Positions 1-64,000 of a stretch of DNA of 64,000 nt are shown here, piece by piece (the first letter of the stretch is position 1; every line of letters starts with the position of its first letter). This DNA comes from Streptococcus hyointestinalis (lineage in GTDB: Bacteria > Bacillota > Bacilli > Lactobacillales > Streptococcaceae). The stretch lies in NCBI RefSeq assembly GCF_011039275.1, contig NZ_JAAKGB010000001.1, positions 1,178,001-1,242,000 on the forward strand, written 5' to 3'. The notes below the pieces were generated by a model. The model saw nothing but the letters and a program-made list of their open reading frames with translations, did not search any database and was not told where the DNA came from. The translations under genes were made by a program, and so were the position numbers.

Positions 1-2
1 CT

Positions 3-464
3 CTAATTTCCATTGTTGGTTGACTTGTCATTGATTTCTCCTTTATAAAAGCGTGATTGGATGTAACACGAATGGCTACAATATTTTCTATTTGGATTGG
101 CATAAGATAAAAATGACCTACCACATTGTTGGCAAGTCAAATCTTCATATGCGGTTTTTGATTTATCGTGTTCGTCAGAATGAGTGGTCCACCAAACCTT
201 ACGACACTTATCCGAACAGAACTTCTTTGGTCTTCCTATTTTATGAATCTTAAGTGCTTGATAACACTGTGGGCAACGAAGTCCATCATTCTGGTCGGCT
301 TTTGCCATCTGCTTTGTCGCAGCACCATGTCCAAGCAATGCTGGATTTCGTTTACAGTATTTCTTAACGGAATCTCTAGATAAACCTGTAGCCTTACCGA
401 TGAATCCATAACCAAGACCTTCTGCGCGCATTTTCCATATTTGTTTGCGTTGACTTTCGTCCAT
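3..464 (-). CDS. Phage HTH / double zinc-knuckle protein
   Basis: A 153-residue protein. The first 40 residues look like a sigma-region-4 or resolvase-type helix-turn-helix (GLSRDSVKKYCKR at 28-39). Two Cys4 zinc knuckles follow, with cysteines at 64, 67, 83, 87 and at 111, 114, 129, 133. Such proteins in streptococcal prophages are often labelled RNA polymerase sigma-70-like; the true role is unknown, and DNA binding is the inference. I chose the start at 464, behind GGAAAGGAAAACAA, rather than the longer reading frame that begins at 500 without a ribosome site. The stop TAG is at 3-5, so the gene is complete. It sits at the packaging-side end of the prophage segment. Confidence 0.6.
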   Translation of the reverse strand: MDESQRKQIWKMRAEGLGYGFIGKATGLSRDSVKKYCKRNPALLGHGAATKQMAKADQNDGLRCPQCYQALKIHKIGRPKKFCSDKCRKVWWTTHSDEHDKSKTAYEDLTCQQCGRSFLSYANPNRKYCSHSCYIQSRFYKGEINDKSTNNGN

Positions 465-736
465 TTGTTTTCCTTTCCAGCAAAAAAGGACTAAAAACAA
501 CTATTTTCTACATTGTTTCTAGCCTTTTTCACTATTTTATTACCAAAATTACATACTAGGGAACGCTACATCCCCACATTAGAAACGTGATAACGGTGGG
601 AAGGAACGTCAAAATTGAGCAATTTTAATGTACCCGCTTGCGAATTTTGCGAAATTACACGTTTGAGGGGGCGTCGGTCTTAGTCTCCCAAGGGTTTAGA
701 GATTTCATCCCCCCTACCCCTGAAGATAAGTTTTAT
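465..736. other. Non-coding stretch with small inverted repeats
   Basis: No credible gene lies here. It contains a hairpin-like CCCCAC...GTGGG pair around 572-601 enclosing TAGAAACGT, the palindrome AAAATTGAGCAATTTT near 611-626, and a C-rich run near 709-718. The local composition is richer in G+C than the flanks. In a prophage this spot, next to the packaging genes, could hold a cos or pac site, but nothing proves that. Confidence 0.3.
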
Positions 737-765
737 TTGCGTTTAATAATAATTTTCGTTATAAT
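737..765 (+). promoter_or_regulatory. Promoter of the toxin-antitoxin operon
   Basis: TTGCGT at 737-742 and a perfect TATAAT at 760-765 with a 17-bp spacer, directly upstream of the antitoxin gene that begins at 796. Confidence 0.75.
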
Positions 766-782
766 GTATATACGATATATAC
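766..782. promoter_or_regulatory. Palindromic operator of the toxin-antitoxin operon
   Basis: GTATATA-CGA-TATATAC is a perfect 7-bp inverted repeat with a 3-bp centre. It starts one base after the -10 box and ends next to the AGGAGG ribosome site. RelB-type antitoxins repress their own promoter by binding such palindromes, so this is the likely autoregulatory operator. Confidence 0.6.
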
Positions 783-795
783 AGGAGGTTAAATC

Positions 796-1089
796 ATGAC
801 TACTATTACTAAAAATTCTCAATTTAGCTTTAGAACAAACGAAGATTTACTATCCAAAGCTAAAGAAATTGTTAGCTACGAAAACATTGATATGTCAACA
901 CTCTTCAATAACCTGTTAATCCAAGTAGTGAATCAAGGTCAAGTTCCCTCTCTGCTTTTAAACGAGGAGCAGTCCAAAAAAGAACGTATCATCGATGAGC
1001 TCTATGGCGAGATACAACAAGGCTATCAAAGTTACCTTGAAGGAGAAGGTAAGTCATTAGATGAGGTGTTCGCAAAATATGGCGCATAA
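796..1089 (+). CDS. RelB/DinJ-type antitoxin
   Basis: A 97-residue protein with the pattern of RelB/DinJ ribbon-helix-helix antitoxins. A beta strand (SQFSFRTNEDLLSKAKEIV) comes first, then helices with the DMSTLFNNLLIQVV element, and an acidic C-terminal part that would wrap the toxin. AGGAGG sits 7 bases before the ATG. Its last 11 bases overlap the toxin gene at 1079, which implies translational coupling and antitoxin-first order, typical of type II modules. By family it should neutralise the partner toxin and repress its own promoter. A role in stabilising the prophage is inference. Confidence 0.8.
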   Translation: MTTITKNSQFSFRTNEDLLSKAKEIVSYENIDMSTLFNNLLIQVVNQGQVPSLLLNEEQSKKERIIDELYGEIQQGYQSYLEGEGKSLDEVFAKYGA

Positions 1090-1399
1090 TGTATTAATTA
1101 CACCAGAAGCAGAAAACGACTTAGATGGTATTTATAACTACATCCTTAATCACTTTCTTGCACCTCAAGCTGCCGAAAATACAATGTCTAACATCAAACT
1201 TGCCATTACAAAAATTGCGGAAGTGCCAAGTCTCGGCATTGATGTATCTGAACGTGTCGGTCGTCAATTTTCAAACGAACATCCATTAAAAATGATGATT
1301 GCTGGCAATTACCTTGTCTTCTACGTTTTTGATGACACAACGGTCGCAATTCTTAGAGTTCTCTACCAAAAACAAAATTGGGTGCAACTCTTCAAATAA
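1079..1399 (+). CDS. RelE/ParE-superfamily toxin
   Basis: A 106-residue protein (MAHNVLITPEAENDLDGIYNYI...). The opening strand, the long alpha-hairpin and the C-terminal strand with the R-V-L-Y element (AILRVLYQKQNW) match the RelE/ParE fold, closer to ParE than to RelE. I use ATG 1079, overlapping the antitoxin, not the upstream in-frame ATG at 1061, which would lie deep inside the antitoxin gene. Family members act either as mRNA interferases (RelE) or gyrase poisons (ParE); the sequence does not let me decide which. Confidence 0.78.
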   Translation: MAHNVLITPEAENDLDGIYNYILNHFLAPQAAENTMSNIKLAITKIAEVPSLGIDVSERVGRQFSNEHPLKMMIAGNYLVFYVFDDTTVAILRVLYQKQNWVQLFK

Positions 1400-1403
1400 A
1401 ACG

Positions 1404-1425
1404 AACCACTTACGAGTGGTTTTTT
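1404..1425 (+). terminator. Intrinsic terminator of the toxin-antitoxin operon
   Basis: AACCACT-TACG-AGTGGTT followed by T4, starting five bases after the toxin stop codon. Confidence 0.85.
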
Positions 1426-1426
1426 G

Positions 1427-1792
1427 TTAGAACCAATAAGTATATTCCACATATCGGTCAGTCGTCTTAGTCTTTCTATCATGACAGGGTTTGCACAAGG
1501 CTTGCCAGTTGGATTGATTCCAAAAAAGGTCTTGGTCTCCTCGGTGAGGAATGATGTGGTCAACCACTGTTGCCTTGGTCAGTCTCCCTTTTCTTTGGCA
1601 GTAAACACACAGAGGATGGAGCTTCAGATAACGAAGCCGAGCCTTGTTCCACTGAGCGTTGTAGCCTTTTGATTTGGTGGACTTAGCATCAAGTAAGTGG
1701 TTGCTTTTATGGTCTTCACAGTACTTGTTTCCATAGGTCACAAGGTTGGGACAACCATGCTGCTTGCAAGGGGTGCTTGGTCGACGTGGCAT
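1427..1792 (-). CDS. HNH endonuclease of the packaging module
   Basis: A 121-residue protein with the HNH signature (VVDHIIPHRGDQDLFWNQSNWQALCKPCH as one block near residues 74-102), zinc-type cysteine pairs C-V-Y-C and C-K-P-C, and an extra Cys/His cluster near the N-terminus (CKQHGCPN...YCEDH). The start at 1792 follows GGGAG and lies one base after the metK stop codon; the upstream extension to 1861 has no such site and overlaps metK. In tailed phages a gene like this lies just before the terminase genes and assists genome packaging. That fits its place at the left edge of the visible prophage. Confidence 0.82.
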   Translation of the reverse strand: MPRRPSTPCKQHGCPNLVTYGNKYCEDHKSNHLLDAKSTKSKGYNAQWNKARLRYLKLHPLCVYCQRKGRLTKATVVDHIIPHRGDQDLFWNQSNWQALCKPCHDRKTKTTDRYVEYTYWF

Positions 1793-1793
1793 C

Positions 1794-2831
1794 TTACTGC
1801 TCCCAAGGAAGATAAGGCTTGGTGAAATGCCCAAGGCAAGTGGTCTTGGTGTAGTCCACATCCAAGAGGTTCAGCTCCTTGATAATTCCTTGTGGGGTAA
1901 GATCGTAGCGTTCACGAACCACTCCTTCTAGTTGTTCAAGAGGATAATCACTTGTCCCAAAGATGTTCACATAAACACCTACAGGCTCTGCAACCCCAAT
2001 GGCATAAGCTAACTGGACTTCACAGCGTTTGGCATACCCTTCACGGACAAAGTCCTTGGCAATCTTCCGTGCCATGTAAGCGGCTGAACGGTCGACCTTG
2101 CTTGGATCTTTCCCAGAGAAAGCTCCACCACCGTGGTGGGCAAAGCCACCGTAGGTATCTGCTACAATCTTACGACCAGTCACACCAGCATCAGCGTAAG
2201 AGCCACCAAGAACAAAGCGACCAGTTGGGTTAACCAAAACCCTGAAGTCAAGGTTCTGACGGTAGCGTTGAGCAACCGACATCATAGCTTGGGTGACAAT
2301 GCGTTTGACTGAGGCAAGGTCAACCTCCTCGTCGTGTTGGATAGACACTAAGAAAGTCTCGATACGCTTGTTTTCATAATCGTATGTGACTTGAGCTTTG
2401 GCATCTTTGCCCAAGGCAGGGTGACCAAGGCTGGTTAACTTTTCAAGAACACGAGTCGCCAACACATAAGGAAGTGGTAAGAACTCAGGGGTTTCATCGG
2501 TCGCATAACCAAACATAATCCCTTGGTCACCTGCACCACCCTTATCCACACCTTGAGAGATGTCTGGGCTTTGAACTCCAAGAAGGTTCGTCACCATGAC
2601 ATCTGTCATACCGTAAGGTTCAAGAACCTTTTTGACAATACCTTCAAGGTTAAAGAAGTGCTTGGTTGAGACTTCACCTGCCACAACCATTTGGTTATCT
2701 TTGATTAAGGTTTCAACCGCCACACGGCTGTTCTTATCATGCTTGAGACATTCCGTCACAATAGCATCTGAGATTTGGTCACAGAGCTTGTCGGGGTGTC
2801 CACTTGAAACTTGTTCACTGGTAATAATCAT
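1794..2831 (-). CDS. metK: Phage-encoded S-adenosylmethionine synthetase (MetK)
   Basis: This 345-residue enzyme makes S-adenosylmethionine from methionine and ATP. Visible family signatures are GHPDK near the N-terminus, GAGDQGIMFGYATDET (ATP/methionine binding) near residue 100, and the glycine-rich GGGAFSGKDPSKVDRSAAY near residue 240. It is about 50 residues shorter than cellular MetK (about 395), as usual for phage copies. I place the start at 2831 (MIITSEQ) because GGAGGAAAAC precedes it; the ATG 12 bases upstream has a poorer site. It belongs to a short minus-strand unit with the HNH gene, driven from the iteron-flanked promoter near 3030. SAM could feed the methyltransferase domain of the element's own restriction enzyme, or counter host SAM limits; that link is inference. 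Confidence 0.93.
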   Translation of the reverse strand: MIITSEQVSSGHPDKLCDQISDAIVTECLKHDKNSRVAVETLIKDNQMVVAGEVSTKHFFNLEGIVKKVLEPYGMTDVMVTNLLGVQSPDISQGVDKGGAGDQGIMFGYATDETPEFLPLPYVLATRVLEKLTSLGHPALGKDAKAQVTYDYENKRIETFLVSIQHDEEVDLASVKRIVTQAMMSVAQRYRQNLDFRVLVNPTGRFVLGGSYADAGVTGRKIVADTYGGFAHHGGGAFSGKDPSKVDRSAAYMARKIAKDFVREGYAKRCEVQLAYAIGVAEPVGVYVNIFGTSDYPLEQLEGVVRERYDLTPQGIIKELNLLDVDYTKTTCLGHFTKPYLPWEQ

Positions 2832-2845
2832 GTTTTCCTCCACGC

Positions 2846-2875
2846 AAAAAGCCCAACCCTTGAGGACTAGGCTTT
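2846..2875 (-). terminator. Hairpin with T-run upstream of metK
   Basis: On the minus strand AAAGCC...GGGCTTTTT forms a short stem ending in T5, 15 bases before the metK start. It could be a partial terminator or attenuator between the small ORF at 2884 and metK. I see no match to a SAM-sensing riboswitch. Confidence 0.45.
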
Positions 2876-2878
2876 GAT

Positions 2879-3021
2879 TTATTTTACTGATTGTTGGCCT
2901 GCTTCGTAGGCTCTCTCGAGTGCTCTTTTAATTCCCCAAACCGAAACATCGTAGAAATCGAGGTTATCGCTTCGGAGTGTTTCCAAAATTTTAGCTTGGA
3001 AATTTTTACATTTTTTGACAT
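2879..3021 (-). pseudogene. Small DUF6900-like phage gene, frameshifted in a poly-A run
   Basis: Starting from ATG 3021 the frame gives only a 45-residue unrelated peptide (stop at 2884). The +1-shifted frame gives KNFQAKILETLRSDNLDFYD followed by VSVWGIKRALERAYEAGQ, which I recognise as the small DUF6900-type phage family (LDFYDVSVW, ALERAYEAG). Adding one A to the six-A run just after the start (about 3011-3016) would fuse ATG to this frame and give a 47-residue protein beginning MSKKCKNFQ. Either the gene is broken, the run is slippery, or the base call is wrong. It is the first gene behind the iteron-flanked promoter. Confidence 0.6.
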
Positions 3022-3025
3022 CTTA

Positions 3026-3031
3026 AGTATA
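3026..3031 (-). promoter_or_regulatory. Probable activator-dependent late promoter (-10 box)
   Basis: TATACT on the minus strand, 5 bases before the start of the DUF6900-like ORF and reading toward metK and the HNH gene. No TTGACA-like -35 exists at 16-18 bp (the hexamer there is CTGTTT). Instead the 11-bp repeats begin about 24 bp upstream, where an activator covering the -35 position would sit. Confidence 0.5.
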
Positions 3032-3054
3032 ACACAGTCTCAAAATAAAAACAG

Positions 3055-3120
3055 TTCGAATTTGGTACAAATTTGGTTCGAAAACAGTTCGAATTTGGTT
3101 CGAATTTAGTTCGAAAGAGG
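3055..3120. repeat. Six 11-bp iterons (consensus TTCGAATTTGG)
   Basis: Six abutting 11-bp units start at 3055, 3066, 3077, 3088, 3099 and 3110. Five begin with the palindrome TTCGAA; the second reads TACAAA. The phasing is perfect, one unit per helical turn. The last unit and a half overlap the 3' end of the DUF1492 gene. The array lies directly upstream of a -35-less promoter on the minus strand, so it is most likely the binding array of a phage transcription activator, with the adjacent DUF1492 protein the first candidate. A replication-origin role is the alternative. Confidence 0.85.
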
Positions 3121-3615
3121 AATTTGAAACACTGATTCATCTAAATCAATGTTCCTACTCATCCAACCATAACATTTCTTTAGTTGCTGATGCACTTTAC
3201 GTTTACGGTAAGAGATTGTGGAACGACTAATCTCATAATGACGAGAAATATCGTCCCAGCTCATCTCATTGAAAATCAAGTCCTTCGTAAATTGCTTCAA
3301 GTCATCTGGTATAAGGTTGACCATACTTTCAAAGAACTCTAGCTCAGTCTTAAGAAAATGATAACACTCCATCAAACTATCCCAATATTCCTTGTTTTCT
3401 TTCGCCAACTTTTCTCGGAAACTGAGTGCAATAGTCTCTGAACGTGAATTGGTCTGAGAAGTTTTTACCCTCTCCATATCTTGTTTTTCATAAACCAGTG
3501 ACTGAATCACACTCTCCTCGCTGATGGGGCGAAAGTTTAACAGTTGATTCTCCACCAATGCAAGCTTCAACTTCACATCGCTATAGTTTTTCATCAAATA
3601 CTCAATCCTATCCAT
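3106..3615 (-). CDS. DUF1492 family phage regulator
   Basis: A 169-residue protein. An N-terminal helical, coiled-coil-like half is followed by a C-terminal helix-turn-helix of sigma-region-4 type (MSWDDISRHYEISRSTISYR near 118-137). DUF1492 proteins occupy the position of ArpU/RinA late-gene regulators in Gram-positive phages. The start overlaps the helicase gene by 8 bases, so the two are translationally coupled. Its own 3' end carries the first of the 11-bp iterons. I infer that this protein binds them and switches on the metK/HNH/packaging unit downstream, but binding is not shown by the sequence alone. Confidence 0.7.
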   Translation of the reverse strand: MDRIEYLMKNYSDVKLKLALVENQLLNFRPISEESVIQSLVYEKQDMERVKTSQTNSRSETIALSFREKLAKENKEYWDSLMECYHFLKTELEFFESMVNLIPDDLKQFTKDLIFNEMSWDDISRHYEISRSTISYRKRKVHQQLKKCYGWMSRNIDLDESVFQIPLSN

Positions 3616-4984
3616 CCGTTCCTCCTACTTGTGCTTTGACGGCTTCAATCAGCCGTGACTGTTGAGCATATTTGTTTTCTAGGGCTTTAAGGATTTCCTC
3701 GTCAATAGTGCCTTCCGTTACAATGTGCTGGACGACCACAGTCTCTGCTTGTTGTCCTTGTCGCCACAGACGAGCGTTGGTTTGTTGGTAGAGTTCCAAG
3801 GACCAAGTCAGACCAAACCAAACGAGGTGGTGTCCACCTTTTTGCAGGTTCAGTCCATGACCACTACTCGCTGGATGAAGGAGACCAACTGTAATATTAC
3901 CCTTGTTCCACTCACGAAAGTCCTGCTCAGTTTTAAGGACTGTTCCCTTAACTTTGATTTTTGCCAACCGTTCCTCAATACGCTGAAGGTCGTGCTTAAA
4001 CCAATAAGCAACAAGAATTGGCTCATTATTAGCTGCTTCGATAATATCTTCAAGAGCATCCAACTTTTGATCATGGAGACTCAACACTTGATGGTCATCT
4101 GAGTAGACAGCCCCATTAGACATTTGAACCAACTTGTTTGACAGACTAGCCGCATTCGCAGCTGTCACTTCTACACCTTCTATCTCTGATAAAACGTACT
4201 CCTTCTTGAACTCTCCATACCGCTCTTTCTCTTTATCAGACATCCTCACTAGCCTCTTGGTCGATATCAATTCAGGCATTTCCAGATAATCCATGGCTTT
4301 CATGGAAATAGTGATATCGTCAATCTTGTCGAAAATCTGACACTCTGCATAGTCCATAGGGATATACTCATAGACGACATTGCCATTTCTACGACCTTCT
4401 TCAAAGTATCGGCTTCGGTATTCTCCGATGAACCGACCCAAACGTTCCCCACAATCAATGACCTTAAACTCCGCAAAGAGATCCATAAGTCCATTGGAAC
4501 TTGGTGTTCCAGTCAACCCAACCACACGTTTCATGTAGGGGCGCATCGCCATAAAGGCCTTAAAGCGTTTGGACTTCCAAGACTTGAAAGAAGAGAGCTC
4601 ATCAATGACCACCATATCCCATTTGAAGTAGGTGCTACATTGTTCCACCAGCCAAGGGAGGTTTTCTCGGTTAACAATATAGATGTCAGCATCTTTCTCG
4701 AGAGCTGCTTGTCTCTGTTTAGGTGTTCCCACAATCTTGGAATAGCGAAGGTGCTTGAGTGCCTCCCACTGCTCAATTTCATCACTCCATACCGTGTTTG
4801 CGACACGAAGGGGGGCAATCACCAAGACCTTTGAAACTTCGTAACGGTCAAACATCAGCTCATTGATAGCTGACAAGGTGGTGGCTGTCTTTCCCATCCC
4901 CATGTCTAGGATGACCGCTGCATAGGGGGTTCTTATGATGAAGTCTTTGGTGACTTCTTGATAGTCATGTAGTTTCAATTTCAT
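3608..4984 (-). CDS. SNF2-type DEAD/DEAH-box helicase of the replication module
   Basis: A 458-residue superfamily 2 ATPase. Walker A is DMGMGKT at 27-33 and motif II is IDEL at 127-130. The C-terminal RecA-like domain carries the SNF2 signature of GLNLQKGGHHLVWFGLTWS and the arginine-finger block NARLWRQGQ. Phage proteins of this class sit beside a VRR-NUC nuclease and are thought to act in DNA replication or recombination. Here the VRR-NUC gene ends 20 bases inside its start and the DUF1492 gene starts inside its end, giving a tight operon with the primase upstream. Length and domains are normal for phage helicases. Confidence 0.9.
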   Translation of the reverse strand: MKLKLHDYQEVTKDFIIRTPYAAVILDMGMGKTATTLSAINELMFDRYEVSKVLVIAPLRVANTVWSDEIEQWEALKHLRYSKIVGTPKQRQAALEKDADIYIVNRENLPWLVEQCSTYFKWDMVVIDELSSFKSWKSKRFKAFMAMRPYMKRVVGLTGTPSSNGLMDLFAEFKVIDCGERLGRFIGEYRSRYFEEGRRNGNVVYEYIPMDYAECQIFDKIDDITISMKAMDYLEMPELISTKRLVRMSDKEKERYGEFKKEYVLSEIEGVEVTAANAASLSNKLVQMSNGAVYSDDHQVLSLHDQKLDALEDIIEAANNEPILVAYWFKHDLQRIEERLAKIKVKGTVLKTEQDFREWNKGNITVGLLHPASSGHGLNLQKGGHHLVWFGLTWSLELYQQTNARLWRQGQQAETVVVQHIVTEGTIDEEILKALENKYAQQSRLIEAVKAQVGGTDG

Positions 4985-5246
4985 CTAGCACTTCTCCGAT
5001 CTTCTCAACAGTGTCTAGCACATGGACCTTGAAACCTAATCGCTCAAATAGTCTGTGCCTAGAGACTTGTAACAAACGTGGCTTTTCACCAGGGGCTTTT
5101 ACTTCCACCATGCCAATCTTGCCATTAGGTAAAAACACCAACCTATCTGGTACTCCTGCAAAAGATGGTGACACCCACTTAGGACAAATCCCACTACGCT
5201 TTCTGACTTCACTCACTAACTTTCTCTCAACAACTTTTTCTCGCAT
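4965..5246 (-). CDS. VRR-NUC domain nuclease
   Basis: A 93-residue stand-alone VRR-NUC (PD-(D/E)XK-like) nuclease. The catalytic pattern is visible as D34 in GVPDRLVF and E48-V-K50 in MVEVKAPG. I chose ATG 5246 (MREKVVERKLV) because GGAAGGATTGGGT precedes it; the longer frame to 5294 runs into a region with no ribosome site. Small VRR-NUC proteins next to phage SNF2 helicases probably form a structure-specific nuclease-helicase pair (partnership is inference). It overlaps the helicase gene by 20 bases. Confidence 0.88.
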   Translation of the reverse strand: MREKVVERKLVSEVRKRSGICPKWVSPSFAGVPDRLVFLPNGKIGMVEVKAPGEKPRLLQVSRHRLFERLGFKVHVLDTVEKIGEVLDEIETT

Positions 5247-5596
5247 ACCCAATCCTTCCGTCAGAAACATCGCCAAAGGAAAAGTGCAGTTCACGCTAGT
5301 CAGTTACATTACTTTCCTATACCTCTTTTTATCTTTTTTTATTTTTCTTTATATCTAAGTTATAGAAAAGACCTACTAAACCTGCACTTTGAAATCCCCT
5401 ATGACAACTTTTGTATATGACCTTCTCGACTTGCACTTTTTAAGACCCGTGAAAGTCGTGATAGTTTTGTCTAAACTCTTCTCACTACCAACGAACAATA
5501 ACTCTCCGTGTTTCAAAGATTTAAGTTGTGACTTGACTATCACGGCTTACACCAACACCCTCTGATGATAAAAGCAACTTTCACTGATTTTCACGG
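5247..5596. other. Repeat-rich non-coding gap in the replication operon
   Basis: About 350 bp without an ATG-initiated ORF, unusual inside an otherwise overlapping operon. It contains CGTGATAGT at 5457-5465 facing ACTATCACG at 5536-5544, a tandem CGTGAAAGT-CGTGATAGT at 5448-5465, and CTGCACTTT-type words near 5280, 5383 and 5432 (two orientations). Long T-rich runs lie at 5320-5355. Candidate roles are a replication origin or a long regulated leader. Confidence 0.4.
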
Positions 5597-7882
5597 TTAA
5601 TCAAGAAAATCATCTTCTAATTTCAACTGTAGACCTTTTACCATGACACCCTTATTAGTTCTTTTCTTGGTGAATCCAGCGTTTGCCAAAGCTGTATAAA
5701 AGTCCGTCGTGCTGCGCGTGTACTCATTGATACGGGCACAGTGAGCTCGATAAGCAGAGTAAAGTTCTCCTGATTTCTCAGTCAAGTGGTCACCGATTTC
5801 ACAACAATCTCCAAGGAATTGACCCATCCAGTCATTGGCTTCTCGATAAGCTGAGACAGAGTCCGCAACTACTTGTGGCAAGGTCAATTTGAAGTTTGCT
5901 TTGATGGCTTTTTCTGCCCCCTCAATAATCCAAGACATGATAGCTGGTGCTGCTTCGTCGTAAAGGTAGTCCGCAAAGTTTTTGATGTCTGACCGACCAG
6001 TGATTTTGGCATTAAAAGGAATGACAATCAGTCGTCTCCAAATCCCATCATCATTCGCACCTACTTTAGGCAGGTGGTTAGTGTAAAGAACCAGCGTATG
6101 TGATGGGACAAAATGGAAAGGTGCCTTGTACTTTTTCTCAGCTAAAATTTCATCTGTCGAACAGAGCTGTTTAACCATGGCTGTATTCAGTCGCATTCCC
6201 TCACTCATCTCTGAAGCAATGATAAGACGTTTCCCTTTAAGTTCAGCCATTTCTGGACTGACATTCCGTCTCACACTCATGGTCAGAGCTTCAGCCGAGA
6301 GTTTTCCTGAATAGTTACCAAGAACTCTTGCAATGGTGTTCCAAAAGGTAGACTTGCCGTTTGCACCGCTACCGTAGGCAATAATCATATGCTCTTGATA
6401 AACTTTACCAATAGCAGCCATGCCTACAATCTCTTGAACATAATTGATAAGATCTGTATCATCACAAAAGAAGGTCGCAAGGGTCTCCTGCCACAGACCA
6501 TCTCCCTTATCACTCGGAGAGGCATTGGTCATTTTGGTTAAGTAATCAGCAGAATCATGTTCCCTAATACCAGACAAGCCTTGTGATAAATCAATAGTCG
6601 CCTCTGGAGTATTCAGTAAGAGTTCATTCTTATCTAAATCAGACACACTCATGCGAACCATATGTTTGGCCATTTTGGCGATTGCTGATAAATTTCGATA
6701 GTCACGGTATTTCATAACAAACTTATAAAACTCGAGTGCTTTCTTATAGTCCTGATAAGCAACCAGTTGAATTGGTGTCTCAATCGCATTTTCTAGCTTT
6801 TTACCACCTTGTTGGATTAGCATTTCAGGAATACCAGATTGCTTCAGTTTTTGAGTGGCATTATTAAGCTTGGTTACTGCAACTTCTAGCTGCATATCAA
6901 GGAACTGATGAATTTGACGCATGGCTAACTGCTCATCTTCCACCCAGTGCTTACCATCGTAAGCGAGGTAGTCTGTTTCCCTAGTAAAGGCAATCTTGTC
7001 ACCAAACTCTCTAGCGAGAAGACCTGCTTCTCCGATATCTGAATAATCATCTGGTTGCATCTCCCCACGTTGAAACTCTTCTGGAGATTTATAATCTTTT
7101 GAGTTTTTGATGGTTTTGTTATAGAAGCGAACAGCACTGCCCCAAATGGTATCAAGCTCTGCTTTCTCAAGAGGGGGAACACATTTGAGAGCTTGTTCAT
7201 CAAAGCCGTCTCGTGCTTCTTTTGTTACACCTAATCGCTTAAGGATTTTCGCCGCAAAAACCGACATGGTTGAGTTCCGACTACCTTCTGTGATTGGTCC
7301 TGTTGGTGGTTGATAGAAATCTGCATCGAAGTCTTCTTCATCATCTTGGGAAGTCGTGTCATCAAGCAAATCCTCATCAATGGTCAACCAAGAGTCATGC
7401 CATAGGACTTGTGAGTTAGGATTCCCAAAGAAGAAACGAGCCGCATCTTTGGCATTAGTGTCAAAGATGCCATAGCAATTTACAAGTTCTTCTTTCAGTA
7501 AGGCATAGGTGTCCTTATCTGTGACTTCATTGATTTGGAAGTAGATATGGAATTTTGGTCTGGCGGCCTTATCCCCTTTTTGAACCAAATGGTTACGACT
7601 GGTCACTAAAGCAAAGTTGTAATCCGCAAAGATATCTTTAAGTAGCTCTTCCGTTACCCATTCATCAGAGTTGTCCGTATGGTCATTATCAATATCCATG
7701 ACCAATACATCTGATTTGATGAAGTTGGCATTGGAACGAGTATTATTGGTAAACAAGCCAGCCACATGGTCATAAAGTGCTATCTTTTGAAGAATTGCTT
7801 TGTCTGAAACTGTTACTTGATGAGGATAGACTGTTGTCGTTTGAATACCAGTCTGTCCAGAGTGAGATAAGGTAAATTGCAT
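5597..7882 (-). CDS. Primase-helicase (prim-pol plus D5/SF3 helicase)
   Basis: A 761-residue replication initiator. The N-terminal part has an archaeo-eukaryotic primase pattern (VMDIDND with D63 and D65, then RPKFHIYFQ near 108). A D5-type linker follows, then a superfamily 3 helicase with Walker A GSGANGKSTF near residue 505 and the downstream SF3 blocks (GKRLIIASEMSEG, then LVLYTNHLP). By family it primes and unwinds DNA at the phage origin. Similar proteins are filed as phage/plasmid primase P4 family or virulence-associated E. It is the first gene of the minus-strand replication arm and its leader carries a copy of the 32-bp bipartite motif. Confidence 0.92.
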   Translation of the reverse strand: MQFTLSHSGQTGIQTTTVYPHQVTVSDKAILQKIALYDHVAGLFTNNTRSNANFIKSDVLVMDIDNDHTDNSDEWVTEELLKDIFADYNFALVTSRNHLVQKGDKAARPKFHIYFQINEVTDKDTYALLKEELVNCYGIFDTNAKDAARFFFGNPNSQVLWHDSWLTIDEDLLDDTTSQDDEEDFDADFYQPPTGPITEGSRNSTMSVFAAKILKRLGVTKEARDGFDEQALKCVPPLEKAELDTIWGSAVRFYNKTIKNSKDYKSPEEFQRGEMQPDDYSDIGEAGLLAREFGDKIAFTRETDYLAYDGKHWVEDEQLAMRQIHQFLDMQLEVAVTKLNNATQKLKQSGIPEMLIQQGGKKLENAIETPIQLVAYQDYKKALEFYKFVMKYRDYRNLSAIAKMAKHMVRMSVSDLDKNELLLNTPEATIDLSQGLSGIREHDSADYLTKMTNASPSDKGDGLWQETLATFFCDDTDLINYVQEIVGMAAIGKVYQEHMIIAYGSGANGKSTFWNTIARVLGNYSGKLSAEALTMSVRRNVSPEMAELKGKRLIIASEMSEGMRLNTAMVKQLCSTDEILAEKKYKAPFHFVPSHTLVLYTNHLPKVGANDDGIWRRLIVIPFNAKITGRSDIKNFADYLYDEAAPAIMSWIIEGAEKAIKANFKLTLPQVVADSVSAYREANDWMGQFLGDCCEIGDHLTEKSGELYSAYRAHCARINEYTRSTTDFYTALANAGFTKKRTNKGVMVKGLQLKLEDDFLD

Positions 7883-7932
7883 ACATCATGCCTCCATCTT
7901 TTGTTGTTGATTGAGGAATTTCTCTTCCTAAT

Positions 7933-7964
7933 TTACTAAGTAAAAATCAGACAAGATTTTCCAC
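7933..7964 (-). repeat. Bipartite motif copy 1 (GTGGAAAA-N14-TACTTAGTAA)
   Basis: Minus-strand copy in the leader of the primase-helicase gene, 50 bp before its start. Both blocks and the 14-bp gap match the two plus-strand copies exactly, while the gap sequence differs. Confidence 0.8.
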
Positions 7965-7993
7965 TTAAACAGAAAATTTTTTCTAAAAAAATA

Positions 7994-8028
7994 AAAGTTT
8001 CCTATTAATTGCACAGGAAACTTTTTTT
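7994..8028. terminator. Hairpin between the divergent replication arms
   Basis: AAAGTTTCCT...AGGAAACTTT is a perfect 10-bp stem followed by T4 on the plus strand and a T-rich stretch on the minus strand. A terminator-like element between two divergent genes is unexpected. It could end a short antisense or leader RNA, or insulate the arms. Confidence 0.6.
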
Positions 8029-8053
8029 GATGAGCAAATTTTTTTCTTATCAG

Positions 8054-8085
8054 GTGGAAAAATTTATCTCAACCCTACTTAGTAA
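8054..8085 (+). repeat. Bipartite motif copy 2 (GTGGAAAA-N14-TACTTAGTAA)
   Basis: Plus-strand copy, 68 bp upstream of copy 3. It lies in AT-rich DNA between the hairpin at 7994-8028 and the first plus-strand gene. Confidence 0.8.
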
Positions 8086-8121
8086 GGTGTAAGGGATAAA
8101 AAATAAAAAATCTCTTCCAAA

Positions 8122-8153
8122 GTGGAAAATCCACTCAAAACCTTACTTAGTAA
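8122..8153 (+). repeat. Bipartite motif copy 3 (GTGGAAAA-N14-TACTTAGTAA)
   Basis: Plus-strand copy ending 16 bp before the ATG at 8170. Its left block extends to the palindrome GTGGA-AAA-TCCAC and its right block to CTTACTTAGTAAG. It immediately precedes the ribosome site AGGAGG. Confidence 0.8.
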
Positions 8154-8169
8154 GATAGGAGGACCCAAT

Positions 8170-8304
8170 ATGGCAAACGAACCATACATTGAATCTGATG
8201 ATGACGTGGCAGATACGCTTATAGCCATCAGCGTTATCTCAAAATTACTCGCTCGGAAAATTACGGAGGAAAGACAACATGAGCAAAATGAAGCAACTGA
8301 ATGA
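8170..8304 (+). CDS. Small conserved phage protein
   Basis: A 44-residue acidic protein (MANEPYIESDDDVADTL...), starting behind ATAGGAGGACCCAAT. The in-frame ATG at 8122 lies inside motif copy 3 and has no ribosome site. It has a hydrophobic helical middle (LIAISVISKLLARKI) and no recognisable domain. It is first in the plus-strand replication arm and overlaps the next gene. I do not know its function. Confidence 0.6.
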   Translation: MANEPYIESDDDVADTLIAISVISKLLARKITEERQHEQNEATE

Positions 8305-8602
8305 ACTAATTAATGAAATGGAAGGCACAGCCAAATACTACCTTCGCTTGGTAGATGAGTTCAAGAAACTTCTATCTAGTGAAGAAGAAATTGTAACAAC
8401 TAAAGAAAAACCAAAATCTGAACCTGAAAAAGAACTTAAACTAGAGGATCTCCGTGCCGTTCTTGCGACCAAAGCTAAAGATGGCTACAAGAATGAGATT
8501 CGTGCTCTTCTCAACAAATACGGTGCAGAGTCCCTGTCAGCCTTAGCTACTGAACACTACGCAGCGGTTATTGAAGAAGCTGGAGGAATCGGTCATGACT
8601 AA
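8279..8602 (+). CDS. Small phage protein of the replication arm
   Basis: A 107-residue, highly charged protein. A coiled-coil-like first half (MKQLNELINEMEGTAKYYLRLVDEFKKLL) and a lysine/glutamate linker precede a C-terminal helical domain (LEDLRAVLATKAKDGYKNEI... then IRALLNKYGAESLSAL). The C-terminal part resembles the helical repeat seen in many phage and plasmid DNA-associated proteins (LRAVL...GKK-type). Homologues are sometimes mislabelled rRNA biogenesis protein rrp5. It sits directly before a nuclease and an ssDNA-binding protein, which suggests a role in DNA replication or recombination. GGAGG precedes the start, and its stop overlaps the next ATG. Confidence 0.68.
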   Translation: MSKMKQLNELINEMEGTAKYYLRLVDEFKKLLSSEEEIVTTKEKPKSEPEKELKLEDLRAVLATKAKDGYKNEIRALLNKYGAESLSALATEHYAAVIEEAGGIGHD

Positions 8603-9716
8603 CCATGCTCTTCTCTCTGCTTCCGCATCCCACCGTTGGCTCAACTGTCCGCCCTCTGTTCGCTTAACCGAGGACTTGCCAGATGTGACCTCGGAGTTTG
8701 CCCTTGAAGGAACAGACGCGCACGAGCTTTGTGCCTATCTTCTTGAGAAAGCATTGGGCAGAAAGGCTCGCGATCCAACTGAGGACTTATCCTTCTACAA
8801 CGAAGAAATGCAAAATTGTGCCGAGGAATATCGAAACTACGTCATGGAACAAGTCGAGAAAGCCAAAGGCTACTCTCGAGATCCTACAGTTCTAGTTGAG
8901 CAACGTCTGGACTTCTCCAAATGGGTGCCAGAGGGTTTCGGTACTGGCGACTGTCTGATTGTGGCAGACGGACTTCTTCAAGTCATCGACTACAAGCATG
9001 GACTAGGCGTTCTAGTTGATGCAGACCATAACCCACAGATGATGTGCTACGCTCTTGGGGCTCTTGAAATGTTTGACGGTCTCTATGATTTTGATAAGGT
9101 CACCATGACCATCTTCCAACCACGAAAGAACAACATTTCTATCTTTGAGATGGATAAGGTTGAACTGCTTGAGTGGGCTGAAAACGAACTCGCCCCCAAA
9201 GCTGAACTCGCCTTTAAGGGCGAGGGAGAGATGACCTCCGGTAAACACTGTCAGTTCTGCAAACTCAAGAATATCTGCCGCAAACGTGCGGAGGATAACT
9301 TAGCACTCGCCAAGATGGAGTTCGCAGACCCTGCTACTCTAGACTATGAGGATATCGCAGAGATTTTGCCTAAACTGGACTTACTGATTTCATGGGCAAA
9401 TGATATCAAAGCATACGCCCTTCAAGAAGCTGCTGAAGGACACACCATTCCTGGATTTAAACTTGTAGAAGGACGTTCGGTTCGTAAGTTTTCAGATGAA
9501 ACTGCCGTCAGTCAAGCTGTGATTGAAGCTGGCTTTGACCCTTACGAAAAGAAACTCCTAACTATCACTGCCATGACTAAACTCCTTGGCAAGAAAACCT
9601 TTAACGACCTACTTGGTGGTCTGGTTGTAAAACCAAGCGGTAAAGCAACACTCGTTCCTCTTGATGATAATCGTCAAGAAATGAACTTAGCAACAAATGA
9701 ATTCAAAGAGGATTAA
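8595..9716 (+). CDS. DUF2800 PD-(D/E)XK nuclease with Cas4/AddB-like Fe-S cluster
   Basis: A 373-residue exonuclease-type protein. Catalytic residues are visible as D119 (GTGDCL) and D132-Y-K134 (IDYKHG), with a QxxxY-like helix after them (QMMCYALG). Four cysteines, C19 plus C219, C222 and C228 (HCQFCKLKNIC), match the Fe-S clasp of Cas4 and AddB nucleases. I chose ATG 8595, behind GGAGG and overlapping the preceding stop; the upstream in-frame ATG at 8571 lacks a site. DUF2800 proteins travel with DUF2815 and a family A polymerase in this phage type, and likely process ends during recombination-dependent replication. Confidence 0.9.
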   Translation: MTNHALLSASASHRWLNCPPSVRLTEDLPDVTSEFALEGTDAHELCAYLLEKALGRKARDPTEDLSFYNEEMQNCAEEYRNYVMEQVEKAKGYSRDPTVLVEQRLDFSKWVPEGFGTGDCLIVADGLLQVIDYKHGLGVLVDADHNPQMMCYALGALEMFDGLYDFDKVTMTIFQPRKNNISIFEMDKVELLEWAENELAPKAELAFKGEGEMTSGKHCQFCKLKNICRKRAEDNLALAKMEFADPATLDYEDIAEILPKLDLLISWANDIKAYALQEAAEGHTIPGFKLVEGRSVRKFSDETAVSQAVIEAGFDPYEKKLLTITAMTKLLGKKTFNDLLGGLVVKPSGKATLVPLDDNRQEMNLATNEFKED

Positions 9717-9719
9717 AGA

Positions 9720-10283
9720 ATGCCAACTAAAGTACAAACAACAAAGGTAATCACTGGTAAAAACACACGCTTCAGCTACCTGAACGCCAATGAACCCAAA
9801 TCCATTAATGGAAGCACACCGAAGTATAGCGTCTCTCTTATCATTCCAAAAGATGATATTGAGACTGTGGACAAAATCAAAGCAGCGATTGAGCTTGCCT
9901 ATAAGGAAGGCGAATCTAAACTCAAAGGTAATGGAAAATCTGTCCCTGCTCTTGAAGTATTGAAAACTCCACTTCGTGATGGAGACTTGGAGCGTCCTGA
10001 TGATGACGCTTATCGCAATGCCTACTTCGTCAATGCCAACTCACCGCATAAACCTGGTGTCGTTGACGGTAACCGCCAAGAGATTATCGATACTTCTGAG
10101 CTTTACTCAGGCATCTACGGTCGTGCGTCTATCTCCTTCTATGCCTTTAACTCTAACGGTAACAAGGGCATTGCCTGTGGTTTGAATAATCTCCAAAAAC
10201 TCCGTGATGGAGAGCCACTCGGTGGACGTACTCGTGCTGAAGATGACTTTGCGACTGATGACGATGATGATTTCTTGAACTAA
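9720..10283 (+). CDS. DUF2815 single-stranded-DNA-binding protein
   Basis: A 187-residue protein of the DUF2815 family, with a T7 gp2.5-like OB-fold pattern (VITGKNTRFSYLNAN... then PKYSVSLIIPKDD). The acidic C-terminal tail DDDDDFLN resembles the tail through which ssDNA-binding proteins contact polymerases and nucleases. It follows the DUF2800 gene by 3 bases and precedes the DNA polymerase, matching a replication fork set. By family it coats single strands during phage replication and recombination. Confidence 0.88.
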   Translation: MPTKVQTTKVITGKNTRFSYLNANEPKSINGSTPKYSVSLIIPKDDIETVDKIKAAIELAYKEGESKLKGNGKSVPALEVLKTPLRDGDLERPDDDAYRNAYFVNANSPHKPGVVDGNRQEIIDTSELYSGIYGRASISFYAFNSNGNKGIACGLNNLQKLRDGEPLGGRTRAEDDFATDDDDDFLN

Positions 10284-10301
10284 TAATGGAGGACTAATCT
10301 T

Positions 10302-10469
10302 ATGACCATTTTCTACTACTTACTTTCTGCCGTATTTGGAGCTTACCTGTTTCTCAGCATGTACCTCAATTACATGACCATCCGTGACGATATTCGTCGT
10401 GAGAGGGAGCGAAAGGCTGAAAAGAAACGTCAGACCGACAACACGACACCTCTACGACGTAGCAGATAA
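10302..10469 (+). CDS. Small membrane-anchored phage protein
   Basis: A 55-residue ORF behind GGAGG (ATG 10302). One N-terminal transmembrane helix (FYYLLSAVFGAYLFLSMYL) is followed by a strongly basic, helical tail (RDDIRRERERKAEKKRQ). It was not matched to a family. Its place between the ssDNA-binding protein and the polymerase hints at tethering of replication to the membrane, which is only a guess. Confidence 0.6.
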   Translation: MTIFYYLLSAVFGAYLFLSMYLNYMTIRDDIRRERERKAEKKRQTDNTTPLRRSR

Positions 10470-10475
10470 TATTCC

Positions 10476-10502
10476 AGGTGGCAGTACTTCTGTCACCTTT
10501 TT
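10476..10502 (+). terminator. Attenuator-like hairpin before the DNA polymerase gene
   Basis: AGGTGGCAG-TACTT-CTGTCACCT (one G-T pair) plus T4, ending 16 bp before the polymerase start codon. It would lower polymerase expression relative to the genes in front. Confidence 0.7.
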
Positions 10503-10517
10503 ACGAAAGGACAAACT

Positions 10518-12473
10518 ATGCCAATTAAAGAACTATCCATTGACTTAGAAACCTACTGCGAAGTGGACTTAAGAAAGACTGGTATCTATCGCTACGCAGA
10601 AGATGATTCCTTTGAAATACTTCTCATAGCAGTCTCAATTGACAGTGGTCCAGTGACTGTCTATGATTTAACCAAAGAAATTCTACCTCATGAAGTCTTG
10701 CATGCCCTAGTTGATGACACTATTATCAAATGGGCTTTTAATGCTTCCTTTGAACGCATCTGCCTATCTAACTGGCTAAAGAAACATCATCCAAAATTAT
10801 TGTCCGAGGGATTTCTGTCTCCTAATTCATGGCGTTGTAGCATGGTTTGGTCAGCATATCTTGGGCTACCGCTCTCTCTTGAAGGAGTCGGAACTGTTCT
10901 CAAACTTAAAGACCAAAAGTTGAAGGAAGGTGGAGGCTTAATCCGCTACTTCTGTCTCCCTTGTAAACCCACCAAAGTCAATGGCGGACGCACTCGTAAC
11001 TATCCAAATCATGCACCTGATAAGTGGTTAGCTTTCATTGATTACAATAAGCGTGATGTTGAGGTTGAACTAGCCATCAAAGAAAAACTCCGCAACCACC
11101 CTGTTCCTGACTTTGTTTGGGAGGAGTACCATCAAGACCAAGTCATAAATGATCGCGGGATTGGAATCGATGTGGATTTTGTCAAAGCTGCTATTGCCAT
11201 TGATGAAGAAAGTAAAGCCAAAATCCAAGAAGAACTAAAAGAGCTTACTGGGCTTGAAAAACCAAACTCTGTTCTTCAGATGATTGGTTGGCTACGAGAA
11301 CACGGAGTAACCACTGATTCTCTCGATAAAAAAGCTGTCAAAGAACTATTAAAGGCAGTTGATGAAAAGACAGCTAAAGTTCTTAAGTTGAGACAACAGG
11401 CAGCTAAATCCAGTGTCTCTAAATATCAAGCCATGATGAACTGCGTCTGTAAAGATGGACGAGCTAGAGGAATGTTCCAGTTCTACGGTGCTAACAGAAC
11501 AGGTCGATGGGCTGGTCGCTTAGTTCAGCTGCAAAACCTCCCACAGAACCACCTTCTTGACCTTGATGAAGCAAGAGAAATCTTCAAAACTGGTGACTTA
11601 GAAGCAACTGAACTTCTCTACGATACACAGGATACCCTGTCACAACTTATTAGGACTGCTTTTGTTCCAAGAGATGGTAAAAAGTTCATTGTGTGTGACT
11701 TCTCTGCCATTGAAGCACGAGTGCTCTCTCACTTAGCTAGTGAGAAATGGCGGATCAGAGTCTTTGAACAAAGCAAAGACATCTACTGTATGTCTGCTTC
11801 CCAGATGTTTGGAGTTCCAGTTGAGAAGCATGGTCAAAACTCCGACCTGCGTCAGAAAGGAAAGATTGCCGAGTTGGCTTGTGGCTATGGCGGGGCAATC
11901 GGTGCACTTAAAGCCATGGGGGCTATTGATATGGGGCTTAATGAGGAGGAACTTCAACCTCTTGTGGACTCGTGGCGTCAAGCTAATCCTAACATTGTTC
12001 TCTTTTGGTGGGATGTCGACAAAGCTGTAAAGTCTGCAGTAAAGTTCCAAGAGCAAACCGAAACCCATGGTATTCAATTTAAGGCAAGAAAGGGCATGTT
12101 ATTTATCACACTTCCATCTGGACGAAAACTTGCCTACGTCAAACCCAAAATGGGTGAGAACCAATTTGGTGGAGAGTCTGTCACCTATGAAGGAACAGGC
12201 ACAGCCAAACGCTGGGAAAGGCTTGAAAGCTACGGTCCAAAATTTGTCGAGAATATCGTCCAAGCTATCAGTCGAGATATCCTAGCCTACTCCATGAAAC
12301 AACTGAAAGACTTCAAGATTGTAGGTCACATCCACGATGAGGTCATCATTGAGTGTGACCAGGACCAAAGTCTCGATAAGATTGCTTCATTGATGGGAGT
12401 TGCACCAGACTGGATGTCTGATATTAACCTCAGAGCTGATGGATACGAATGTCTCTTCTATCAGAAAGACTAG
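10518..12473 (+). CDS. Family A (PolI-type) phage DNA polymerase
   Basis: A 651-residue replicative polymerase. The N-terminal 3'-5' exonuclease domain begins with SIDLETY (D9, E11). The polymerase domain shows GANRTGRWAGRLVQLQNLP, motif A CDFSAIEARVL with D394, the motif B helix QKGKIAELACGYGG, and motif C HIHDE with H606-D607. There is no 5'-3' exonuclease domain, as in most phage PolA enzymes. AAAGGA precedes the start. Together with the primase-helicase and DUF2815 protein it gives the element its own replisome core. It is the last gene of the plus-strand arm, followed by a strong terminator. Confidence 0.95.
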   Translation: MPIKELSIDLETYCEVDLRKTGIYRYAEDDSFEILLIAVSIDSGPVTVYDLTKEILPHEVLHALVDDTIIKWAFNASFERICLSNWLKKHHPKLLSEGFLSPNSWRCSMVWSAYLGLPLSLEGVGTVLKLKDQKLKEGGGLIRYFCLPCKPTKVNGGRTRNYPNHAPDKWLAFIDYNKRDVEVELAIKEKLRNHPVPDFVWEEYHQDQVINDRGIGIDVDFVKAAIAIDEESKAKIQEELKELTGLEKPNSVLQMIGWLREHGVTTDSLDKKAVKELLKAVDEKTAKVLKLRQQAAKSSVSKYQAMMNCVCKDGRARGMFQFYGANRTGRWAGRLVQLQNLPQNHLLDLDEAREIFKTGDLEATELLYDTQDTLSQLIRTAFVPRDGKKFIVCDFSAIEARVLSHLASEKWRIRVFEQSKDIYCMSASQMFGVPVEKHGQNSDLRQKGKIAELACGYGGAIGALKAMGAIDMGLNEEELQPLVDSWRQANPNIVLFWWDVDKAVKSAVKFQEQTETHGIQFKARKGMLFITLPSGRKLAYVKPKMGENQFGGESVTYEGTGTAKRWERLESYGPKFVENIVQAISRDILAYSMKQLKDFKIVGHIHDEVIIECDQDQSLDKIASLMGVAPDWMSDINLRADGYECLFYQKD

Positions 12474-12475
12474 AC

Positions 12476-12510
12476 AAAAAATCGCCACCTCATTTGAGAT
12501 GGCGATTTAA
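12476..12510. terminator. Bidirectional terminator between convergent genes
   Basis: AAATCGCCA...TGGCGATTT with an inner CTC/GAG pair, A-rich on the left and T-rich on the right. It ends both the polymerase gene and the convergent gene that stops at 12511. Confidence 0.88.
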
Positions 12511-13080
12511 TTATTTGTTTAACTCTTTGTAAAGCTCCAATCCGTCTTTCTGAACTTTATTGACCTTTTTATATCCAGCTGATTTTTTAACACCTAACTT
12601 CTCAAAGATTTCTTTATACTCATAACCTTCCAGTAGCATTTCCAAAATTTCTGGCGCTTGATAATTGGATTCAGCAAGTATTGTTTTCAAATAATCGAAC
12701 TGCTCCATTGCTAAGTAAAGTTCGATACCTTCATCAGCAATTACTAAATCTTGCTTTTCAGTGAAAGCTTCCCACGATGATATTTCTGGAGCATTCTTGT
12801 TTGGCTTACGAAAATCCTTGAGATAATCATTGACTGAGTTGTTATACCACCAGACCATTTGTTCATACTCCTCTTCTGCAACAGGTACAAAGGCTGTTAG
12901 AATTGGAATACCCATGATACGGCATTGTCGAAATGTCCCACGGATTAGACCTGAATAACTTGACGACATATAATAGCCCTGCACAAACATTGGGGCTAGA
13001 ACCTCACCCTCTAGTGGTTCTACACCAGTTGATGAAGATTGAGCTTGACAGTAGTTGAAAAAGTTGACATTAATTGGCAT
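12511..13080 (-). CDS. Orphan phage protein with C-terminal HTH
   Basis: A 189-residue protein without a family I can name. The N-terminal two thirds are mixed alpha/beta with aromatic runs (VQGYYMSSSYSGLIR, EEYEQMVWWYNN). The last 50 residues look like a sigma-region-4 helix-turn-helix (ILEMLLEGYEYKEIFEKLGV then KKSAGYKKVNKVQK). AAAGGAGTCAAACA precedes the ATG. It is transcribed away from a 370-bp palindrome-rich region and is separated from the metalloprotease gene by two terminators, so it has its own promoter. A DNA-binding regulator of the cargo or lysogeny region is the likeliest role (inference). Confidence 0.6.
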   Translation of the reverse strand: MPINVNFFNYCQAQSSSTGVEPLEGEVLAPMFVQGYYMSSSYSGLIRGTFRQCRIMGIPILTAFVPVAEEEYEQMVWWYNNSVNDYLKDFRKPNKNAPEISSWEAFTEKQDLVIADEGIELYLAMEQFDYLKTILAESNYQAPEILEMLLEGYEYKEIFEKLGVKKSAGYKKVNKVQKDGLELYKELNK

Positions 13081-13327
13081 TGTTTGACTCCTTTGACTTT
13101 GACTTGCAAAGAAAAAGGGGATGACAATGCATTATTAAATTTAAATAGTGACCTCATATGCTTTTCCTTTGCGGTTATACATAATTGGTCAACTAACCAT
13201 ACACGTTGACATTTCCTACTAGCTGGTTCTTATGGTTAATGGTCATGATCAGTGACAGAACTACTAGTAGAAATTTATATAGAGTTCTTACTCTCTATTA
13301 GTAACTCTAGTGTACTTTAAAACGAAA
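13081..13327. other. Non-coding, palindrome-rich regulatory region
   Basis: No ORF. An imperfect inverted pair TACTAGCTGGTTCT (near 13218) and AGAACTACTAGTA (near 13258) encloses GGTCATGATCAGTGAC. A second set, GAGTTCTTACTC...GTAACTC, lies near 13281-13309. The region must contain the promoter of the gene at 12511-13080. Confidence 0.4.
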
Positions 13328-13359
13328 AACCCTGTGTACCAGCCTAGGTGCACAGGGTT
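13328..13359 (-). terminator. Terminator 2 behind the metalloprotease gene
   Basis: AACCCTGTG...CACAGGGTT (9-bp stem), followed on the minus strand by TTTTTCG. The loop side contains CCTAGGTGCA (13343-13352), repeated at 13431-13440. Confidence 0.75.
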
Positions 13360-13393
13360 TAAAGTAATATCAATGATTTTCAAAAATTGAGTA

Positions 13394-13416
13394 CAAAAAA
13401 AGAGCATTTCTGCTCT
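13394..13416 (-). terminator. Terminator 1 behind the metalloprotease gene
   Basis: On the minus strand AGAGCA-GAAA-TGCTCT is followed by T7, about 35 bp after the stop codon of the metalloprotease gene. Confidence 0.85.
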
Positions 13417-13421
13417 GCCAA

Positions 13422-13440
13422 TGCACCTAGCCTAGGTGCA
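13422..13440. repeat. Perfect 19-bp palindrome
   Basis: TGCACCTAG-C-CTAGGTGCA, directly after the metalloprotease stop codon. Half of it (CCTAGGTGCA) recurs at 13343-13352. It is too symmetrical and GC-rich for a chance match in this AT-rich DNA; an operator or recombination site is possible. Confidence 0.7.
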
Positions 13441-13451
13441 AATTTATTTTT

Positions 13452-15311
13452 CTATGCCGGAATTTGTTTTACGAGTTTCTCAAACTTATCAATATCGATT
13501 CCATGGTATACAGATAAAAGTTGAGTGATATACTGCATTTTTTGGTCAGTTGGGTTAATGGTTCTGCCAGCAATAGCAAAGAATTTTTCAAGATAGATTG
13601 TTGGAATTTTCAACCCTACAAAAAGTTTCAAGAGTGTCATTTCCTCATATGAGGTACCTTTGAATTGACGAAGTTTACCTAAGAAGTTCCGATGAAGATT
13701 GGTTTGAGCCATAAATTCTTGATTATCATAACCTCGATAGTCAACGATTTTACTAACTACTTCTTCAAAAGAAAGGTGGACATCATACAAATAATCAACG
13801 ATTCCAGCATTCTCAGTGATGATTTCCTGGATATAAACATTGAAATTATCAAGTGCGACTGCCTCTTCCCTAACATCTAGTACCTCAGCATTTTGGTTAA
13901 AACCATTCAGAATTCGACCATAATCATCATCCGATAACTTAAAGAGTGTGTACTCATACTGAGTTGATAACCCAGAATTAAAGCTTAGGTATTCATAACT
14001 AAATGCTAAGCAGCATTTGCTCACGTCATTCAGCGCTTCTTCAGTTAATACTAAATGTCCGAATGGTCCAACTTTAACATAGCGAGAATCATTAAGACAG
14101 ACAAATGTATTAGCGTAGACATATTCCCCAGAGAGTAATAATTCGCTGGGCTCTTTATTAGTACTCGCTAAATTAATCAGTTCCGAAAAACCAATTGTAA
14201 AAGTCTGGTGTAGATAAATTTCTCCATTTGTCGAAGTGATGTGACTAGGAACATAGGAGCCATCAATATAGTCATATGCACTACTATTATTTGAGAAACC
14301 TAGTTCTTCTAATCGAATCTTGGCGGACTGCCTAGAAGCATGATACGCAATAGCGACCTTATCAACGGCTTTGGCCAGAAGTGATAACTCAGTCACATTA
14401 CTAAAACCAAGGTAACTGAATTCTCCCATGGTACTAATAACCATCTTCTCAACTGAGTTTTTCGGCATGAGAATTCTTGGTGCAATTCCCTTAGCTTGAC
14501 ATTCCATGGAGTACTCAGGATTATCGTTAACAAGATTGAGAGGTATTAGCTTTGGACTTCCGTAATGGTTAGAGAGCATTCGTTTGAAAGCGAAATGTTG
14601 CCAGTGATATTCCCAATGGACACATTCATGCAAAATAGAATTATTCAACTCTCCAACTCGTCTAGGAATAAGTAATTTAGCATCAACTATTAAGTCCCCC
14701 ATATTTGAGAAATACTCGAAGATTTCCCCTGTTTCTGGATCAAAAGCTTTAACAGGTTCACTGTCAAATTTGACCATGGCGCGCTGTTGCTCATTTACTT
14801 CCGATACATTCAAAAACACCACATTCAATCCCATTCGTCGTGCCAGTACCATTACATCAATTGTACCAACATTGTCAGTAGATGATGAAAATTCGGGATA
14901 ATACTTGGACAAAATATGTTTCGCAGCAAGATCGTACTCTCCACGATTCATATAGGGAACTAAATCAAGTCGCTGGGTAAAGTGGTTTTCAAGTCCTTTT
15001 GGCGCAGAGGTCCTAAAGTTCATTACTTGTAAGTCGTCTGAAACAAAATAACCATCTAACCAAAATGAAAAACGTGTTGTATAAGTCAAACCCTCACTCA
15101 AGACCTTATACTTAACTACCGTACTGCACTCAGATACAAAACTCTCACGATCAGTCCAGTATATTGTACAAAACCTTACTTGATAAATTGAAATTTCAAT
15201 GTCCTTGATGAAAAATGGAACATCATGTAGTGCATCAAGATATTCACTAATCCAACTATTAATGAATCTAGTAACATGGGGATTATTATTCAAATAGTGT
15301 TTAAAGTCCAA
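13452..15311 (-). CDS. Large ImmA/IrrE-type HEXXH metalloprotease
   Basis: A 619-residue protein. A zincin motif is clear at residues 228-232 (HECVH, in ILHECVHWEYHW), preceded by the DLIVDAKLLIPRRVGELN block typical of ImmA/IrrE peptidases. Ordinary ImmA proteins are 120-180 residues and cleave an XRE repressor. This one has a 150-residue N-terminal part with beta-rich pattern and a 330-residue C-terminal part ending in a helical segment (residues about 545-619). Two terminators follow it, so it is a single-gene unit. It lies next to a restriction-modification gene in AT-rich cargo. A repressor-cleaving or defence-associated protease are the two options. Confidence 0.72.
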   Translation of the reverse strand: MDFKHYLNNNPHVTRFINSWISEYLDALHDVPFFIKDIEISIYQVRFCTIYWTDRESFVSECSTVVKYKVLSEGLTYTTRFSFWLDGYFVSDDLQVMNFRTSAPKGLENHFTQRLDLVPYMNRGEYDLAAKHILSKYYPEFSSSTDNVGTIDVMVLARRMGLNVVFLNVSEVNEQQRAMVKFDSEPVKAFDPETGEIFEYFSNMGDLIVDAKLLIPRRVGELNNSILHECVHWEYHWQHFAFKRMLSNHYGSPKLIPLNLVNDNPEYSMECQAKGIAPRILMPKNSVEKMVISTMGEFSYLGFSNVTELSLLAKAVDKVAIAYHASRQSAKIRLEELGFSNNSSAYDYIDGSYVPSHITSTNGEIYLHQTFTIGFSELINLASTNKEPSELLLSGEYVYANTFVCLNDSRYVKVGPFGHLVLTEEALNDVSKCCLAFSYEYLSFNSGLSTQYEYTLFKLSDDDYGRILNGFNQNAEVLDVREEAVALDNFNVYIQEIITENAGIVDYLYDVHLSFEEVVSKIVDYRGYDNQEFMAQTNLHRNFLGKLRQFKGTSYEEMTLLKLFVGLKIPTIYLEKFFAIAGRTINPTDQKMQYITQLLSVYHGIDIDKFEKLVKQIPA

Positions 15312-15422
15312 TGGCTCACCACTTATCTTTCTATAGTAAATTTTTTAATATTGTTTTCTATTTTTTCTTGATGATATTATACCAGATAAAATTGAAAAAT
15401 CAATATTTCATTAACTAAAAAA

Positions 15423-15465
15423 CAATATCTTGTGCTAATGTCACTTAACGAGGCACAAGATATTG
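15423..15465 (-). terminator. Terminator of the restriction-modification unit
   Basis: Perfect 13-bp arms CAATATCTTGTGC and GCACAAGATATTG with a 17-base loop, followed on the minus strand by T6. It ends transcription from the restriction-modification gene and the small ORF. Confidence 0.85.
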
Positions 15466-15483
15466 ATTTCCTTTTTATGAATC

Positions 15484-15511
15484 ACTATCAAGCCTGGTAA
15501 TACTTGATAGT
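15484..15511 (-). repeat. Second hairpin behind the small ORF
   Basis: ACTATCAAG / CTTGATAGT, a perfect 9-bp inverted repeat with a 10-base loop, 19 bp upstream (on the minus strand) of the terminator at 15423-15465. It has no T-run and its purpose is unknown. Confidence 0.6.
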
Positions 15512-15588
15512 TTCGATTTTGCATTTACTTGAACCATTTTTCCTTTTAATTCAATCCTACTTTTAAATCATTTTTGTTACTCTGGATA

Positions 15589-15765
15589 TCAACTTCTATC
15601 GATTTTTTCTTTTAATATCTGTAATGATAAACGTAGCAAAATGACTAATTCACTTAAAGAGTAATAAAGAAATTGATTCTCCATCATATAATCTTCAAAC
15701 TGTGAAATCGAATCTAAAAAATTGGAAATTTCAGATAGTATCTCGTTATCAATATTTTTATTCAA
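15589..15765 (-). CDS. Small ORF behind the restriction-modification gene (TTG start)
   Basis: A 58-residue helical peptide (NKNIDNEILSEISNFLDSI... ending LQILKEKIDRS) with no recognised family. It has no ATG at its head. TTG 15765 lies 8 bases after AAGGAG and is the best start; TTG 15774 lies too close to the same site. The ribosome site lies in the loop of an 11-bp hairpin. It follows the restriction-modification stop by 60 bases and shares its terminator. It could be a small regulator or specificity partner, or non-functional. Confidence 0.45.
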   Translation of the reverse strand: MNKNIDNEILSEISNFLDSISQFEDYMMENQFLYYSLSELVILLRLSLQILKEKIDRS

Positions 15766-15796
15766 ATATACCAACTCCTTCCGTTGTTGGTATATT
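15765..15796 (-). promoter_or_regulatory. 11-bp hairpin presenting the ribosome site of the small ORF
   Basis: AATATACCAAC and GTTGGTATATT are perfect 11-bp arms. On the transcript the 10-base loop reads AACGGAAGGA, holding the Shine-Dalgarno sequence, and the downstream arm runs up to the TTG start. This looks like a translational control element or protein-binding hairpin. Confidence 0.65.
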
Positions 15797-15824
15797 AGCT
15801 CTTAAGATAAATTATATCAAGTAA

Positions 15825-18800
15825 TTATTCAGTCTCATTACAGATATTTAAGTAATACTCATTCAATTTCAATAAATCAGAGTCATCGACGGTATTTTTC
15901 TCATAAATCGATTTTACCAAATCTGAAATTTTTTTATGATTTGGATCGTTTTCATCATATAGTGGAAGTTTGATTTTTAAATCAATTGATATGCTCCGTG
16001 TACTAAATGTACTTAGTATATAGTTTTTGACTACCGGTGCATTTAGTACCCCACAAATATAATACGCTTCTTCCTGAGTAATGTATAACTCTAACTCATT
16101 AGCAACTTTCTCCTCGGCTCGTAGCTTCCGTTGAGAAAAATACGGTGCATGCTTTGCTGGAATAGCAGTAACTGTATCACCCCAAGAAGTTCTCATTGGA
16201 CCGAGGACTGCAGCAGCCCAATCACTATTATCTCTGAAAACAACTTTATACGGAGCATAGGTGTAAACTCCAATCTTACTTAATGAATAAAAATCATCCC
16301 CTTTTGCGATAGCCTTCGATCTTTCACTTTGTGCTCCGATTACATCTTTTTGGTTGACTAGATACTCCGCTAATCTATTTGAAGAATTGTATAAATCCAC
16401 AATTGGTACCGAAGTAGTTTCAAGTTCATTGTATGGATAAATTGCATATTCATTTTGCCAGTTTATGTTGAATTTACTAATCATTGGCCCCTTAATTAGT
16501 GGGCGCACATATTTCGTTTCAATTTTTAGAGGACCACTATGGTTAACTTTATGAACTGTTCCTTTAGTTGTATCATTTTGAAAAATCCAATTAGATTTAT
16601 TCGATGAAGTATTGTCGTCTTCCTCAATTAACATATAGACTTCTTTTGGAGTAAACTCAACACCAGATCTAGCTTTATATGAGCAGTACCCTACAATTTT
16701 AGAAAAATATTCAGCTTGACTACCATCTCTGACAAAAGTAAATCCTGATCTAGAGGAATCCACCTGAATTAATTTCCCCTCAACAAAGTCAAAATTTGAT
16801 TTTACGCTTTCAAATGAATGTTCTAAATTGATAACACTCATTTTTTTACTTCCTCTTTTCTTAGTTACAAATTCTAAAGGAAGCCCTTGCTTGTAATCAA
16901 CATAATCTCTCTTGTAAATATACGATAAAAATGCATCTTTCATATCTATAAAAGGGTGCCCTGACTTTTCCCAATCAATACACTTCTGAAGATAGAATCT
17001 TTCACCATTGTCCTCATCAATGATAAAATTCCTAAAGCCTTCATAGGAGTCTTGAGTTAGAATCGTTTTCGGCATTAAAAATGCCAGAACCCCTGTTTTT
17101 TTCAAGAAGTTTGTTGCTGTAACATGAGCAATCAATGCGCAGATGTTTAAAGAAATTGCTCCCATGTAAGTTTGACCACTAAACAGATGTCTATCAATTG
17201 AAATAGATTTAATTCTTTCAGCGTATGCACTTGGTAGAAATTCCCATTTAACCCACGGTGGATTCCCTACTACAATATCTACTTCCTTAATTGTAGTAAT
17301 TTTGATGAAATTACCAATTACCTTAATCCATAGACCATTCCAACTATTTTTATCTAGTGCAATCATCTGATCTATCATGTCCCTAAACCTAACTTCCAGC
17401 ATTGGATCAAGAGTACCAACATAGCTTTCTACGCTCTCTGATAAATACCTAAATAATAATTCCTCATTCCCTTCCTGAGCCATTTTGGCTAGGAAGCGTA
17501 TTACTTTTGAGAACTTATCCTGATCCTCAACTAATTTTACTGGAAATACTGCATTGATTTCACTTTGAATACTAGACATATCATATCTGAAACACTCTAC
17601 ATTTCCAATACTCTCCTTAGTTGGTGTAACAGCTGAATCTCCTAAATACACAGGAATTTCAAACTCCACATCTTTAGTTAGAAGCGGAGAAACTGCTAAT
17701 ATATATCCTACTCTAGATGTCAATACACTTAAAGGATTTATATCAATTCCTTTTACTCTATGTAGAATTTGCTCTAATAACTCCTTCTTTTCTTGATTCG
17801 TATAGTTAACGATATCATTCTTAGCAATAATGCTTTGAATCATTGTTATCAGGAATACACCTGAGCCGCATGTAGGATCGACAGCAATATAACTTTCATC
17901 ATTCTTAATTTGAGATACAGCTTCCTTAAGTAGACTATCCGCAAGCCATGCGGGGGTAAAATACTCTCCCAAAGAATGTCGCACCGCTTTTGGCATTATT
18001 TCAATATAAAGATCTTTAAAAATATCAGCTGAATTAATATTACTCTCCAATCCGAAAATAGAGTAGTCTTCGATTCTTGTAACAAGCTCCTTGATCAACT
18101 CAAATAACTCGTAATCCCATTCTCCATCCCATACATACCAGGAAAAAAAGTCACCTTCTAAAAGATTATGTATCCCTTGATCTGCAAAAGAATAACCATC
18201 CTCCATTTTTTGAAGAAATCTGTGTAACTGGTCTTCTTCAACTGAGGTTAAATCACTAAAGTACTTAATTTCTTCGAACGTAAATACTCTATGAACGATT
18301 TTACAAGCTATTAATTTAACAATTATCGCATACGTTGTTTGTAATGCAAATAATCCTCTATATTCAGCCTTTGGAGTATCAATTTTAATCTTAAATAGTG
18401 CACTTAATGCTTCTCTCCTTTTTGCAATATCTTGATTTTTCCCCATATCGGCTTCTGAAAGATGGAAGAGTTCTTGCCATTCCCTATGCAAAATATCAAT
18501 CTGATCGTTTTCGTCAGAATTTGATAAGATTGAATATAACTTATTGGAAATTCGCTTTGTAAGACTATCTTCGTTTTCAAGAGAAAAATCCCTTACAATA
18601 TTGTAAGAATTCAGTTGTTTTGAATCAGATGCAATAATCGCTTTAATTATTCTATCGAATGTCAAAACATCCAGTTCTTTAAAAGGAGTTGACCTGATTC
18701 CATCAATATTCTCAACAATTTCAGAAACTTTTTTTCCATCTGTAACGATCATTAGCGTTATATCAAAATTATCACGTAATTGTTTGTAATAGTTTACAAG

Positions 18801-19124
18801 CTGATTTTGTGCTTTCTCCTGGCTAGTTCCAGATGTTAAAACAGCAGGCCTTTTATATTCAACTAATAAACCACCATCCATCATGTCAATCCGACCAGAA
18901 AATTCAAAGCCAAAATCTGTTTGAGTGAACTCTTTTTTTTGATTATCTGGTACTCCAAGTTTTGTTAACAAAAAGAGATAAATTTCTTTTTCAAACGCAG
19001 AAGCAATCATACTCTCATTATCAGTTTGATGTACTTGTGATTTAATGCGTGAGATAGATTCCTCCAAATCTAATAAGTATTCTTTTGAATCTAAATAAAT
19101 AAGTTGTTGATTATTTAATTTCAT
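15825..19124 (-). CDS. Single-chain restriction-modification enzyme (type IIG/IIL-like)
   Basis: A 1099-residue protein. The N-terminal nuclease has a PD-(D/E)XK pattern, D80 (GRIDMMDGG) and E89-Y-K91 (LVEYKRP). A helical linker precedes an N6-adenine methyltransferase with the SAM motif DPTCGSGVFL near 413-422 and the catalytic NPPW near 618. The C-terminal third (about 750-1099) would be the target recognition domain (KYVRPLIKG, EYAIYPYNE and NAPVVKNYI blocks are typical). By family one polypeptide both methylates and cuts DNA at an unknown site and needs SAM. PglX-type methylases are similar, but the fused nuclease and lack of brx/pgl genes argue against BREX. The gene is more AT-rich than its neighbours, as expected for acquired cargo. 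Confidence 0.86.
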   Translation of the reverse strand: MKLNNQQLIYLDSKEYLLDLEESISRIKSQVHQTDNESMIASAFEKEIYLFLLTKLGVPDNQKKEFTQTDFGFEFSGRIDMMDGGLLVEYKRPAVLTSGTSQEKAQNQLVNYYKQLRDNFDITLMIVTDGKKVSEIVENIDGIRSTPFKELDVLTFDRIIKAIIASDSKQLNSYNIVRDFSLENEDSLTKRISNKLYSILSNSDENDQIDILHREWQELFHLSEADMGKNQDIAKRREALSALFKIKIDTPKAEYRGLFALQTTYAIIVKLIACKIVHRVFTFEEIKYFSDLTSVEEDQLHRFLQKMEDGYSFADQGIHNLLEGDFFSWYVWDGEWDYELFELIKELVTRIEDYSIFGLESNINSADIFKDLYIEIMPKAVRHSLGEYFTPAWLADSLLKEAVSQIKNDESYIAVDPTCGSGVFLITMIQSIIAKNDIVNYTNQEKKELLEQILHRVKGIDINPLSVLTSRVGYILAVSPLLTKDVEFEIPVYLGDSAVTPTKESIGNVECFRYDMSSIQSEINAVFPVKLVEDQDKFSKVIRFLAKMAQEGNEELLFRYLSESVESYVGTLDPMLEVRFRDMIDQMIALDKNSWNGLWIKVIGNFIKITTIKEVDIVVGNPPWVKWEFLPSAYAERIKSISIDRHLFSGQTYMGAISLNICALIAHVTATNFLKKTGVLAFLMPKTILTQDSYEGFRNFIIDEDNGERFYLQKCIDWEKSGHPFIDMKDAFLSYIYKRDYVDYKQGLPLEFVTKKRGSKKMSVINLEHSFESVKSNFDFVEGKLIQVDSSRSGFTFVRDGSQAEYFSKIVGYCSYKARSGVEFTPKEVYMLIEEDDNTSSNKSNWIFQNDTTKGTVHKVNHSGPLKIETKYVRPLIKGPMISKFNINWQNEYAIYPYNELETTSVPIVDLYNSSNRLAEYLVNQKDVIGAQSERSKAIAKGDDFYSLSKIGVYTYAPYKVVFRDNSDWAAAVLGPMRTSWGDTVTAIPAKHAPYFSQRKLRAEEKVANELELYITQEEAYYICGVLNAPVVKNYILSTFSTRSISIDLKIKLPLYDENDPNHKKISDLVKSIYEKNTVDDSDLLKLNEYYLNICNETE

Positions 19125-19231
19125 ACTGACACCTCTTTCATTAATATTGTATCACTTTTTGAGTGGACAGCAAGTAAAAAATATATTTTTATAGTGGACA
19201 ATCAAAAAACGACATTTATGTAGATTAATTA

Positions 19232-19259
19232 TTGATATTTCCTCAAAATCTAGTATAAT
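19232..19259 (+). promoter_or_regulatory. Promoter of the HdiR-like repressor and SOS cassette
   Basis: TTGATA at 19232-19237 and TATAAT at 19254-19259 with a 16-bp spacer, 33 bp before the repressor ATG. Confidence 0.75.
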
Positions 19260-19281
19260 TTGTTAAGTAATTACTTAACAA
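19260..19281. promoter_or_regulatory. Perfect 22-bp palindromic operator
   Basis: Half-site TTGTTAAGTAA followed immediately by its exact complement, starting one base after the -10 box and ending just before the ribosome site AGAGGAG. A repressor bound here would block its own transcription start, so it is the obvious autoregulatory site of the HTH/S24 protein next to it. Confidence 0.85.
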
Positions 19282-19291
19282 AAGAGGAGCT

Positions 19292-19990
19292 ATGTTTTCA
19301 GCGAAACGTTTAAAAAAAAGAAGAAAAGAAAAAAATTTTTCTCAATCTGATATAGCAAAAAAATTAAAAGTTAATCGCTCTGCCTATCATAACTGGGAAA
19401 ACGAAAAAAATATACCGAATCAAAAAAACCTTACTGCTCTAGCTGCTCTTCTTGAAGTGCCAGTTACTTACTTCGAGTCAGAGTACAATATTGTCAACAA
19501 CTTCCTGCAGCTCAACGACTTCAACAAAGTTCTAGCTGAGGAATATATGGAGGACTTACTTCAAACTCAGCGTGAGGCTGAGCGTACGGTCATTAAGCTT
19601 TTTCCTATCAAGGTTCTGGACGATATTTCGCTATCTGCTGGTCCTGGACAAAGTTTTGCAGACGAATACGAGACTCGTACTGTTTACTCTGATGAGGAAC
19701 AATATGGTTACGACTTTGCTACTTGGATCAAAGGAACTTCTATGTCTCCTAAATACTTAGATGGCGAGGTAGCCCTTATTCGTGAAACTGGTTTTGACTA
19801 TGATGGAGCAGTCTATGCCTTAGTCTGGAATGAGCAGACTTACATCAAAAAGCTATACAAAGTTGAAGATGGTTTCCGAATGGTCTCCATCAATGAAGCA
19901 GGAAATCCAGAACGTTTCATTTCCAAAGATGATGATTTCCGTATTGTTGGTAAGGTAGTCGGACATTTCATGCCAATAGAAGGAGCTTAA
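19292..19990 (+). CDS. HdiR-like XRE/S24 self-cleaving repressor
   Basis: A 232-residue protein with an N-terminal XRE helix-turn-helix (SQSDIAKKLKVNRSAYHNWE, 17-36) and a C-terminal S24/LexA peptidase domain. The scissile A116-G117 lies in SLSAGPGQ, the catalytic serine is S150 in GTSMSP, and the lysine is K186 in YIKKL. Such proteins (HdiR, LexA, CI) cleave themselves on RecA filaments after DNA damage. It precedes two small ORFs and a UmuC-type polymerase with YolD-like partner, the arrangement known from streptococcal HdiR-UmuC cassettes. It may therefore control the SOS mutagenesis genes rather than, or as well as, prophage lysogeny. Confidence 0.88.
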   Translation: MFSAKRLKKRRKEKNFSQSDIAKKLKVNRSAYHNWENEKNIPNQKNLTALAALLEVPVTYFESEYNIVNNFLQLNDFNKVLAEEYMEDLLQTQREAERTVIKLFPIKVLDDISLSAGPGQSFADEYETRTVYSDEEQYGYDFATWIKGTSMSPKYLDGEVALIRETGFDYDGAVYALVWNEQTYIKKLYKVEDGFRMVSINEAGNPERFISKDDDFRIVGKVVGHFMPIEGA

Positions 19991-19992
19991 TT

Positions 19993-20211
19993 ATGAAACT
20001 CAAGGATATTTTAGAATTAGGTACCTATGGATACAATCCAGAATGCAAAGTAGAAATTTTCAACATGGATAACTTCGAAGAACGTTTAGAGAATGAAGGT
20101 TTTGATGAAATTCTTATTCCAGACGATGAAGATTGCACTATTTACCGCTACGCTTTCTTAATCGAAGACTCCATTCTCATCGTAATGAAGGAGGAAGATA
20201 ATGTCGGTTAA
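19993..20211 (+). CDS. Small acidic protein of the HdiR-UmuC cassette
   Basis: A 72-residue, very acidic protein (MKLKDILELGTYGYNPECKV...), with no family I can name. It starts 2 bases after the repressor stop, behind AAGGAG, and its end overlaps the next small ORF by 11 bases. A small conserved ORF at this position is usual in the cassette; function unknown. Confidence 0.65.
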   Translation: MKLKDILELGTYGYNPECKVEIFNMDNFEERLENEGFDEILIPDDEDCTIYRYAFLIEDSILIVMKEEDNVG

Positions 20212-20332
20212 AGTGGAAATGATTTACATCAAAGATGACCGCATCTTATTCACTCCCTACTTAAAAGAATATGATATTACCGATTATGTACAAGAGCTAA
20301 CCGAGGAACTCTCCAAACTTAAAGAGAGGTAA
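20201..20332 (+). CDS. Very small ORF between repressor and umuC
   Basis: A 43-residue ORF (MSVKVEMIYIKDDRILFTPYL...) with AAGGAGGAAG in front of ATG 20201, overlapping the previous gene by 11 bases and ending 3 bases before the umuC start. The spacing and ribosome site support translation. No function recognised. Confidence 0.6.
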   Translation: MSVKVEMIYIKDDRILFTPYLKEYDITDYVQELTEELSKLKER

Positions 20333-20335
20333 TTT

Positions 20336-21750
20336 ATGGGATATATCGACTATTCAAAAGAACCAACTTCTGATATTGCTTTCGTCGATATGAAATCATT
20401 CTATGCTTCCGTGGAATGTGTAGACCGTGGGCTAAATCCACTGCACACTTCTCTCTGTTCATGAGTCGTTCTGATAATTCTGCTGGGCTTATCCTCGCTT
20501 CTTCTCCTATGTTCAAAAAGGTCTTTGGCAAATCAAACGTTGGTCGGTCTTATGACCTTCCTTTTGATATTAAGACAAGAAAATTCAGCTATCAAAACGC
20601 TTGGCGACAAGGAATTGAAGTAACACCCAAGTACAAGTCTTTCATCGAACACTGGGCTAAACGGACTCTTATCGTCTCTCCTCGTATGGATAGGTATATT
20701 GAGAAGAACTTGGAAATACAGCACATCTTCCAGAACTATGCTGCTCCAAATGATATTCACCCCTACTCTATAGATGAGGGCTTCATTAATTTAACTTCAT
20801 CCCTCAACTACTTCATCCATGATAAATCCATGTCTCGAAAAGCAAAACTCGATAATCTATCAGCTATGCTCCAAAGAGATATTTGGAGAGAAACTGGTAT
20901 CTACTCAACTGTTGGAATGAGTAATGCCAATCCGCTCCTTGCTAAACTTGCTCTTGATAACGAAGCCAAGAAGACTGTTACCATGCGAGCTAATTGGTCC
21001 TATGAAGACGTGGAGAGTAAAGTTTGGGCTATACCTTCCCTTACCGATTTCTGGGGGATTGGCAGTCGAACCGAGAAACGACTTCATAAACTTGGTATTA
21101 ATTCCATTAAAGAACTGGCCAATGTGGATCCAACTACCCTTAAGAAAGAATTTGGTAAAGTTGGTCTGCAACTATGGTTCCATGCTAATGGGGTTGATGA
21201 GAGTAATGTACATAATCCCTATCAACCAAAAAGCCACGGATTAGGCAATTCACAAGTCTTACAGCGTGATTATCACAATCAAAAGGAGATAGAGCTTGTC
21301 TTATCTGAAATGGCTGAACAAGTTACCATACGCTTGAGAAAAGCCCACAAAAAAGCCACTATTGTTTCTATCCATATTGGATACTCAAATATTGAGATGA
21401 AGAAATCCATCAATGCACAGATGAAGATTGAACCTGCCAATCTGACCAAGACTATGGTCAAGCATGTTATCGAACTTTTCCGCAGCAAGTACGATTCTGG
21501 AGCAGTGAGACAGATTGGTATTTCATACAGTGGATTTGCTGATGAAAGCTATGGTTTGATTTCACTTTTTGATGATATGGAGACTATTGAAAAAGAAGAA
21601 AAGCTCCAAACCGCTATTGATTCAGTTCGAGAGCAATTTGGATTCTTAGCCATTCAAAAAGCCAATGTTCTTACCGAAGGTTCACGAAATATTGAACGTA
21701 GTAAATTGATTGGGGGACACTCTGCAGGTGGCTTAGACGGACTAAAATAA
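20336..21750 (+). pseudogene. umuC: UmuC/ImpB-type Y-family polymerase with a one-base frameshift
   Basis: ATG 20336 opens MGYIDYSKEPTSDIAFVDMK then SFYASVEC, the Y-family catalytic start with its DMKSFYASVE motif, but this frame stops at 20462-20464 after 42 residues. The rest (MSRSDNSAGLILASSPMFKK onward, from 20461 to 21750) is in the next frame. It contains the second catalytic block YSIDEGFIN, the helix-hairpin-helix region FWGIGSRTEKRLHKLGI, and the little-finger domain. One base added between 20458 and 20461 (TGT GTC ATG) restores a 471-residue protein of normal length. As read, the catalytic aspartate and the rest of the enzyme are on separate peptides. This is a real mutation or a single base-call error. 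Confidence 0.88.
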
Positions 21751-21773
21751 ATTGATTACAGGAGGTGTTACTT

Positions 21774-22151
21774 ATGGTTGACCGTTCATATCTCCCTTGG
21801 CAATGTGCCAGAGAGTATCAAGACGTAGGCATGCAGAAATGGATGGGCTTCTTCCTATCCGAGCATACAACTGCTCTTGATACTGATGCAAGTAAGATTT
21901 CATATCTATCAGACTTAACTCTTGAAAATAAATTACTTTTAACCAGTCAACTTTATTCAAGTCAGCTAATAGCTCACTTCGACATGCTGGAGAATAATAA
22001 ATCAGTAAGCTATGTTGGAACTGTGTCCGAACTAAATAAAAATAATCTATTGATAAAGACCAAATCAGGTTACATAAACGCTTCCTTCAAAGATATTCTT
22101 CACATCGGCTTGTTTGAGGAAGAACTGGAGGTGCTATATGAATCAGCTTGA
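21774..22151 (+). CDS. YolD-like protein of the SOS cassette
   Basis: A 125-residue protein whose first 40 residues (MVDRSYLPWQCAREYQDVGM, then QKWMGFFLSEHT) match the YolD-like family. The second half forms a small beta domain (VSYVGTVSELNKNNLLIKTK). YolD-like proteins are encoded next to UmuC/UvrX-type polymerases and are thought to act as their partners, a UmuD-like role that is not proved. AGGAGG precedes ATG 21774. The end overlaps the next gene. Confidence 0.75.
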   Translation: MVDRSYLPWQCAREYQDVGMQKWMGFFLSEHTTALDTDASKISYLSDLTLENKLLLTSQLYSSQLIAHFDMLENNKSVSYVGTVSELNKNNLLIKTKSGYINASFKDILHIGLFEEELEVLYESA

Positions 22152-22431
22152 GTTTCATCATAATGAACTTCAAATGGACTATTTCAGTGATAACTACAGA
22201 CAATTTGAAGCTGACTTCTACCGCTACTCTGCTTTAGATACACCACTCACTTTCTTAACTGATGATATTTTGTTGACCATGGCAAAATCAAGAAAAAACT
22301 ATTTTAAGCTCAATAAAGAGAAGGCTACCGATAGCCGCGATCACTACTTCATATTCATGGTAGAGCAACTCGAGGACAGTAAACTCACCAAGAAGTATAT
22401 CTATCAAAAAACAGTCACGAATTTAAAATAA
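22138..22431 (+). CDS. DUF5960 family protein
   Basis: A 97-residue protein I place in DUF5960 from its core (QMDYFSDNYRQFEADFYRYS, ALDTPLTFLTDDILLTMAKS). This family is common beside streptococcal UmuC cassettes; function unknown. ATG 22138 follows GGAGGTGCTAT and overlaps the preceding stop by 14 bases. It is the last gene of the cassette. Confidence 0.7.
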   Translation: MNQLEFHHNELQMDYFSDNYRQFEADFYRYSALDTPLTFLTDDILLTMAKSRKNYFKLNKEKATDSRDHYFIFMVEQLEDSKLTKKYIYQKTVTNLK

Positions 22432-22433
22432 AG

Positions 22434-22462
22434 AGGAGCACTCAAATTGATGTGCTCCTTTT
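22434..22462 (+). terminator. Terminator of the HdiR-UmuC cassette
   Basis: AGGAGCAC...GTGCTCCT, an 8-bp stem with T4 after it, beginning three bases after the last stop codon. Confidence 0.88.
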
Positions 22463-22490
22463 GATTCTATCATCTTTGTAAAGAATAATA

Positions 22491-22637
22491 TTATCTCTCA
22501 AAAATAAAATTTGCAATCCGTCTTGCTGCTCGCTCCGTAGCTAACTCAATTTCAGTTTTAGTTCAAACACCCTTTGGATAGTTGACAAGTAACTTAGCTA
22601 TTGGAAATTTACTGCCAATATAACCGTGACCACTAAT
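22491..22637 (-). pseudogene. Degraded 48-codon ORF downstream of the recombinase partner gene
   Basis: A minus-strand frame reads SGHGYIGSKFPIAKLLVNYP-KGV, then TGA, then TKTEIELATERAARRIANFI-FER and a stop. The peptide looks like a compact real protein interrupted by one stop at codon 25. Its first codon is ATT where an ATG is expected, behind AAGGAATAGT. Both lesions point to decay. In relatives this would be a small ORF of the integration module; I cannot name the family. Confidence 0.5.
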
Positions 22638-22659
22638 AATACTATTCCTTAATTGTAGA

Positions 22660-23067
22660 CTATTTCTTACGGAAGTCAGGTAACTCTTCAAATTTAGATA
22701 GCTCAAAAACAAAAGCCTTATCTTCAGGTATGTGAATTCCCTCGATTTTGTAACGTTTGTCGCTTTTCCACTCTGGCATGATATGAAGCAGAGTTTCTTT
22801 CAGATTCTTATTCATGACTTGAACAATCCCCTTTTGCTCACCCTCTGGTTTTGAAAACTTGAACGACCCTCTAGTTTTGGCACGACAAACTTGAATTCCC
22901 ATAACCCTTGTTTCCTTATTGAAAGCAATCAAAACTTGAGCAGGATAATCCAACTCTTGAACAATCCCCTTACTAAAAGTAACAAAGTTTTTATTGATGG
23001 TCATGCTATAATCGAATGACGAACGCTCAACAGTTACTACTTCTAAATTAAAATCTTTAAAACGCAT
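22660..23067 (-). CDS. Conserved partner protein of the serine recombinase
   Basis: A 135-residue protein (MRFKDFNLEVVTVERSSFDY...) with a beta-rich pattern and basic C-terminus. I do not recognise a family. It begins 14 bases after the recombinase stop, so it is in the same operon. Small proteins at this place in serine-integrase elements can be recombination directionality factors or hypothetical accessory proteins; this is only position-based. Confidence 0.55.
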   Translation of the reverse strand: MRFKDFNLEVVTVERSSFDYSMTINKNFVTFSKGIVQELDYPAQVLIAFNKETRVMGIQVCRAKTRGSFKFSKPEGEQKGIVQVMNKNLKETLLHIMPEWKSDKRYKIEGIHIPEDKAFVFELSKFEELPDFRKK

Positions 23068-23081
23068 AATATTCCTCTTTC

Positions 23082-24194
23082 TTATTTAAATATTTCTTTG
23101 ATGTCCTTAGTCTTCCAACTAGGATCAAGTACAACAAAATCCCTCAACTTACCAGTTTTGAGCTTCTTAACGTAGAGTTTAGGTGCAATAACTTTATTTG
23201 TAGATTTCGATTTTCTTCTTGGCAGTTTAAGAAGTTCTTGCACTAAATCCCATCTAGATTCTGGTATGATAGAGGGAATTCCATTTTTTAGACGATATTT
23301 GGGCTTCTCACCATTATTTTTGCGAGACTTATGACTAAAACAATCAACAGTAAAAGTCTTCTGCATGATGATTTCACCCTTATATTTCTCATTCTTGAGA
23401 ATGTTATATATTGCTAGATTAGACCAATTATCCAAACCTGTGACTGTAGGAATATGGCTATCCATGAGTGACTCAGCAATTTCTCGAGCAGACATGCCGT
23501 CGATATATGAGTCGTAAATGAATCTGACAATTTTGGCTTCTGACTCATCTATCACAATTCGTCCATATTGGTCTTTTGTGTAGCCGAGCAAATTGTGAGT
23601 TGGAATTATTGGTATTCCTCTCTTGAAGCGTTCTATTACTGACCATGTAATTGACGCACTTTTTTGTTCACTCTCACCTTGAGCTACTATGGCCATAATA
23701 CCAAGAATGAATTCACTATTCGTATCAAGTGTATTCAAGTTTATATCTTCGATATATATTCCAACTGGAGGGGATAGTGCCTTCAACTCTCGGTAAATAC
23801 TAATGAAATCTAGCTGATTGCGAGCAAACCTGCTAACACTCTTAACGATTATCAAGTCAATCTTCCCACATCTACAATCATGAAGCATCTGTTGGAATTG
23901 TTCACGTCGTTTGATTGATGTTCCTGATGCTCCTTGGTCAGCATAGATTCCAGCCATTATCCAATCAGGATTACTATTGATTCTTTCAGTATAGGTTTGT
24001 TTTTGAAGTTCAAAACTACCTGACTGAGATTCGTCAAAAGTACTTACTCGACAATAGGCAGCAACACGCAACTTCTTAGTTTTAACATCTGTGAACTCTC
24101 GCTTTGCAGGAATAATTTCAACAGTTCTCTCAGATACAAATGCATCTCGAATTTTCTTCTGTTGACGAGTAATTTTAGAATTCCGTCTTACCAT
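23082..24194 (-). CDS. Serine recombinase (integrase) of the prophage
   Basis: A 370-residue large-serine-recombinase. The resolvase catalytic domain has the nucleophile S51 in YCRVSTFDES, then YADQGASGTSIKRREQFQQM and the conserved SRFARN block. The Recombinase (DNA-binding) domain covers about 180-340 (GYTKDQYGRIVIDESEA..., then NILKNEKYKGE). It ends soon after that, without the Cys4 zinc-ribbon and coiled-coil found in many 450-550-residue integrases. By family it catalyses integration and excision. Its position at the right edge next to rlmD fits elements that use rum as attB. It has an upstream AGGAGG-type ribosome site. Confidence 0.88.
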   Translation of the reverse strand: MVRRNSKITRQQKKIRDAFVSERTVEIIPAKREFTDVKTKKLRVAAYCRVSTFDESQSGSFELQKQTYTERINSNPDWIMAGIYADQGASGTSIKRREQFQQMLHDCRCGKIDLIIVKSVSRFARNQLDFISIYRELKALSPPVGIYIEDINLNTLDTNSEFILGIMAIVAQGESEQKSASITWSVIERFKRGIPIIPTHNLLGYTKDQYGRIVIDESEAKIVRFIYDSYIDGMSAREIAESLMDSHIPTVTGLDNWSNLAIYNILKNEKYKGEIIMQKTFTVDCFSHKSRKNNGEKPKYRLKNGIPSIIPESRWDLVQELLKLPRRKSKSTNKVIAPKLYVKKLKTGKLRDFVVLDPSWKTKDIKEIFK

Positions 24195-24266
24195 TAGTTT
24201 TACCTCCTTTCTAGAAATCTACATAATAATTATATATATTAACTACGTTTTTCTAAATTAGAAGAT

Positions 24267-24299
24267 AAAAAATGACCTAACTAAAAATTAGGCCATTTA
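24267..24299 (-). terminator. Terminator behind cadDC
   Basis: On the minus strand AATGGCCTAA...TTAGGTCATT (one G-T pair) followed by T5. It separates the cadmium operon from the recombinase gene. Confidence 0.8.
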
Positions 24300-24460
24300 T
24301 ACTTGTAAATAGATTTAAAATTTTATGCCAAACTGGTACGAGAGAATGATTCCGCCCATCTAGAGTCTATGTAATATGTAATATGTAATACACACTTTAA
24401 TAGACAACAAATGTCTACTAAGGTCTGTATGAATAAACTCAAAAGTAGTAAAAATAGTTG

Positions 24461-24799
24461 TTATCCTAGTTGATTAAAAAAATCTCTGATTTCCTCATCT
24501 TTTATAAAATAATATATAATTTTCCCCTCTCTTCTAGTGTCCAAGATATTTTGATTGGCTAGTTTACGAAGATGGTGGGAGGCAGATGCCATACTGAGAT
24601 TTAGTAAACAGGCTATATCGCAGACACATAGTTCTTCAACAGCAAGGAGATAAAAGATGATATTTATCTGTTTATTATCGGTAAACTTTGATAAAATGCG
24701 AAGTGATTTTCGGACTTTTTCCTTTTCAAGGTAGTTCGTTGCAGTTGTAACATTTTGTTGATTTATAACATCCATTTGACAGATACTATCTTTTTTCAT
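24461..24799 (-). CDS. cadC: ArsR/SmtB-type Cd(II)/Pb(II) repressor CadC
   Basis: A 112-residue winged-helix repressor. Cysteines C7 and C58-V-C60 (ELCVCDIACLLN) coincide with the metal thiolate site of plasmid CadC; the fourth cysteine of that site (C11) is V11 here, and it is known to be less important. The recognition helix is MASASHHLRKLA. Metal binding releases DNA and turns on cadD. The start at 24799 (MKKDSICQ) follows AGGAG and overlaps the transporter's last bases; the longer frame to 24829 lies within cadD. Confidence 0.9.
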   Translation of the reverse strand: MKKDSICQMDVINQQNVTTATNYLEKEKVRKSLRILSKFTDNKQINIIFYLLAVEELCVCDIACLLNLSMASASHHLRKLANQNILDTRREGKIIYYFIKDEEIRDFFNQLG

Positions 24800-24810
24800 A
24801 ATTTTTTCTC

Positions 24811-25425
24811 CTAGCCTAACACAGCCCATAGCATGTCAAAGCTGTTGTTTTCAATCAGGATATACATCCCCAATCCTAAATAGACAACGGCAATAAACCA
24901 TCTGCTATATTTTTCCAAAGTTTCTCCAACAGAAGGGACTTGTGCTAATTTTTGGGCAGAAAAAACCAAGAGATAAATCATGACTAGAAAAGTAAGTAAA
25001 GTCACTATCAAATTCGCTAAATTTAAGGTGGTAAAATATGGGACAAAGACACCAATATTGTCAGCGCCACAACTTGCAAAAGTAATCATAGCGACTAGAA
25101 AAATCAGGTTTTTATTGTCTTTTCGCAAACCATCTTTTGCAATAGCTTCTCCATCAGAATCTCCTAAAAGCAAAACTTTGAGGCCTAGGAAAATTGGAAT
25201 CAAACCGAGTAAACCTAAAATCTCTTTACTAGGAATATAATTTAAGACAAATGCAAAAAGCAAACTTAGCAATATTAGACTAACGGAGCCTAGAAATTGT
25301 CCTAAATAGATGTTGATGATGTCTTTTCTGCTTTTTCTTTTGGCAAAAAATAACATTAGGATAATAAGTAAATCTACGGCTGTCCCAGAATACAGGATTA
25401 TTGAAGTAACAACATTTTGAATCAT
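24811..25425 (-). CDS. cadD: Cadmium resistance transporter CadD
   Basis: A 204-residue membrane protein with five to six predicted transmembrane helices and the CadD family features (TAVDLLIILMLFF, the TFASCGADNIGVFVPYF block with a metal-reactive cysteine, and YSRWFIAVVYLGLGMYIL). By family it exports or sequesters Cd(II). It is the first gene of a two-gene operon with cadC. I chose ATG 25425 (MIQNVVTS) because GAGGTG lies before it; the in-frame ATG at 25437 overlaps that site. It is prophage cargo, as in Phi-m46.1-type phages that carry cad genes (recall). Confidence 0.9.
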   Translation of the reverse strand: MIQNVVTSIILYSGTAVDLLIILMLFFAKRKSRKDIINIYLGQFLGSVSLILLSLLFAFVLNYIPSKEILGLLGLIPIFLGLKVLLLGDSDGEAIAKDGLRKDNKNLIFLVAMITFASCGADNIGVFVPYFTTLNLANLIVTLLTFLVMIYLLVFSAQKLAQVPSVGETLEKYSRWFIAVVYLGLGMYILIENNSFDMLWAVLG

Positions 25426-25435
25426 AAAACACCTC

Positions 25436-25455
25436 ATTCAAATATATTTTTGAAT
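25436..25455. promoter_or_regulatory. CadC operator
   Basis: ATTCAAATATATTTTTGAAT is an inverted repeat (7-bp arms ATTCAAA / TTTGAAT) between the -10 box and the cadD ribosome site. It closely resembles the TTCAAA-N6-TTTGAA operator of plasmid pI258 cad. Confidence 0.85.
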
Positions 25456-25457
25456 GT

Positions 25458-25486
25458 ATTTTAACATTAAACTTTGTAGATGTCAA
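25458..25486 (-). promoter_or_regulatory. Promoter of cadDC
   Basis: Minus-strand TTGACA (25481-25486), 17-bp spacer, TAAAAT (25458-25463), immediately upstream of the CadC operator. It lies inside the 3' end of the CpXC pseudogene. Confidence 0.85.
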
Positions 25487-25714
25487 AGAGGTCATACTGA
25501 ATAATTATTTTTTGTTCTTCATCTACTACGACTGTTGGGTAATCAATTAGCACCATATGGTTACAGTTATGGCAGGTAAATTTAAAGAAATCCCAGTCCA
25601 AAATAGCAGAAACAATCTCAGGGGTCTTCACCGCATAAACCCTATCAAATCTTTCAAAAGTACTTTGTTTTCCGCAATTAGTGCAGTTTGTTTTTGTTAA
25701 AAAATTGTTGTCAT
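25467..25714 (-). pseudogene. CpXC-domain zinc protein, frameshifted in a T-run
   Basis: ATG 25714 (behind AGAGGAAAAGTAGA) gives only MTTIF before TAA. Shifting one base in the six-T run that follows (25699-25704) opens a frame for 77 residues: LTKTNCTNCGKQSTFERFDR, then VYAVKTPEIVSAILDWDFFK and FTCHNCNHMVLIDYP, ending IQYDLFDIYKV. The paired C-x2-C knuckles and the FTCHNC...DYP block fit the CpXC family. Seven Ts would make an intact 82-residue protein. So it is either a broken gene or a homopolymer base-call error. Confidence 0.65.
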
Positions 25715-26018
25715 TCTACTTTTCCTCTTCATCGTTATTAAGTAAGTAACTTGCTCTCACTTATTATCTTTGCAATGCAAAATAAATTTTGAAATTTTTT
25801 TCAAAAAAAGTTAAATTGTATCAATTTCAGAACTCACACTTCAATCGACCATTTAGGTGATATTAGAGGTGGGGACGTTTCTATTCCCACAAACTCCTTG
25901 TCAATGGAAATAAACACGTACCCACAGGGTAAATGGAAATAGATTGAGATAATTTCTAGCTATCACTTCTACTCACTCCAAAAAATTCCTCACTCTTATA
26001 CTTCCCCACTATACAAGA
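25715..26018. other. Non-coding right end of the prophage
   Basis: No credible gene. It has the hairpin GTGGGGA...TTCCCAC at 25870-25891 enclosing CGTTTCTA, an A/T-rich stretch at 25780-25820, and several short ORFs without ribosome sites. It should contain the promoter of the CpXC gene and the attachment-proximal DNA. Confidence 0.4.
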
Positions 26019-26042
26019 AAAAGCCTTGCAATCAAGGCTTTT
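26019..26042. terminator. Bidirectional terminator behind rlmD
   Basis: AAAAGCCTTG-CAAT-CAAGGCTTTT, a perfect 10-bp stem, 26 bp after the rlmD stop codon. Confidence 0.9.
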
Positions 26043-26067
26043 CACTATCCCTTTCGTTCCAATGTTT

Positions 26068-27477
<1,410 letters not shown>

Positions 27478-27496
27478 TCATTATATCATAAATTTA

Positions 27497-28852
27497 TTAG
27501 CGCATTCCAAGTTTATCCAAGACTTTTTTATATTTTGAAAAATCAATGTCTAAACCAGAGCCGCCATACATATCAAGGGCGTCCACCCAGTCGCCTTCGT
27601 TTGGAATCGTCACCTGCTCAACGCCGTTTTGCGCTTCTTGCAGCATAGAGATACCATTTGTCAAAAGGAAGGAATAAGACAAGTTGGTCGACGTCATGGC
27701 AAAGACTTTTCCGACCGCAGCCGCTCCAGTAAAGAGCTTGGTTGGGTCTTTGACCTGCGAGATGATGGCTGACATGACCTGCTGCTGACGTTTGGTGCGC
27801 CCGTAGTCGCCATCGTCATCCTTACGGAAACGAGCGTAGTTTAACAGCGTGCGTCCATCCATGCGCTGTTTGCCGACCTTGATGGTCTGGTTAGGTACGA
27901 CACCATCTTTTGCGTTCAAGTCATCTGGCACTTCAACAGATGACACAGACTCGCCGTTAACTGTCCCAAACTTGGCAGTGATTTCCACACCATCTGGGAA
28001 GAGGGTGTTAATGGCTTCTGCAAACGTCTCAAAATCCACCATGACATAATATTTGACGTTGATCCCAAAATTATGCTTGAGGACTTGTCTGATGTACTCA
28101 GCCCCTTGGTTGTCATCCTGCTCACCTAGATTAAAAGCGGTATTGAGCTTCAAGTCAGTGTAGTCGTCCACGCTGTAATTTGGAATATTGACCAAAGTGT
28201 CTCGCATAAAGCTGACCAGCTTCACCTTGCCAGATTTATTGCCGACATTTGCGACCATGATGGTGTCCGTTCTAGCGTCAGTAGAGCCTTGGGTGACCCG
28301 CTGGTCGCTCCCTAAAATCAAAATATTGGTGCCATCAGACGTTTCCTGACCGTTAAAAGTCTCTGTAACCGCTGGAGAATAATTAGAATTGCTACCGACA
28401 TCATTCATCCCTTTAAAGAACATGAAAATCATCCCTGCAAGCACCAGTCCGATAAAGGCAGCCAAACCCAAAAGCACTCGCTTAAGCGTTTTTCTCTTTT
28501 TACGCTTAGGCTTTGCTTGTGCGTCATCTAGCGCTTTTTCTTTTGGCTTTTTCTTTCGTTTTGGTCGTGTGAGAGGAGCCTCGCTAGGATAAGTTGGCAA
28601 GTCGCTATTCTCTTGATAAGGATAGTCTGCATTCACAGTATCGTCGTAGCTATCGTCATCGTCATAGGACCGACTATAGCGTCTTTGAGGCGGTTGTGAA
28701 TAAGATGGCGTCTGGTACAAGGCACGTTGACGCTTCTGATTCAGATAAGCAAACTCCTCTTTTTCCTTAGTATTCAAATACTGAAGATTGTGAAGCAGAT
28801 AATTATACCGCAATTCTTCGTGATGGCTTAGTCCATTGTTTCGATTCGTCAT
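27497..28852 (-). CDS. LytR-CpsA-Psr (LCP) cell-wall polymer ligase
   Basis: A 451-residue type II membrane protein. A long, charged cytoplasmic part (1-124, with KRKKKPKEK stretches) is followed by one transmembrane helix at about 126-147 and an extracellular LCP domain. The domain keeps LILGSDQR, the arginine blocks ARTDTIMV and SFMRDTLV, and NYARFRKDDDGDYGRTKRQQ. LCP proteins transfer wall teichoic acids, capsule or rhamnose polymers from lipid carriers to peptidoglycan. It follows pheA by 16 bases in the aroA-aroK-pheA group, an arrangement common in streptococci. Confidence 0.88.
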   Translation of the reverse strand: MTNRNNGLSHHEELRYNYLLHNLQYLNTKEKEEFAYLNQKRQRALYQTPSYSQPPQRRYSRSYDDDDSYDDTVNADYPYQENSDLPTYPSEAPLTRPKRKKKPKEKALDDAQAKPKRKKRKTLKRVLLGLAAFIGLVLAGMIFMFFKGMNDVGSNSNYSPAVTETFNGQETSDGTNILILGSDQRVTQGSTDARTDTIMVANVGNKSGKVKLVSFMRDTLVNIPNYSVDDYTDLKLNTAFNLGEQDDNQGAEYIRQVLKHNFGINVKYYVMVDFETFAEAINTLFPDGVEITAKFGTVNGESVSSVEVPDDLNAKDGVVPNQTIKVGKQRMDGRTLLNYARFRKDDDGDYGRTKRQQQVMSAIISQVKDPTKLFTGAAAVGKVFAMTSTNLSYSFLLTNGISMLQEAQNGVEQVTIPNEGDWVDALDMYGGSGLDIDFSKYKKVLDKLGMR

Positions 28853-28868
28853 TTGTCCATTCCCTAAA

Positions 28869-29689
28869 CTATAGGTGATACACTTGGTAATTTCCTAATA
28901 TTTTGGTGGTGATACCCACCGTTTTGAGCTCTTCAAGAGCGTAAGTAATCAACTTTTCCTCTGGCACCAGCAAATCAATGATGAAAAAATACTCTCCCAA
29001 AACAGTCTTTAAGGGACGGCTCTCAATCTTTGTCAAATCAATACTACGCCAAGCAAAAACAGACAAAGCCTTGTAAAGAGCACCGGGCAGATTATCCGGC
29101 AAAGTCAAAGCCAAGGTCATCTTAGCCGTTTCTTTTGTCAAATTCAGGTCTGGCGCTTGCTTGCCCAGTACCCAAAAACGGGTGTAATTTTCATCAATTT
29201 CTTGGATGTTCTTTGCAACCACCTCTAGATGATAGGTGCTAGCAGCTTGCAAAGGCGCAATAGCTGCTAATGCCTGCTCTGGGTGTTCTGCGACATAGCG
29301 TGCCGCATAGGCGGTACTAGCTGTCGTCACAATGGTCGCATGAGGATAGTGCGTTTTGATGTATTGTTTTCCCTGCGCAATAGCTTGCGGATGTGAGAGG
29401 ATTTTCTCAATCGGACGATTTTTATCCGTCGCTAGCAGCTGCTGCTTGATGGGCTGAATAATCTCTGCCACCGCTGTGATGTCACTACGGTGAAAAAGGT
29501 AATCCAGTGTCTCATGCACAGAGCCTTCGATGGAGTTTTCAACGGGAACGATAGCATAATCAACACTACCTTCCTCATACGCCTTGATAACCTCTGTGAT
29601 ATTTGCCATAGGCACCAGCTCATCACGACTAAAGCTTTTGCTAGCTACAGCGTGGGTAAAAGAGCCGTTTGGTCCAAGATAAGCAACTT

Positions 29690-29693
<4 letters not shown>
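28869..29693 (-). CDS. pheA: Prephenate dehydratase
   Basis: A 274-residue stand-alone enzyme that turns prephenate into phenylpyruvate for phenylalanine synthesis. The PDT domain holds the catalytic T171-R172-F173 (NYTRFWVLG), and a C-terminal ACT domain (190-274) contains the ESRP element (KIESRPLKTVLGEYFF) for feedback inhibition by phenylalanine. No chorismate mutase is fused. Its start overlaps the aroK stop by 4 bases. Confidence 0.95.
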
Positions 29694-31454
<1,761 letters not shown>

Positions 31455-31541
31455 TTATCATAGTATAAAAATATTGTAGCATAATTTGAGGGCAAACAAC
31501 TTAAATTTCTGTAAAATTCTTCAAAAATATAATGGAATAAC

Positions 31542-31571
31542 AAAAAGAACCTTGCATGCAAAGTTCTTTTT
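31542..31571 (-). terminator. Terminator of gapN
   Basis: AAAAAGAAC...GTTCTTTTT with an inner TTGCA/TGCAA pair, 11 bp after the gapN stop. Confidence 0.85.
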
Positions 31572-31581
31572 GTTTGTTCTC

Positions 31582-33012
31582 TTATTTTGCGATGTCAAAA
31601 ACAACAGATTTGACGCTAGTCATAGCTTCGATAGAGTATTTAACCCCTTGAACACCAGCACCAGACTTCTTAGCTCCCAAGAATGGGAAGTTGTCTGTAC
31701 CACGTTGTGTTTTGTTGTTGATGTGAACTGTTCCCACCTCAAGTTGACCAGCAATCTTGAAGGCAAGTGGGAAGTTGTTGGTAAATACAGACGCTTGAAG
31801 TCCGTATTCTGATTTGTTTGAAATTTCGATAGCTTCTTCGACAGATTTCACACGGATGATTGGAAGGACTGGACCAAATGGCTCTTCCCAAGCAAGGCGC
31901 ATATCTGTAGTGACTTTATCAAACAAGACTGGGCAGATAAGGTTGCCTTCACGTTTGATTTCAGTAAGTGCTTCAGCTCCCTTGTCGCTAGCATCATTGA
32001 TAAGTCCTTCAACAAAGTCAGCAGCGTTCTTGTCAATAAGTGGTGTGATATCAGCGTCATCTTCTGGATTACCGATGGTTAGGTCAAGCACTTGTTGACG
32101 GATTTTTTCAACCAACTCGTCTGCTACAGAGTCCATGACCAAGACACGCTTAACGGCTGTACAACGTTGACCTGAGTAACCAAAGGCACCTGCGATGATG
32201 TTTTTAGCTGTCAAGTCAAGGTCAGCGTCTTCAAGGACGATAGCTGAGTCTTTACCACCCAATTCAAGCATGATTGGACGCATACCAGCCAATTTTCCAA
32301 TACGCTCACCGATTGGTGTTGAACCTGTGAAGTTGATGAAGTTAACTGCTTCGTGCTCAACGATGTAGTCACCGATGACAGAACCACGACCAGTAATGGT
32401 ATTAAAGACACCTGCTGGAAGACCAGCTTCTGCAAATGCTTCTGCTAGAAGAAGTCCTGAAATAGAACCTTGCGTTGGTGGTTTAAGGGCAACAACGTTT
32501 CCTGAGATAAGGGCAGGAGCAATCTTGGATCCTGCTAAATTGATTGGGTAGTTGAATGGTGAGATGGCAAGGACAAGTCCAACAGGCTCACGACGTACAA
32601 TAGCAATTTTGTTCTTGCTTGCGGCTTCAAAGCTACCACCTTCAAGCACTTCACCCTCCATACGAAGCCCTTCTTCGGCAGCGTAGTTGATGATTTCTGC
32701 TGTACGAATCACTTCGCTGACTGCAGATTTATAGCCTTTAGCGATTTCTTTAGACAAGACCGCACCGATTTTTTCAGCGTCACGAACCAAGATGTCTGCT
32801 ACTTTGTGAAGGTAAGCCGCACGCTCAACATATGAAAGTGCACGCCAAGCTGGTTGTGCAGCTTTTGCTTTCGCATAAACCTCATCTACCTCTGCAGTTG
32901 TCATTGCAGGGACAGTCCCTAGTGATTCGCCAGTTGCTGGGGCAAAAATTTCGATAGATTCCTCTGAAAGTTTCCACTCGCCGTTGACATAGTTTTTATA
33001 AGCTTTAGTCAA
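31582..33012 (-). CDS. gapN: NADP-dependent non-phosphorylating glyceraldehyde-3-phosphate dehydrogenase
   Basis: A 476-residue aldehyde dehydrogenase that oxidises glyceraldehyde-3-phosphate straight to 3-phosphoglycerate and makes NADPH, the main NADPH source in many streptococci. LELGGKDSAIVLEDADL holds the general-base glutamate, and the catalytic C284 is in GQRCTAVKR. The sequence begins TTG-ACT-AAA, so the start codon is TTG (33010-33012), with AGGAGG 8 bases upstream; no in-frame ATG is near. Its own promoter and terminator make it monocistronic. Confidence 0.95.
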   Translation of the reverse strand: MTKAYKNYVNGEWKLSEESIEIFAPATGESLGTVPAMTTAEVDEVYAKAKAAQPAWRALSYVERAAYLHKVADILVRDAEKIGAVLSKEIAKGYKSAVSEVIRTAEIINYAAEEGLRMEGEVLEGGSFEAASKNKIAIVRREPVGLVLAISPFNYPINLAGSKIAPALISGNVVALKPPTQGSISGLLLAEAFAEAGLPAGVFNTITGRGSVIGDYIVEHEAVNFINFTGSTPIGERIGKLAGMRPIMLELGGKDSAIVLEDADLDLTAKNIIAGAFGYSGQRCTAVKRVLVMDSVADELVEKIRQQVLDLTIGNPEDDADITPLIDKNAADFVEGLINDASDKGAEALTEIKREGNLICPVLFDKVTTDMRLAWEEPFGPVLPIIRVKSVEEAIEISNKSEYGLQASVFTNNFPLAFKIAGQLEVGTVHINNKTQRGTDNFPFLGAKKSGAGVQGVKYSIEAMTSVKSVVFDIAK

Positions 33013-33043
33013 AAGTCAATCCTCCTAATATAAGTTAATTCCT

Positions 33044-33071
33044 ATTTTATCATTTTTTAGGAAATTAGCAA
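33044..33071 (-). promoter_or_regulatory. Promoter of gapN
   Basis: Minus-strand TTGCTA (33066-33071), 16-bp spacer, TAAAAT (33044-33049), with TGA before the -10 box (extended -10). Confidence 0.7.
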
Positions 33072-33173
33072 CGATTTACTACAGAAAAAGTCTGAAAATT
33101 TTGAAAAAATTCTTCTTGACTAATTCTTAAAGCGTTAAAGCATGTCTAAACTCATTTCCTTCAAGCAAAAGAT

Positions 33174-33208
33174 AAAAAAAGACACTTAATCAAACGATTA
33201 AGTATCTT
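33174..33208 (-). terminator. Terminator of ptsHI
   Basis: AGATACTTAATC-GTTT-GATTAAGTGTCT, a 12-bp stem, with T7 after it on the minus strand. Confidence 0.88.
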
Positions 33209-33216
33209 AATAGGAA

Positions 33217-34950
33217 TTAGTCAACGTTAACGTATTCTTTACCAAGCTCAATAACTTCTTCCATTGTTGAGCATTCTGTAAGCGCACGGTTAGCGTATTC
33301 TTCCATTTTCTTAGTATCTAGTTTCTTCATCAAGCTACGTGTACGAAGAACTGATGTTGCTGACATTGAGAACTCATCAAGTCCCATACCCACAAGAAGT
33401 GGCACAGCAGTTTGGTCACCAGCCATTTCACCACACATACCAGCCCATTTGCCTTCAGCGTGAGCTGCTTTGATAACGTTGTTAATCAAACGAAGGATAG
33501 ATGGGTTGTATGGTTGGTAGAGGTATGACACTTGTTCGTTCATACGGTCTGCAGCCATTGTGTACTGGATAAGGTCGTTTGTACCGATTGAGAAGAAGTC
33601 AACTTCTTTTGCAAATTGGTCCGCAAGCATAGCTGCTGCTGGGATTTCAATCATGATACCAACTTGGATATCATCTGAAACCGCTACACCTTCAGCTTTA
33701 AGGTTTGCTTTTTCTTCTTCAAAGATAGCTTTTGCTGCACGGAATTCTTTTAGAAGCGCTACCATTGGGAACATGATACGCAATTGACCGTGTACAGAAG
33801 CACGAAGAAGGGCACGAAGTTGTGTACGGAACATTTGATTTCCAGTTTCAGAGATAGAGATACGAAGGGCACGGAAACCAAGGAATGGGTTCATTTCTTT
33901 TGGAAGGTCAAAGTAAGGAAGTTCCTTGTCACCACCGATGTCCATTGTACGGACAACAACTGGTTTACCGTTCATACCTTCAAGAACAGCCTTGTAAGCT
34001 TCGTATTGCTCATCTTCTGTTGGGAAATCTTGAGAGTCCATGTAGAGGAACTCTGTACGGTAAAGACCAACAGCTTCAGCACCATTAGCGTTAACACCTT
34101 CAACGTCTTTTGGTGTACCGATGTTGGCTGCAAGTTCAAAGTGTTTGCCGTCAGCTGTTACGGTTTTAGCATCTTTAAGAAGTGCCCATTCTGCCTTTTG
34201 TTTAGCGTAAGCTTCACCAGCTGCTTTAAATTCAGCGATTTGCTCATCTGTTGGGTTGATAATCACATCACCTGTGATACCGTTAACAGCAACAATATCA
34301 CCGTCTTTCACACGTTCTGTGATGTCGTTTGTACCAAGAACAGCTGCAATTTCAAGCGTACGTGCCATGATAGCAGAGTGACTTGTACGTCCTCCGATAT
34401 TGGTTACGAATGCTTTAACAAACTTTTTGTTTAATTGTGCTGTATCTGATGGTGTCAAATCGTGAGCGATAACGATAGACTCTTCGTCGATAGTCGCTGG
34501 GTTTGGCAATTTAGCACCGAGCAAGTGCGCCAAGACACGCTTAGCCACGTCACGAATATCTGAAGCACGTTCTTGCATGTATGGATTGTCATCCATGCCT
34601 TCAAAAATCGTGATGAACATGTCTGTTACTTCTTTAAGTCCGCTTTCTGCGTTGACTTGTTTTGCACGAATTGTTTCTTTAATCTGACCAATCATCTCTG
34701 GGTCAGCAAGAACCATCAAGTGAGCATCAAAGACAGCCGCTGCTTCTTCGCCAAGGCTTTCTACTGCTTTCTCACGGATAACAGAAAGCTCGTCCTGTGA
34801 TGCTTTTAATGCTGCATCTAGGCGAGCTTCTTCTGCATTTGTATCTTCAACTGTAACAGTCTCAAATGACAAATCCGGTTGAACGAGTAGATATGCTTTA
34901 GCAACAGCAACACCGTCAGATGCCGCAATTCCTTTAAGCATTTCTGTCAT
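33217..34950 (-). CDS. ptsI: PTS enzyme I (phosphoenolpyruvate-protein phosphotransferase)
   Basis: A 577-residue general PTS protein moving phosphate from phosphoenolpyruvate to HPr. The active-site histidine is H191 in [12 protein letters not shown], the PEP-binding domain carries [13 protein letters not shown]... and [18 protein letters not shown], with the catalytic cysteine in MCGEMAGD. It starts one base after the ptsH stop codon, the standard ptsHI operon. Confidence 0.96.
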
Positions 34951-34951
34951 C

Positions 34952-35215
34952 TTATGCCAATCCTTCTTTTGTCATTGTTTCTTCGATAGCTGCAAGAGCA
35001 TCGTCAGCGTCAGCACCTTCAGCAGAGATAGTAACATCTGCACCTTGACCAACACCAAGGCTCATAACACCCATGATAGATTTAAGGTTTACTGCTTTAC
35101 CTTTGTAATCAAGAGTGATATCTGAAGCAAATTTGCTAGCAGTTTGAACAAGCAAAGTTGCTGGACGTGCGTGGATACCTGTTTCTGCAACAATGTGGAA
35201 ATCTTTTGAAGCCAT
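34952..35215 (-). CDS. ptsH: Phosphocarrier protein HPr
   Basis: An 87-residue carrier. H15 in [10 protein letters not shown] takes phosphate from enzyme I. S46 in [12 protein letters not shown] is the HPr kinase site, whose phosphorylated form is the CcpA co-repressor. ATG 35215 follows AAGGAGAATCCAATT; the upstream extension to 35314 crosses the promoter and is not real. Confidence 0.96.
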
Positions 35216-35285
35216 AATTGGATTCTCCTTTATAAATAATTTGTAAATTTTTGAATTATCGAGATGATAACCCTTACAACTAGAG

Positions 35286-35314
35286 ATTATAGCACAATAT
35301 GATTTGATTTTCAA
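35286..35314 (-). promoter_or_regulatory. Promoter of ptsHI
   Basis: Minus-strand TTGAAA (35309-35314), 17-bp spacer, TATAAT (35286-35291), near consensus as expected for a highly expressed operon. Confidence 0.85.
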
Positions 35315-35544
35315 GATTAAAATTTCAAAGCTGTCTATCTTATTTTCAGAGAATTTGCTAAGCCCTTTAAAACACTGACTTTACAGCGCTTTTATTCTCC
35401 TTTATTTTCTTTTTCATTTCCTCATTTTTTAGCAACTATCTAACAGAAAAAAGCGCTTTTTTGAAAGTCATTTCCAGTCTTTTTCGTAGAATGAATCCTA
35501 AAAAAGATTGGATTTCTCTATTTTGGTTTAAAAAAGATTAAAAA
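35315..35544. other. Upstream half of the divergent ptsH/nrdH intergenic region
   Basis: No ORF. AT-rich DNA with several T-tracts, between the ptsHI promoter and the NrdR boxes. No further element is convincing. Confidence 0.4.
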
Positions 35545-35592
35545 TCCCAATATTTAGTTTTTGAAAAATAATTGCAATACTATATCTTGTGT
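35545..35592 (+). promoter_or_regulatory. Tandem NrdR boxes upstream of nrdHEF
   Basis: ATACTATATCTTGTGT (35577-35592) closely matches the NrdR box (ACACWATATATWGTGT type). A weaker TCCCAATATTTAGTTT lies exactly 32 bp upstream (35545-35560), three helical turns, the usual NrdR spacing. They should repress the ribonucleotide reductase operon when dATP is high. Confidence 0.65.
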
Positions 35593-35609
35593 CTTTCAAA
35601 ATAAAAAGC

Positions 35610-35638
35610 TTGCATTTTTGTCTATATTGGGCTATGCT
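35610..35638 (+). promoter_or_regulatory. Promoter of nrdHEF
   Basis: TTGCAT (35610-35615), 17-bp spacer, TATGCT (35633-35638), 32 bp before the nrdH ATG and 17 bp after the second NrdR box. Confidence 0.65.
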
Positions 35639-35670
35639 AAGAAGGTACAAAATTTCAAAGGAGACTGTTT

Positions 35671-35895
35671 ATGGCTAAGATTACGCTATTTTCAAAAAAT
35701 AACTGCATGCAATGCAAAATGACAAAGAAATTTTTGGAGCAAAATGGAGCTGACTTTGAAGAAATCAATGTTGATGAACATCCTGAAAAGATTGAATACC
35801 TTGTCAACCTTGGCTTTAAAGCCGTCCCTGTCATCGAAGCAGGTGATGTTCGTTTTTCTGGTTTCCAACCAAGTAAACTAAAAGAAATTCTCTAA
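35671..35895 (+). CDS. nrdH: NrdH glutaredoxin-like redoxin
   Basis: A 74-residue thioredoxin-fold protein with redox motif C12-M-Q-C15 and the C-terminal FSGFQPSKLKEIL typical of NrdH. It supplies electrons to class Ib ribonucleotide reductase. AAAGGAG precedes the ATG. It is first in the nrdH-nrdE-(SnoaL-like)-nrdF operon. Confidence 0.95.
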   Translation: MAKITLFSKNNCMQCKMTKKFLEQNGADFEEINVDEHPEKIEYLVNLGFKAVPVIEAGDVRFSGFQPSKLKEIL

Positions 35896-35925
35896 ACAAC
35901 ATTTTAAATAGAAAAAGGAAATCCT

Positions 35926-38085
35926 ATGAGCTTAAAAAACTTGGGCGACGTCTCATATTTTCGCCTAAATAATGAAATCAATCGTCCTGTCAATGGGCAA
36001 ATCCCACTTCATAAAGACAAAGAAGCCTTGCAGGCATTTTTTGTTGAAAATGTAGAGCCTAACACCATGCCTTTTGACACGATTACAGATAAAATCAACT
36101 ATCTTATCGAGCATGACTATATCGAGAGTGCTTTTATCAAGAAATACACACCAGCCTTTATCGAAAAGCTCGCACAAGAACTAAAAGAGCATAAGTTCCG
36201 CTTCAAGTCCTTTATGGCTGCCTACAAGTTTTACCAGCAGTATGCGCTAAAGACCAATGATGGCAATTACTATCTAGAAAGTATCGAAGACCGTGTGCTT
36301 TTCAACGCTCTCTACTTTGCTGATGGCAATGAAGCGTTAGCGCATGATTTGGCGATTGAGATGATTAACCAACGCTATCAACCAGCGACACCTAGCTTTT
36401 TAAATGCTGGGCGTAGCCGTCGTGGCGAGTTTGTCTCTTGTTTTCTTATCCAAGTGACTGACGATATGAATGCTATTGGGCGCTCTATCAACTCTGCTCT
36501 GCAATTGTCTCGTATCGGTGGTGGTGTTGGGATTTCCCTTAGCAATCTGCGTGAAGCTGGCGCTCCTATCAAGGGCTATGCTGGAGCGGCTTCTGGTGTG
36601 GTGCCAGTTATGAAACTCTTTGAGGATAGCTTTTCCTATTCTAACCAGTTGGGGCAACGCCAAGGAGCTGGTGCGGTTTATCTTGATGTCTTTCACCCAG
36701 ATATTCTCAACTTCCTCTCTACTAAAAAGGAAAATGCCGATGAAAAAGTACGTGTCAAGACCTTGTCTCTAGGAATTACCGTACCAGATAAGTTTTACGA
36801 GTTGGTGCGTAAAGACGCTGATATGTATCTCTTTAGCCCTTACTCTATTGAGCGTGAGTATGGTGTGCCTTACAACTACATCGACATCACTGCCAAATAC
36901 GACGAGATGGTGGCTAATCCAAACATCGTCAAAACTAAAATCAAGGCACGTGATTTAGAAACAGAAATCTCAAAACTCCAACAAGAGTCTGGCTATCCTT
37001 ACATCATCAATATTGACACGGCTAACCGCCACAATCCGATTGACGGGAAAATCATCATGTCTAACCTCTGTTCTGAAGTACTTCAAGTGCAAAAGCCTAG
37101 CCTTATCAATGACGCACAAGAATACGAAGTCATGGGAACAGACATCTCATGTAACCTCGGCTCTACAAACGTCGTCAATATGATGACCTCGCCTGACTTT
37201 GGGCGCTCTATCAGAACCATGACACGTGCGCTGACCTTTGTCACAGATAGCTCAAACATCGAAGCAGTGCCGACTATCAAAAACGGTAACAGCCAAGCGC
37301 ACACTATCGGACTTGGGGCAATGGGGCTGCATTCTTACTTTGCTAAAAATCACATCCACTACGGCAGTAAAGAGTCTATCGAGTTTACCAATATCTACTT
37401 TATGTTGATGAACTACTGGACACTGGTCGAGTCTAATCAAATCGCTCGTGAGCGTAAGACCAGCTTTGTCGGCTTTGAAAACTCTGACTACGCTAACGGC
37501 TCTTACTTTGACAAATACATCACAGGTAACTTTGTGCCACAGTCAGACCTCGTCAAAGAGCTCTTTAAAGACCACTTCATCCCACAAGCAAAAGATTGGA
37601 TGGCTCTACGTGATGCGGTTATGGCAGATGGACTTTACCACCAAAATCGCCTAGCTGTCGCACCAAACGGCTCTATCAGCTACATCAACGATGTATCGGC
37701 TTCGCTTCATCCGATTACACAGCGTATCGAGGAGCGCCAAGAAAAGAAAATCGGTAAAATCTACTATCCCGCCTATGGTTTGTCAACAGACACCATTCCT
37801 TACTATACTTCTGCCTATGACATGGACATGCGTAAGGTGATTGATGTCTACGCTGCTGCGACAGAGCATGTCGACCAAGGCTTGTCTCTGACTTTGTTCT
37901 TGCGTAGCGAGATTCCTGAAGGGCTCTACGAGTGGAAAACGCAAACAAAACAAACCACACGTGACCTCTCTATTTTGCGCAACTATGCCTTTAACAAAGG
38001 GGTCAAGTCTATCTACTACATCCGCACCTATACCGATGATGGCGATGAAGTTGGCGCCAATCAATGTGAATCTTGCGTTATCTAG
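35926..38085 (+). CDS. nrdE: Class Ib ribonucleotide reductase alpha subunit
   Basis: A 719-residue catalytic subunit reducing ribonucleoside diphosphates. Active-site cysteines are in GEFVSCFLIQ, the NLCSEV thiyl-radical region and the C-terminal NQCESCVI pair that talks to NrdH. The N-terminal ATP cone of class Ia is absent, as usual for NrdE. It follows nrdH by 30 bases. Confidence 0.96.
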   Translation: MSLKNLGDVSYFRLNNEINRPVNGQIPLHKDKEALQAFFVENVEPNTMPFDTITDKINYLIEHDYIESAFIKKYTPAFIEKLAQELKEHKFRFKSFMAAYKFYQQYALKTNDGNYYLESIEDRVLFNALYFADGNEALAHDLAIEMINQRYQPATPSFLNAGRSRRGEFVSCFLIQVTDDMNAIGRSINSALQLSRIGGGVGISLSNLREAGAPIKGYAGAASGVVPVMKLFEDSFSYSNQLGQRQGAGAVYLDVFHPDILNFLSTKKENADEKVRVKTLSLGITVPDKFYELVRKDADMYLFSPYSIEREYGVPYNYIDITAKYDEMVANPNIVKTKIKARDLETEISKLQQESGYPYIINIDTANRHNPIDGKIIMSNLCSEVLQVQKPSLINDAQEYEVMGTDISCNLGSTNVVNMMTSPDFGRSIRTMTRALTFVTDSSNIEAVPTIKNGNSQAHTIGLGAMGLHSYFAKNHIHYGSKESIEFTNIYFMLMNYWTLVESNQIARERKTSFVGFENSDYANGSYFDKYITGNFVPQSDLVKELFKDHFIPQAKDWMALRDAVMADGLYHQNRLAVAPNGSISYINDVSASLHPITQRIEERQEKKIGKIYYPAYGLSTDTIPYYTSAYDMDMRKVIDVYAAATEHVDQGLSLTLFLRSEIPEGLYEWKTQTKQTTRDLSILRNYAFNKGVKSIYYIRTYTDDGDEVGANQCESCVI

Positions 38086-38103
38086 CAGCACAGGAGGTAC
38101 ACC

Positions 38104-38487
38104 ATGACACCACTCGAAAACAAAAAAACAGCTATCCAGTTTTATAAAATGGCTTTTGAGGGTAATCCTGAAAAAGCGGTTCACGATTATGTTGGAGACG
38201 ACTACTTTCAGCACAATCCGCTTGTAGCAGACGGCAAACAAGGGTTTATTGATTATTTCAATCGCATGCAAAGAGAATATCCTGATAAGTCTGTGCGTTT
38301 CTTGCGTGCTATTGCTCAAGACGACCTTGTCGCTCTCCATACACACCAAGTTTGGGGCGCACCTGACAATAAAGAATACATCACTATGGATTTTTTCCGC
38401 TTTGATACTAAGGGCAAAATCGTTGAACACTGGGATAGTATCCAAGAAGTTATCGTAGATACCAAGTCTGGTCGTACCATGTTTTAA
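38104..38487 (+). CDS. SnoaL-like / NTF2-fold protein inside the nrd operon
   Basis: A 127-residue SnoaL-like protein (MTPLENKKTAIQFYKMAFEG...). The family cone is visible in FYKMAFEGNPEKA, YIQHNP-like DDYFQHNPLVADG, and DFFRFDTKGKIVEHWDSIQ. Members include polyketide cyclases and many uncharacterised small enzymes or binding proteins. AGGAGGT precedes the ATG 18 bp after nrdE, and nrdF follows 15 bp later, so it is co-transcribed. It is not a standard member of nrdHEF operons (nrdI normally fills the accessory role); function unknown. Confidence 0.85.
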   Translation: MTPLENKKTAIQFYKMAFEGNPEKAVHDYVGDDYFQHNPLVADGKQGFIDYFNRMQREYPDKSVRFLRAIAQDDLVALHTHQVWGAPDNKEYITMDFFRFDTKGKIVEHWDSIQEVIVDTKSGRTMF

Positions 38488-38502
38488 CCAAAGGAGAATA
38501 CA

Positions 38503-39465
38503 ATGCCTACTTACTATGAAGCCATTAACTGGAATGAAATCGAAGACGTTATCGACAAGTCGACATGGGAAAAGCTGACCGAGCAATTTTGGTTGGATAC
38601 TCGTATCCCTCTGTCTAATGACCTTGACGACTGGCGCAAGCTCTCAGATGTTGAAAAGGACTTGGTTGGAAAAGTCTTTGGGGGCTTGACTTTGCTTGAC
38701 ACCATGCAGTCTGAGTCTGGTGTCGAAGCTATCCGAGCAGACGTTCGCACACCGCACGAAGAAGCTGTCCTCAACAACATCCAGTTTATGGAGTCTGTAC
38801 ACGCCAAATCTTACTCATCTATCTTTTCAACCCTAAACACCAAGTCTGAAATCGAAGACATCTTTGAGTGGACTAATAACAACGAATACCTGCAAGAAAA
38901 AGCACGTATCATCAACGACATTTACCAAAACGGTGACGCCCTCCAGAAAAAGGTCGCTTCTACCTATCTTGAAACTTTCCTTTTCTACTCTGGCTTTTTC
39001 ACCCCTCTTTACTATCTGGGCAATAACAAACTCGCCAATGTCGCTGAAATCATCAAGCTCATCATCCGTGACGAGTCTGTGCACGGCACCTACATCGGCT
39101 ACAAGTTCCAGCTGGGCTTTAACGAGCTATCAGAGGAAGAACAAGACGCCTTTCGTGAGTGGATGTACGACCTCCTCTACCAACTCTATGAAAACGAGGA
39201 AAAATACACCCATACACTCTACGACGCTGTCGGCTGGACTGAGGAGGTCATGACCTTCCTACGCTACAATGCCAACAAAGCCCTCATGAACTTAGGGCAA
39301 GACCCCCTCTTTCCTGACACAGCAAACGATGTCAATCCTATCGTCATGAACGGTATCTCAACAGGAACATCAAACCACGACTTCTTCTCTCAAGTCGGCA
39401 ATGGCTATCTCCTTGGTACTGTTGAGGCGATGACAGATAGCGACTACCTATATGGACTAGACTAA
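38503..39465 (+). CDS. nrdF: Class Ib ribonucleotide reductase beta subunit
   Basis: A 320-residue radical subunit. Metal ligands are visible in LLDTMQSESG, the E-x2-H pair of NIQFMESVHAKSYSSIF, and RDESVHGTYIGYKFQ. The tyrosyl radical site is Y105 region (SYSSIF). It needs Mn and NrdI for activation in this class; no nrdI lies in the window. AAAGGAG precedes the ATG. Confidence 0.95.
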   Translation: MPTYYEAINWNEIEDVIDKSTWEKLTEQFWLDTRIPLSNDLDDWRKLSDVEKDLVGKVFGGLTLLDTMQSESGVEAIRADVRTPHEEAVLNNIQFMESVHAKSYSSIFSTLNTKSEIEDIFEWTNNNEYLQEKARIINDIYQNGDALQKKVASTYLETFLFYSGFFTPLYYLGNNKLANVAEIIKLIIRDESVHGTYIGYKFQLGFNELSEEEQDAFREWMYDLLYQLYENEEKYTHTLYDAVGWTEEVMTFLRYNANKALMNLGQDPLFPDTANDVNPIVMNGISTGTSNHDFFSQVGNGYLLGTVEAMTDSDYLYGLD

Positions 39466-39475
39466 AACAAGCTAG

Positions 39476-39504
39476 TTGACAAGTTTGCGCTTTCATGATA
39501 GAAT
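39476..39504 (+). promoter_or_regulatory. Promoter of thiT
   Basis: TTGACA (39476-39481), 17-bp spacer, TAGAAT (39499-39504), 16 bp before the TPP riboswitch. Confidence 0.85.
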
Positions 39505-39519
39505 GTAAACAATTACATA

Positions 39520-39601
39520 TCACAAAGGAGTGCCTTGAGCTGAGATCGCATTTGCGAAATCCTCTAACCTGATCTCGTTAGGACGAGCGTAGGGATTGTG
39601 A
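39520..39601 (+). ncRNA. TPP riboswitch
   Basis: The THI-box core is plain: AGGAGTGC...GAGCTGAGA on the 5' side and ACCTGATCT...CGTTAGGACGAGCGTAGGGA-type 3' side (given in parts). Closing helix P1 is TCACAA / TTGTGA. It senses thiamine pyrophosphate and controls the ThiT gene behind it. Confidence 0.95.
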
Positions 39602-39638
39602 CATTGACGGTTAAATACATCATTTGAACGCAAGACAC

Positions 39639-39669
39639 AAAACTCCTTTCTGATTTGAGAGGAGTTTTT
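39639..39669 (+). terminator. Riboswitch-controlled terminator covering the thiT ribosome site
   Basis: AAAACTCCT...AGGAGTTTT with T5, ending one base before the ATG. The 3' arm contains the Shine-Dalgarno GAGGAG, so folding both ends transcription and hides the ribosome site. Confidence 0.85.
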
Positions 39670-40230
39670 ATGTCAACATCATCGAACAGCAGAGCCCTCA
39701 TCGAGGCAGCTCTCTTTGCCGCTCTGGCTATGGTTTTATCTTTCATCCCTGACTTTGCGTCATGGGTGACGCCATCTTTTGGAGCTATTCCTTTGGTCTT
39801 TCTCAGCCTACGTCGTGGACTCAAGTATGGTTTGGTCAGTGGTTTTATCTGGGGGCTCTTGCACTTTGTCCTTGGAAAAGTCTACTATCTCAGTCTTAGC
39901 CAAGTCGTTATCGAGTACCTCATCGCCTTTACGGTTATGGGACTTGCAGGGCTTTTTGCTAATCGTTTTCAGAAACAACTAAAAGCACAGCAAAAAGTTA
40001 AAGCTCTTGCAACGGCTTATTTGGCTTCTTTTATCGCCTGTGCTGTGCGCTATTTCTTTCACTTTGTGGCTGGCTTTCTCTTTTGGGGGTCTTATGCGCC
40101 AAAAGGCATGAGCGCTGTCTGGTACTCTGTAACAGTAAACGTTCCTGCCGGACTCGCCACATGGGTCATTGTCGCTATCTGCTTAACCGTTTTAATCCTA
40201 TCTTACCCTCGATTGTTTGAGGTCGACTAG
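39670..40230 (+). CDS. thiT: Thiamine ECF transporter S component ThiT
   Basis: A 186-residue membrane protein with six helices. Thiamine-binding family blocks are visible (SFIPDFASWVTPSFGAIPL, YGLVSGFIWGLLHFVLGKVYY as separate pieces, and VRYFFHFVAGFLFWGSYAP). It captures thiamine for the shared ECF energising module encoded elsewhere. The start at 39670 follows GAGGAGTTTTT. The TPP riboswitch in front gives shut-off when thiamine is plentiful. Confidence 0.94.
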   Translation: MSTSSNSRALIEAALFAALAMVLSFIPDFASWVTPSFGAIPLVFLSLRRGLKYGLVSGFIWGLLHFVLGKVYYLSLSQVVIEYLIAFTVMGLAGLFANRFQKQLKAQQKVKALATAYLASFIACAVRYFFHFVAGFLFWGSYAPKGMSAVWYSVTVNVPAGLATWVIVAICLTVLILSYPRLFEVD

Positions 40231-40232
40231 CT

Positions 40233-40263
40233 AAAAAGCCAACTGCTAAGAGTTGGCTTTTTT
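40233..40263. terminator. Bidirectional terminator of thiT and the DUF3169 gene
   Basis: AAAAAGCCAACT-GCTAAG-AGTTGGCTTTTT, a perfect 12-bp stem between convergent genes. Confidence 0.92.
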
Positions 40264-41029
40264 ATTTGTAAAAGTCATTGACCATCTTAATCTGCATGAT
40301 AAAGATATAAAGGTGAATCACAACAGCGACACAGAGCCCCACAATCTGCACCTGACCTGTAAAAAATGATAGTACCATCAAAATGACATAAAGCGTTGGT
40401 AAGACAATACCGCTCAATCCCATGACAATATCAAAGCTGATTTTATAGTTGGCTTGGAGCTCCGCTTCGTCTTGCTGCAGTGCATTGGCTTTTATTTCTT
40501 TCAATGTTGGAAATAGAGACATACTAATGCCACGGAATTTCCGATAAAGATGTAAGGAGTAGGCTTGAAGTCCACCTGCTACAATAAGCCCGACAAAATC
40601 GACAAGCATGATTTGCAGGTCAACATCACCTGCACTTGGAACGATACGAAAGGACGTTACTAAGCTCACAAGAGCTAGGATACTCGCACTGCCACTTGCT
40701 GTTGTACCATAAGCAAATCTGCGGTTGAGCCTACGATAGAGCGTATCGCTCGCCTCATCATCCTCACAATTACTGTACACCTTCATGTCTCTAGCTGCTA
40801 GATAGAGAAAAATGGCAGCTAGCACAGTCAGAACAACATAAGTCACACGAAACAAAGTGGAGACGACCATCAGCACGTCTTCTGAGCTGATAGAAGGGCT
40901 TTCGTGGTATCTAAAATACGCCAATAAAAATCCTGTCACACCGCCTAAAACGAGTCCTGAAATCCCTCCGATAAGCAACTGCTTGACCAGTCTCAACCAG
41001 CTATTTGGCTGTTTCTTCGCTGTTTTCAT
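40262..41029 (-). CDS. DUF3169 family membrane protein
   Basis: A 255-residue protein with about six transmembrane helices in three pairs (LLIGGISGLVLGGVTGFLL, VTYVVLTVLAAIFLYLA and ILALVSLVTSF region). It matches DUF3169, which is nearly always encoded with a small XRE regulator as here. The regulator gene overlaps its start by 29 bases. Function unknown. Confidence 0.8.
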   Translation of the reverse strand: MKTAKKQPNSWLRLVKQLLIGGISGLVLGGVTGFLLAYFRYHESPSISSEDVLMVVSTLFRVTYVVLTVLAAIFLYLAARDMKVYSNCEDDEASDTLYRRLNRRFAYGTTASGSASILALVSLVTSFRIVPSAGDVDLQIMLVDFVGLIVAGGLQAYSLHLYRKFRGISMSLFPTLKEIKANALQQDEAELQANYKISFDIVMGLSGIVLPTLYVILMVLSFFTGQVQIVGLCVAVVIHLYIFIMQIKMVNDFYK

Positions 41030-41234
41030 CTTCCTTTTCCTCCGTTAACCAAAATACTCTCTCCAGTGGCTCCTTAAAAACCTGTGCTATCTTTAGGGCA
41101 ATCAGAACCGACGGCGTGTACTCACCCCGCTCAATCAGGCTGACGGTCTGCCGTGAAACACCGGCAAGCTGCGCCATTTTAGTCTGATTGATCCCCTCTC
41201 TAGCCCGTAGTTCTTTCAGACGATTTTGCAACAT
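41001..41234 (-). CDS. XRE-family transcriptional regulator
   Basis: A 77-residue protein, almost only the helix-turn-helix (INQTKMAQLAGVSRQTVSLI near 15-34, then RGEYTPSVLIALKIAQVF) plus an acidic tail (TEEKEDENSEE). This YozG/YgzD-like class usually controls its own operon with a downstream membrane protein. It overlaps the DUF3169 gene, so they are coupled. Confidence 0.85.
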   Translation of the reverse strand: MLQNRLKELRAREGINQTKMAQLAGVSRQTVSLIERGEYTPSVLIALKIAQVFKEPLERVFWLTEEKEDENSEETAK

Positions 41235-41285
41235 CTAGCGACACCTCCTCGTCTTTTAACGCTCGCACCAAGCGCTCACGCATAA

Positions 41286-41615
41286 TCAATAGTCTTGAAT
41301 AGTCTTGATGTCATCAACACGGATGAGTTTTACTTTCTGACCTTTTTTTGTTTCTCGTGTCAACTTCGCCCACTGCTCATCATAAGCTTCTAAAATCCAA
41401 TTATCAAGTCCTGTTATTGAATCATCTAAGACAATAACACACTTCTTTCCGACAAATTCTTGTAATAATACTGACATTTCATTGACTCCTTTCTCTCCTG
41501 CAGCTAAACGCTTAACCTGCTTTTGCAATCGCTTCATCTTGTTCTGGTTATCTGCATAGTAAACAATGAAAACCAGAACCAAAAACGATAACATCATCCA
41601 TCCCAAAGATCCCAT
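41286..41615 (-). CDS. Membrane-anchored hypothetical protein
   Basis: A 109-residue protein. One N-terminal transmembrane helix (WMMLSFLVLVFIVYYA) is followed by a basic coiled-coil-like stretch (NKMKRLQKQVKRLAAGEK) and a small beta domain (KKCVIVLDDSITGLDNWILE ... KLIRVDDIKTI). The last part looks like an RNA/PRC-barrel-like SH3 fold. AGGAG precedes the ATG. Genes of this shape are frequent beside XRE/DUF3169 pairs; no function is known. Confidence 0.65.
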   Translation of the reverse strand: MGSLGWMMLSFLVLVFIVYYADNQNKMKRLQKQVKRLAAGEKGVNEMSVLLQEFVGKKCVIVLDDSITGLDNWILEAYDEQWAKLTRETKKGQKVKLIRVDDIKTIQDY

Positions 41616-41726
41616 AGACTTTCTCCTTTTTCTTGTAATCGTTTTCCATACTTTTATTGTAACACATCACTGTCATTTTGACAAGGATATTTGTCAAAAA
41701 TCTAACGATTTTTGTCATTAGAGACA

Positions 41727-41755
41727 GAAAAAAACGAACACGAGGTTCGTTTTTC
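41727..41755 (-). terminator. Terminator of alaS
   Basis: AAAACGAAC...GTTCGTTTT followed by T-run on the minus strand, 6 bp after the alaS stop. Confidence 0.85.
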
Positions 41756-41760
41756 ATGTA

Positions 41761-44379
41761 TTAGAGATTGTCGCCCACTGCGGCAAGGAGTTTGTCGATA
41801 GCGGATGCGTCGCTACCGCCTGCCATTGCCATGTCTGGCTTACCGCCACCACGACCGCTCACGATTGGCGCAAGGGTCTTGATGAGGTTACCAGCGTGAA
41901 CATCACTTGATTTGCTTGCCACAAGGACATTGACCTTGTCACCAATAGCTGCAGCTAAAACAAGCACATCAGAGTAGTCTTTTTGTTTCCAATTGTCCGC
42001 AAAAGTACGGAGCGCACCAGCGTCTGATACAGAAACTTGACTAGCGATGTAGCGTTTGCCTGCAGCTTCTTTGACGTCTTTGAAGATATCGCCAGCTGCG
42101 GCAGCTGCAGCTTTTTCTTTCAAGCTTGTGTTTTCTTTTTGCAGTTTGTGCACTTGCTCTTGAAGTGTTGCGACTTTGCTTGGTACTTGTTGCAATTGTG
42201 GTGCTTTGAGGGTTTGTGCGATTTCTTTTAGCGCTTCCTCTTCTTCACGGAATGCCATGTAAGCTTCACGACCAGTCACTGCAAGGATACGACGTGTACC
42301 AGAGCCGATACCTTCTTCTTTGACAATCTTGAAGATACCGATTTCAGAGGTGTTGCCAACATGGGTACCACCACAAAGCTCGATAGAGTAGTCACCGATA
42401 GTCACGACACGGACATCTTTGCCGTATTTTTCACCAAAGAGCGCCATAGCTCCCATGCCCTTAGCGGTGTCAATATCTGTTTCGATAGTAACTACAGGGA
42501 TAGCTTCCCAGATTTTTTCATTGACTTCACGCTCGATACGCTTGAGCTCATCTGCGCTTACTGCTTCGAAGTGGGTAAAGTCAAAGCGTAGGAACTCAGC
42601 TTCATTGAGAGAACCTGCCTGTGTAGCGTGTTGTCCGATGACATTGTGCAGCGCAGCGTGGAGCAGGTGCGTTGCTGTGTGGTTTTTCATGACACGTTGA
42701 CGGCGTGTCTTGTCAATAACAAGATGATAAGTTTCCCCAACAGCTAGTGACGCACGCACTTCTACTGTGTGAAGGGCTTGACCGTTTGGTGCTTTTTGAA
42801 CGTCAGTCACTTGAGCAACCAGCTCACCCTTGGCATTTTGGATGACACCGTGGTCAGCTACTTGTCCACCCATTTCAGCGTAGAATGGTGTTTGGTCAAA
42901 GACGAGAATCGCTTCGCCTTCAGAGACCATCTCTGTGCGTTCATTGTCAGCGACGATAACAGAAAGTTTGGCGTCAAGCTCTTGACGCTCGTAGTCAAAG
43001 CTTGAAGGCTCTGTGATACCTGATAGGGTTTCGTTTTGCATACCCATAGAGCCACCTTTGACGACACTTGCACGAGCACGCTCTTGCTGTTCTTTCATGG
43101 CTTTTTCAAACCCTTCGTGGTCAATCTTAAAGCCAGCGTCCTCAGCCAACTCCTCTGTCAACTCAACTGGGAAACCGTAGGTATCATAGAGTTTAAAGAT
43201 ATTTTTGCCATCCAGTGTGTCTTTGTTTTCAGCCTTGAGCTCAGCTAGCAAATCATCTAGCATGTTTGAGCCAGCGTCGATAGTACGAGCAAAGGTTTCC
43301 TCTTCACGCTTGATAATCTTTTCAATGAAATCACGTTTTTCAAGCACTTCTGGATAGTAGCTTTCCATGATTTGCCCAACAGTTGGAACGAGCTTATAGA
43401 GGAAAGTGTCCTTGATACCGAGACGACGTCCATGCATAACGGCACGACGAAGCAGACGACGAAGCACATAGCCACGTCCTTCATTTCCAGGAAGCGCCCC
43501 GTCACCGATGGCAAAGGCAAGTGAGCGGATGTGGTCAGCAATGACCTTAAAGCTCATGTTGTCGCCATCTGGATCATAGGTCTTACCTGAAAGTTTTTCA
43601 ATCTCACGGATAATCGGCATGAAAAGGTCAGTCTCAAAGTTGGTCTTAGCCCCTTGGATGACAGCAACCAAACGCTCCAAACCAGCGCCCGTATCAATAT
43701 TTTTGTGTGGCAATTCCTTGTACTCACTACGTGGTACAGATGGGTCAGCATTGAACTGTGACAATACGATGTTCCAGATTTCGATATAGCGGTCGTTTTC
43801 GATGTCTTCTGCTAAGAGACGGATACCGATATTGTCTGGGTCAAACTCTTCACCACGGTCAAAGAAAATCTCTGTATCTGGTCCAGAAGGTCCAGCACCG
43901 ATTTCCCAGAAATTGTCCTCAATCGGAATCAAATGACTAGGCTCAACTCCCATCTCAATCCAGCGGTTGTAAGAGTCCTTGTCATCTGGATAATAGGTCA
44001 TGTAGAGCTTGTCCTTTGGAAAACCAAACCACTCAGGGCTAGTCAGCAATTCATAGCCCCAAGCAATGGCTTCGTCACGGAAATAATCACCAACAGAGAA
44101 GTTTCCAAGCATTTCAAACATGGTATGGTGGCGAGCTGTTTTTCCGACATTTTCAATGTCGTTGGTACGGATAGCTTTTTGGGCATTGGTGATACGTGGA
44201 TTTTCAGGGACAACAGAGCCGTCAAAATATTTTTTCAGTGTCGCAACCCCAGAGTTAATCCACAGAAGAGTTGGGTCATTGACAGGGACGAGGTTAGCCG
44301 ATGGCTCTACACTGTGTCCTTTTGATTTCCAAAAATCCAACCACATCTGGCGCACTTGAGCGCTTGTCATTTGTTTCAT
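41761..44379 (-). CDS. alaS: Alanine-tRNA ligase
   Basis: An 872-residue class II synthetase. The N-terminal catalytic core has [37 protein letters not shown] and the motif 3 region [20 protein letters not shown]. The editing domain shows [11 protein letters not shown] and the CGGTHV zinc element ([15 protein letters not shown]). A coiled coil ([18 protein letters not shown]) and the C-Ala domain ([14 protein letters not shown]) follow. It is second in a T-box-controlled operon behind the LURP-one gene. Confidence 0.97.
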
Positions 44380-44409
44380 AAAATCATATATCCTTTCTTC
44401 TTGTACACA

Positions 44410-44895
44410 TTAGTTTGCAGCATTTTCGAGTTCTTTCACATAGTCGATAGCAATAACCAGTGAAATCACCAAGTCAGCATAGCTGTCGTCATAGACAGTG
44501 ATATTGTAGGTTGATGTCAGGCGCAGCCATTCTTGTGAGATAGTAGCGACTTCTGTGCCATTTGCTAACAGCCTAAAGTCCATCTCCCAAAAATTGCCCT
44601 CAACCTCAAGTCCTAGCGCTTCAATGCTATAGTGCGGTTTAAAGAGCGACCAGTCCTTTTGGATGGTAAATGTCCTGCCATTTTGCAGAATAACGTCAAA
44701 CTTAGGCAGCAGAGACACCATGTGCTTTTCAAGTCGACTGACCACCTGTCCGCTGGTATCATAGATGGTAAAGGTTTTAGGAAGTCTCAAAAAGCTCCCC
44801 TCAACTTCGTAAGCGACTTCTCCTGACTGGTCATAGATAGCAAAGCGACCACCTAGGGACAGGACTTTTTCTTGTATCCGAAAACATTTTACCAT
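44410..44895 (-). CDS. LURP-one-related (tubby-like fold) protein
   Basis: A 161-residue beta-rich protein (CFRIQEKVLSLGGRFAIYDQ, then SGEVAYEVEGSFLRLPKTFT). The pattern is the LURP-one-related / YxjI family, a 12-stranded tubby-like barrel of unknown role. It lies between the T-box leader and alaS, so it is controlled together with alanyl-tRNA charging. The pairing is conserved in the streptococci I know, but has no explanation. Confidence 0.8.
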   Translation of the reverse strand: MVKCFRIQEKVLSLGGRFAIYDQSGEVAYEVEGSFLRLPKTFTIYDTSGQVVSRLEKHMVSLLPKFDVILQNGRTFTIQKDWSLFKPHYSIEALGLEVEGNFWEMDFRLLANGTEVATISQEWLRLTSTYNITVYDDSYADLVISLVIAIDYVKELENAAN

Positions 44896-44906
44896 AACAT
44901 CACCTC

Positions 44907-45107
44907 AAAAAAGACAAGTCATCTCACGAAGGGCGAAAAACCGCGGTACCACCTTCATTCAATGAACTTGTCATTCTCATTTGTCTTTAATTATGACTAT
45001 CAAGTAGCCAACTCTCCACTGTCCTTGGCTCGCAGCAACCGCCAATTTTCTGAATCCAGTGTTTGAAAGTATCCTCTTGATAGGGATTTAAGCGTCAAAT
45101 CCTTTTT
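44907..45107 (-). ncRNA. T-box leader of the alaS operon
   Basis: Minus-strand leader with the T-box AAGGTGGTACCGCGG (44941-44955) that reads the tRNA CCA end. A terminator follows: GACAAGT (44966-44972) pairs with ACTTGTC (44913-44919) before T6. Stem I lies upstream (about 45000-45090). It should respond to uncharged tRNA-Ala because alaS follows; I could not fix the specifier codon with certainty. Confidence 0.88.
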
Positions 45108-45108
45108 T

Positions 45109-45137
45109 ATTATACTGTCTTTTAGGTCTTAGGTCAA
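45109..45137 (-). promoter_or_regulatory. Promoter of the T-box / alaS operon
   Basis: Minus-strand TTGACC (45132-45137), 17-bp spacer, TATAAT (45109-45114). Confidence 0.88.
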
Positions 45138-45149
45138 GTGAAAGTCTGA

Positions 45150-46196
45150 TTACTCAGAAGCTGAGCTGCTTTCTTCTGTTGAGCTAGCTTCTGAACTTGC
45201 TTCGCTTGAAGATGATGAGCTACTTGATGAGCTTGAACTGCTTGAAGAACTTGATGAAGATGATGAAGATGATGAAGATGATGAACTGCTTGAGCTGTTG
45301 TTGATGTAAGCAGACATGATACTGCTAAAGGCAGAATCTTTCACCTTAACGTTAGCTTTCTTAAGTGCATTTGAGATGACTTGGTTTTGGAAGCTTTGGT
45401 CTGATTTCTTCTCGTTCAAGATGACTTGTTTCAACTGGCTCTTATAGTCTTTCCAGTTTGATTTCTTCGTCTCACGACCTGTCACTTTGACGATATAGTA
45501 AGATGAACTGCTTGAGCCAGTAACGGTGATAACATCAGACACACTGTTCACGTCTTGTGACAAAGCAGCGCTCAATACAGCTGATGGTAAGGTAGAGCTT
45601 GTCGTTGCTGAGTTGACAGTGTATTTGTATTTTTTGTCAGACGCAGTGGTCTTTTCTTTTGCGATACTTGCAAAATCAGCGCCGTCTTTTTTAGCTTCTT
45701 CAAGGACTGACTTGGCTGTATCTTCAGAGTCTAGCTTGATGACTTCAATCTTAGTGTCAGGCACATAGTTCTTGAAAGCGGCTTTATAGTTTTTAGTGGT
45801 TAATTCCTTTTTCGCTGCGGCATCTACTGCTGCTTCAACGAGCAATTGCACACGCAGTTGTTGCTTGTAGGTTTCTGTTGTCAAACCTTGTTGCGCAAGG
45901 ATGGCAGAGAAGTACGTCCCGTATTGTTCAGCGACTTTGTTGTAAGCTTCGCTGACTTTTTTATCGCTGACCTTGTCACCGTATTGGTCTTGAAGCACAC
46001 GTTGAAGTGTCAATGTGAGCACAGCTTGCTGTGTTGCTGAATTGTTTTTGACTTGATTGTAGACGTCTGAAACAGTAATCGTGTCACCTTTCATCGTGAT
46101 AACAGATGAATCTTTTGATGACGATGAGCAGGCTGCAAGTGTAGCTACGGACAATAAGGTTACGAGACCAGCTGCGATTTTACGGCTTTTTTTCAT
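45150..46196 (-). CDS. prsA: Foldase lipoprotein PrsA (parvulin-type)
   Basis: A 348-residue extracytoplasmic foldase. The signal peptide ends in a lipobox (LSVATLAAC with C23). N- and C-terminal chaperone helices flank a parvulin-like domain (about 155-245: DTKIEVIKLDSEDTAKSVLE onward) that lacks clear catalytic residues. It ends in a run of about 31 serines and a Glu/Ser tail, encoded partly by TCATCATCT repeats. I chose ATG 46196 (MKKSRKIAA); the 18-codon extension to 46250 would spoil the signal peptide. It helps exported proteins fold. Confidence 0.92.
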   Translation of the reverse strand: MKKSRKIAAGLVTLLSVATLAACSSSSKDSSVITMKGDTITVSDVYNQVKNNSATQQAVLTLTLQRVLQDQYGDKVSDKKVSEAYNKVAEQYGTYFSAILAQQGLTTETYKQQLRVQLLVEAAVDAAAKKELTTKNYKAAFKNYVPDTKIEVIKLDSEDTAKSVLEEAKKDGADFASIAKEKTTASDKKYKYTVNSATTSSTLPSAVLSAALSQDVNSVSDVITVTGSSSSSYYIVKVTGRETKKSNWKDYKSQLKQVILNEKKSDQSFQNQVISNALKKANVKVKDSAFSSIMSAYINNSSSSSSSSSSSSSSSSSSSSSSSSSSSSSSSEASSEASSTEESSSASE

Positions 46197-46292
46197 TGTT
46201 AGATATGTCTCCTTAATCGATAAGATACAAGCGTGTATTAGTAATAACATACACTAATCTTACTCATTATACCATAATTTCTTAAAACATGC

Positions 46293-47003
46293 TTAATTTT
46301 CTGGTAGAATAACGTCCTCTTTGTTTTTACGCAGGATGAGTAGTCCATCGCCCAGTGGCACAAGGGACGCTGTCAGGTCAGGATTGTCCAAAGTGGCGTC
46401 AAACAAACGCTGCAAACCTCGGTAAATAGTCCGCTGACCTCTACGCACCTCAAGGATAGGCTTTGCCACATCCCCGCCTTGGAAAATATCATCAAGCACC
46501 AACACACCACCAACAGGCATACGCTTTAGAATTTCTGGCAAAAAAATGATGTACTTGGACTTGGCAGAGTCCATGAAAACAAAGTCATAAGAACCCTCAA
46601 GCTCACCCAGCACTTCTGCCGCATCGCCTTCTAGCAAGGTGATCTGTTGTCTAGTATCATACTTGGCAAAGTTTTCCTTGGCAAAGTCAATCATCTCAGG
46701 ATTGCGGTCAATCGTTGTGATGTGCGCATTTGGTGCATTATCTGCCATCAAAAGGGCTGAAAAACCGATGGCAGTCCCGATTTCAAGGATGTTTTTGGGC
46801 TGCAAAGTCTGCAGTAACAAACGAAAATAAGCCACCGTCTCGTGCGGGATGATAGGGATATTTTCATGCTTGGCAAAAGCCTCTAACTCTGCTAGAAAGC
46901 CGGTATTTTGCTGCTGGCGCTCCCGCATGAAGCTGACAATCTCCTCTTTGACCACAGGACGACGCATGTTGTGATTTGCATTTTTTGAATATGATTTGAC
47001 CAT
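46293..47003 (-). CDS. SAM-dependent O-methyltransferase (TrmR/CatOMT-type)
   Basis: A 236-residue class I methyltransferase with ILEIGTAIGFSALLMAD (SAM binding) and the metal-binding FVFMDSAKSKYI ... VLDDIFQGGD. It belongs to methyltransferase family 3 (COG4122), which includes TrmR that methylates 5-hydroxyuridine in tRNA. The start is unclear: ATG 47003 lies only about 8 bp after a TATAAT box, and ATG 46967 (MRRPVVKEE) has no ribosome site either. It normally lies between pepF and prsA in streptococci. Confidence 0.88.
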   Translation of the reverse strand: MVKSYSKNANHNMRRPVVKEEIVSFMRERQQQNTGFLAELEAFAKHENIPIIPHETVAYFRLLLQTLQPKNILEIGTAIGFSALLMADNAPNAHITTIDRNPEMIDFAKENFAKYDTRQQITLLEGDAAEVLGELEGSYDFVFMDSAKSKYIIFLPEILKRMPVGGVLVLDDIFQGGDVAKPILEVRRGQRTIYRGLQRLFDATLDNPDLTASLVPLGDGLLILRKNKEDVILPEN

Positions 47004-47010
47004 AGATTAC

Positions 47011-47016
47011 ATTATA
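47011..47016 (-). promoter_or_regulatory. Extended -10 promoter of the O-methyltransferase gene
   Basis: TG-A-TATAAT on the minus strand, with the -10 box ending 7 bases before ATG 47003. Transcription would begin at or next to that codon, giving a leaderless mRNA. Confidence 0.55.
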
Positions 47017-47036
47017 TCAAAAAAGAAAACACTTGG

Positions 47037-47507
47037 CTAATCAGCGTCATCCAGACGCTTTTCCCAGTCAAAAACACCTGACTCATAGGCGTACTCGTGT
47101 AGAAGCTCAGAGAGTTTGAGCTTGCTGGCTTCTTGATAGAAAGCTGCCTGACCTGCTTCTAGCGCTTTTAAAATCTTGTCTTCACCTTCTTTGACATGCT
47201 GTTTGTCATCAAAGATAGCCTGCGACAAGTGCTTAAAAGTAATAGTCTTGTCATCGTCTAGCGCCATCAGGACATCTGCTAGGCTCACATCAGTGATAGG
47301 ACGAGCCAGCCTGTAGCCTCCGTGCTTGTTGGCACTGGAGACGACCAGCTGCGCTTTTCCTAGCTTCATCAAAATCTTTTTGAGATAGGAGTCAGACACC
47401 CCTAAAATCTGGCTGAGCACATGGCTCTTGACAGGGGCGTGCTCTTTTTGCAGTGCCATCATCAAAAGTACATAAATGCCCTGCTCAACGCTTTTATTTA
47501 TCTTCAT
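47037..47507 (-). CDS. Rrf2 family transcriptional regulator
   Basis: A 156-residue winged-helix regulator (MKINKSVEQGIYVLLMMALQ..., VLSQILGVSDSYLKKILMKL, ANKHGGYRLARP). The cysteines of the Fe-S types (IscR, NsrR) are absent, so it probably senses something else. Its start overlaps the SRPBCC gene by 14 bases; it is the last gene of a three-gene operon that it may control. Confidence 0.88.
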   Translation of the reverse strand: MKINKSVEQGIYVLLMMALQKEHAPVKSHVLSQILGVSDSYLKKILMKLGKAQLVVSSANKHGGYRLARPITDVSLADVLMALDDDKTITFKHLSQAIFDDKQHVKEGEDKILKALEAGQAAFYQEASKLKLSELLHEYAYESGVFDWEKRLDDAD

Positions 47508-47934
47508 TTTCCAGCTCCTCCTTGCCCGCTTTTAAAATCGTCCGATAAAGCGTCTTTGCCATTTGCCCAGCAAAGCCCGTCATCGGCTTATTCAGCAGAG
47601 GAAGCGGGACATCAACGTCAATAGTCCAAGTGACCTTGGTGCCTGATGATGTCTCCTCAAAGGCAATCTCTGTGAAATCCTGCCGAACGCTTGGTACAGA
47701 CTTGACCACCCTGTACTGGATGAACTTGTCTTTTTCTACAGCCGTGATTTCCTCAGAGTACCAGCCTGCTATCATGACGATGTCTCGTCTAGTGCCCGCT
47801 CGGTGCTTTTCCCCTCGCCAACTGGAGCGAAAGACAATAGGTGACTTGATGAAATGCTCTGACTTGTAAAACCAGTCAAAAGTCTCAGCCAGCGGCGCTT
47901 TAATCGTCTCTTCTACAATAACTCGTTTTGTCAT
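47494..47934 (-). CDS. SRPBCC family protein
   Basis: A 146-residue protein with START/Bet v 1-like pattern (VEETIKAPLAETFDWFYKSE, the RRDIVMIAGWYSEEIT strands, and a C-terminal long helix MAKTLYRTILKAGKEELE). Such folds bind hydrophobic ligands. It follows the NAD-binding gene by 2 bases and overlaps the Rrf2 gene. Confidence 0.8.
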   Translation of the reverse strand: MTKRVIVEETIKAPLAETFDWFYKSEHFIKSPIVFRSSWRGEKHRAGTRRDIVMIAGWYSEEITAVEKDKFIQYRVVKSVPSVRQDFTEIAFEETSSGTKVTWTIDVDVPLPLLNKPMTGFAGQMAKTLYRTILKAGKEELENEDK

Positions 47935-47936
47935 GA

Positions 47937-48506
47937 TTACCTCGTTAATTTTGCGACCAACTCGCTTACGACTGCGTCAACAGTGACTGGTTTCATTTGT
48001 TTGAAGAAAACGCCGAACACTTTCAAGAGTGGCACCATTTTACTGATAGCGTCATTGCGGTCTGCTCCGTAAACGACCGTTGGCTCTACTACTTCTAGGC
48101 GGACTGAGCTTTTTTGAAGGTCTTGCATAATGGCTTTTTTTCCATTGACAAAGGATTTTGGACCAAAGGTTCCACCGACAAATCCCATAGCCTTCGCTCC
48201 TTTTTCTTCAGCGATTTTTTGCATGACCTCTGCAGGTTTGTTATTGACCTGCTTAAAGACTTCTGGGTCTTTTTCTGGGCGTCCGACAAAGTCCACGATA
48301 TAGTCGACCTTGTCTGGCAAGACGCTCTCAACAGACTGATAGTCAGACACATCCGCCTTTAGCGTGTGCACTCGTGGGTCAACCAATCTGTTTTTGCCAG
48401 AGCGTGAGAGCACGTAAAACTGCGCTGTGCTGTCTTTTTCCAGCCATTTCATAGTCGTGTGACGTCCGATATAACCATTTCCACCTAACATTACGATTGT
48501 TGTCAT
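47937..48506 (-). CDS. NAD(P)-binding atypical short-chain dehydrogenase
   Basis: A 189-residue Rossmann protein opening MLGGNGYIGRHTT, with DYIVDFVGRP and VVEPTVVYG. It lacks a full YxxxK catalytic pair, as in NmrA/complex I-type SDRs that bind NAD(P) for regulation or stress. It is first in the operon with SRPBCC and Rrf2 and has the promoter with inverted boxes upstream. Confidence 0.8.
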   Translation of the reverse strand: MTTIVMLGGNGYIGRHTTMKWLEKDSTAQFYVLSRSGKNRLVDPRVHTLKADVSDYQSVESVLPDKVDYIVDFVGRPEKDPEVFKQVNNKPAEVMQKIAEEKGAKAMGFVGGTFGPKSFVNGKKAIMQDLQKSSVRLEVVEPTVVYGADRNDAISKMVPLLKVFGVFFKQMKPVTVDAVVSELVAKLTR

Positions 48507-48522
48507 TTTCCTTACCTCATTT

Positions 48523-48562
48523 CCTAGGATATTTTTTATCTTTGGCTATTATATATCCTAAG
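48523..48562. promoter_or_regulatory. Inverted CCTAGGATAT boxes at the Rrf2 operon promoter
   Basis: CCTAGGATAT (48523-48532) and its inverted partner ATATCCTAAG (48553-48562) are centred 30 bp apart, three helical turns, flanking and overlapping the -10 box. Likely operator of the Rrf2 protein encoded in the operon. Confidence 0.6.
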
Positions 48563-48576
48563 ACTTTTTTTGTCAA
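48548..48576 (-). promoter_or_regulatory. Promoter of the NAD-binding / SRPBCC / Rrf2 operon
   Basis: Minus-strand TTGACA (48571-48576), 17-bp spacer, TATAAT (48548-48553), both at full consensus. Confidence 0.88.
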
Positions 48577-48579
48577 CAG

Positions 48580-48607
48580 AAAAATCACCGTTTCCGATGA
48601 TTTTTTT
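48580..48607 (-). terminator. Terminator of the HAD-family gene
   Basis: Minus-strand ATCATCG-GAAA-CGGTGAT followed by T4, just behind the HAD stop codon. Confidence 0.8.
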
Positions 48608-48609
48608 GA

Positions 48610-49224
48610 TTATTTGGCAAATAAGGTCTCAAGATCTCGTAAATCTTGGATTTTTTGATTGATAGGACTGCTCTCTTGAGTGAGGTTAATCGAGCCAATG
48701 CCAGCATTTTTTGCCACCTCAACATCTAGCTTACGGTCACCGATGTAGTAGGTGTCATGAGGATTGAGCTTGTATTTGTCCATGAGATAGTAAACGCCCT
48801 CTGGATGGGGTTTGCGCTCAAAGCCAGAAACACCCGTCAAAATCTCGGTGAAATAGCTCTTAATGCCCAAATCCTCTAAAACAGCCTGCGTACTCGCCCC
48901 CTTGTGCGTGTACATAAACTGCTGGATACCTTCTTTGTCTGCAAAAGCTAGCGCTTCTTTGCTGGATGGTAAGAGCTTGATTTTATCATCACGCTTGGTC
49001 TGCTCGTCGTTGAAAAAGGCTTTTAGCTGCGCTAAAGAAGTGCCCGTTTCCCCAGCTTTCTTCTCCAAAAGCTGCCCTACAGACTCTTTTAGGATATAAG
49101 CATGAATAGCCTCTTTGTCCCAATCTTGAAAATCAAAAGCTCTATAAGTCACCTCGAGCGCCTCGATGATGGCTTCATAAGAGTCAATCAACGTCCCATC
49201 CAAATCCCAAATAAATGCTGTCAT
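48610..49224 (-). CDS. HAD family phosphatase (PGP-like)
   Basis: A 204-residue haloacid dehalogenase. Motif I is DLDGT with D7 and D9, motif II is the threonine in YTHKGAST, and motif III/IV is YIGDRKLDVEVAKNAG. The helical cap (30-90) is of C1 type as in phosphoglycolate phosphatase. Substrate unknown. It is third in an operon behind the LLM oxidoreductase. Confidence 0.85.
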   Translation of the reverse strand: MTAFIWDLDGTLIDSYEAIIEALEVTYRAFDFQDWDKEAIHAYILKESVGQLLEKKAGETGTSLAQLKAFFNDEQTKRDDKIKLLPSSKEALAFADKEGIQQFMYTHKGASTQAVLEDLGIKSYFTEILTGVSGFERKPHPEGVYYLMDKYKLNPHDTYYIGDRKLDVEVAKNAGIGSINLTQESSPINQKIQDLRDLETLFAK

Positions 49225-49244
49225 AATCGCCTTTCTTGCTTTAC

Positions 49245-50297
49245 TTAAATCGCTTTTTCCTTTGCCAACTCAGCGAGAAGTTCAAAGGAATGGTGCTGTG
49301 CGGTTTCGTCATAAACATAAGTCGCTACTATCAGTTCGTCAATTGGGACACGCATTTTAAGCGCTAGCAATTGACTGTAGACACTCTTTTTGTCGCCGAT
49401 AAGAGTGAGCTCTGACATACGCTCAACGATTTTCTTTTCTTGACTGATAAAGGTGTCTTGGCTAAAAGCAACTGGTCCAAAATGCGGAGCGTGCTTGGAG
49501 TCGGAGAGATTTTTCCAAACCGTCTCGCTGTCCTTGACAGGCGGGCAAAGGTTTCTTTGTTGCCCCGTCACGATGTCAACAAAGGCTTGCGTTTGCGTGG
49601 TGGCAAGATAGTCCGCTTCTTTTTGCGTATCTGCCATGATGACGTTAGCGCCTAGAGCGGCGTAAGGTTGCTCTAGGTATTTTGACGGTTGAAAGCGCAG
49701 GCGGTAAAGGCTCAGCGCCTCCTCCATCATTTGCGGAGCAAAGTGCCCTGCAAATACATAAGGAAGCCCTAGTTGCGCTGCTAAAAGAGCGCTTTTTGTA
49801 CTTGAACCTAAGATGTAAAAGGGAATGTCTTGACCTTCACCAGGATAGGCGTGGACCGTATTTGTCCCTTCAAGGTAAGAGCGTAATTCTAGGATGTCAT
49901 TTTTAAAATGCTCTTCGTCATCCAAGGTCTTACGACGTAGAGACTGTGCCGTCTCCGTGTCTGTCCCCGGTGCACGCCCAAGTCCTAAATCTAGACGATT
50001 GGGGTAGAGTGCTGCCAGCGTCCCAAACTGCTCAGCAAGCATATAGGGGCTGTGGTTAGGAAGCATGATACCACCAGACCCTACACGAATGCTCTTGGTG
50101 GCAGACAGGGCTTCTTGGATGAGAAGTGGCGTTGAAGAGCAGGCAAAAAGCTTGGTGTTGTGGTGCTCACCAATCCAGTAACGATGATACCCCAACTCCT
50201 CGACACGTTGGGCTAAGCGCTTCATCTCAACAATGGTTTCTTGATAACTATGTCCTTGACGGACAGGAACTAAGTTTAAGACAGATAGCTTGGTCAT
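49245..50297 (-). CDS. LLM class flavin-dependent oxidoreductase
   Basis: A 350-residue luciferase-like monooxygenase (VLNLVPVRQGHSYQETI, GYHRYWIGEHHNTKLFACSS in parts, RVGSGGIMLPNHSPYMLAEQ, DLGLGRAPGTD). The pattern is that of the YceB/MsnO8 group, common in firmicutes. It binds FMN; the substrate is unknown. It starts 3 bases after the SDR stop. Confidence 0.88.
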   Translation of the reverse strand: MTKLSVLNLVPVRQGHSYQETIVEMKRLAQRVEELGYHRYWIGEHHNTKLFACSSTPLLIQEALSATKSIRVGSGGIMLPNHSPYMLAEQFGTLAALYPNRLDLGLGRAPGTDTETAQSLRRKTLDDEEHFKNDILELRSYLEGTNTVHAYPGEGQDIPFYILGSSTKSALLAAQLGLPYVFAGHFAPQMMEEALSLYRLRFQPSKYLEQPYAALGANVIMADTQKEADYLATTQTQAFVDIVTGQQRNLCPPVKDSETVWKNLSDSKHAPHFGPVAFSQDTFISQEKKIVERMSELTLIGDKKSVYSQLLALKMRVPIDELIVATYVYDETAQHHSFELLAELAKEKAI

Positions 50298-50300
50298 GTA

Positions 50301-50936
50301 TCATAAGTCCTCCAGCGCTTTTTGGATAGGGGTAGTACCCTCGATAATCTTAACGACCTTACCAATGGTCTCAGGCGTTTTAAGACTCTTAGCAAGTACA
50401 GACGCCACATCCTCTATAGCAATGCTGCCATAAGCATCATTGGTAACTGTAATCATGCCTGTCCCCTCTTTTTCAGAAAGAGCGCCAGGTTGCACGATAG
50501 TATAGTCAAGCTTGGTATTGGTCACTAGATAGTTATCCGCAAAGAACTTGGCAACGTTGTAATCCATAATCTTGCTGAGATTAGGGTGTGACCATTTGTC
50601 AGGCTCCAGCGCATAAAGTGAGCTCAGTAAAACGTAGCGCTTAATGCCAAGGCTCTCTGCTGCTTGCATGGTTTTCACCGCCCCAAAAGCATCCGTCTGC
50701 AACAAATCACGCCCTCGTGAACCCGCTACAAAAAGAACAGCGTCTGCTCCTGCCATGAGCTGCTTCATCTCCTCTACTGAAGCGTGTAAATCAAAGGCGA
50801 CAGGCTCTACACCGCTAAGTTTTATCACCTTTTCAGGATTTCTCGCTGCAGCTCTGACCGTATGCCCATCTGCTACTAACTGCTTTAATAAACTAGTCGC
50901 AACACGACCAGTACTCCCAATAACAAAGACATCCAT
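50301..50936 (-). CDS. NAD(P)H-binding SDR (NmrA/YhfK-like)
   Basis: A 211-residue atypical short-chain dehydrogenase. The N-terminal IGSTGRVATSLLKQL is the dinucleotide loop, followed by DAVLFVAGSRG and VLLSSLYALEPDKW, with DYTIVQPGALSEKEGTG near 145. Family members act as NAD(P)-dependent reductases or redox sensors in stress; substrate unknown. It is first in the operon with the LLM and HAD genes. Confidence 0.82.
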   Translation of the reverse strand: MDVFVIGSTGRVATSLLKQLVADGHTVRAAARNPEKVIKLSGVEPVAFDLHASVEEMKQLMAGADAVLFVAGSRGRDLLQTDAFGAVKTMQAAESLGIKRYVLLSSLYALEPDKWSHPNLSKIMDYNVAKFFADNYLVTNTKLDYTIVQPGALSEKEGTGMITVTNDAYGSIAIEDVASVLAKSLKTPETIGKVVKIIEGTTPIQKALEDL

Positions 50937-50966
50937 ACTCTTCTCCCCTTTCTAGTTATGGTTAGT

Positions 50967-50995
50967 ATTGTAACATTTTCAGACTTTTTGGACAA
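50967..50995 (-). promoter_or_regulatory. Promoter of the SDR / LLM / HAD operon
   Basis: Minus-strand TTGTCC (50990-50995), 17-bp spacer, TACAAT (50967-50972). Confidence 0.75.
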
Positions 50996-51026
50996 TGATT
51001 TGATTTACAAACTATCTCACACCGTC

Positions 51027-51060
51027 TAAAAACGCCCTTAGCAATCTAAGGGCATTTTTT
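51027..51060. terminator. Terminator of pepF
   Basis: GCCCTTAG-CAAT-CTAAGGGC with T-runs on both strands, just behind the pepF stop. Confidence 0.9.
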
Positions 51061-51063
51061 AGG

Positions 51064-52866
51064 TTAGAGATGAGCGCCAGCTTCGACAAGTTTTTCAAGC
51101 TCAGCTAAACGTTCTTCAAAGACTTTGAAGGCTGCTGTGAGGTAGTCTTTACTTTCCATATCCACGCCTGCTTTTTTAATGACATTAAGCGGATAGTCGG
51201 AGTTTCCAGCTTTGAGGTAATTGAGATAAGCCTCTTTATCGGCTTCTTCACCGTGGACAATGCGCTCAGCCAAATAACTGGCTGCCGCAAAGCCTGTCGC
51301 ATACTGAAAGACGTAGTAATTATAGTAGAAATGCGGGATCCTCGCCCACTCGTACTGGATGAAATGATTGTCCTCTTTTTTGAGCCCATAGTATTTCTCG
51401 TTGAGATCAGCGTAGAGCGTATTGAGGTACTCGCTAGTTAGGACAATGCCATCTTGGTCTGCCTTGTGAATCGCCTGCTCAAACTCTGCAAACTGCGTTT
51501 GACGAAAGACTGTACCTTTAAAGCCATCTAGGTAATGGTTTAAAATAGCAAAGCGCTTTTTCGGATCCGTTTCTTCTTTTAACAGCGTTTCCGTTAGAAT
51601 ATTTTCATTAGTCGTAGAAGCAATTTCCGCAAGGAAAATACTGTAATCACCGTACACGTAAGGTTGATGACTTCTCGTAAAAGTAGAGTGAATGCTGTGC
51701 CCTGTCTCGTGGACAAGGGTGAAGAGGTTATCCAAAGTGTCCTGCCAATTAAGGAGCATAAAAGCGTTGGTGTCGTAAGAGCCACCAGAGTAGGCGCCTG
51801 AGCGCTTGCCTTTATTGACCTTGACATCAATCCAGCGCTCACTAAAAGCACGCTTGACTTCTTTGAGGTAATCCTCACCAAAAACAGCCAGCACTTCCTG
51901 CGCTTTTTCAAGTGCGTCCTCGTAGCTATAAGCCATATCCATCTCAGACAGTGGTGTGTAGAGGTCATACATCTTCAAGTCATCAAGCCCCAACACTTTT
52001 TGACGTAGCGCCACATAGCGGTGAAGCAGCGGCAAGTTTTCATTAACCGTCTCAAGGAGCGTGTCATAGACACTCTCTGGGATAAAATTGCTAGCCAGCG
52101 CAGCTTGTCTCGCTGAGCTATACTTGTGCACACGTGCGTCAAAATTATGCACCTTGACATTAGTTTGTAGGGTCTTGGCATAGGTGTGCTGATACTGCTC
52201 ATAGACACTGTAAAGTCCTTCGTAGGCAGTTTTTCTGGTCTTGCGGTCTTTTGACTCCATGAGACTGATGAAATTACCATGACTAAGCTGAATGTCCTTT
52301 CCTTCTTCATCTTTGACAAATGGAAAGACAATGTCAGCATTGTCGAGGATTTCAAAGGTTTCGCTACTTGCGTTGAAAATCTCACTAGCTCCTGCTAAGA
52401 GCTCTTCTTCTGCTTGGGTCAGCACATGCTCTTTGCGTTTAAAGAGCTTTTCAAAGAAATGGCTGTAGCGCTTCAAGTCTGGTGTTTCCTCTAAAAATTG
52501 CGCATAGGTAGCCGTATCAAGCGCCATAAACTCTGGCTCGTAAAAGGAAAAGGTCTCGCTGAACTTGGCATAGAGCGCTGTTGCCTTGGCTTGGAACTCT
52601 TGGTATTTAGCGACGGTCGTGTCTTGGTCATTTTTCATAGACGCATAGACGTAGGCTTTCTCTAGGCGGCGAGACAAAGCCAACTCCAGGTCAGTAATGT
52701 CTCTTAGGCTCTCACTTGAGTCCAAAAGGTGCCCAGCACAGCTCTTTGCCTCATCAATAGCTGCTGACAGTTCCGTCATCTCTTGCTCCCACGCCTCATC
52801 ACTCTCAAAGACAGTGGTCAAATCCCATTGGTACTTCTCATCAATCGCTTGTCGGTTATCTGACAT
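51064..52866 (-). CDS. pepF: Oligoendopeptidase F (M3B zinc peptidase)
   Basis: A 600-residue cytoplasmic peptidase with the zinc site HETGH in [13 protein letters not shown] (near residue 385) and the partner glutamate in [11 protein letters not shown]. By family it cuts peptides of about 7-17 residues, in nutrition and signal-peptide turnover. It follows coiA by 18 bases and is probably co-transcribed with it, the usual streptococcal order. In relatives the O-methyltransferase and prsA come next; here seven other genes lie between. Confidence 0.94.
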
Positions 52867-52884
52867 CTCTTCTCTCCTTAAGCT

Positions 52885-53826
52885 TTAGTTTTCCTTTATT
52901 GTACCATAAAATGCTGGCGAATAAAGCGTTTGAACAGCGCTTGAACCTAGCTTTTGATAATATTTGTAAAAAGCTTGATAAAACCAAGTCAAATCCTCTG
53001 TGACAAGACTGAGTTTGTGGCTATCAAAAGGTCTCACCTGCGGGAAAAAGGCTGACGCTGGCTGCCCCAAGAGATTACCACCAGAAAGGTAAACCTTTTC
53101 CTGCTCTTTTAGCCAGCGGTGATTGCCATTGTAGAGCTGACGCTGGATATAGGTCAGAATCTTGTCATCCTGCTTGATACTGTAGCTGCTGACTGCCTGC
53201 GCTTTGTAAGGCAAGCGCAAAAACGCCAACACATCCTCATCAAAAGAGCAGGTCTTGGTCAAATAATGCAGCTGCCCTTTGAGGTCTTGGTAGATGAGGT
53301 ATTTGAGCCTGATGAGGCGTTGTTTGTAGTCAAGCTCCAGATAGTAAAAGCCCATGTTTTTGGAAAACTGTAAAAACTGTTCTTGCAAGGGCGAGATTTT
53401 CTTGCCCAACCACAGCTTTTCCCCCAGCAACCACAGGACATGAATGCCTGCCTGCTGATAGGCTTTGCTACGCTCTATGAGCCGTTTTTCAGACAGACGA
53501 CTGCACTGCACCTCAAGCGCTAAGCGCTCACCCACAAAGACATCAGCAATCTGACCAATCTCCTCTAGGACACGCTCCACCTCTACTTTTGATGTTTTAG
53601 ATATTGCCTTGTAAAGCTCCGCCTTTAAGCCTAAGTGCTCTGCTGATTCGTTTTCACTATAAAACTGGCAGGCTTCTAAGCTGATATGCGCAAAATGCGT
53701 CCGCATGACCTTGCCCACCTTGAGCCGGACAGGTTGCTTGCAAGCAGGACAGAAAAAGTCCCGCTTCTCTGGAACGCCATCCAGCACCGTCACCAGTTGA
53801 TTGTCACTATTATGTGCCACTAACAT
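52885..53826 (-). CDS. coiA: Competence protein CoiA
   Basis: A 313-residue late-competence protein involved in recombination of taken-up DNA. A zinc knuckle (C26-P-A-C29, then H44/H47 in RTHFAHIS) is followed by a nuclease-like core (DVFVGERLALEVQCSRLSEK). ATG 53826 follows GGAGGTGGTGTG; the extension to 53892 would cross the ComX promoter. A perfect cin-box lies 21 bp upstream of the start. Confidence 0.92.
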   Translation of the reverse strand: MLVAHNSDNQLVTVLDGVPEKRDFFCPACKQPVRLKVGKVMRTHFAHISLEACQFYSENESAEHLGLKAELYKAISKTSKVEVERVLEEIGQIADVFVGERLALEVQCSRLSEKRLIERSKAYQQAGIHVLWLLGEKLWLGKKISPLQEQFLQFSKNMGFYYLELDYKQRLIRLKYLIYQDLKGQLHYLTKTCSFDEDVLAFLRLPYKAQAVSSYSIKQDDKILTYIQRQLYNGNHRWLKEQEKVYLSGGNLLGQPASAFFPQVRPFDSHKLSLVTEDLTWFYQAFYKYYQKLGSSAVQTLYSPAFYGTIKEN

Positions 53827-53846
53827 CACACCACCTCCTACTAGAC

Positions 53847-53854
53847 TATTCGTA
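53847..53854 (-). promoter_or_regulatory. ComX/SigX cin-box of coiA
   Basis: Minus-strand TACGAATA, the exact late-competence -10 element, preceded by a short T-tract and 20 bp before the coiA start codon. It should be read by the alternative sigma factor ComX only during competence. Confidence 0.9.
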
Positions 53855-53888
53855 AGAAAACATAGAAAGCGATTACTTGGTGGTGGTG

Positions 53889-54266
53889 TCAACTCTTTTT
53901 ATCTTGTATCTCCCTACAGTGCGCTAGATGAATCCCCAGTAAACTCTTGTAAAAGTCCGCCATTGTTTTGGCACTTCTAAAATAGCGAATCCAGTAAACT
54001 TCATAAAGGAGCATTAGAGAAAAGGACAGAATCAGCCAGCACGACCAGCCTGACCATGTCTTCACATTAAAGGCCTTAAACATAAGAACAAGACCAGAGA
54101 CTGCAACCTGTCCAAGTCGCTCCAATAATTGAAGTGCTTTATTTTCCCTGCTCGCATATTCTTGATAGCCCTTTGGTTGGTGTTTTGTCCATATTATATT
54201 TGGCAGCGCTAGCATTATCAGATAAATCAGCCCTACATAAGAAAATCCAAACTGCACTGTGCTCAC
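53889..54266 (-). CDS. Membrane protein, apparently shortened
   Basis: A 125-residue protein with three transmembrane helices (VGLIYLIMLALPNIIW, VAVSGLVLMFKAF, CWLILSFSLMLLYEVYWI). It continues FRSAKTMADFYKSLLGIHLA-HCREIQDKKS and stops. Family members that I recall continue after FYKSLLGIP with another two helices and end in GIHL-H... , so about 45 residues look deleted between LLGI and HL. Function unknown. Its end overlaps the coiA promoter. Confidence 0.6.
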   Translation of the reverse strand: MSTVQFGFSYVGLIYLIMLALPNIIWTKHQPKGYQEYASRENKALQLLERLGQVAVSGLVLMFKAFNVKTWSGWSCWLILSFSLMLLYEVYWIRYFRSAKTMADFYKSLLGIHLAHCREIQDKKS

Positions 54267-54281
54267 CTATTCCTATCCCTT

Positions 54282-55127
54282 TCATTTGTCATCATGACAT
54301 CCCACCTCACGCACAATCTCCTGCCAATACACCAGATAAAGCATGTGTCCTAGATCATCAAGGACATGCTTTTTTGTGATATGATAATGGCTTTCAAAGT
54401 AGTCTACATAGGAAATGGGGACGGTTTTGTCCTCTCTACCATGCCAAAGATAGACTGGGATATGGTCGGGGATTTTGAGTGTATCTCGCTTCTGACAAAG
54501 GGCGTAGGCGTCGTAGTAGACACCTAGACCATCATTTGCCACGGCGTTTAGGACTGCTGATTTTATCACATCTTGGTTTTCCTTGATAAATTGCCGTTCT
54601 GTCTCAGACAGAGTCGCTAAATTGTGCGCAAGCTGCTTGTCATAATGGCTTGTGATGGCTTTTGCCATGCGTTTAAAACAGAACTTAGAAAGCGCTTTAC
54701 ATTTCAAGGTCAAAAAAGCTATCCATTTCCAGCTAGGGGATATGATTTTCTTTGTCGCAGGAGAGTTGATGGGGATCATGCTACTCACCAAGGTCAGTGA
54801 CGTGACCATATCAGGAAAATGCTGTGCAAAAAGCTGAGCATAGTAGCCTCCTGCGCTATGTCCAATGAGTTTGACAGATCTTACCTTATGCCTTTGTAAA
54901 ATCTCATGGACACACTCGAGAAAATCCTCCATGCTGTAGTAAGGCACTACCTGCGACTGCCCAATCCCAAAGCGCTCAAAAGAAACTAGACAGCAACTAC
55001 CAGCCTCTAAACAATAAGCCTTTGACCCCACAAAGCCATGAAAAAAGACAATCACTTCATCCTGCCAATCGCCACTCCGACAATAAGCCAGTTTTCTGCC
55101 ATTGACACTCTCTACTTGATTATACAT
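54282..55127 (-). CDS. Alpha/beta hydrolase
   Basis: A 281-residue hydrolase. The oxyanion HGF at 30-32, nucleophile S91 in LIGHSAGGYY, the acid in WHGREDKTVP and the histidine in LDDLGHML give a complete triad. Cytoplasmic; substrate unknown. It lies 15 bp upstream of the shortened membrane protein gene. Confidence 0.85.
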   Translation of the reverse strand: MYNQVESVNGRKLAYCRSGDWQDEVIVFFHGFVGSKAYCLEAGSCCLVSFERFGIGQSQVVPYYSMEDFLECVHEILQRHKVRSVKLIGHSAGGYYAQLFAQHFPDMVTSLTLVSSMIPINSPATKKIISPSWKWIAFLTLKCKALSKFCFKRMAKAITSHYDKQLAHNLATLSETERQFIKENQDVIKSAVLNAVANDGLGVYYDAYALCQKRDTLKIPDHIPVYLWHGREDKTVPISYVDYFESHYHITKKHVLDDLGHMLYLVYWQEIVREVGCHDDK

Positions 55128-55182
55128 TTTCTCTCCTTGCTAATAATCCCCAAACAAATAGTCCTGACCTTATTATAACACT

Positions 55183-55210
55183 AAAAAAACTCCCCGTCTG
55201 GAGAGTTTTG
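55183..55210 (-). terminator. Terminator behind the GRP permease
   Basis: Minus-strand AAACTCTCC...GGGGAGTTT followed by T4, just behind the stop codon at 55217. Confidence 0.85.
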
Positions 55211-55216
55211 TGGCTA

Positions 55217-56083
55217 TCATAGGAAAATCGTCATCACGCTTGCAAGCACGATAATGACAAGCCCTAGATAAGTGAGGAAAAGCTCACGTTTTGGCTTCGT
55301 TTCTTTGAGAATGTAAATGCCACCTAGTGTTGAGAGGATGACATTGAGCTGAGTGAGGATAAAGGCGAGCGTCACGCCGTTTAGCTTAGCTGAGAAGATG
55401 TAAGCTAATGACGCAATCCCAAAGATAATCCCAACACCAGCACATTGCCAGCTTTCTTTTGCCTTGAAAGCTTGGCGTTCTTTGAAGCTAGCGTAAAGAA
55501 CAGACCCGACTAAAACACCAAGCATTTGTGGTAGAAACATAGACAAACCATCTGCATTGACCATTTTAGGCACAGCACTGTAAAACCAATAACCAAAGCT
55601 AGTGAAAGCTAAAATCTGCACTCCTTTTGCTAGATGAGTCGGTTTGTTGCTAGCGCCTTTTGGCTCAAGCGAAGTCAGATAAGCTCCGAAAATCAAGAGC
55701 GCAATCGCTAAAAAACCAAAGATTTTAGACGTCCAACTAGACCATTCTCCAAAAGCTAAAACACCGATGATAGATGTCCCAAGCAATTGCAGACCTGTTG
55801 AGATTGGCATTGTTTTTGAAACACCAATCACGTCATAGCTAGACACTTGCCCAGCTTGACCAATAACCCAGAACATCCCAGAGATGAAACTGAGTAATAA
55901 AGCTGTGCTTGACAGACCGCTCGGATGACACACGAGCTGCACGATGACTCCAATAACGGTTGCACCAATCCCAAACCCCAACATACTGTTGACAGGTGTT
56001 CCACCAATCTTTTTCAAAATCAAGGGCTGAATCCCCCAGCCAATCGCTGGAATAAGTGCGATTAGTAAACCAAAAGCTGACAT
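55217..56083 (-). CDS. GRP family sugar transporter (GlcU/RbsU-like)
   Basis: A 288-residue permease with ten predicted transmembrane helices and the GRP features (LIPAIGWGIQPLILKKIGG, GVSKTMPISTGLQLLGTS, and LNVILSTLGGIYILKE). Members carry glucose or ribose by proton symport (GlcU, RbsU); sugar unclear here. A cre-like AAGAAAGCGCTATG lies about 85 bp upstream with three mismatches. It has its own terminator. Confidence 0.85.
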   Translation of the reverse strand: MSAFGLLIALIPAIGWGIQPLILKKIGGTPVNSMLGFGIGATVIGVIVQLVCHPSGLSSTALLLSFISGMFWVIGQAGQVSSYDVIGVSKTMPISTGLQLLGTSIIGVLAFGEWSSWTSKIFGFLAIALLIFGAYLTSLEPKGASNKPTHLAKGVQILAFTSFGYWFYSAVPKMVNADGLSMFLPQMLGVLVGSVLYASFKERQAFKAKESWQCAGVGIIFGIASLAYIFSAKLNGVTLAFILTQLNVILSTLGGIYILKETKPKRELFLTYLGLVIIVLASVMTIFL

Positions 56084-56227
56084 AATGATGATTACCTCCT
56101 TAACATGCCAGTTAGACTATGGATAGCCATACAAAAAATAGCTACCTACCACCCTACCAAAAAGAAAGCGCTATGTCAATCTTTTTCTAATCATTATCAC
56201 ATCCTATAGAGCTATTTTGGACACAAA

Positions 56228-56263
56228 GAAAAGAAATTGCCAATTAGTGAGCAATTTCTTCTA
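56228..56263 (-). terminator. Terminator of the PTS operon
   Basis: AAGAAATTGC...GCAATTTCTT, a perfect 10-bp stem, followed by TTTC-type T-rich DNA on the minus strand. Confidence 0.75.
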
Positions 56264-56268
56264 AAAAT

Positions 56269-57579
56269 TTAATTTTCTTCATTTTCACTAGCTTGCCATC
56301 TGCGTTCAACGCTCATCACAAACGGTAGATAAAGAAGAATATCTAAAACGATTAACAAAGCTTGTAAGATAGAGGCTTGCCAACTACCTGTCGCCAAAAA
56401 TCCCGAAATGATAGGAGGCATGGTCCAACCTGGGTCGGCATAAGTACCAGGGACAATTCCCGTCGCAAATGCTACATAGGCAACCACAAGATTAAGAGCT
56501 GGCGCTAAAACAAATGGAATAACTGTCAGTATATTAAGGACAACAGGCAACCCAAACATCGTTGGCTCATTGATGTTAAACAAAGCAGGAAGAAGGGTAA
56601 TGGGAGAGAGTACCTTAGCTTGTTTACTCGCTTTTTGACGACGTGCTAACCAGGCTAAGGCTAAAACGAGCCCAATGGTTGCTCCGGAACCACCGATGAA
56701 CACAAAATTATCCATAAAAACAGAAGTAAAAATATGTGGCAACTCTTGACCTGCCTTGTGAGCAGCTGCATTTTCCGTTAAATTTGCCAGCCAAATCGGT
56801 TTCATGATGGGATTGTTTAGGACATTTCCACCGTGAACACCACAAAACCACAAAAGACCATTGAGGAGTACGACAATGAGATTCCCAATTAAGGTACTTC
56901 CTAAAAGACCAAATGGCACACCTAAAACGGTTTTTACAATATCATGAACATTTGGTAGAGCGAACTTATCTAGCAAAGCATAAATGAGAAGCCATGATGC
57001 AATAATGACTGCGCCTGGTATAATCGCACTAAAACTCTTTGAAACAGCAGGTGGCACACCATCTGGCATCTTGATACGAATATCTTTTTTCATGAACCAA
57101 AGGTAAATAGAACCATTGATAAGCCCCATCACAATGGCTACAAACAAACCACCTGATGACAAGAAAGAGGGCGCTATTCCTGAAACTTCACCGAGCTTTT
57201 TACCTGCTTCATTGATAAAAGGAATGGAATAGGGCGTCACGGTTAAAAATGCGGAAACATTGATAAAACCTGCAGACACACCGTCAGCCTTGTTTTGTTT
57301 AGCTAAACTGTAAGGAATGCCAAAAGCTGCAACTAAGGCAATAAGATTAAAACTAGAGTCTACACCTTTCCATAGATAACCTGCTACACCGATTTCTCCT
57401 AGCCAAGCTTCCCAGCCAGGAATAGGAAAACTTGCGATAATCATGAATAAAGACCCAATCAAAATCAAAGGAATAGAGTAGGTTATCCCGTCACGGATAG
57501 CAATCAATAGTTTGTTATTCCCTAGACGTCCAGCAACTGGAACTAATTTTTCCTGAACAAATACTTCAAACTTACTCAT
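56269..57579 (-). CDS. PTS EIIC, lactose/cellobiose family
   Basis: A 436-residue permease of the Lac family with about ten helices, the N-terminal KLVPVAGRLGNNKLLIAIRD, the substrate loop GVHGGNVLNNP and the LFNINEPTMFGLP signature. By family it imports beta-glucosides, cellobiose or similar disaccharides with phosphorylation. It overlaps the EIIA gene by 4 bases. Last gene of the operon. Confidence 0.94.
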   Translation of the reverse strand: MSKFEVFVQEKLVPVAGRLGNNKLLIAIRDGITYSIPLILIGSLFMIIASFPIPGWEAWLGEIGVAGYLWKGVDSSFNLIALVAAFGIPYSLAKQNKADGVSAGFINVSAFLTVTPYSIPFINEAGKKLGEVSGIAPSFLSSGGLFVAIVMGLINGSIYLWFMKKDIRIKMPDGVPPAVSKSFSAIIPGAVIIASWLLIYALLDKFALPNVHDIVKTVLGVPFGLLGSTLIGNLIVVLLNGLLWFCGVHGGNVLNNPIMKPIWLANLTENAAAHKAGQELPHIFTSVFMDNFVFIGGSGATIGLVLALAWLARRQKASKQAKVLSPITLLPALFNINEPTMFGLPVVLNILTVIPFVLAPALNLVVAYVAFATGIVPGTYADPGWTMPPIISGFLATGSWQASILQALLIVLDILLYLPFVMSVERRWQASENEEN

Positions 57580-57899
57580 AACATCTCTCCTGATATTCTG
57601 TCATATATAGCAACAACTTCTTTGGCCAAATCGACAAAAGTAATACTAGTCATCAAATGATCTTGACCATGCACTAAGAGCAGACTATAAGGAACTGCAT
57701 GACCTTGTGCTTCTTGTGTCAACATTGCTGTTTGAGAGTGGTGGGCGGCTATTAAGGCTTTATCTGCTTCTTTTAGCATTTCATTAGCTTTGTCACATTG
57801 ATTGGACTTAGCAAGAGCGATAGCTTCCATAGCTAAGGACTTTGCCTGACCCCCATGAAGAATGAGCTCCATGATACTTTCTAATTGTTCTTGATCCAT
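57576..57899 (-). CDS. PTS EIIA, lactose/cellobiose family
   Basis: A 107-residue trimeric EIIA. The phosphorylated histidine is H77 in LLVHGQDHLMTS (the H-x-Q-D-H-L-M block), and the long helices MEAIALAKSNQCDKANEMLK form the coil. Between EIIB (6-bp gap) and EIIC (overlap). Confidence 0.94.
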   Translation of the reverse strand: MDQEQLESIMELILHGGQAKSLAMEAIALAKSNQCDKANEMLKEADKALIAAHHSQTAMLTQEAQGHAVPYSLLLVHGQDHLMTSITFVDLAKEVVAIYDRISGEML

Positions 57900-57904
57900 T
57901 TTAG

Positions 57905-58216
57905 TTACCTCATTAGATTTTCAGCTAACTCAACCACCTTAGCTCCATTCATCATACCATAATCCACCATGGGAATAACGGCAACGGGAATGGTGTCAGA
58001 AAACAATTCTTGAAAACGTTTCAGATTATAAGCTACTTGTGGACCTAGTAAAATCACATCAACAGGATTATTTTGGGCATAGTCTTCAGCTTCTGCCAGT
58101 GATAGAGCAAAAATAGATAGATCTAAGCCCTTCTCTGTAGCTGCTTGCTCCATTTTGGTCACCAACAAACTGGTACTCATGCCTGCTGCGCAAGCTAACA
58201 TAATAGTTTTTGTCAT
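57905..58216 (-). CDS. PTS EIIB, lactose/cellobiose family
   Basis: A 103-residue EIIB with the phosphorylated C9 in MLACAAGMSTSLLV and the DVILLGPQVAYN loop. It passes phosphate from EIIA to the incoming sugar. It lies 14 bp behind the TIM-barrel gene. Confidence 0.94.
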   Translation of the reverse strand: MTKTIMLACAAGMSTSLLVTKMEQAATEKGLDLSIFALSLAEAEDYAQNNPVDVILLGPQVAYNLKRFQELFSDTIPVAVIPMVDYGMMNGAKVVELAENLMR

Positions 58217-58230
58217 GATTTTCTCCTCCT

Positions 58231-59130
58231 TTATCGACGAATGGAGCGTGCCATTCTAACAATGGTATGGCGTTTTCCTCGAATGGTATCGCTAAGAGCA
58301 TAAATATTTTCAACAGGAGCAACACCGCTATATCCAGCATCTCCTATATGCTGAATATCTACACCACATATTTTATTGCGAAGAGCAATTGTTCTAATCA
58401 CACTGCTGTCCGCCCCTTCTTGACTAGTCCCAATAGCCGACATAACCAAAGCCTCAAAAGCATGTGCTTGTTCAACAATAGTTTTCAACTCCTGCTCTGT
58501 AAATCCAGGAACCGTGCCAACTGCAGGAACTAAAACAATATCAGTGCCCGCTTTAATGAAATTTTGAACAGTTTTTATATCAATTACAGGTTCATTAGAA
58601 CCCGAAGCATGCATTTTTCCAGCAATAACTAATCCTGAAAAAGTACTTTTAGCAAGTTTGATTGCTTTTTCAATCTGACTATTGCTCACACCTGCACCTG
58701 GATTACCCGTCAAACAAACAAAATCAAACCCCAAATCTTCAATTTTTTGAAACGTTTTTAATGTTGCCTGTCTCCCTTCTGGTAACCGTTGACGATTTTC
58801 TGTCATCTCCATGGTTAGGTCAATTGGTTCTAAATTAACACCAATTGGACGTCCTATAAGATGACGTAATGTTTGAATAGGACGGTCACTCTCTGGCAAG
58901 CCAAAAATGTCGATATTAAAGACATCTAAACAATTAAGCAAAATCAAATCGGCGCTAAAAGCAGCGGCAATCTCTGCATTTGTGATAATATCCCCTGTCC
59001 AAGAAGGACGTGGGGCAACATTTTCAGATAAAACAACCCTTCCATCACTTGCTTTTATAGCCTGCTTAAGCTCTGTTGCCGATAGATTGAGAAGCTCAGA
59101 ACTATCAGCACTCAATAAACGTACCCCCAT
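58231..59130 (-). CDS. TIM-barrel protein of the PTS operon (DUF7916-like)
   Basis: A 299-residue protein. Repeating beta-alpha units (VRLLSADSSELLNLSATELK, LILLNCLDVFNIDIF, FDFVCLTGNPGAGVSN, LVIAGKMHASGS, TDIVLVPAVGTVPGF) fit a TIM barrel like phosphonomutase/BtpA-type enzymes. From memory this group is now filed as DUF7916 and is found beside cellobiose-type PTS genes; older labels such as haloacid dehalogenase are wrong. ATG 59130 follows AGGAG by 8 bases; the in-frame GTG at 59139 is less likely. It could act on the imported phospho-sugar (inference). First gene of the operon. Confidence 0.75.
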   Translation of the reverse strand: MGVRLLSADSSELLNLSATELKQAIKASDGRVVLSENVAPRPSWTGDIITNAEIAAAFSADLILLNCLDVFNIDIFGLPESDRPIQTLRHLIGRPIGVNLEPIDLTMEMTENRQRLPEGRQATLKTFQKIEDLGFDFVCLTGNPGAGVSNSQIEKAIKLAKSTFSGLVIAGKMHASGSNEPVIDIKTVQNFIKAGTDIVLVPAVGTVPGFTEQELKTIVEQAHAFEALVMSAIGTSQEGADSSVIRTIALRNKICGVDIQHIGDAGYSGVAPVENIYALSDTIRGKRHTIVRMARSIRR

Positions 59131-59157
59131 ACCATTCACTCCTTTTTTTACTTTTAT

Positions 59158-59163
59158 TTTATA
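59158..59163 (-). promoter_or_regulatory. Weak promoter of the PTS operon (-10 box)
   Basis: Minus-strand TATAAA with no clear -35 at 17 bp (TACCGC), 28 bp before the start codon. Expression likely depends on a regulator. Confidence 0.4.
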
Positions 59164-59246
59164 ACTTTAACCAAAACTTAGCGGTAGCAATCCTTTTTTT
59201 GATTATTTTTTATTACTAAATAAATTATAATCTTCTTTTCCTTTTT

Positions 59247-59260
59247 TGTCAACGCTTTCA
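59247..59260 (-). promoter_or_regulatory. Perfect cre site (CcpA)
   Basis: Minus-strand TGAAAGCGTTGACA matches TGWAANCGNTNWCA at every position. It lies between the PTS operon and the divergent ROK gene, just upstream of the ROK promoter, so both can be repressed by CcpA with HPr-Ser46-P. Confidence 0.85.
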
Positions 59261-59283
59261 CTGAAACTTTATTTATTTTTTGC

Positions 59284-59289
59284 TATAAT
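59284..59289 (+). promoter_or_regulatory. Promoter of the ROK gene (-10 box)
   Basis: TATAAT preceded at 17 bp by CTGAAA (59261-59266), which shares its edge with the cre site. Confidence 0.65.
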
Positions 59290-59326
59290 TGATATAAAAA
59301 TATTATCAATTTTACAGAGGAAAACA

Positions 59327-60523
59327 ATGAAAACAGATAAACAACGAGAGCTCTATGCCAAGGTTTTAGATACCATCTATACACAACGCCCTATTTCACG
59401 TGTTGATATCTCTACGTTCAACGGCATAACTCCTGCTACAGTTGGCAACATCACAAAGGAACTCTTGGCAGAACAATTGATTTGTGAAGTAGGTGAGCTA
59501 GACGATCACACTGTTGGGCGTAAAAAAATCCTCCTTGATATAAAGAAAAATGCCTGTTATTTTCTCGGTGTGGAGCTGACAGAAAAACATTTTTATGCTG
59601 TTATTACTGATAATTTAGGAACAATTTTAGATACTAAAGACCTTGAAATTACAGATACTGATAAAGCTTACACTAGTTCTTTCGTCATTCAATTCATCAC
59701 AGAATTTCTAGAAAAGCATGCCGAATTATCAATAAAGGCAATCGGCATGGCTCTTCCTGGGCACTATGACAGACAAAAAGGGGATGCTAAACATATCAAT
59801 ACTAACAACCCTGTTTGGCGTCATGTTGATTTACAGGAACTTTCTCATTCTTTTGATATTCCTGTTTATTATAGTAATAATGGACACTGCCTCATCATCG
59901 CTAAACGTTTATTTGACAAAAATACAAGTCAACGTAACTTTATTATTTTTCATGTTGGAAGGGGCATGCACTGTTCTTATATGTATGAAGGAAGAATCTT
60001 CAGTCGTTATAATCCCGCTATCGGTGAAATTGGACACACAGTTGTCAATCCAAATGGAGAACTCTGCGAATGTGGTAAGCGAGGGTGTTTGCAAACTTAT
60101 GCTAGCAACACTTGGATTTTAAAAAAAGCAAGGTTGCTCTACAGAGCAACGGATAAAAGTTATCTAAAAAGTCTAGTCCAAAATGAAGAAGATTTGACTT
60201 TAGACCATCTTTTAGCCGCCTATGAACTAGGAGACTTAGGAGCCATGACCTTGATAGACACAGCTATCAATTACTTGGTAGTATCTATATCTAACCTAAC
60301 ACTATTACTAGATGTTGAACAGATTTACCTTCACGGGAAATTCATTAGTTACCCAAAATTAGCTGATAAAATCTTAAATACACTCAATCAAACAACCAAA
60401 GTTCTTGAAAATCAACATTTCCCTGATATCTCTGTTATGCCATTTTCTGTTTTTAACGGAGCTGTTGGAGCTGTTGGCCTTTGTATTGATGAGTATTATC
60501 TCAGTTACAAAGGAAAAATCTAA
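59327..60523 (+). CDS. ROK family transcriptional regulator
   Basis: A 398-residue NagC/XylR-type repressor. The N-terminal winged helix (RPISRVDISTFNGITPATVG near 23-42) is followed by the ROK sugar-binding domain with ALPGHYDRQKG, GRGMHCSYMYEGRI, GEIGHTVVNPNGELCECGKR (partial) and the zinc cysteines CECGKRGC. ATG 59327 follows AGAGGAAAAC. It is divergent from the PTS operon and is its likely specific regulator. Confidence 0.9.
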   Translation: MKTDKQRELYAKVLDTIYTQRPISRVDISTFNGITPATVGNITKELLAEQLICEVGELDDHTVGRKKILLDIKKNACYFLGVELTEKHFYAVITDNLGTILDTKDLEITDTDKAYTSSFVIQFITEFLEKHAELSIKAIGMALPGHYDRQKGDAKHINTNNPVWRHVDLQELSHSFDIPVYYSNNGHCLIIAKRLFDKNTSQRNFIIFHVGRGMHCSYMYEGRIFSRYNPAIGEIGHTVVNPNGELCECGKRGCLQTYASNTWILKKARLLYRATDKSYLKSLVQNEEDLTLDHLLAAYELGDLGAMTLIDTAINYLVVSISNLTLLLDVEQIYLHGKFISYPKLADKILNTLNQTTKVLENQHFPDISVMPFSVFNGAVGAVGLCIDEYYLSYKGKI

Positions 60524-60584
60524 AAAAACCTTTTTACTTGCTTTCTTTTATCTCCTTTGATATACTAAATGAGCTAATGTTTCT

Positions 60585-60931
60585 GGGGTCGTTTTGGATT
60601 CGACAGGCATTATGAGGCATATTCGGCAACTCATCGGCAGATGTAAAATTGCCAGTTAAATATAACTGCAAAAAATAACACTTCTTACGCAGTAGCTGCC
60701 TAAACACCAGCCTGCGTGACTTTCTACAGATTGTTTGCGTTTGTTTGAAGGTCTTATTGATGAGCAAACTACGTTTAGCCATTGCCTAGCTGGCTAAAAA
60801 GAGATTGATAGGCTCGCCAAAAAGAGGCTTGAGCTATGTGTCGCTCTTTGGTTAAATCAATACATAGCCTATGGTTGTAGATGAATATGTTGGCAGGTGT
60901 TTGGACGTGGGTTCGATCCCCACCGGCTCCA
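60585..60931 (+). ncRNA. ssrA: Transfer-messenger RNA (tmRNA)
   Basis: 347 bases from GGGGTCGTTTTGGATTCGAC to GGTTCGATCCCCACCGGCTC-CA. The resume codon GCA is at 60668 and the tag AKNNTSYAVAA ends at TAA 60701-60703. It rescues stalled ribosomes and marks the peptide for degradation. The usual streptococcal tag as I recall it ends ...YALAA; here one Leu is Val. Confidence 0.97.
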
Positions 60932-61098
60932 TTAAAGCAATTAGCCTGTTTTTCATTTTTTAAATTCATAGGAAAGAGCCTCTTTAGGATGGGGCTTTTT
61001 GTTTTATATTAGAAAATAAAAAGAAATCACTTCTGCGCTTTTTGCTGACTTGTGGTATAATAGTAGTATAAAAGGAATCGTATAAAGAGGGAAATAGT

Positions 61099-61716
61099 AT
61101 GAAAAAATTAGGTCAATTCACACTATTATGTGTGTTGGGGCTAGGACTTGTCGCCTGCGCCCCTCAAAAACAAGACAAATCACAAACGAGCTCATCTAGC
61201 CTAACGGCTGTCTCTGATGTTCCTGCTAAACATCAAGACATACGGCTTGCTTTTAACAATATCACACTGGGAACCAAGGATTCTGAATTTGCTGGTGGGA
61301 CAAACTTGGAGCAATTAAAAGCCATGTTTGGCGAGCCTGCTCAAACTTTTCAGACACCTGCTGGTGATGTGACGCTAGATGGCTATACTTGGCAGTTTGA
61401 TGAAGTCACTATCACGGTCAATCTCCTGCGAGACAGCGCCATCACACGCTCGATCTCAAACTTTAGCTTCATCCGCTACAATACCATCACCAAAGACAAA
61501 ATCGCTAAAATCACAGATAATATGACCTTCCAGCAAGCCGTTGACCTGCTCGGACAGCCTGACATCTACTCTGAGTCAGCTTCGTCTGAATACACAAAAC
61601 TGCAAGCTGTCTGGGTCAGTGGTATCGAGGGAGCTGATAGCAAAAACAACCCTCAAATCACGCTCAACTTCGTCAACAATCAACTCACCAACAAAGCTAT
61701 CGTTGGTGTCAACTAG
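61099..61716 (+). CDS. DUF3862-type lipoprotein
   Basis: A 205-residue exported lipoprotein (lipobox LGLVAC, C20). After a Ser/Gln-rich linker come two related beta-alpha domains (GTNLEQLKAMFGEPAQTFQT and MTFQQAVDLLGQPDIYSESA), the BLIP-like / SmpA-like repeats seen in DUF3862. Function unknown; surface exposed. Its promoter has an extended -10 (TGGTATAAT at 61053-61061). Confidence 0.82.
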   Translation: MKKLGQFTLLCVLGLGLVACAPQKQDKSQTSSSSLTAVSDVPAKHQDIRLAFNNITLGTKDSEFAGGTNLEQLKAMFGEPAQTFQTPAGDVTLDGYTWQFDEVTITVNLLRDSAITRSISNFSFIRYNTITKDKIAKITDNMTFQQAVDLLGQPDIYSESASSEYTKLQAVWVSGIEGADSKNNPQITLNFVNNQLTNKAIVGVN

Positions 61717-61718
61717 AA

Positions 61719-61766
61719 AAGAGAGCGGGACAAAAATCGTCAAATGCGATTTTGTTCCACTCTCTT
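61719..61766. terminator. Long bidirectional terminator
   Basis: AAGAGAG-C-GGGACAAAAATCG pairs with CGATTTTGTTCC-A-CTCTCTT across a 7-base loop. It serves the lipoprotein gene and the convergent lipase-like gene, and resembles the GGGACA...TGTTCC stems common in streptococci. Confidence 0.9.
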
Positions 61767-62901
61767 ATTGTTTATTTCGATGTTCTTGTGGTGCTGGGTG
61801 TTTTTTGAAATTTTCCGCCACAAAGTTGGTCGTAAACTGTGCTAACAGCAGCGTTGCTGAGTGGGTCAATAGATGACGTTTTGCCTTGTCTAGAGAGCCA
61901 AACTGCGCAAGAGCAGCTAGGATTTTCCATTTTTCGTCAAAGGTAAAATCGCTAAAACGGCTCAGCCCATTGTCCAAAAAACTATCAAACACCAAGTCAA
62001 ATATCTGCTTGAGCTCGTGAATGCCAAGCTCATCTGTCCACTCCTTGAAGGTCTTTTCAAGACTGCGACTGACCTCACCTTGATGAGTCACCTCTTGAAA
62101 TGTCCCAAGGTGTTTTAAGTCTACCTGCCAAGAAAAAATATTGTGCTGACCGATACTAAAGGCGTCGCTAACCACTCGCTCTTTGGACTCAAGGTGCCAA
62201 AGCATGATACCGACAATCGAGTCCTGCGGTAGATAACCTTGCACTTTGTCTTTGATATTGAGATAACCTTCTCTTGTGAGCATATACTCTTGGACACCTG
62301 GGGAATCTAGCCAGATGATACGACTGACCTTGTCTTGCAAGTCCTTTGGTAGCTGAGTGCTAGCGTAGAGGGCAAGATTGCCCCCTTTTGAATGCCCAGA
62401 TATGACAATTTCCCCCTCTAAATGTGGTAAGAGATGTTTGAGATAGCGAATGGCAGAGCGGTGCGATGGAATCTCACGCATATAAGTCAGCTTAAAGTCC
62501 TCTTTCCAGCCTATCAGCGTGTCATCTGTCCCACGAAAAACGATTTGGTGATAGTTGCCGTCTGGCAAGGTAAACAAAGCTGCCGCAAACTGGCGCTCAA
62601 ACTCAACGGTGATACTGCTGACATAGTGGCTAATGGTTAGGTTTTCAAAACGCTTTGAAATCGCCATGAGATAGCTCAAACGCAGACGATTTTCAGTGAT
62701 GAGAGCCCCTACCTGCAGGTGCTCGACATTTTCCTCTAAAAAGTCAAATAAGGTCTGGCTATCAGACGTCGTCCAGCCAGCAAGCTCTCCAAAAGGGATG
62801 TAGGCAAGTTCATTGATACAAATACGATCTAAGTCATTTAGTGGTAAATCGCCAAATGATAGGTCTTTTGCTGCTTTAAGATAGTTTAATAAATTTGGCA
62901 T
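61765..62901 (-). CDS. DUF2974 (Mbeg1-like) lipase-fold protein
   Basis: A 378-residue protein with an alpha/beta-hydrolase core: QIVFRGTDDTLIGWKEDF, nucleophile motif GHSKGGNLALYAS, and IIWLDSPGVQE. The DUF2974 family is cytoplasmic and uncharacterised. ATG 62901 (MPNLLNYLKA) follows AGAAGAG by 8 bases, so the six-residue longer form is less likely. Confidence 0.88.
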   Translation of the reverse strand: MPNLLNYLKAAKDLSFGDLPLNDLDRICINELAYIPFGELAGWTTSDSQTLFDFLEENVEHLQVGALITENRLRLSYLMAISKRFENLTISHYVSSITVEFERQFAAALFTLPDGNYHQIVFRGTDDTLIGWKEDFKLTYMREIPSHRSAIRYLKHLLPHLEGEIVISGHSKGGNLALYASTQLPKDLQDKVSRIIWLDSPGVQEYMLTREGYLNIKDKVQGYLPQDSIVGIMLWHLESKERVVSDAFSIGQHNIFSWQVDLKHLGTFQEVTHQGEVSRSLEKTFKEWTDELGIHELKQIFDLVFDSFLDNGLSRFSDFTFDEKWKILAALAQFGSLDKAKRHLLTHSATLLLAQFTTNFVAENFKKHPAPQEHRNKQ

Positions 62902-62995
62902 AGTATTTACTCTTCTCATATTTTATTCATTTTAATTGCCTTTATTGTAGCGACTTTTGTGATAGCTGTCAAGTTTAGACAAGTGCTTGTTCGAC

Positions 62996-63026
62996 AAAAA
63001 CCCGCAAATGTACATTTGCGGGTTTT
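62996..63026 (-). terminator. Terminator of the GNAT / HD operon
   Basis: AAAACCCGCAAATG-TA-CATTTGCGGGTTTT, a perfect 14-bp stem with T5 on the minus strand. Confidence 0.92.
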
Positions 63027-63029
63027 CGC

Positions 63030-63497
63030 TTAGTCGATGATGTACTCGAGTTTGTATTCTTGCGGTTTTAGCCCTAGGCGTTCGTAAAAGCGTTTAGCAC
63101 CGTCGTTTCCTTCCCAGACATCTAGCGTAATGTTGTAGCAGCCTTGCTCTTTGGCAAAGGCTAGCGCAAACTGGTAAAACTGCTCGCCCAGCTTTTGCCC
63201 TCGTGCCTTTTCATCCACACACAAATCGTCAATAAACAAGGTCTTATGCGGTTTCTTTGGTACTTTTGCCTCCTCAATCACTGTAAAGAGATGCCCTAAA
63301 ATCTCACCGTTTTCCCCCTCGTAGACAAAGACAGGGCGCATGTCATCCTCCATGAGCGCTGTCAATTCTTCAGTGGTAAACTTGCTGCCCTTTACCTCAA
63401 AAATATCTGGACGGAGCTTGTGATGGTGTTCTAAAATCTGCGCCAGCAAGGCTTCAACTGCTGGAATATCTTCTTTTGTCGCACGACGAATCGGCAT
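63030..63497 (-). CDS. GNAT family N-acetyltransferase
   Basis: A 155-residue acetyltransferase. The acetyl-CoA loop is DLCVDEKARGQKLGEQFYQF, and the C-terminal NDGAKRFYERLGLKPQEYKL is typical. Substrate unknown. It follows the HD-domain gene by 24 bases. Confidence 0.9.
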   Translation of the reverse strand: MPIRRATKEDIPAVEALLAQILEHHHKLRPDIFEVKGSKFTTEELTALMEDDMRPVFVYEGENGEILGHLFTVIEEAKVPKKPHKTLFIDDLCVDEKARGQKLGEQFYQFALAFAKEQGCYNITLDVWEGNDGAKRFYERLGLKPQEYKLEYIID

Positions 63498-63521
63498 AAT
63501 ATCAGTTCCCTTCTTGATTTT

Positions 63522-64000
63522 TTAGGACTTGGCGTCCCATTCTGCTAAAAATTCCCCGAGGTAATCTTTTAAAAACTGATGACGATGAAGCGCTAAAGTC
63601 TTAGCGTAGTCGGTGTTCATCAGGTCTTTTAGCTTGAGCAATTTCTCGTAAAAATGCATGATAGCGGTATCTTGACCACTGCGGTAGTCACGAAGGGTAA
63701 GTAGCTCTCTGGCTGTCCTGTTAGGGTCGTGAATCGGGCGACCCTTAGCACCCGAGTAAGCAAACACCCGAGCAATCCCAATAGCACCGATAGCATCCAG
63801 CCTATCAGCGTCTTGAACGACCTGCCCCTCTAGTGTCGTCATAGGTGGGTTAGTGCCACCCTTAAAGGACATGGTTTTGATGATAGTCATCACATGCTGG
63901 CAGTCTTTTTCGGCTAAGCCCTGCTCAAGAAGCCAGAGATAAAGCTCTTCTTCTCTCTTTTTAGGGTCAGGCACCAACTTTTCATCTGCCACATCGTGAA
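63522..64000 (-). CDS. HD-domain phosphohydrolase, N-terminus cut by the window edge
   Basis: 159 codons are visible. The frame stays open to the window edge, where it reads H-D-V-A-D-E-K, the metal-binding HD pair of the YedJ/YpgQ family. Later [20 protein letters not shown] is the conserved second half. Full-length members have about 215 residues, so some 55 are missing beyond position 64,000. The GTG at 63992 is not the start. Members hydrolyse nucleotides; substrate uncertain. Confidence 0.9.

Follow-up and report, generated by a model that had tools for sequence, protein, structure and literature searches.

Between the two divergent replication arms of a Streptococcus prophage, a bipartite element, GTGGAAAA-N14-TACTTAGTAA, occurs in three exact copies that point outwards to the genes on either side. 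What does such an element do, and what reads it? We addressed this question in a 64-kb window (the whole stretch of DNA that was analysed) and in its viral and genomic relatives. A first-pass annotation of the same DNA had described three 32-bp copies and had offered three roles for them: operator, phage-specific promoter or replication origin. Here we show that the element keeps a fixed geometry while its letters vary from phage to phage and that it recurs upstream of the integrase, and we argue that it is probably a promoter, with a phage-coded protein as the candidate reader.

Three directional sites between the replication arms

The three copies (sites 1–3; Table 1) lie, with 0 mismatches each, at the positions and on the strands that the first-pass annotation had given. 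They face the primase–helicase on one side and the DUF2800–DUF2815–polA arm on the other, again as it had stated. All three sit in the 287-bp gap between the primase–helicase gene and a gene for a 44-aa protein. At up to three mismatches, 0.08 copies would be expected in the window; none of 100 dinucleotide shuffles reached three copies, and the 64 kb hold no copy beyond sites 1–3 within three mismatches. In the organism's own genome, exact matches to the more general form YGGAAAA-N14-TACYTARTAA are restricted to four sites, of which the fourth is described below, and one integrase-type copy on a small contig; at ≤3 mismatches there are six matches against four for a reversed control, so loose genome-wide matching is uninformative. 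We recognised no description of this element in the open-access literature, which was covered mostly by listing, subscription papers lying mostly outside the scope of the search.

Compared on replication genes alone, the late genes lying to the left of the window, the module (DUF2800, DUF2815, polA, VRR-NUC and SNF2 helicase) fits Candidatus Heliusviridae, whose description gives, in the passages concerned, the same replication genes and one subfamily of Streptococcus phages only (PMC9226167). Its passages on sigma, DUF2800 and Streptococcus name neither a regulatory element nor a sigma factor (PMC9226167). The taxonomy lines of four annotated gut phages of the group likewise tie the replication genes to Candidatus Heliusviridae, and a duf2800–gp2.5–polA module is described in PMC8093625.

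Table 1 Features of the window, of the fourth site in the same genome and of related loci. Positions are those of the window unless a contig (G000) or locus (L) is named.
Feature	Position	Strand	Remarks
Site 1	7933–7964	−	Exact match; towards primase–helicase; predicted +1 ~7929
Site 2	8054–8085	+	Exact match; towards DUF2800–DUF2815–polA arm; predicted +1 ~8089
Site 3	8122–8153	+	Exact match; towards 44-aa first gene of right arm; predicted +1 ~8157
Fourth site	G000:C1:1155175–1155206	−	GCGGAAAA-N14-TACCTAGTAA
Third stretch, site 1	7919–7932	−	ATTAGGAAGAG; proposed start-site region; offsets 32–45 of the 39-site table
Third stretch, site 2	8086–8099	+	GGTGTAAGGG; 39-site table
Third stretch, site 3	8154–8167	+	GATAGGAGG; 39-site table
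Hairpin with A/T tracts	7993–8025	−	Between outward-pointing sites; arms AAAGTTTCCT/AGGAAACTTT
P0001	3106–3615	−	Other sigma-region-4-like protein of the module
Endonuclease-phrog protein	4965–5294		No Pfam model matched; phiStag1 gene at that place annotated VRR-NUC
D5/P4-type primase–helicase	5597–7882	−	First gene of left arm; PF08706, phrog_1883
44-aa phrog_3280 protein	8170–8304	+	First gene of right arm; phrog match
phrog_408 protein	8279–8602	+	phrog match
DUF2800 (PD-(D/E)XK-like nuclease)	8595–9716	+	PF10926
DUF2815 / Gp2.5-like ssDNA-binding and annealing protein	9720–10283	+	PF10991, phrog_112
Family A DNA polymerase (polA)	10518–12473	+	PF00476
P0002, 189 aa	12511–13080	−	Candidate promoter-reading factor; phrog_2513; C-terminal sigma-region-4-like domain
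619-aa protein	13452–15311	−	phrog_4031; no Pfam or PADLOC match at 0.001
Type IIG restriction enzyme–methyltransferase	15825–19124	−	PADLOC E 1.8e-140
Palindrome, perfect, 24 bp	19259–19282		Precedes the CI-like gene
CI/LexA-like repressor gene	19292–19990
Cadmium resistance transporter family protein	24811–25437	−	PF03596
Tandem two-dialect promoters (putative), G010	L227:8946–9037
Tandem two-dialect promoters (putative), G091	L229:5841–5988
Tandem two-dialect promoters (putative), G053	L236:5464–5559
Tandem two-dialect promoters (putative), G023	L280:600–687
Tandem two-dialect promoters (putative), G283	L272:3848–3995

A third conserved stretch and a promoter-like layout

A scan of 45 related loci at ≤3 mismatches to GCGGAAAA-N14-TACTTAGTAA selected 39 distinct sites. 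Among them the first block mostly reads GCGGAAAA, with G in 27, A in 9 and C in 3 at its first base, C in 32 and T in 7 at its second, and an invariant GGAAA; the GTGGAAAA of the first-pass annotation is a local form. The consensus is GCGGAAAA-N14-TACYTARTAA followed by n-n-T-R-n-R-A-G-G, and its invariant positions (G2 to A6, A23, C24, A27 and T34) are in part a product of the selection. The annotation's description lacks the fourth site, which is outside the window, and a third conserved stretch, which follows block 2 and consists of the invariant T at offset 34, a purine and then n-R-A-G-G.

The layout is promoter-like. GCGGAA in block 1 and ACTTAG in block 2 are separated by 17 bp and followed by the invariant T34 and the purine R35; two blocks at a spacing of 16–18 bp, a direction, a place upstream of genes and a start-site purine are the sequence features of alternative-sigma promoters. 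With 17 bp between the hexamers, a T and a purine where transcription would begin and an orientation towards genes, the sites are best read as promoters; we consider this reading likely, with the predicted start at the purine after the invariant T. A search of positions 7860–8200 for TTGACA-N16–18-TATAAT found none against 1.6 expected by chance, in weak agreement with the promoter reading. Sites 1–3 are conserved in relatives, and the primase-facing site lies at about −82 to −50 from the primase start. At site 3, GGAGG comes directly after the predicted start and is followed by the ATG of the first gene; the predicted leader, 13 nt long and beginning AGGAGG, counts against the overall explanation that we propose below.

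The third stretch would fall at the start of a transcript, which is also where an RNA-level signal for antitermination or processing might stand, in transcripts from undetected promoters. We give this reading only the slightest chance: blocks 1 and 2 are not complementary by eye, and positions 7500–20500 match no Rfam family at gathering score.

A fixed geometry with phage-specific letters

A search with the primase–helicase returned 80 viral loci. In 38 of these, upstream sites occur at ≤4 mismatches at conserved places, usually as one site towards the primase and up to two towards the other arm; at the same threshold, two of the 80 have one stray match elsewhere and 40 have none. BLAST of the intergenic stretch gave 61 phage records, all from Streptococcus. 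Close relatives share the copy number, the positions and the 8-14-10 geometry; distant phages have the same geometry with other letters, which are repeated within each phage. Self-comparison within phages yielded GACTAAA/CCCTAGTAGG (dialect 2), CCGGAAAA/TACCTATAAA (dialect 4) and further letter pairs, among them CTGATAAT/TCCTTTGA and TCCGGTCA/GTCCTTACA.

The upstream stretches of loci L075–L112 (38 loci less two short ones and four near-duplicates, giving 32) were scored against shuffled versions of themselves. In 25 of the 32 an inverted pair in the 8-14-10 frame beat 100 of 100 shuffles, mostly with other letters than those of the window; two of the 25 (L077 and L088) are close relatives of the window's phage. 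A few top pairs, such as those of L089 and L112, lie off the usual place and may be hairpins. In six of the seven failing stretches the 420 bp contain an open run of 116 to 138 codons, a hint of coding sequence and of a different gene order; in the seventh (L104), the top pair was reached by one of 100 shuffles. The two outcomes that the first-pass annotation had set against its own claim, absence of the pattern from homologous regions and random occurrence in the host genome, did not come about: homologues carry the pattern.

In a survey of 237 genomes from the genus, YGGAAAA-N14-TACYTARTAA was matched exactly 56 times, in 19 of them; the reversed control was matched four times, in four genomes. 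Homologues of P0002, a protein encoded beyond polA, occur in 25 of the 237 genomes, and 17 of the 19 motif genomes are among these (Fisher 5e-18), a co-occurrence that is mostly linkage because both reside on one prophage. Of 24 stretches fetched around P0002 homologues, 23 bear a primase, and each of these 23 has two or three copies of the site in one or other of four dialects. One dialect spans many species and several dialects occur within the genus; dialects 1 and 3 show little difference between them.

Immunity operators can also show a fixed geometry with varying letters, and in the dialect of the window block 2 is palindromic. Both points suit a reading of the elements as operators, through which a phage repressor or activator would act on ordinary host-polymerase promoters. 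As a whole, however, the elements are directional and asymmetric, and no sigma-70-type promoter lies nearby, which is a weak argument. The CI-like gene, moreover, is preceded by a perfect 24-bp palindrome, probably its repressor's own operator, and the 16-bp core of this palindrome finds no second match within three mismatches in the window. We therefore regard operators as improbable. The CI-like repressor itself was set aside as reader, given its own palindrome, whose core the elements do not share as those of a CI-type operator would.

The same element upstream of the integrase

The fourth site lies 22.8 kb to the left of the window, at a distance of 30.7 kb from site 1. It is flanked by a lysin gene (LysM, CHAP and amidase) and, in the direction in which it points, by the gene for a 413-aa serine recombinase (Resolvase, Recombinase and zinc ribbon). 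The stretch that comes next, GGTAGGAGG, is still ~130 bp short of the start codon and so is more than a mere ribosome-binding site. This integrase-type site is also present on a small contig of the assembly (G000:C3:879–910), perhaps as a second prophage end or an assembly duplicate.

Comparable sites occur in other phages. Phi1207.3 has an exact site between the amidase gene and orf55-resolvase. In phiStag1 an exact dialect 2 site stands on the integrase side, 30 kb from the replication sites, after a hydrolase gene and at the head of a cluster that ends in recombinases. The first phiStag1 gene past that site (L116:3144–3545, minus strand) encodes a 133-aa protein that matches sigma region 4 weakly and is annotated as RNA polymerase subunit sigma-70. 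The 1.2-kb stretches covered for G023 and G086 showed no recombinase; the other fetched integrase regions have a serine recombinase gene downstream of the site, in the right direction. Many integrase sites of phages with a P0002 of clade I or III have TACCTAGTAA in common. Integrase-type sites are also present in G195 (L225:9000) and G199 (L226:10001), genomes without a P0002 homologue, which counts against our overall explanation; these two sites lie between a lysin gene and a recombinase gene without a resolvase N-terminal match.

Dialect at the integrase tends to go with the clade of P0002. Among loci fetched for this analysis, to which the scan for dialect 2 with the correct spacer was limited, a dialect 2 site (≤3 mismatches) is found on the integrase side of five of six clade II prophages (phiStag1, G010, G091, G053 and G283-A; the negative is G055) versus one of 23 others (G023), for 13 of which only 1.2 kb around the known dialect 1/3 site was covered. 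The Fisher value is ~3e-4 with G099 omitted, its stretch having neither recombinase nor lysin, and 2.4e-4 with G099 counted. A related integrase module is common to phiStag1, G091, G053 and G283-A, so that, with four of the five positives on one module, there are few independent cases for the association. Tandem dialect 1/3 and dialect 2 sites, 56–64 bp apart, occur on the integrase side of G010, G053 and G023, and the nearly identical arrays of G091 and G283-A combine two degenerate dialect 1/3 sites with one dialect 2 site, 58 bp apart. Such arrays may be a record of factor changes, or may belong to an integrase that answers to several factors.

The integrase-side sites bear on the possibility that the elements are origin repeats bound by the primase–helicase or another initiator. 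Sites 1–3 lie between replication arms in AT-rich DNA and flank a perfect 10-bp hairpin, which the first-pass annotation had reported and which is real. Most close relatives have a hairpin ~130 bp upstream of where the primase starts, with stem letters other than those of the window and drawn from three sequences, and many distant loci have TATAAAAGGAAGCG or similar at the hairpin place. The hairpin may be an origin element or a terminator; since the sites point outward, it would escape transcription from them. Yet the same element precedes the integrase ~30 kb away, and the primase follows motif type only weakly (AUC 0.65, 12 changes on its tree; see below). Among the roles that the annotation had offered, this favours the promoter and makes origin repeats very unlikely. 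An iteron origin was set aside, the repeats not being confined to an origin.

One genome carries two dialects. In G283 two such prophages lie on one contig with a different dialect in each: in G283-A, whose P0002 belongs to clade II (95% to clade II), the two replication sites are in dialect 2 with 1 mismatch each, as is the integrase site with 2 mismatches, and in G283-B (clade I, 86% to P0002) dialect 1 is used by the replication sites (0–2 mismatches) and by the integrase site (1 mismatch). Because each prophage uses its own dialect at replication and integrase sites alike, the reader of the sites is probably phage-coded. A host-coded reader has a precedent in S. aureus prophages, for which PMC2869324 describes a host sigma-H promoter element at the integrase gene, int. 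Our element is likewise conserved upstream of a prophage integrase gene, and the S. aureus element is read by an alternative sigma rather than by sigma-A; in that case, however, the factor is the host's and one consensus serves nearly all prophages compared, whereas the dialect described here follows the phage and is common to integrase and replication arms. Promoters of a host alternative sigma factor are thus extremely unlikely: the two dialects in G283 do not fit one host-set consensus, and one dialect spans many species where several coexist in the genus.

P0002 as candidate reader

The homologue of P0002 in phiStag1 (30% identical, E 9e-22) is annotated as a sigma-70 family sigma factor. 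In an AlphaFold2 model of P0002 (mean pLDDT 75.5) the N-terminal part is beta-beta-beta-alpha and the C-terminal part is helical. Residues 123–189 of the protein align best with SigR region 4 (Z 8.0, 2.1 Å, 64 aligned), a match at fold level only, with a Z near 8 that is common according to the tool's own warning; the first 12 rows of this comparison are sigma factors by title or chain. Foldseek placed M. tuberculosis SigH in its first three PDB rows at weak E values of 0.25–0.31, and the best match among viral models is an 'ECF sigma factor' (E 3e-5). The sequence evidence is weak: TIGR02937 matches at 2e-4, below its cut-off, no Pfam family matches at cut-off, and a PDB sequence search with the P0002 profile gave weak matches only (best E 0.003). 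The N-terminal 112 residues, predicted as beta-beta-beta-alpha (pLDDT 75.2), reached a best Z of 2.6, and a search for sigma region 2 among the matches listed for them gave no sigma row. The P0002 profile matched P0001, the other sigma-region-4-like protein of the module, with a probability of 1.4%. P0002 may thus work like a sigma factor. Upstream of its gene, positions 13081–13450 have many inverted repeats, with TTGACC/GGTCA words conserved in six aligned phages; no 32-bp site is evident there by eye in the same six.

The promoters are probably read by a phage-coded factor, and we rate it at about an even chance that this factor is P0002. The best explanation as a whole, which we hold with moderate confidence, is accordingly framed as a phage-specific promoter class with P0002 as its most likely reader. 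Block 1 would serve as −35 (GCGGAA) and block 2 as −10 (ACTTAG), with the start at the purine behind the invariant T. P0002, sigma-region-4-like with a different N-terminal domain, would bring host RNA polymerase to the primase–helicase arm, the DUF2800–DUF2815–polA arm and, via the fourth site ~30 kb off, the serine integrase; as to timing, we infer that excision and replication genes would be switched on together. Lineages would have altered the letters of both blocks and kept the geometry, leaving one promoter dialect per lineage.

Co-variation of motif and genes

To compare genes as readers, we started from 70 loci and left out 10 in which P0002, phrog_3280 or another gene was lacking or incomplete and 15 with duplicate P0002, leaving 45. 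Over these, the correlation of motif distance with gene distance (rho) is 0.46 for P0002, 0.69 for phrog_3280 and 0.28–0.36 for primase, phrog_408, DUF2800, DUF2815 and polA; when the other genes are held, P0002 keeps a partial correlation of 0.23 and phrog_3280 one of 0.57, and no other gene exceeds 0.11. On gene trees motif type changes 7 times for P0002 and 3 times for phrog_3280, against 10 for polA and phrog_408, 12 for primase and 13 each for DUF2800, DUF2815, VRR-NUC, helicase and P0001 (shuffled means ~19–20, and 13.8 for P0001 over 37 rows). The AUC for motif type is 0.83 for P0002, 0.92 for phrog_3280 and 0.62–0.66 for the genes between and the primase. In 44-residue windows it is 0.78–0.83 for P0002, 0.59–0.70 for polA, 0.60–0.67 for DUF2815, 0.55–0.67 for DUF2800 and 0.52–0.74 for primase. 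By tree and AUC, then, motif type is tracked more closely by P0002, more than 4 kb from the sites, than by the intervening genes. Nearest-neighbour accuracy discriminates less: at 0.87, P0002 is about level with phrog_408 (0.85) and the first 44 residues of the primase (0.87), with polA and whole primase at 0.79 and phrog_3280 at 0.96.

The clade of P0002 and the replication dialect disagree in four of the 45 distinct loci: L064 (clade II, dialect 3), L208, which is G053 (clade II, dialect 1; a one-contig genome), L065 (clade III, dialect 1; shares its P0002 protein with G280) and L077 (clade I, dialect 3). As dialects 1 and 3 differ little and many integrase sites of clades I and III have TACCTAGTAA in common, only L064 and G053 cross the deep divide. 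The integrase side of G053 combines a dialect 1/3 site with a dialect 2 site that is exact. Discordance from wrong joins in draft IMG contigs is possible.

These four loci, and the closer tracking of motif type by phrog_3280, fit promoters that some other phage protein reads, or that P0002 reads only jointly with a partner such as phrog_3280; on its own P0002 would be a linked bystander. So do the lack of a recognisable sigma region 2 in P0002 and the finding of a P0002-like gene beyond polA in two of 28 distant loci but not in the other 26, several contigs ending there. Against this, P0001 fails to follow motif type, its 13 changes standing close to the shuffled 13.8, and was set aside as reader. 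The phrog_3280 protein has only 44 residues and a core common across dialects, and most of its variation falls in the first codons, next to site 3; linkage can explain its association, and it too was set aside. We take another or partnered reader to be possible, if somewhat unlikely, and keep P0002 as the leading candidate.

Discussion

Phage-coded sigma factors such as SPO1 gp28 and T4 gp55 redirect host RNA polymerase to phage-specific promoters. P0002 differs in having only a sigma-region-4-like domain, joined to another N-terminal domain, and the phage group described here differs in having several promoter dialects. In phage lambda, CII is one factor for pRE, pI and paQ, the integrase promoter included; its target is a repeat that brackets a poor −35, the −10 being left to host sigma-70. 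The arrangement that we propose is similar in that a single phage factor would act at a small number of promoters, the one before the integrase among them, and dissimilar in that the −10 letters also vary by phage.

A further-reaching version, speculative and in our view unlikely, would make P0002 the founder of a factor class in which the region-4 domain reads the −35 and a non-region-2 domain helps with the −10. Mutually unintelligible dialects would then stop co-resident prophages from switching each other on, and the tandem two-dialect integrase promoters (56–64 bp) would be listeners, permitting excision upon another phage's factor.

If the promoter class and its reader are as we propose, a widespread prophage group would start transcription by a code of its own, one that has few targets and for which a candidate reader can be named. 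Its natural dialects lend themselves to swap tests of which domain reads which block and of how specificity can change in evolution without loss of function. The code would also help in predicting which prophage genes are induced together and whether prophages of one cell engage in cross-talk.
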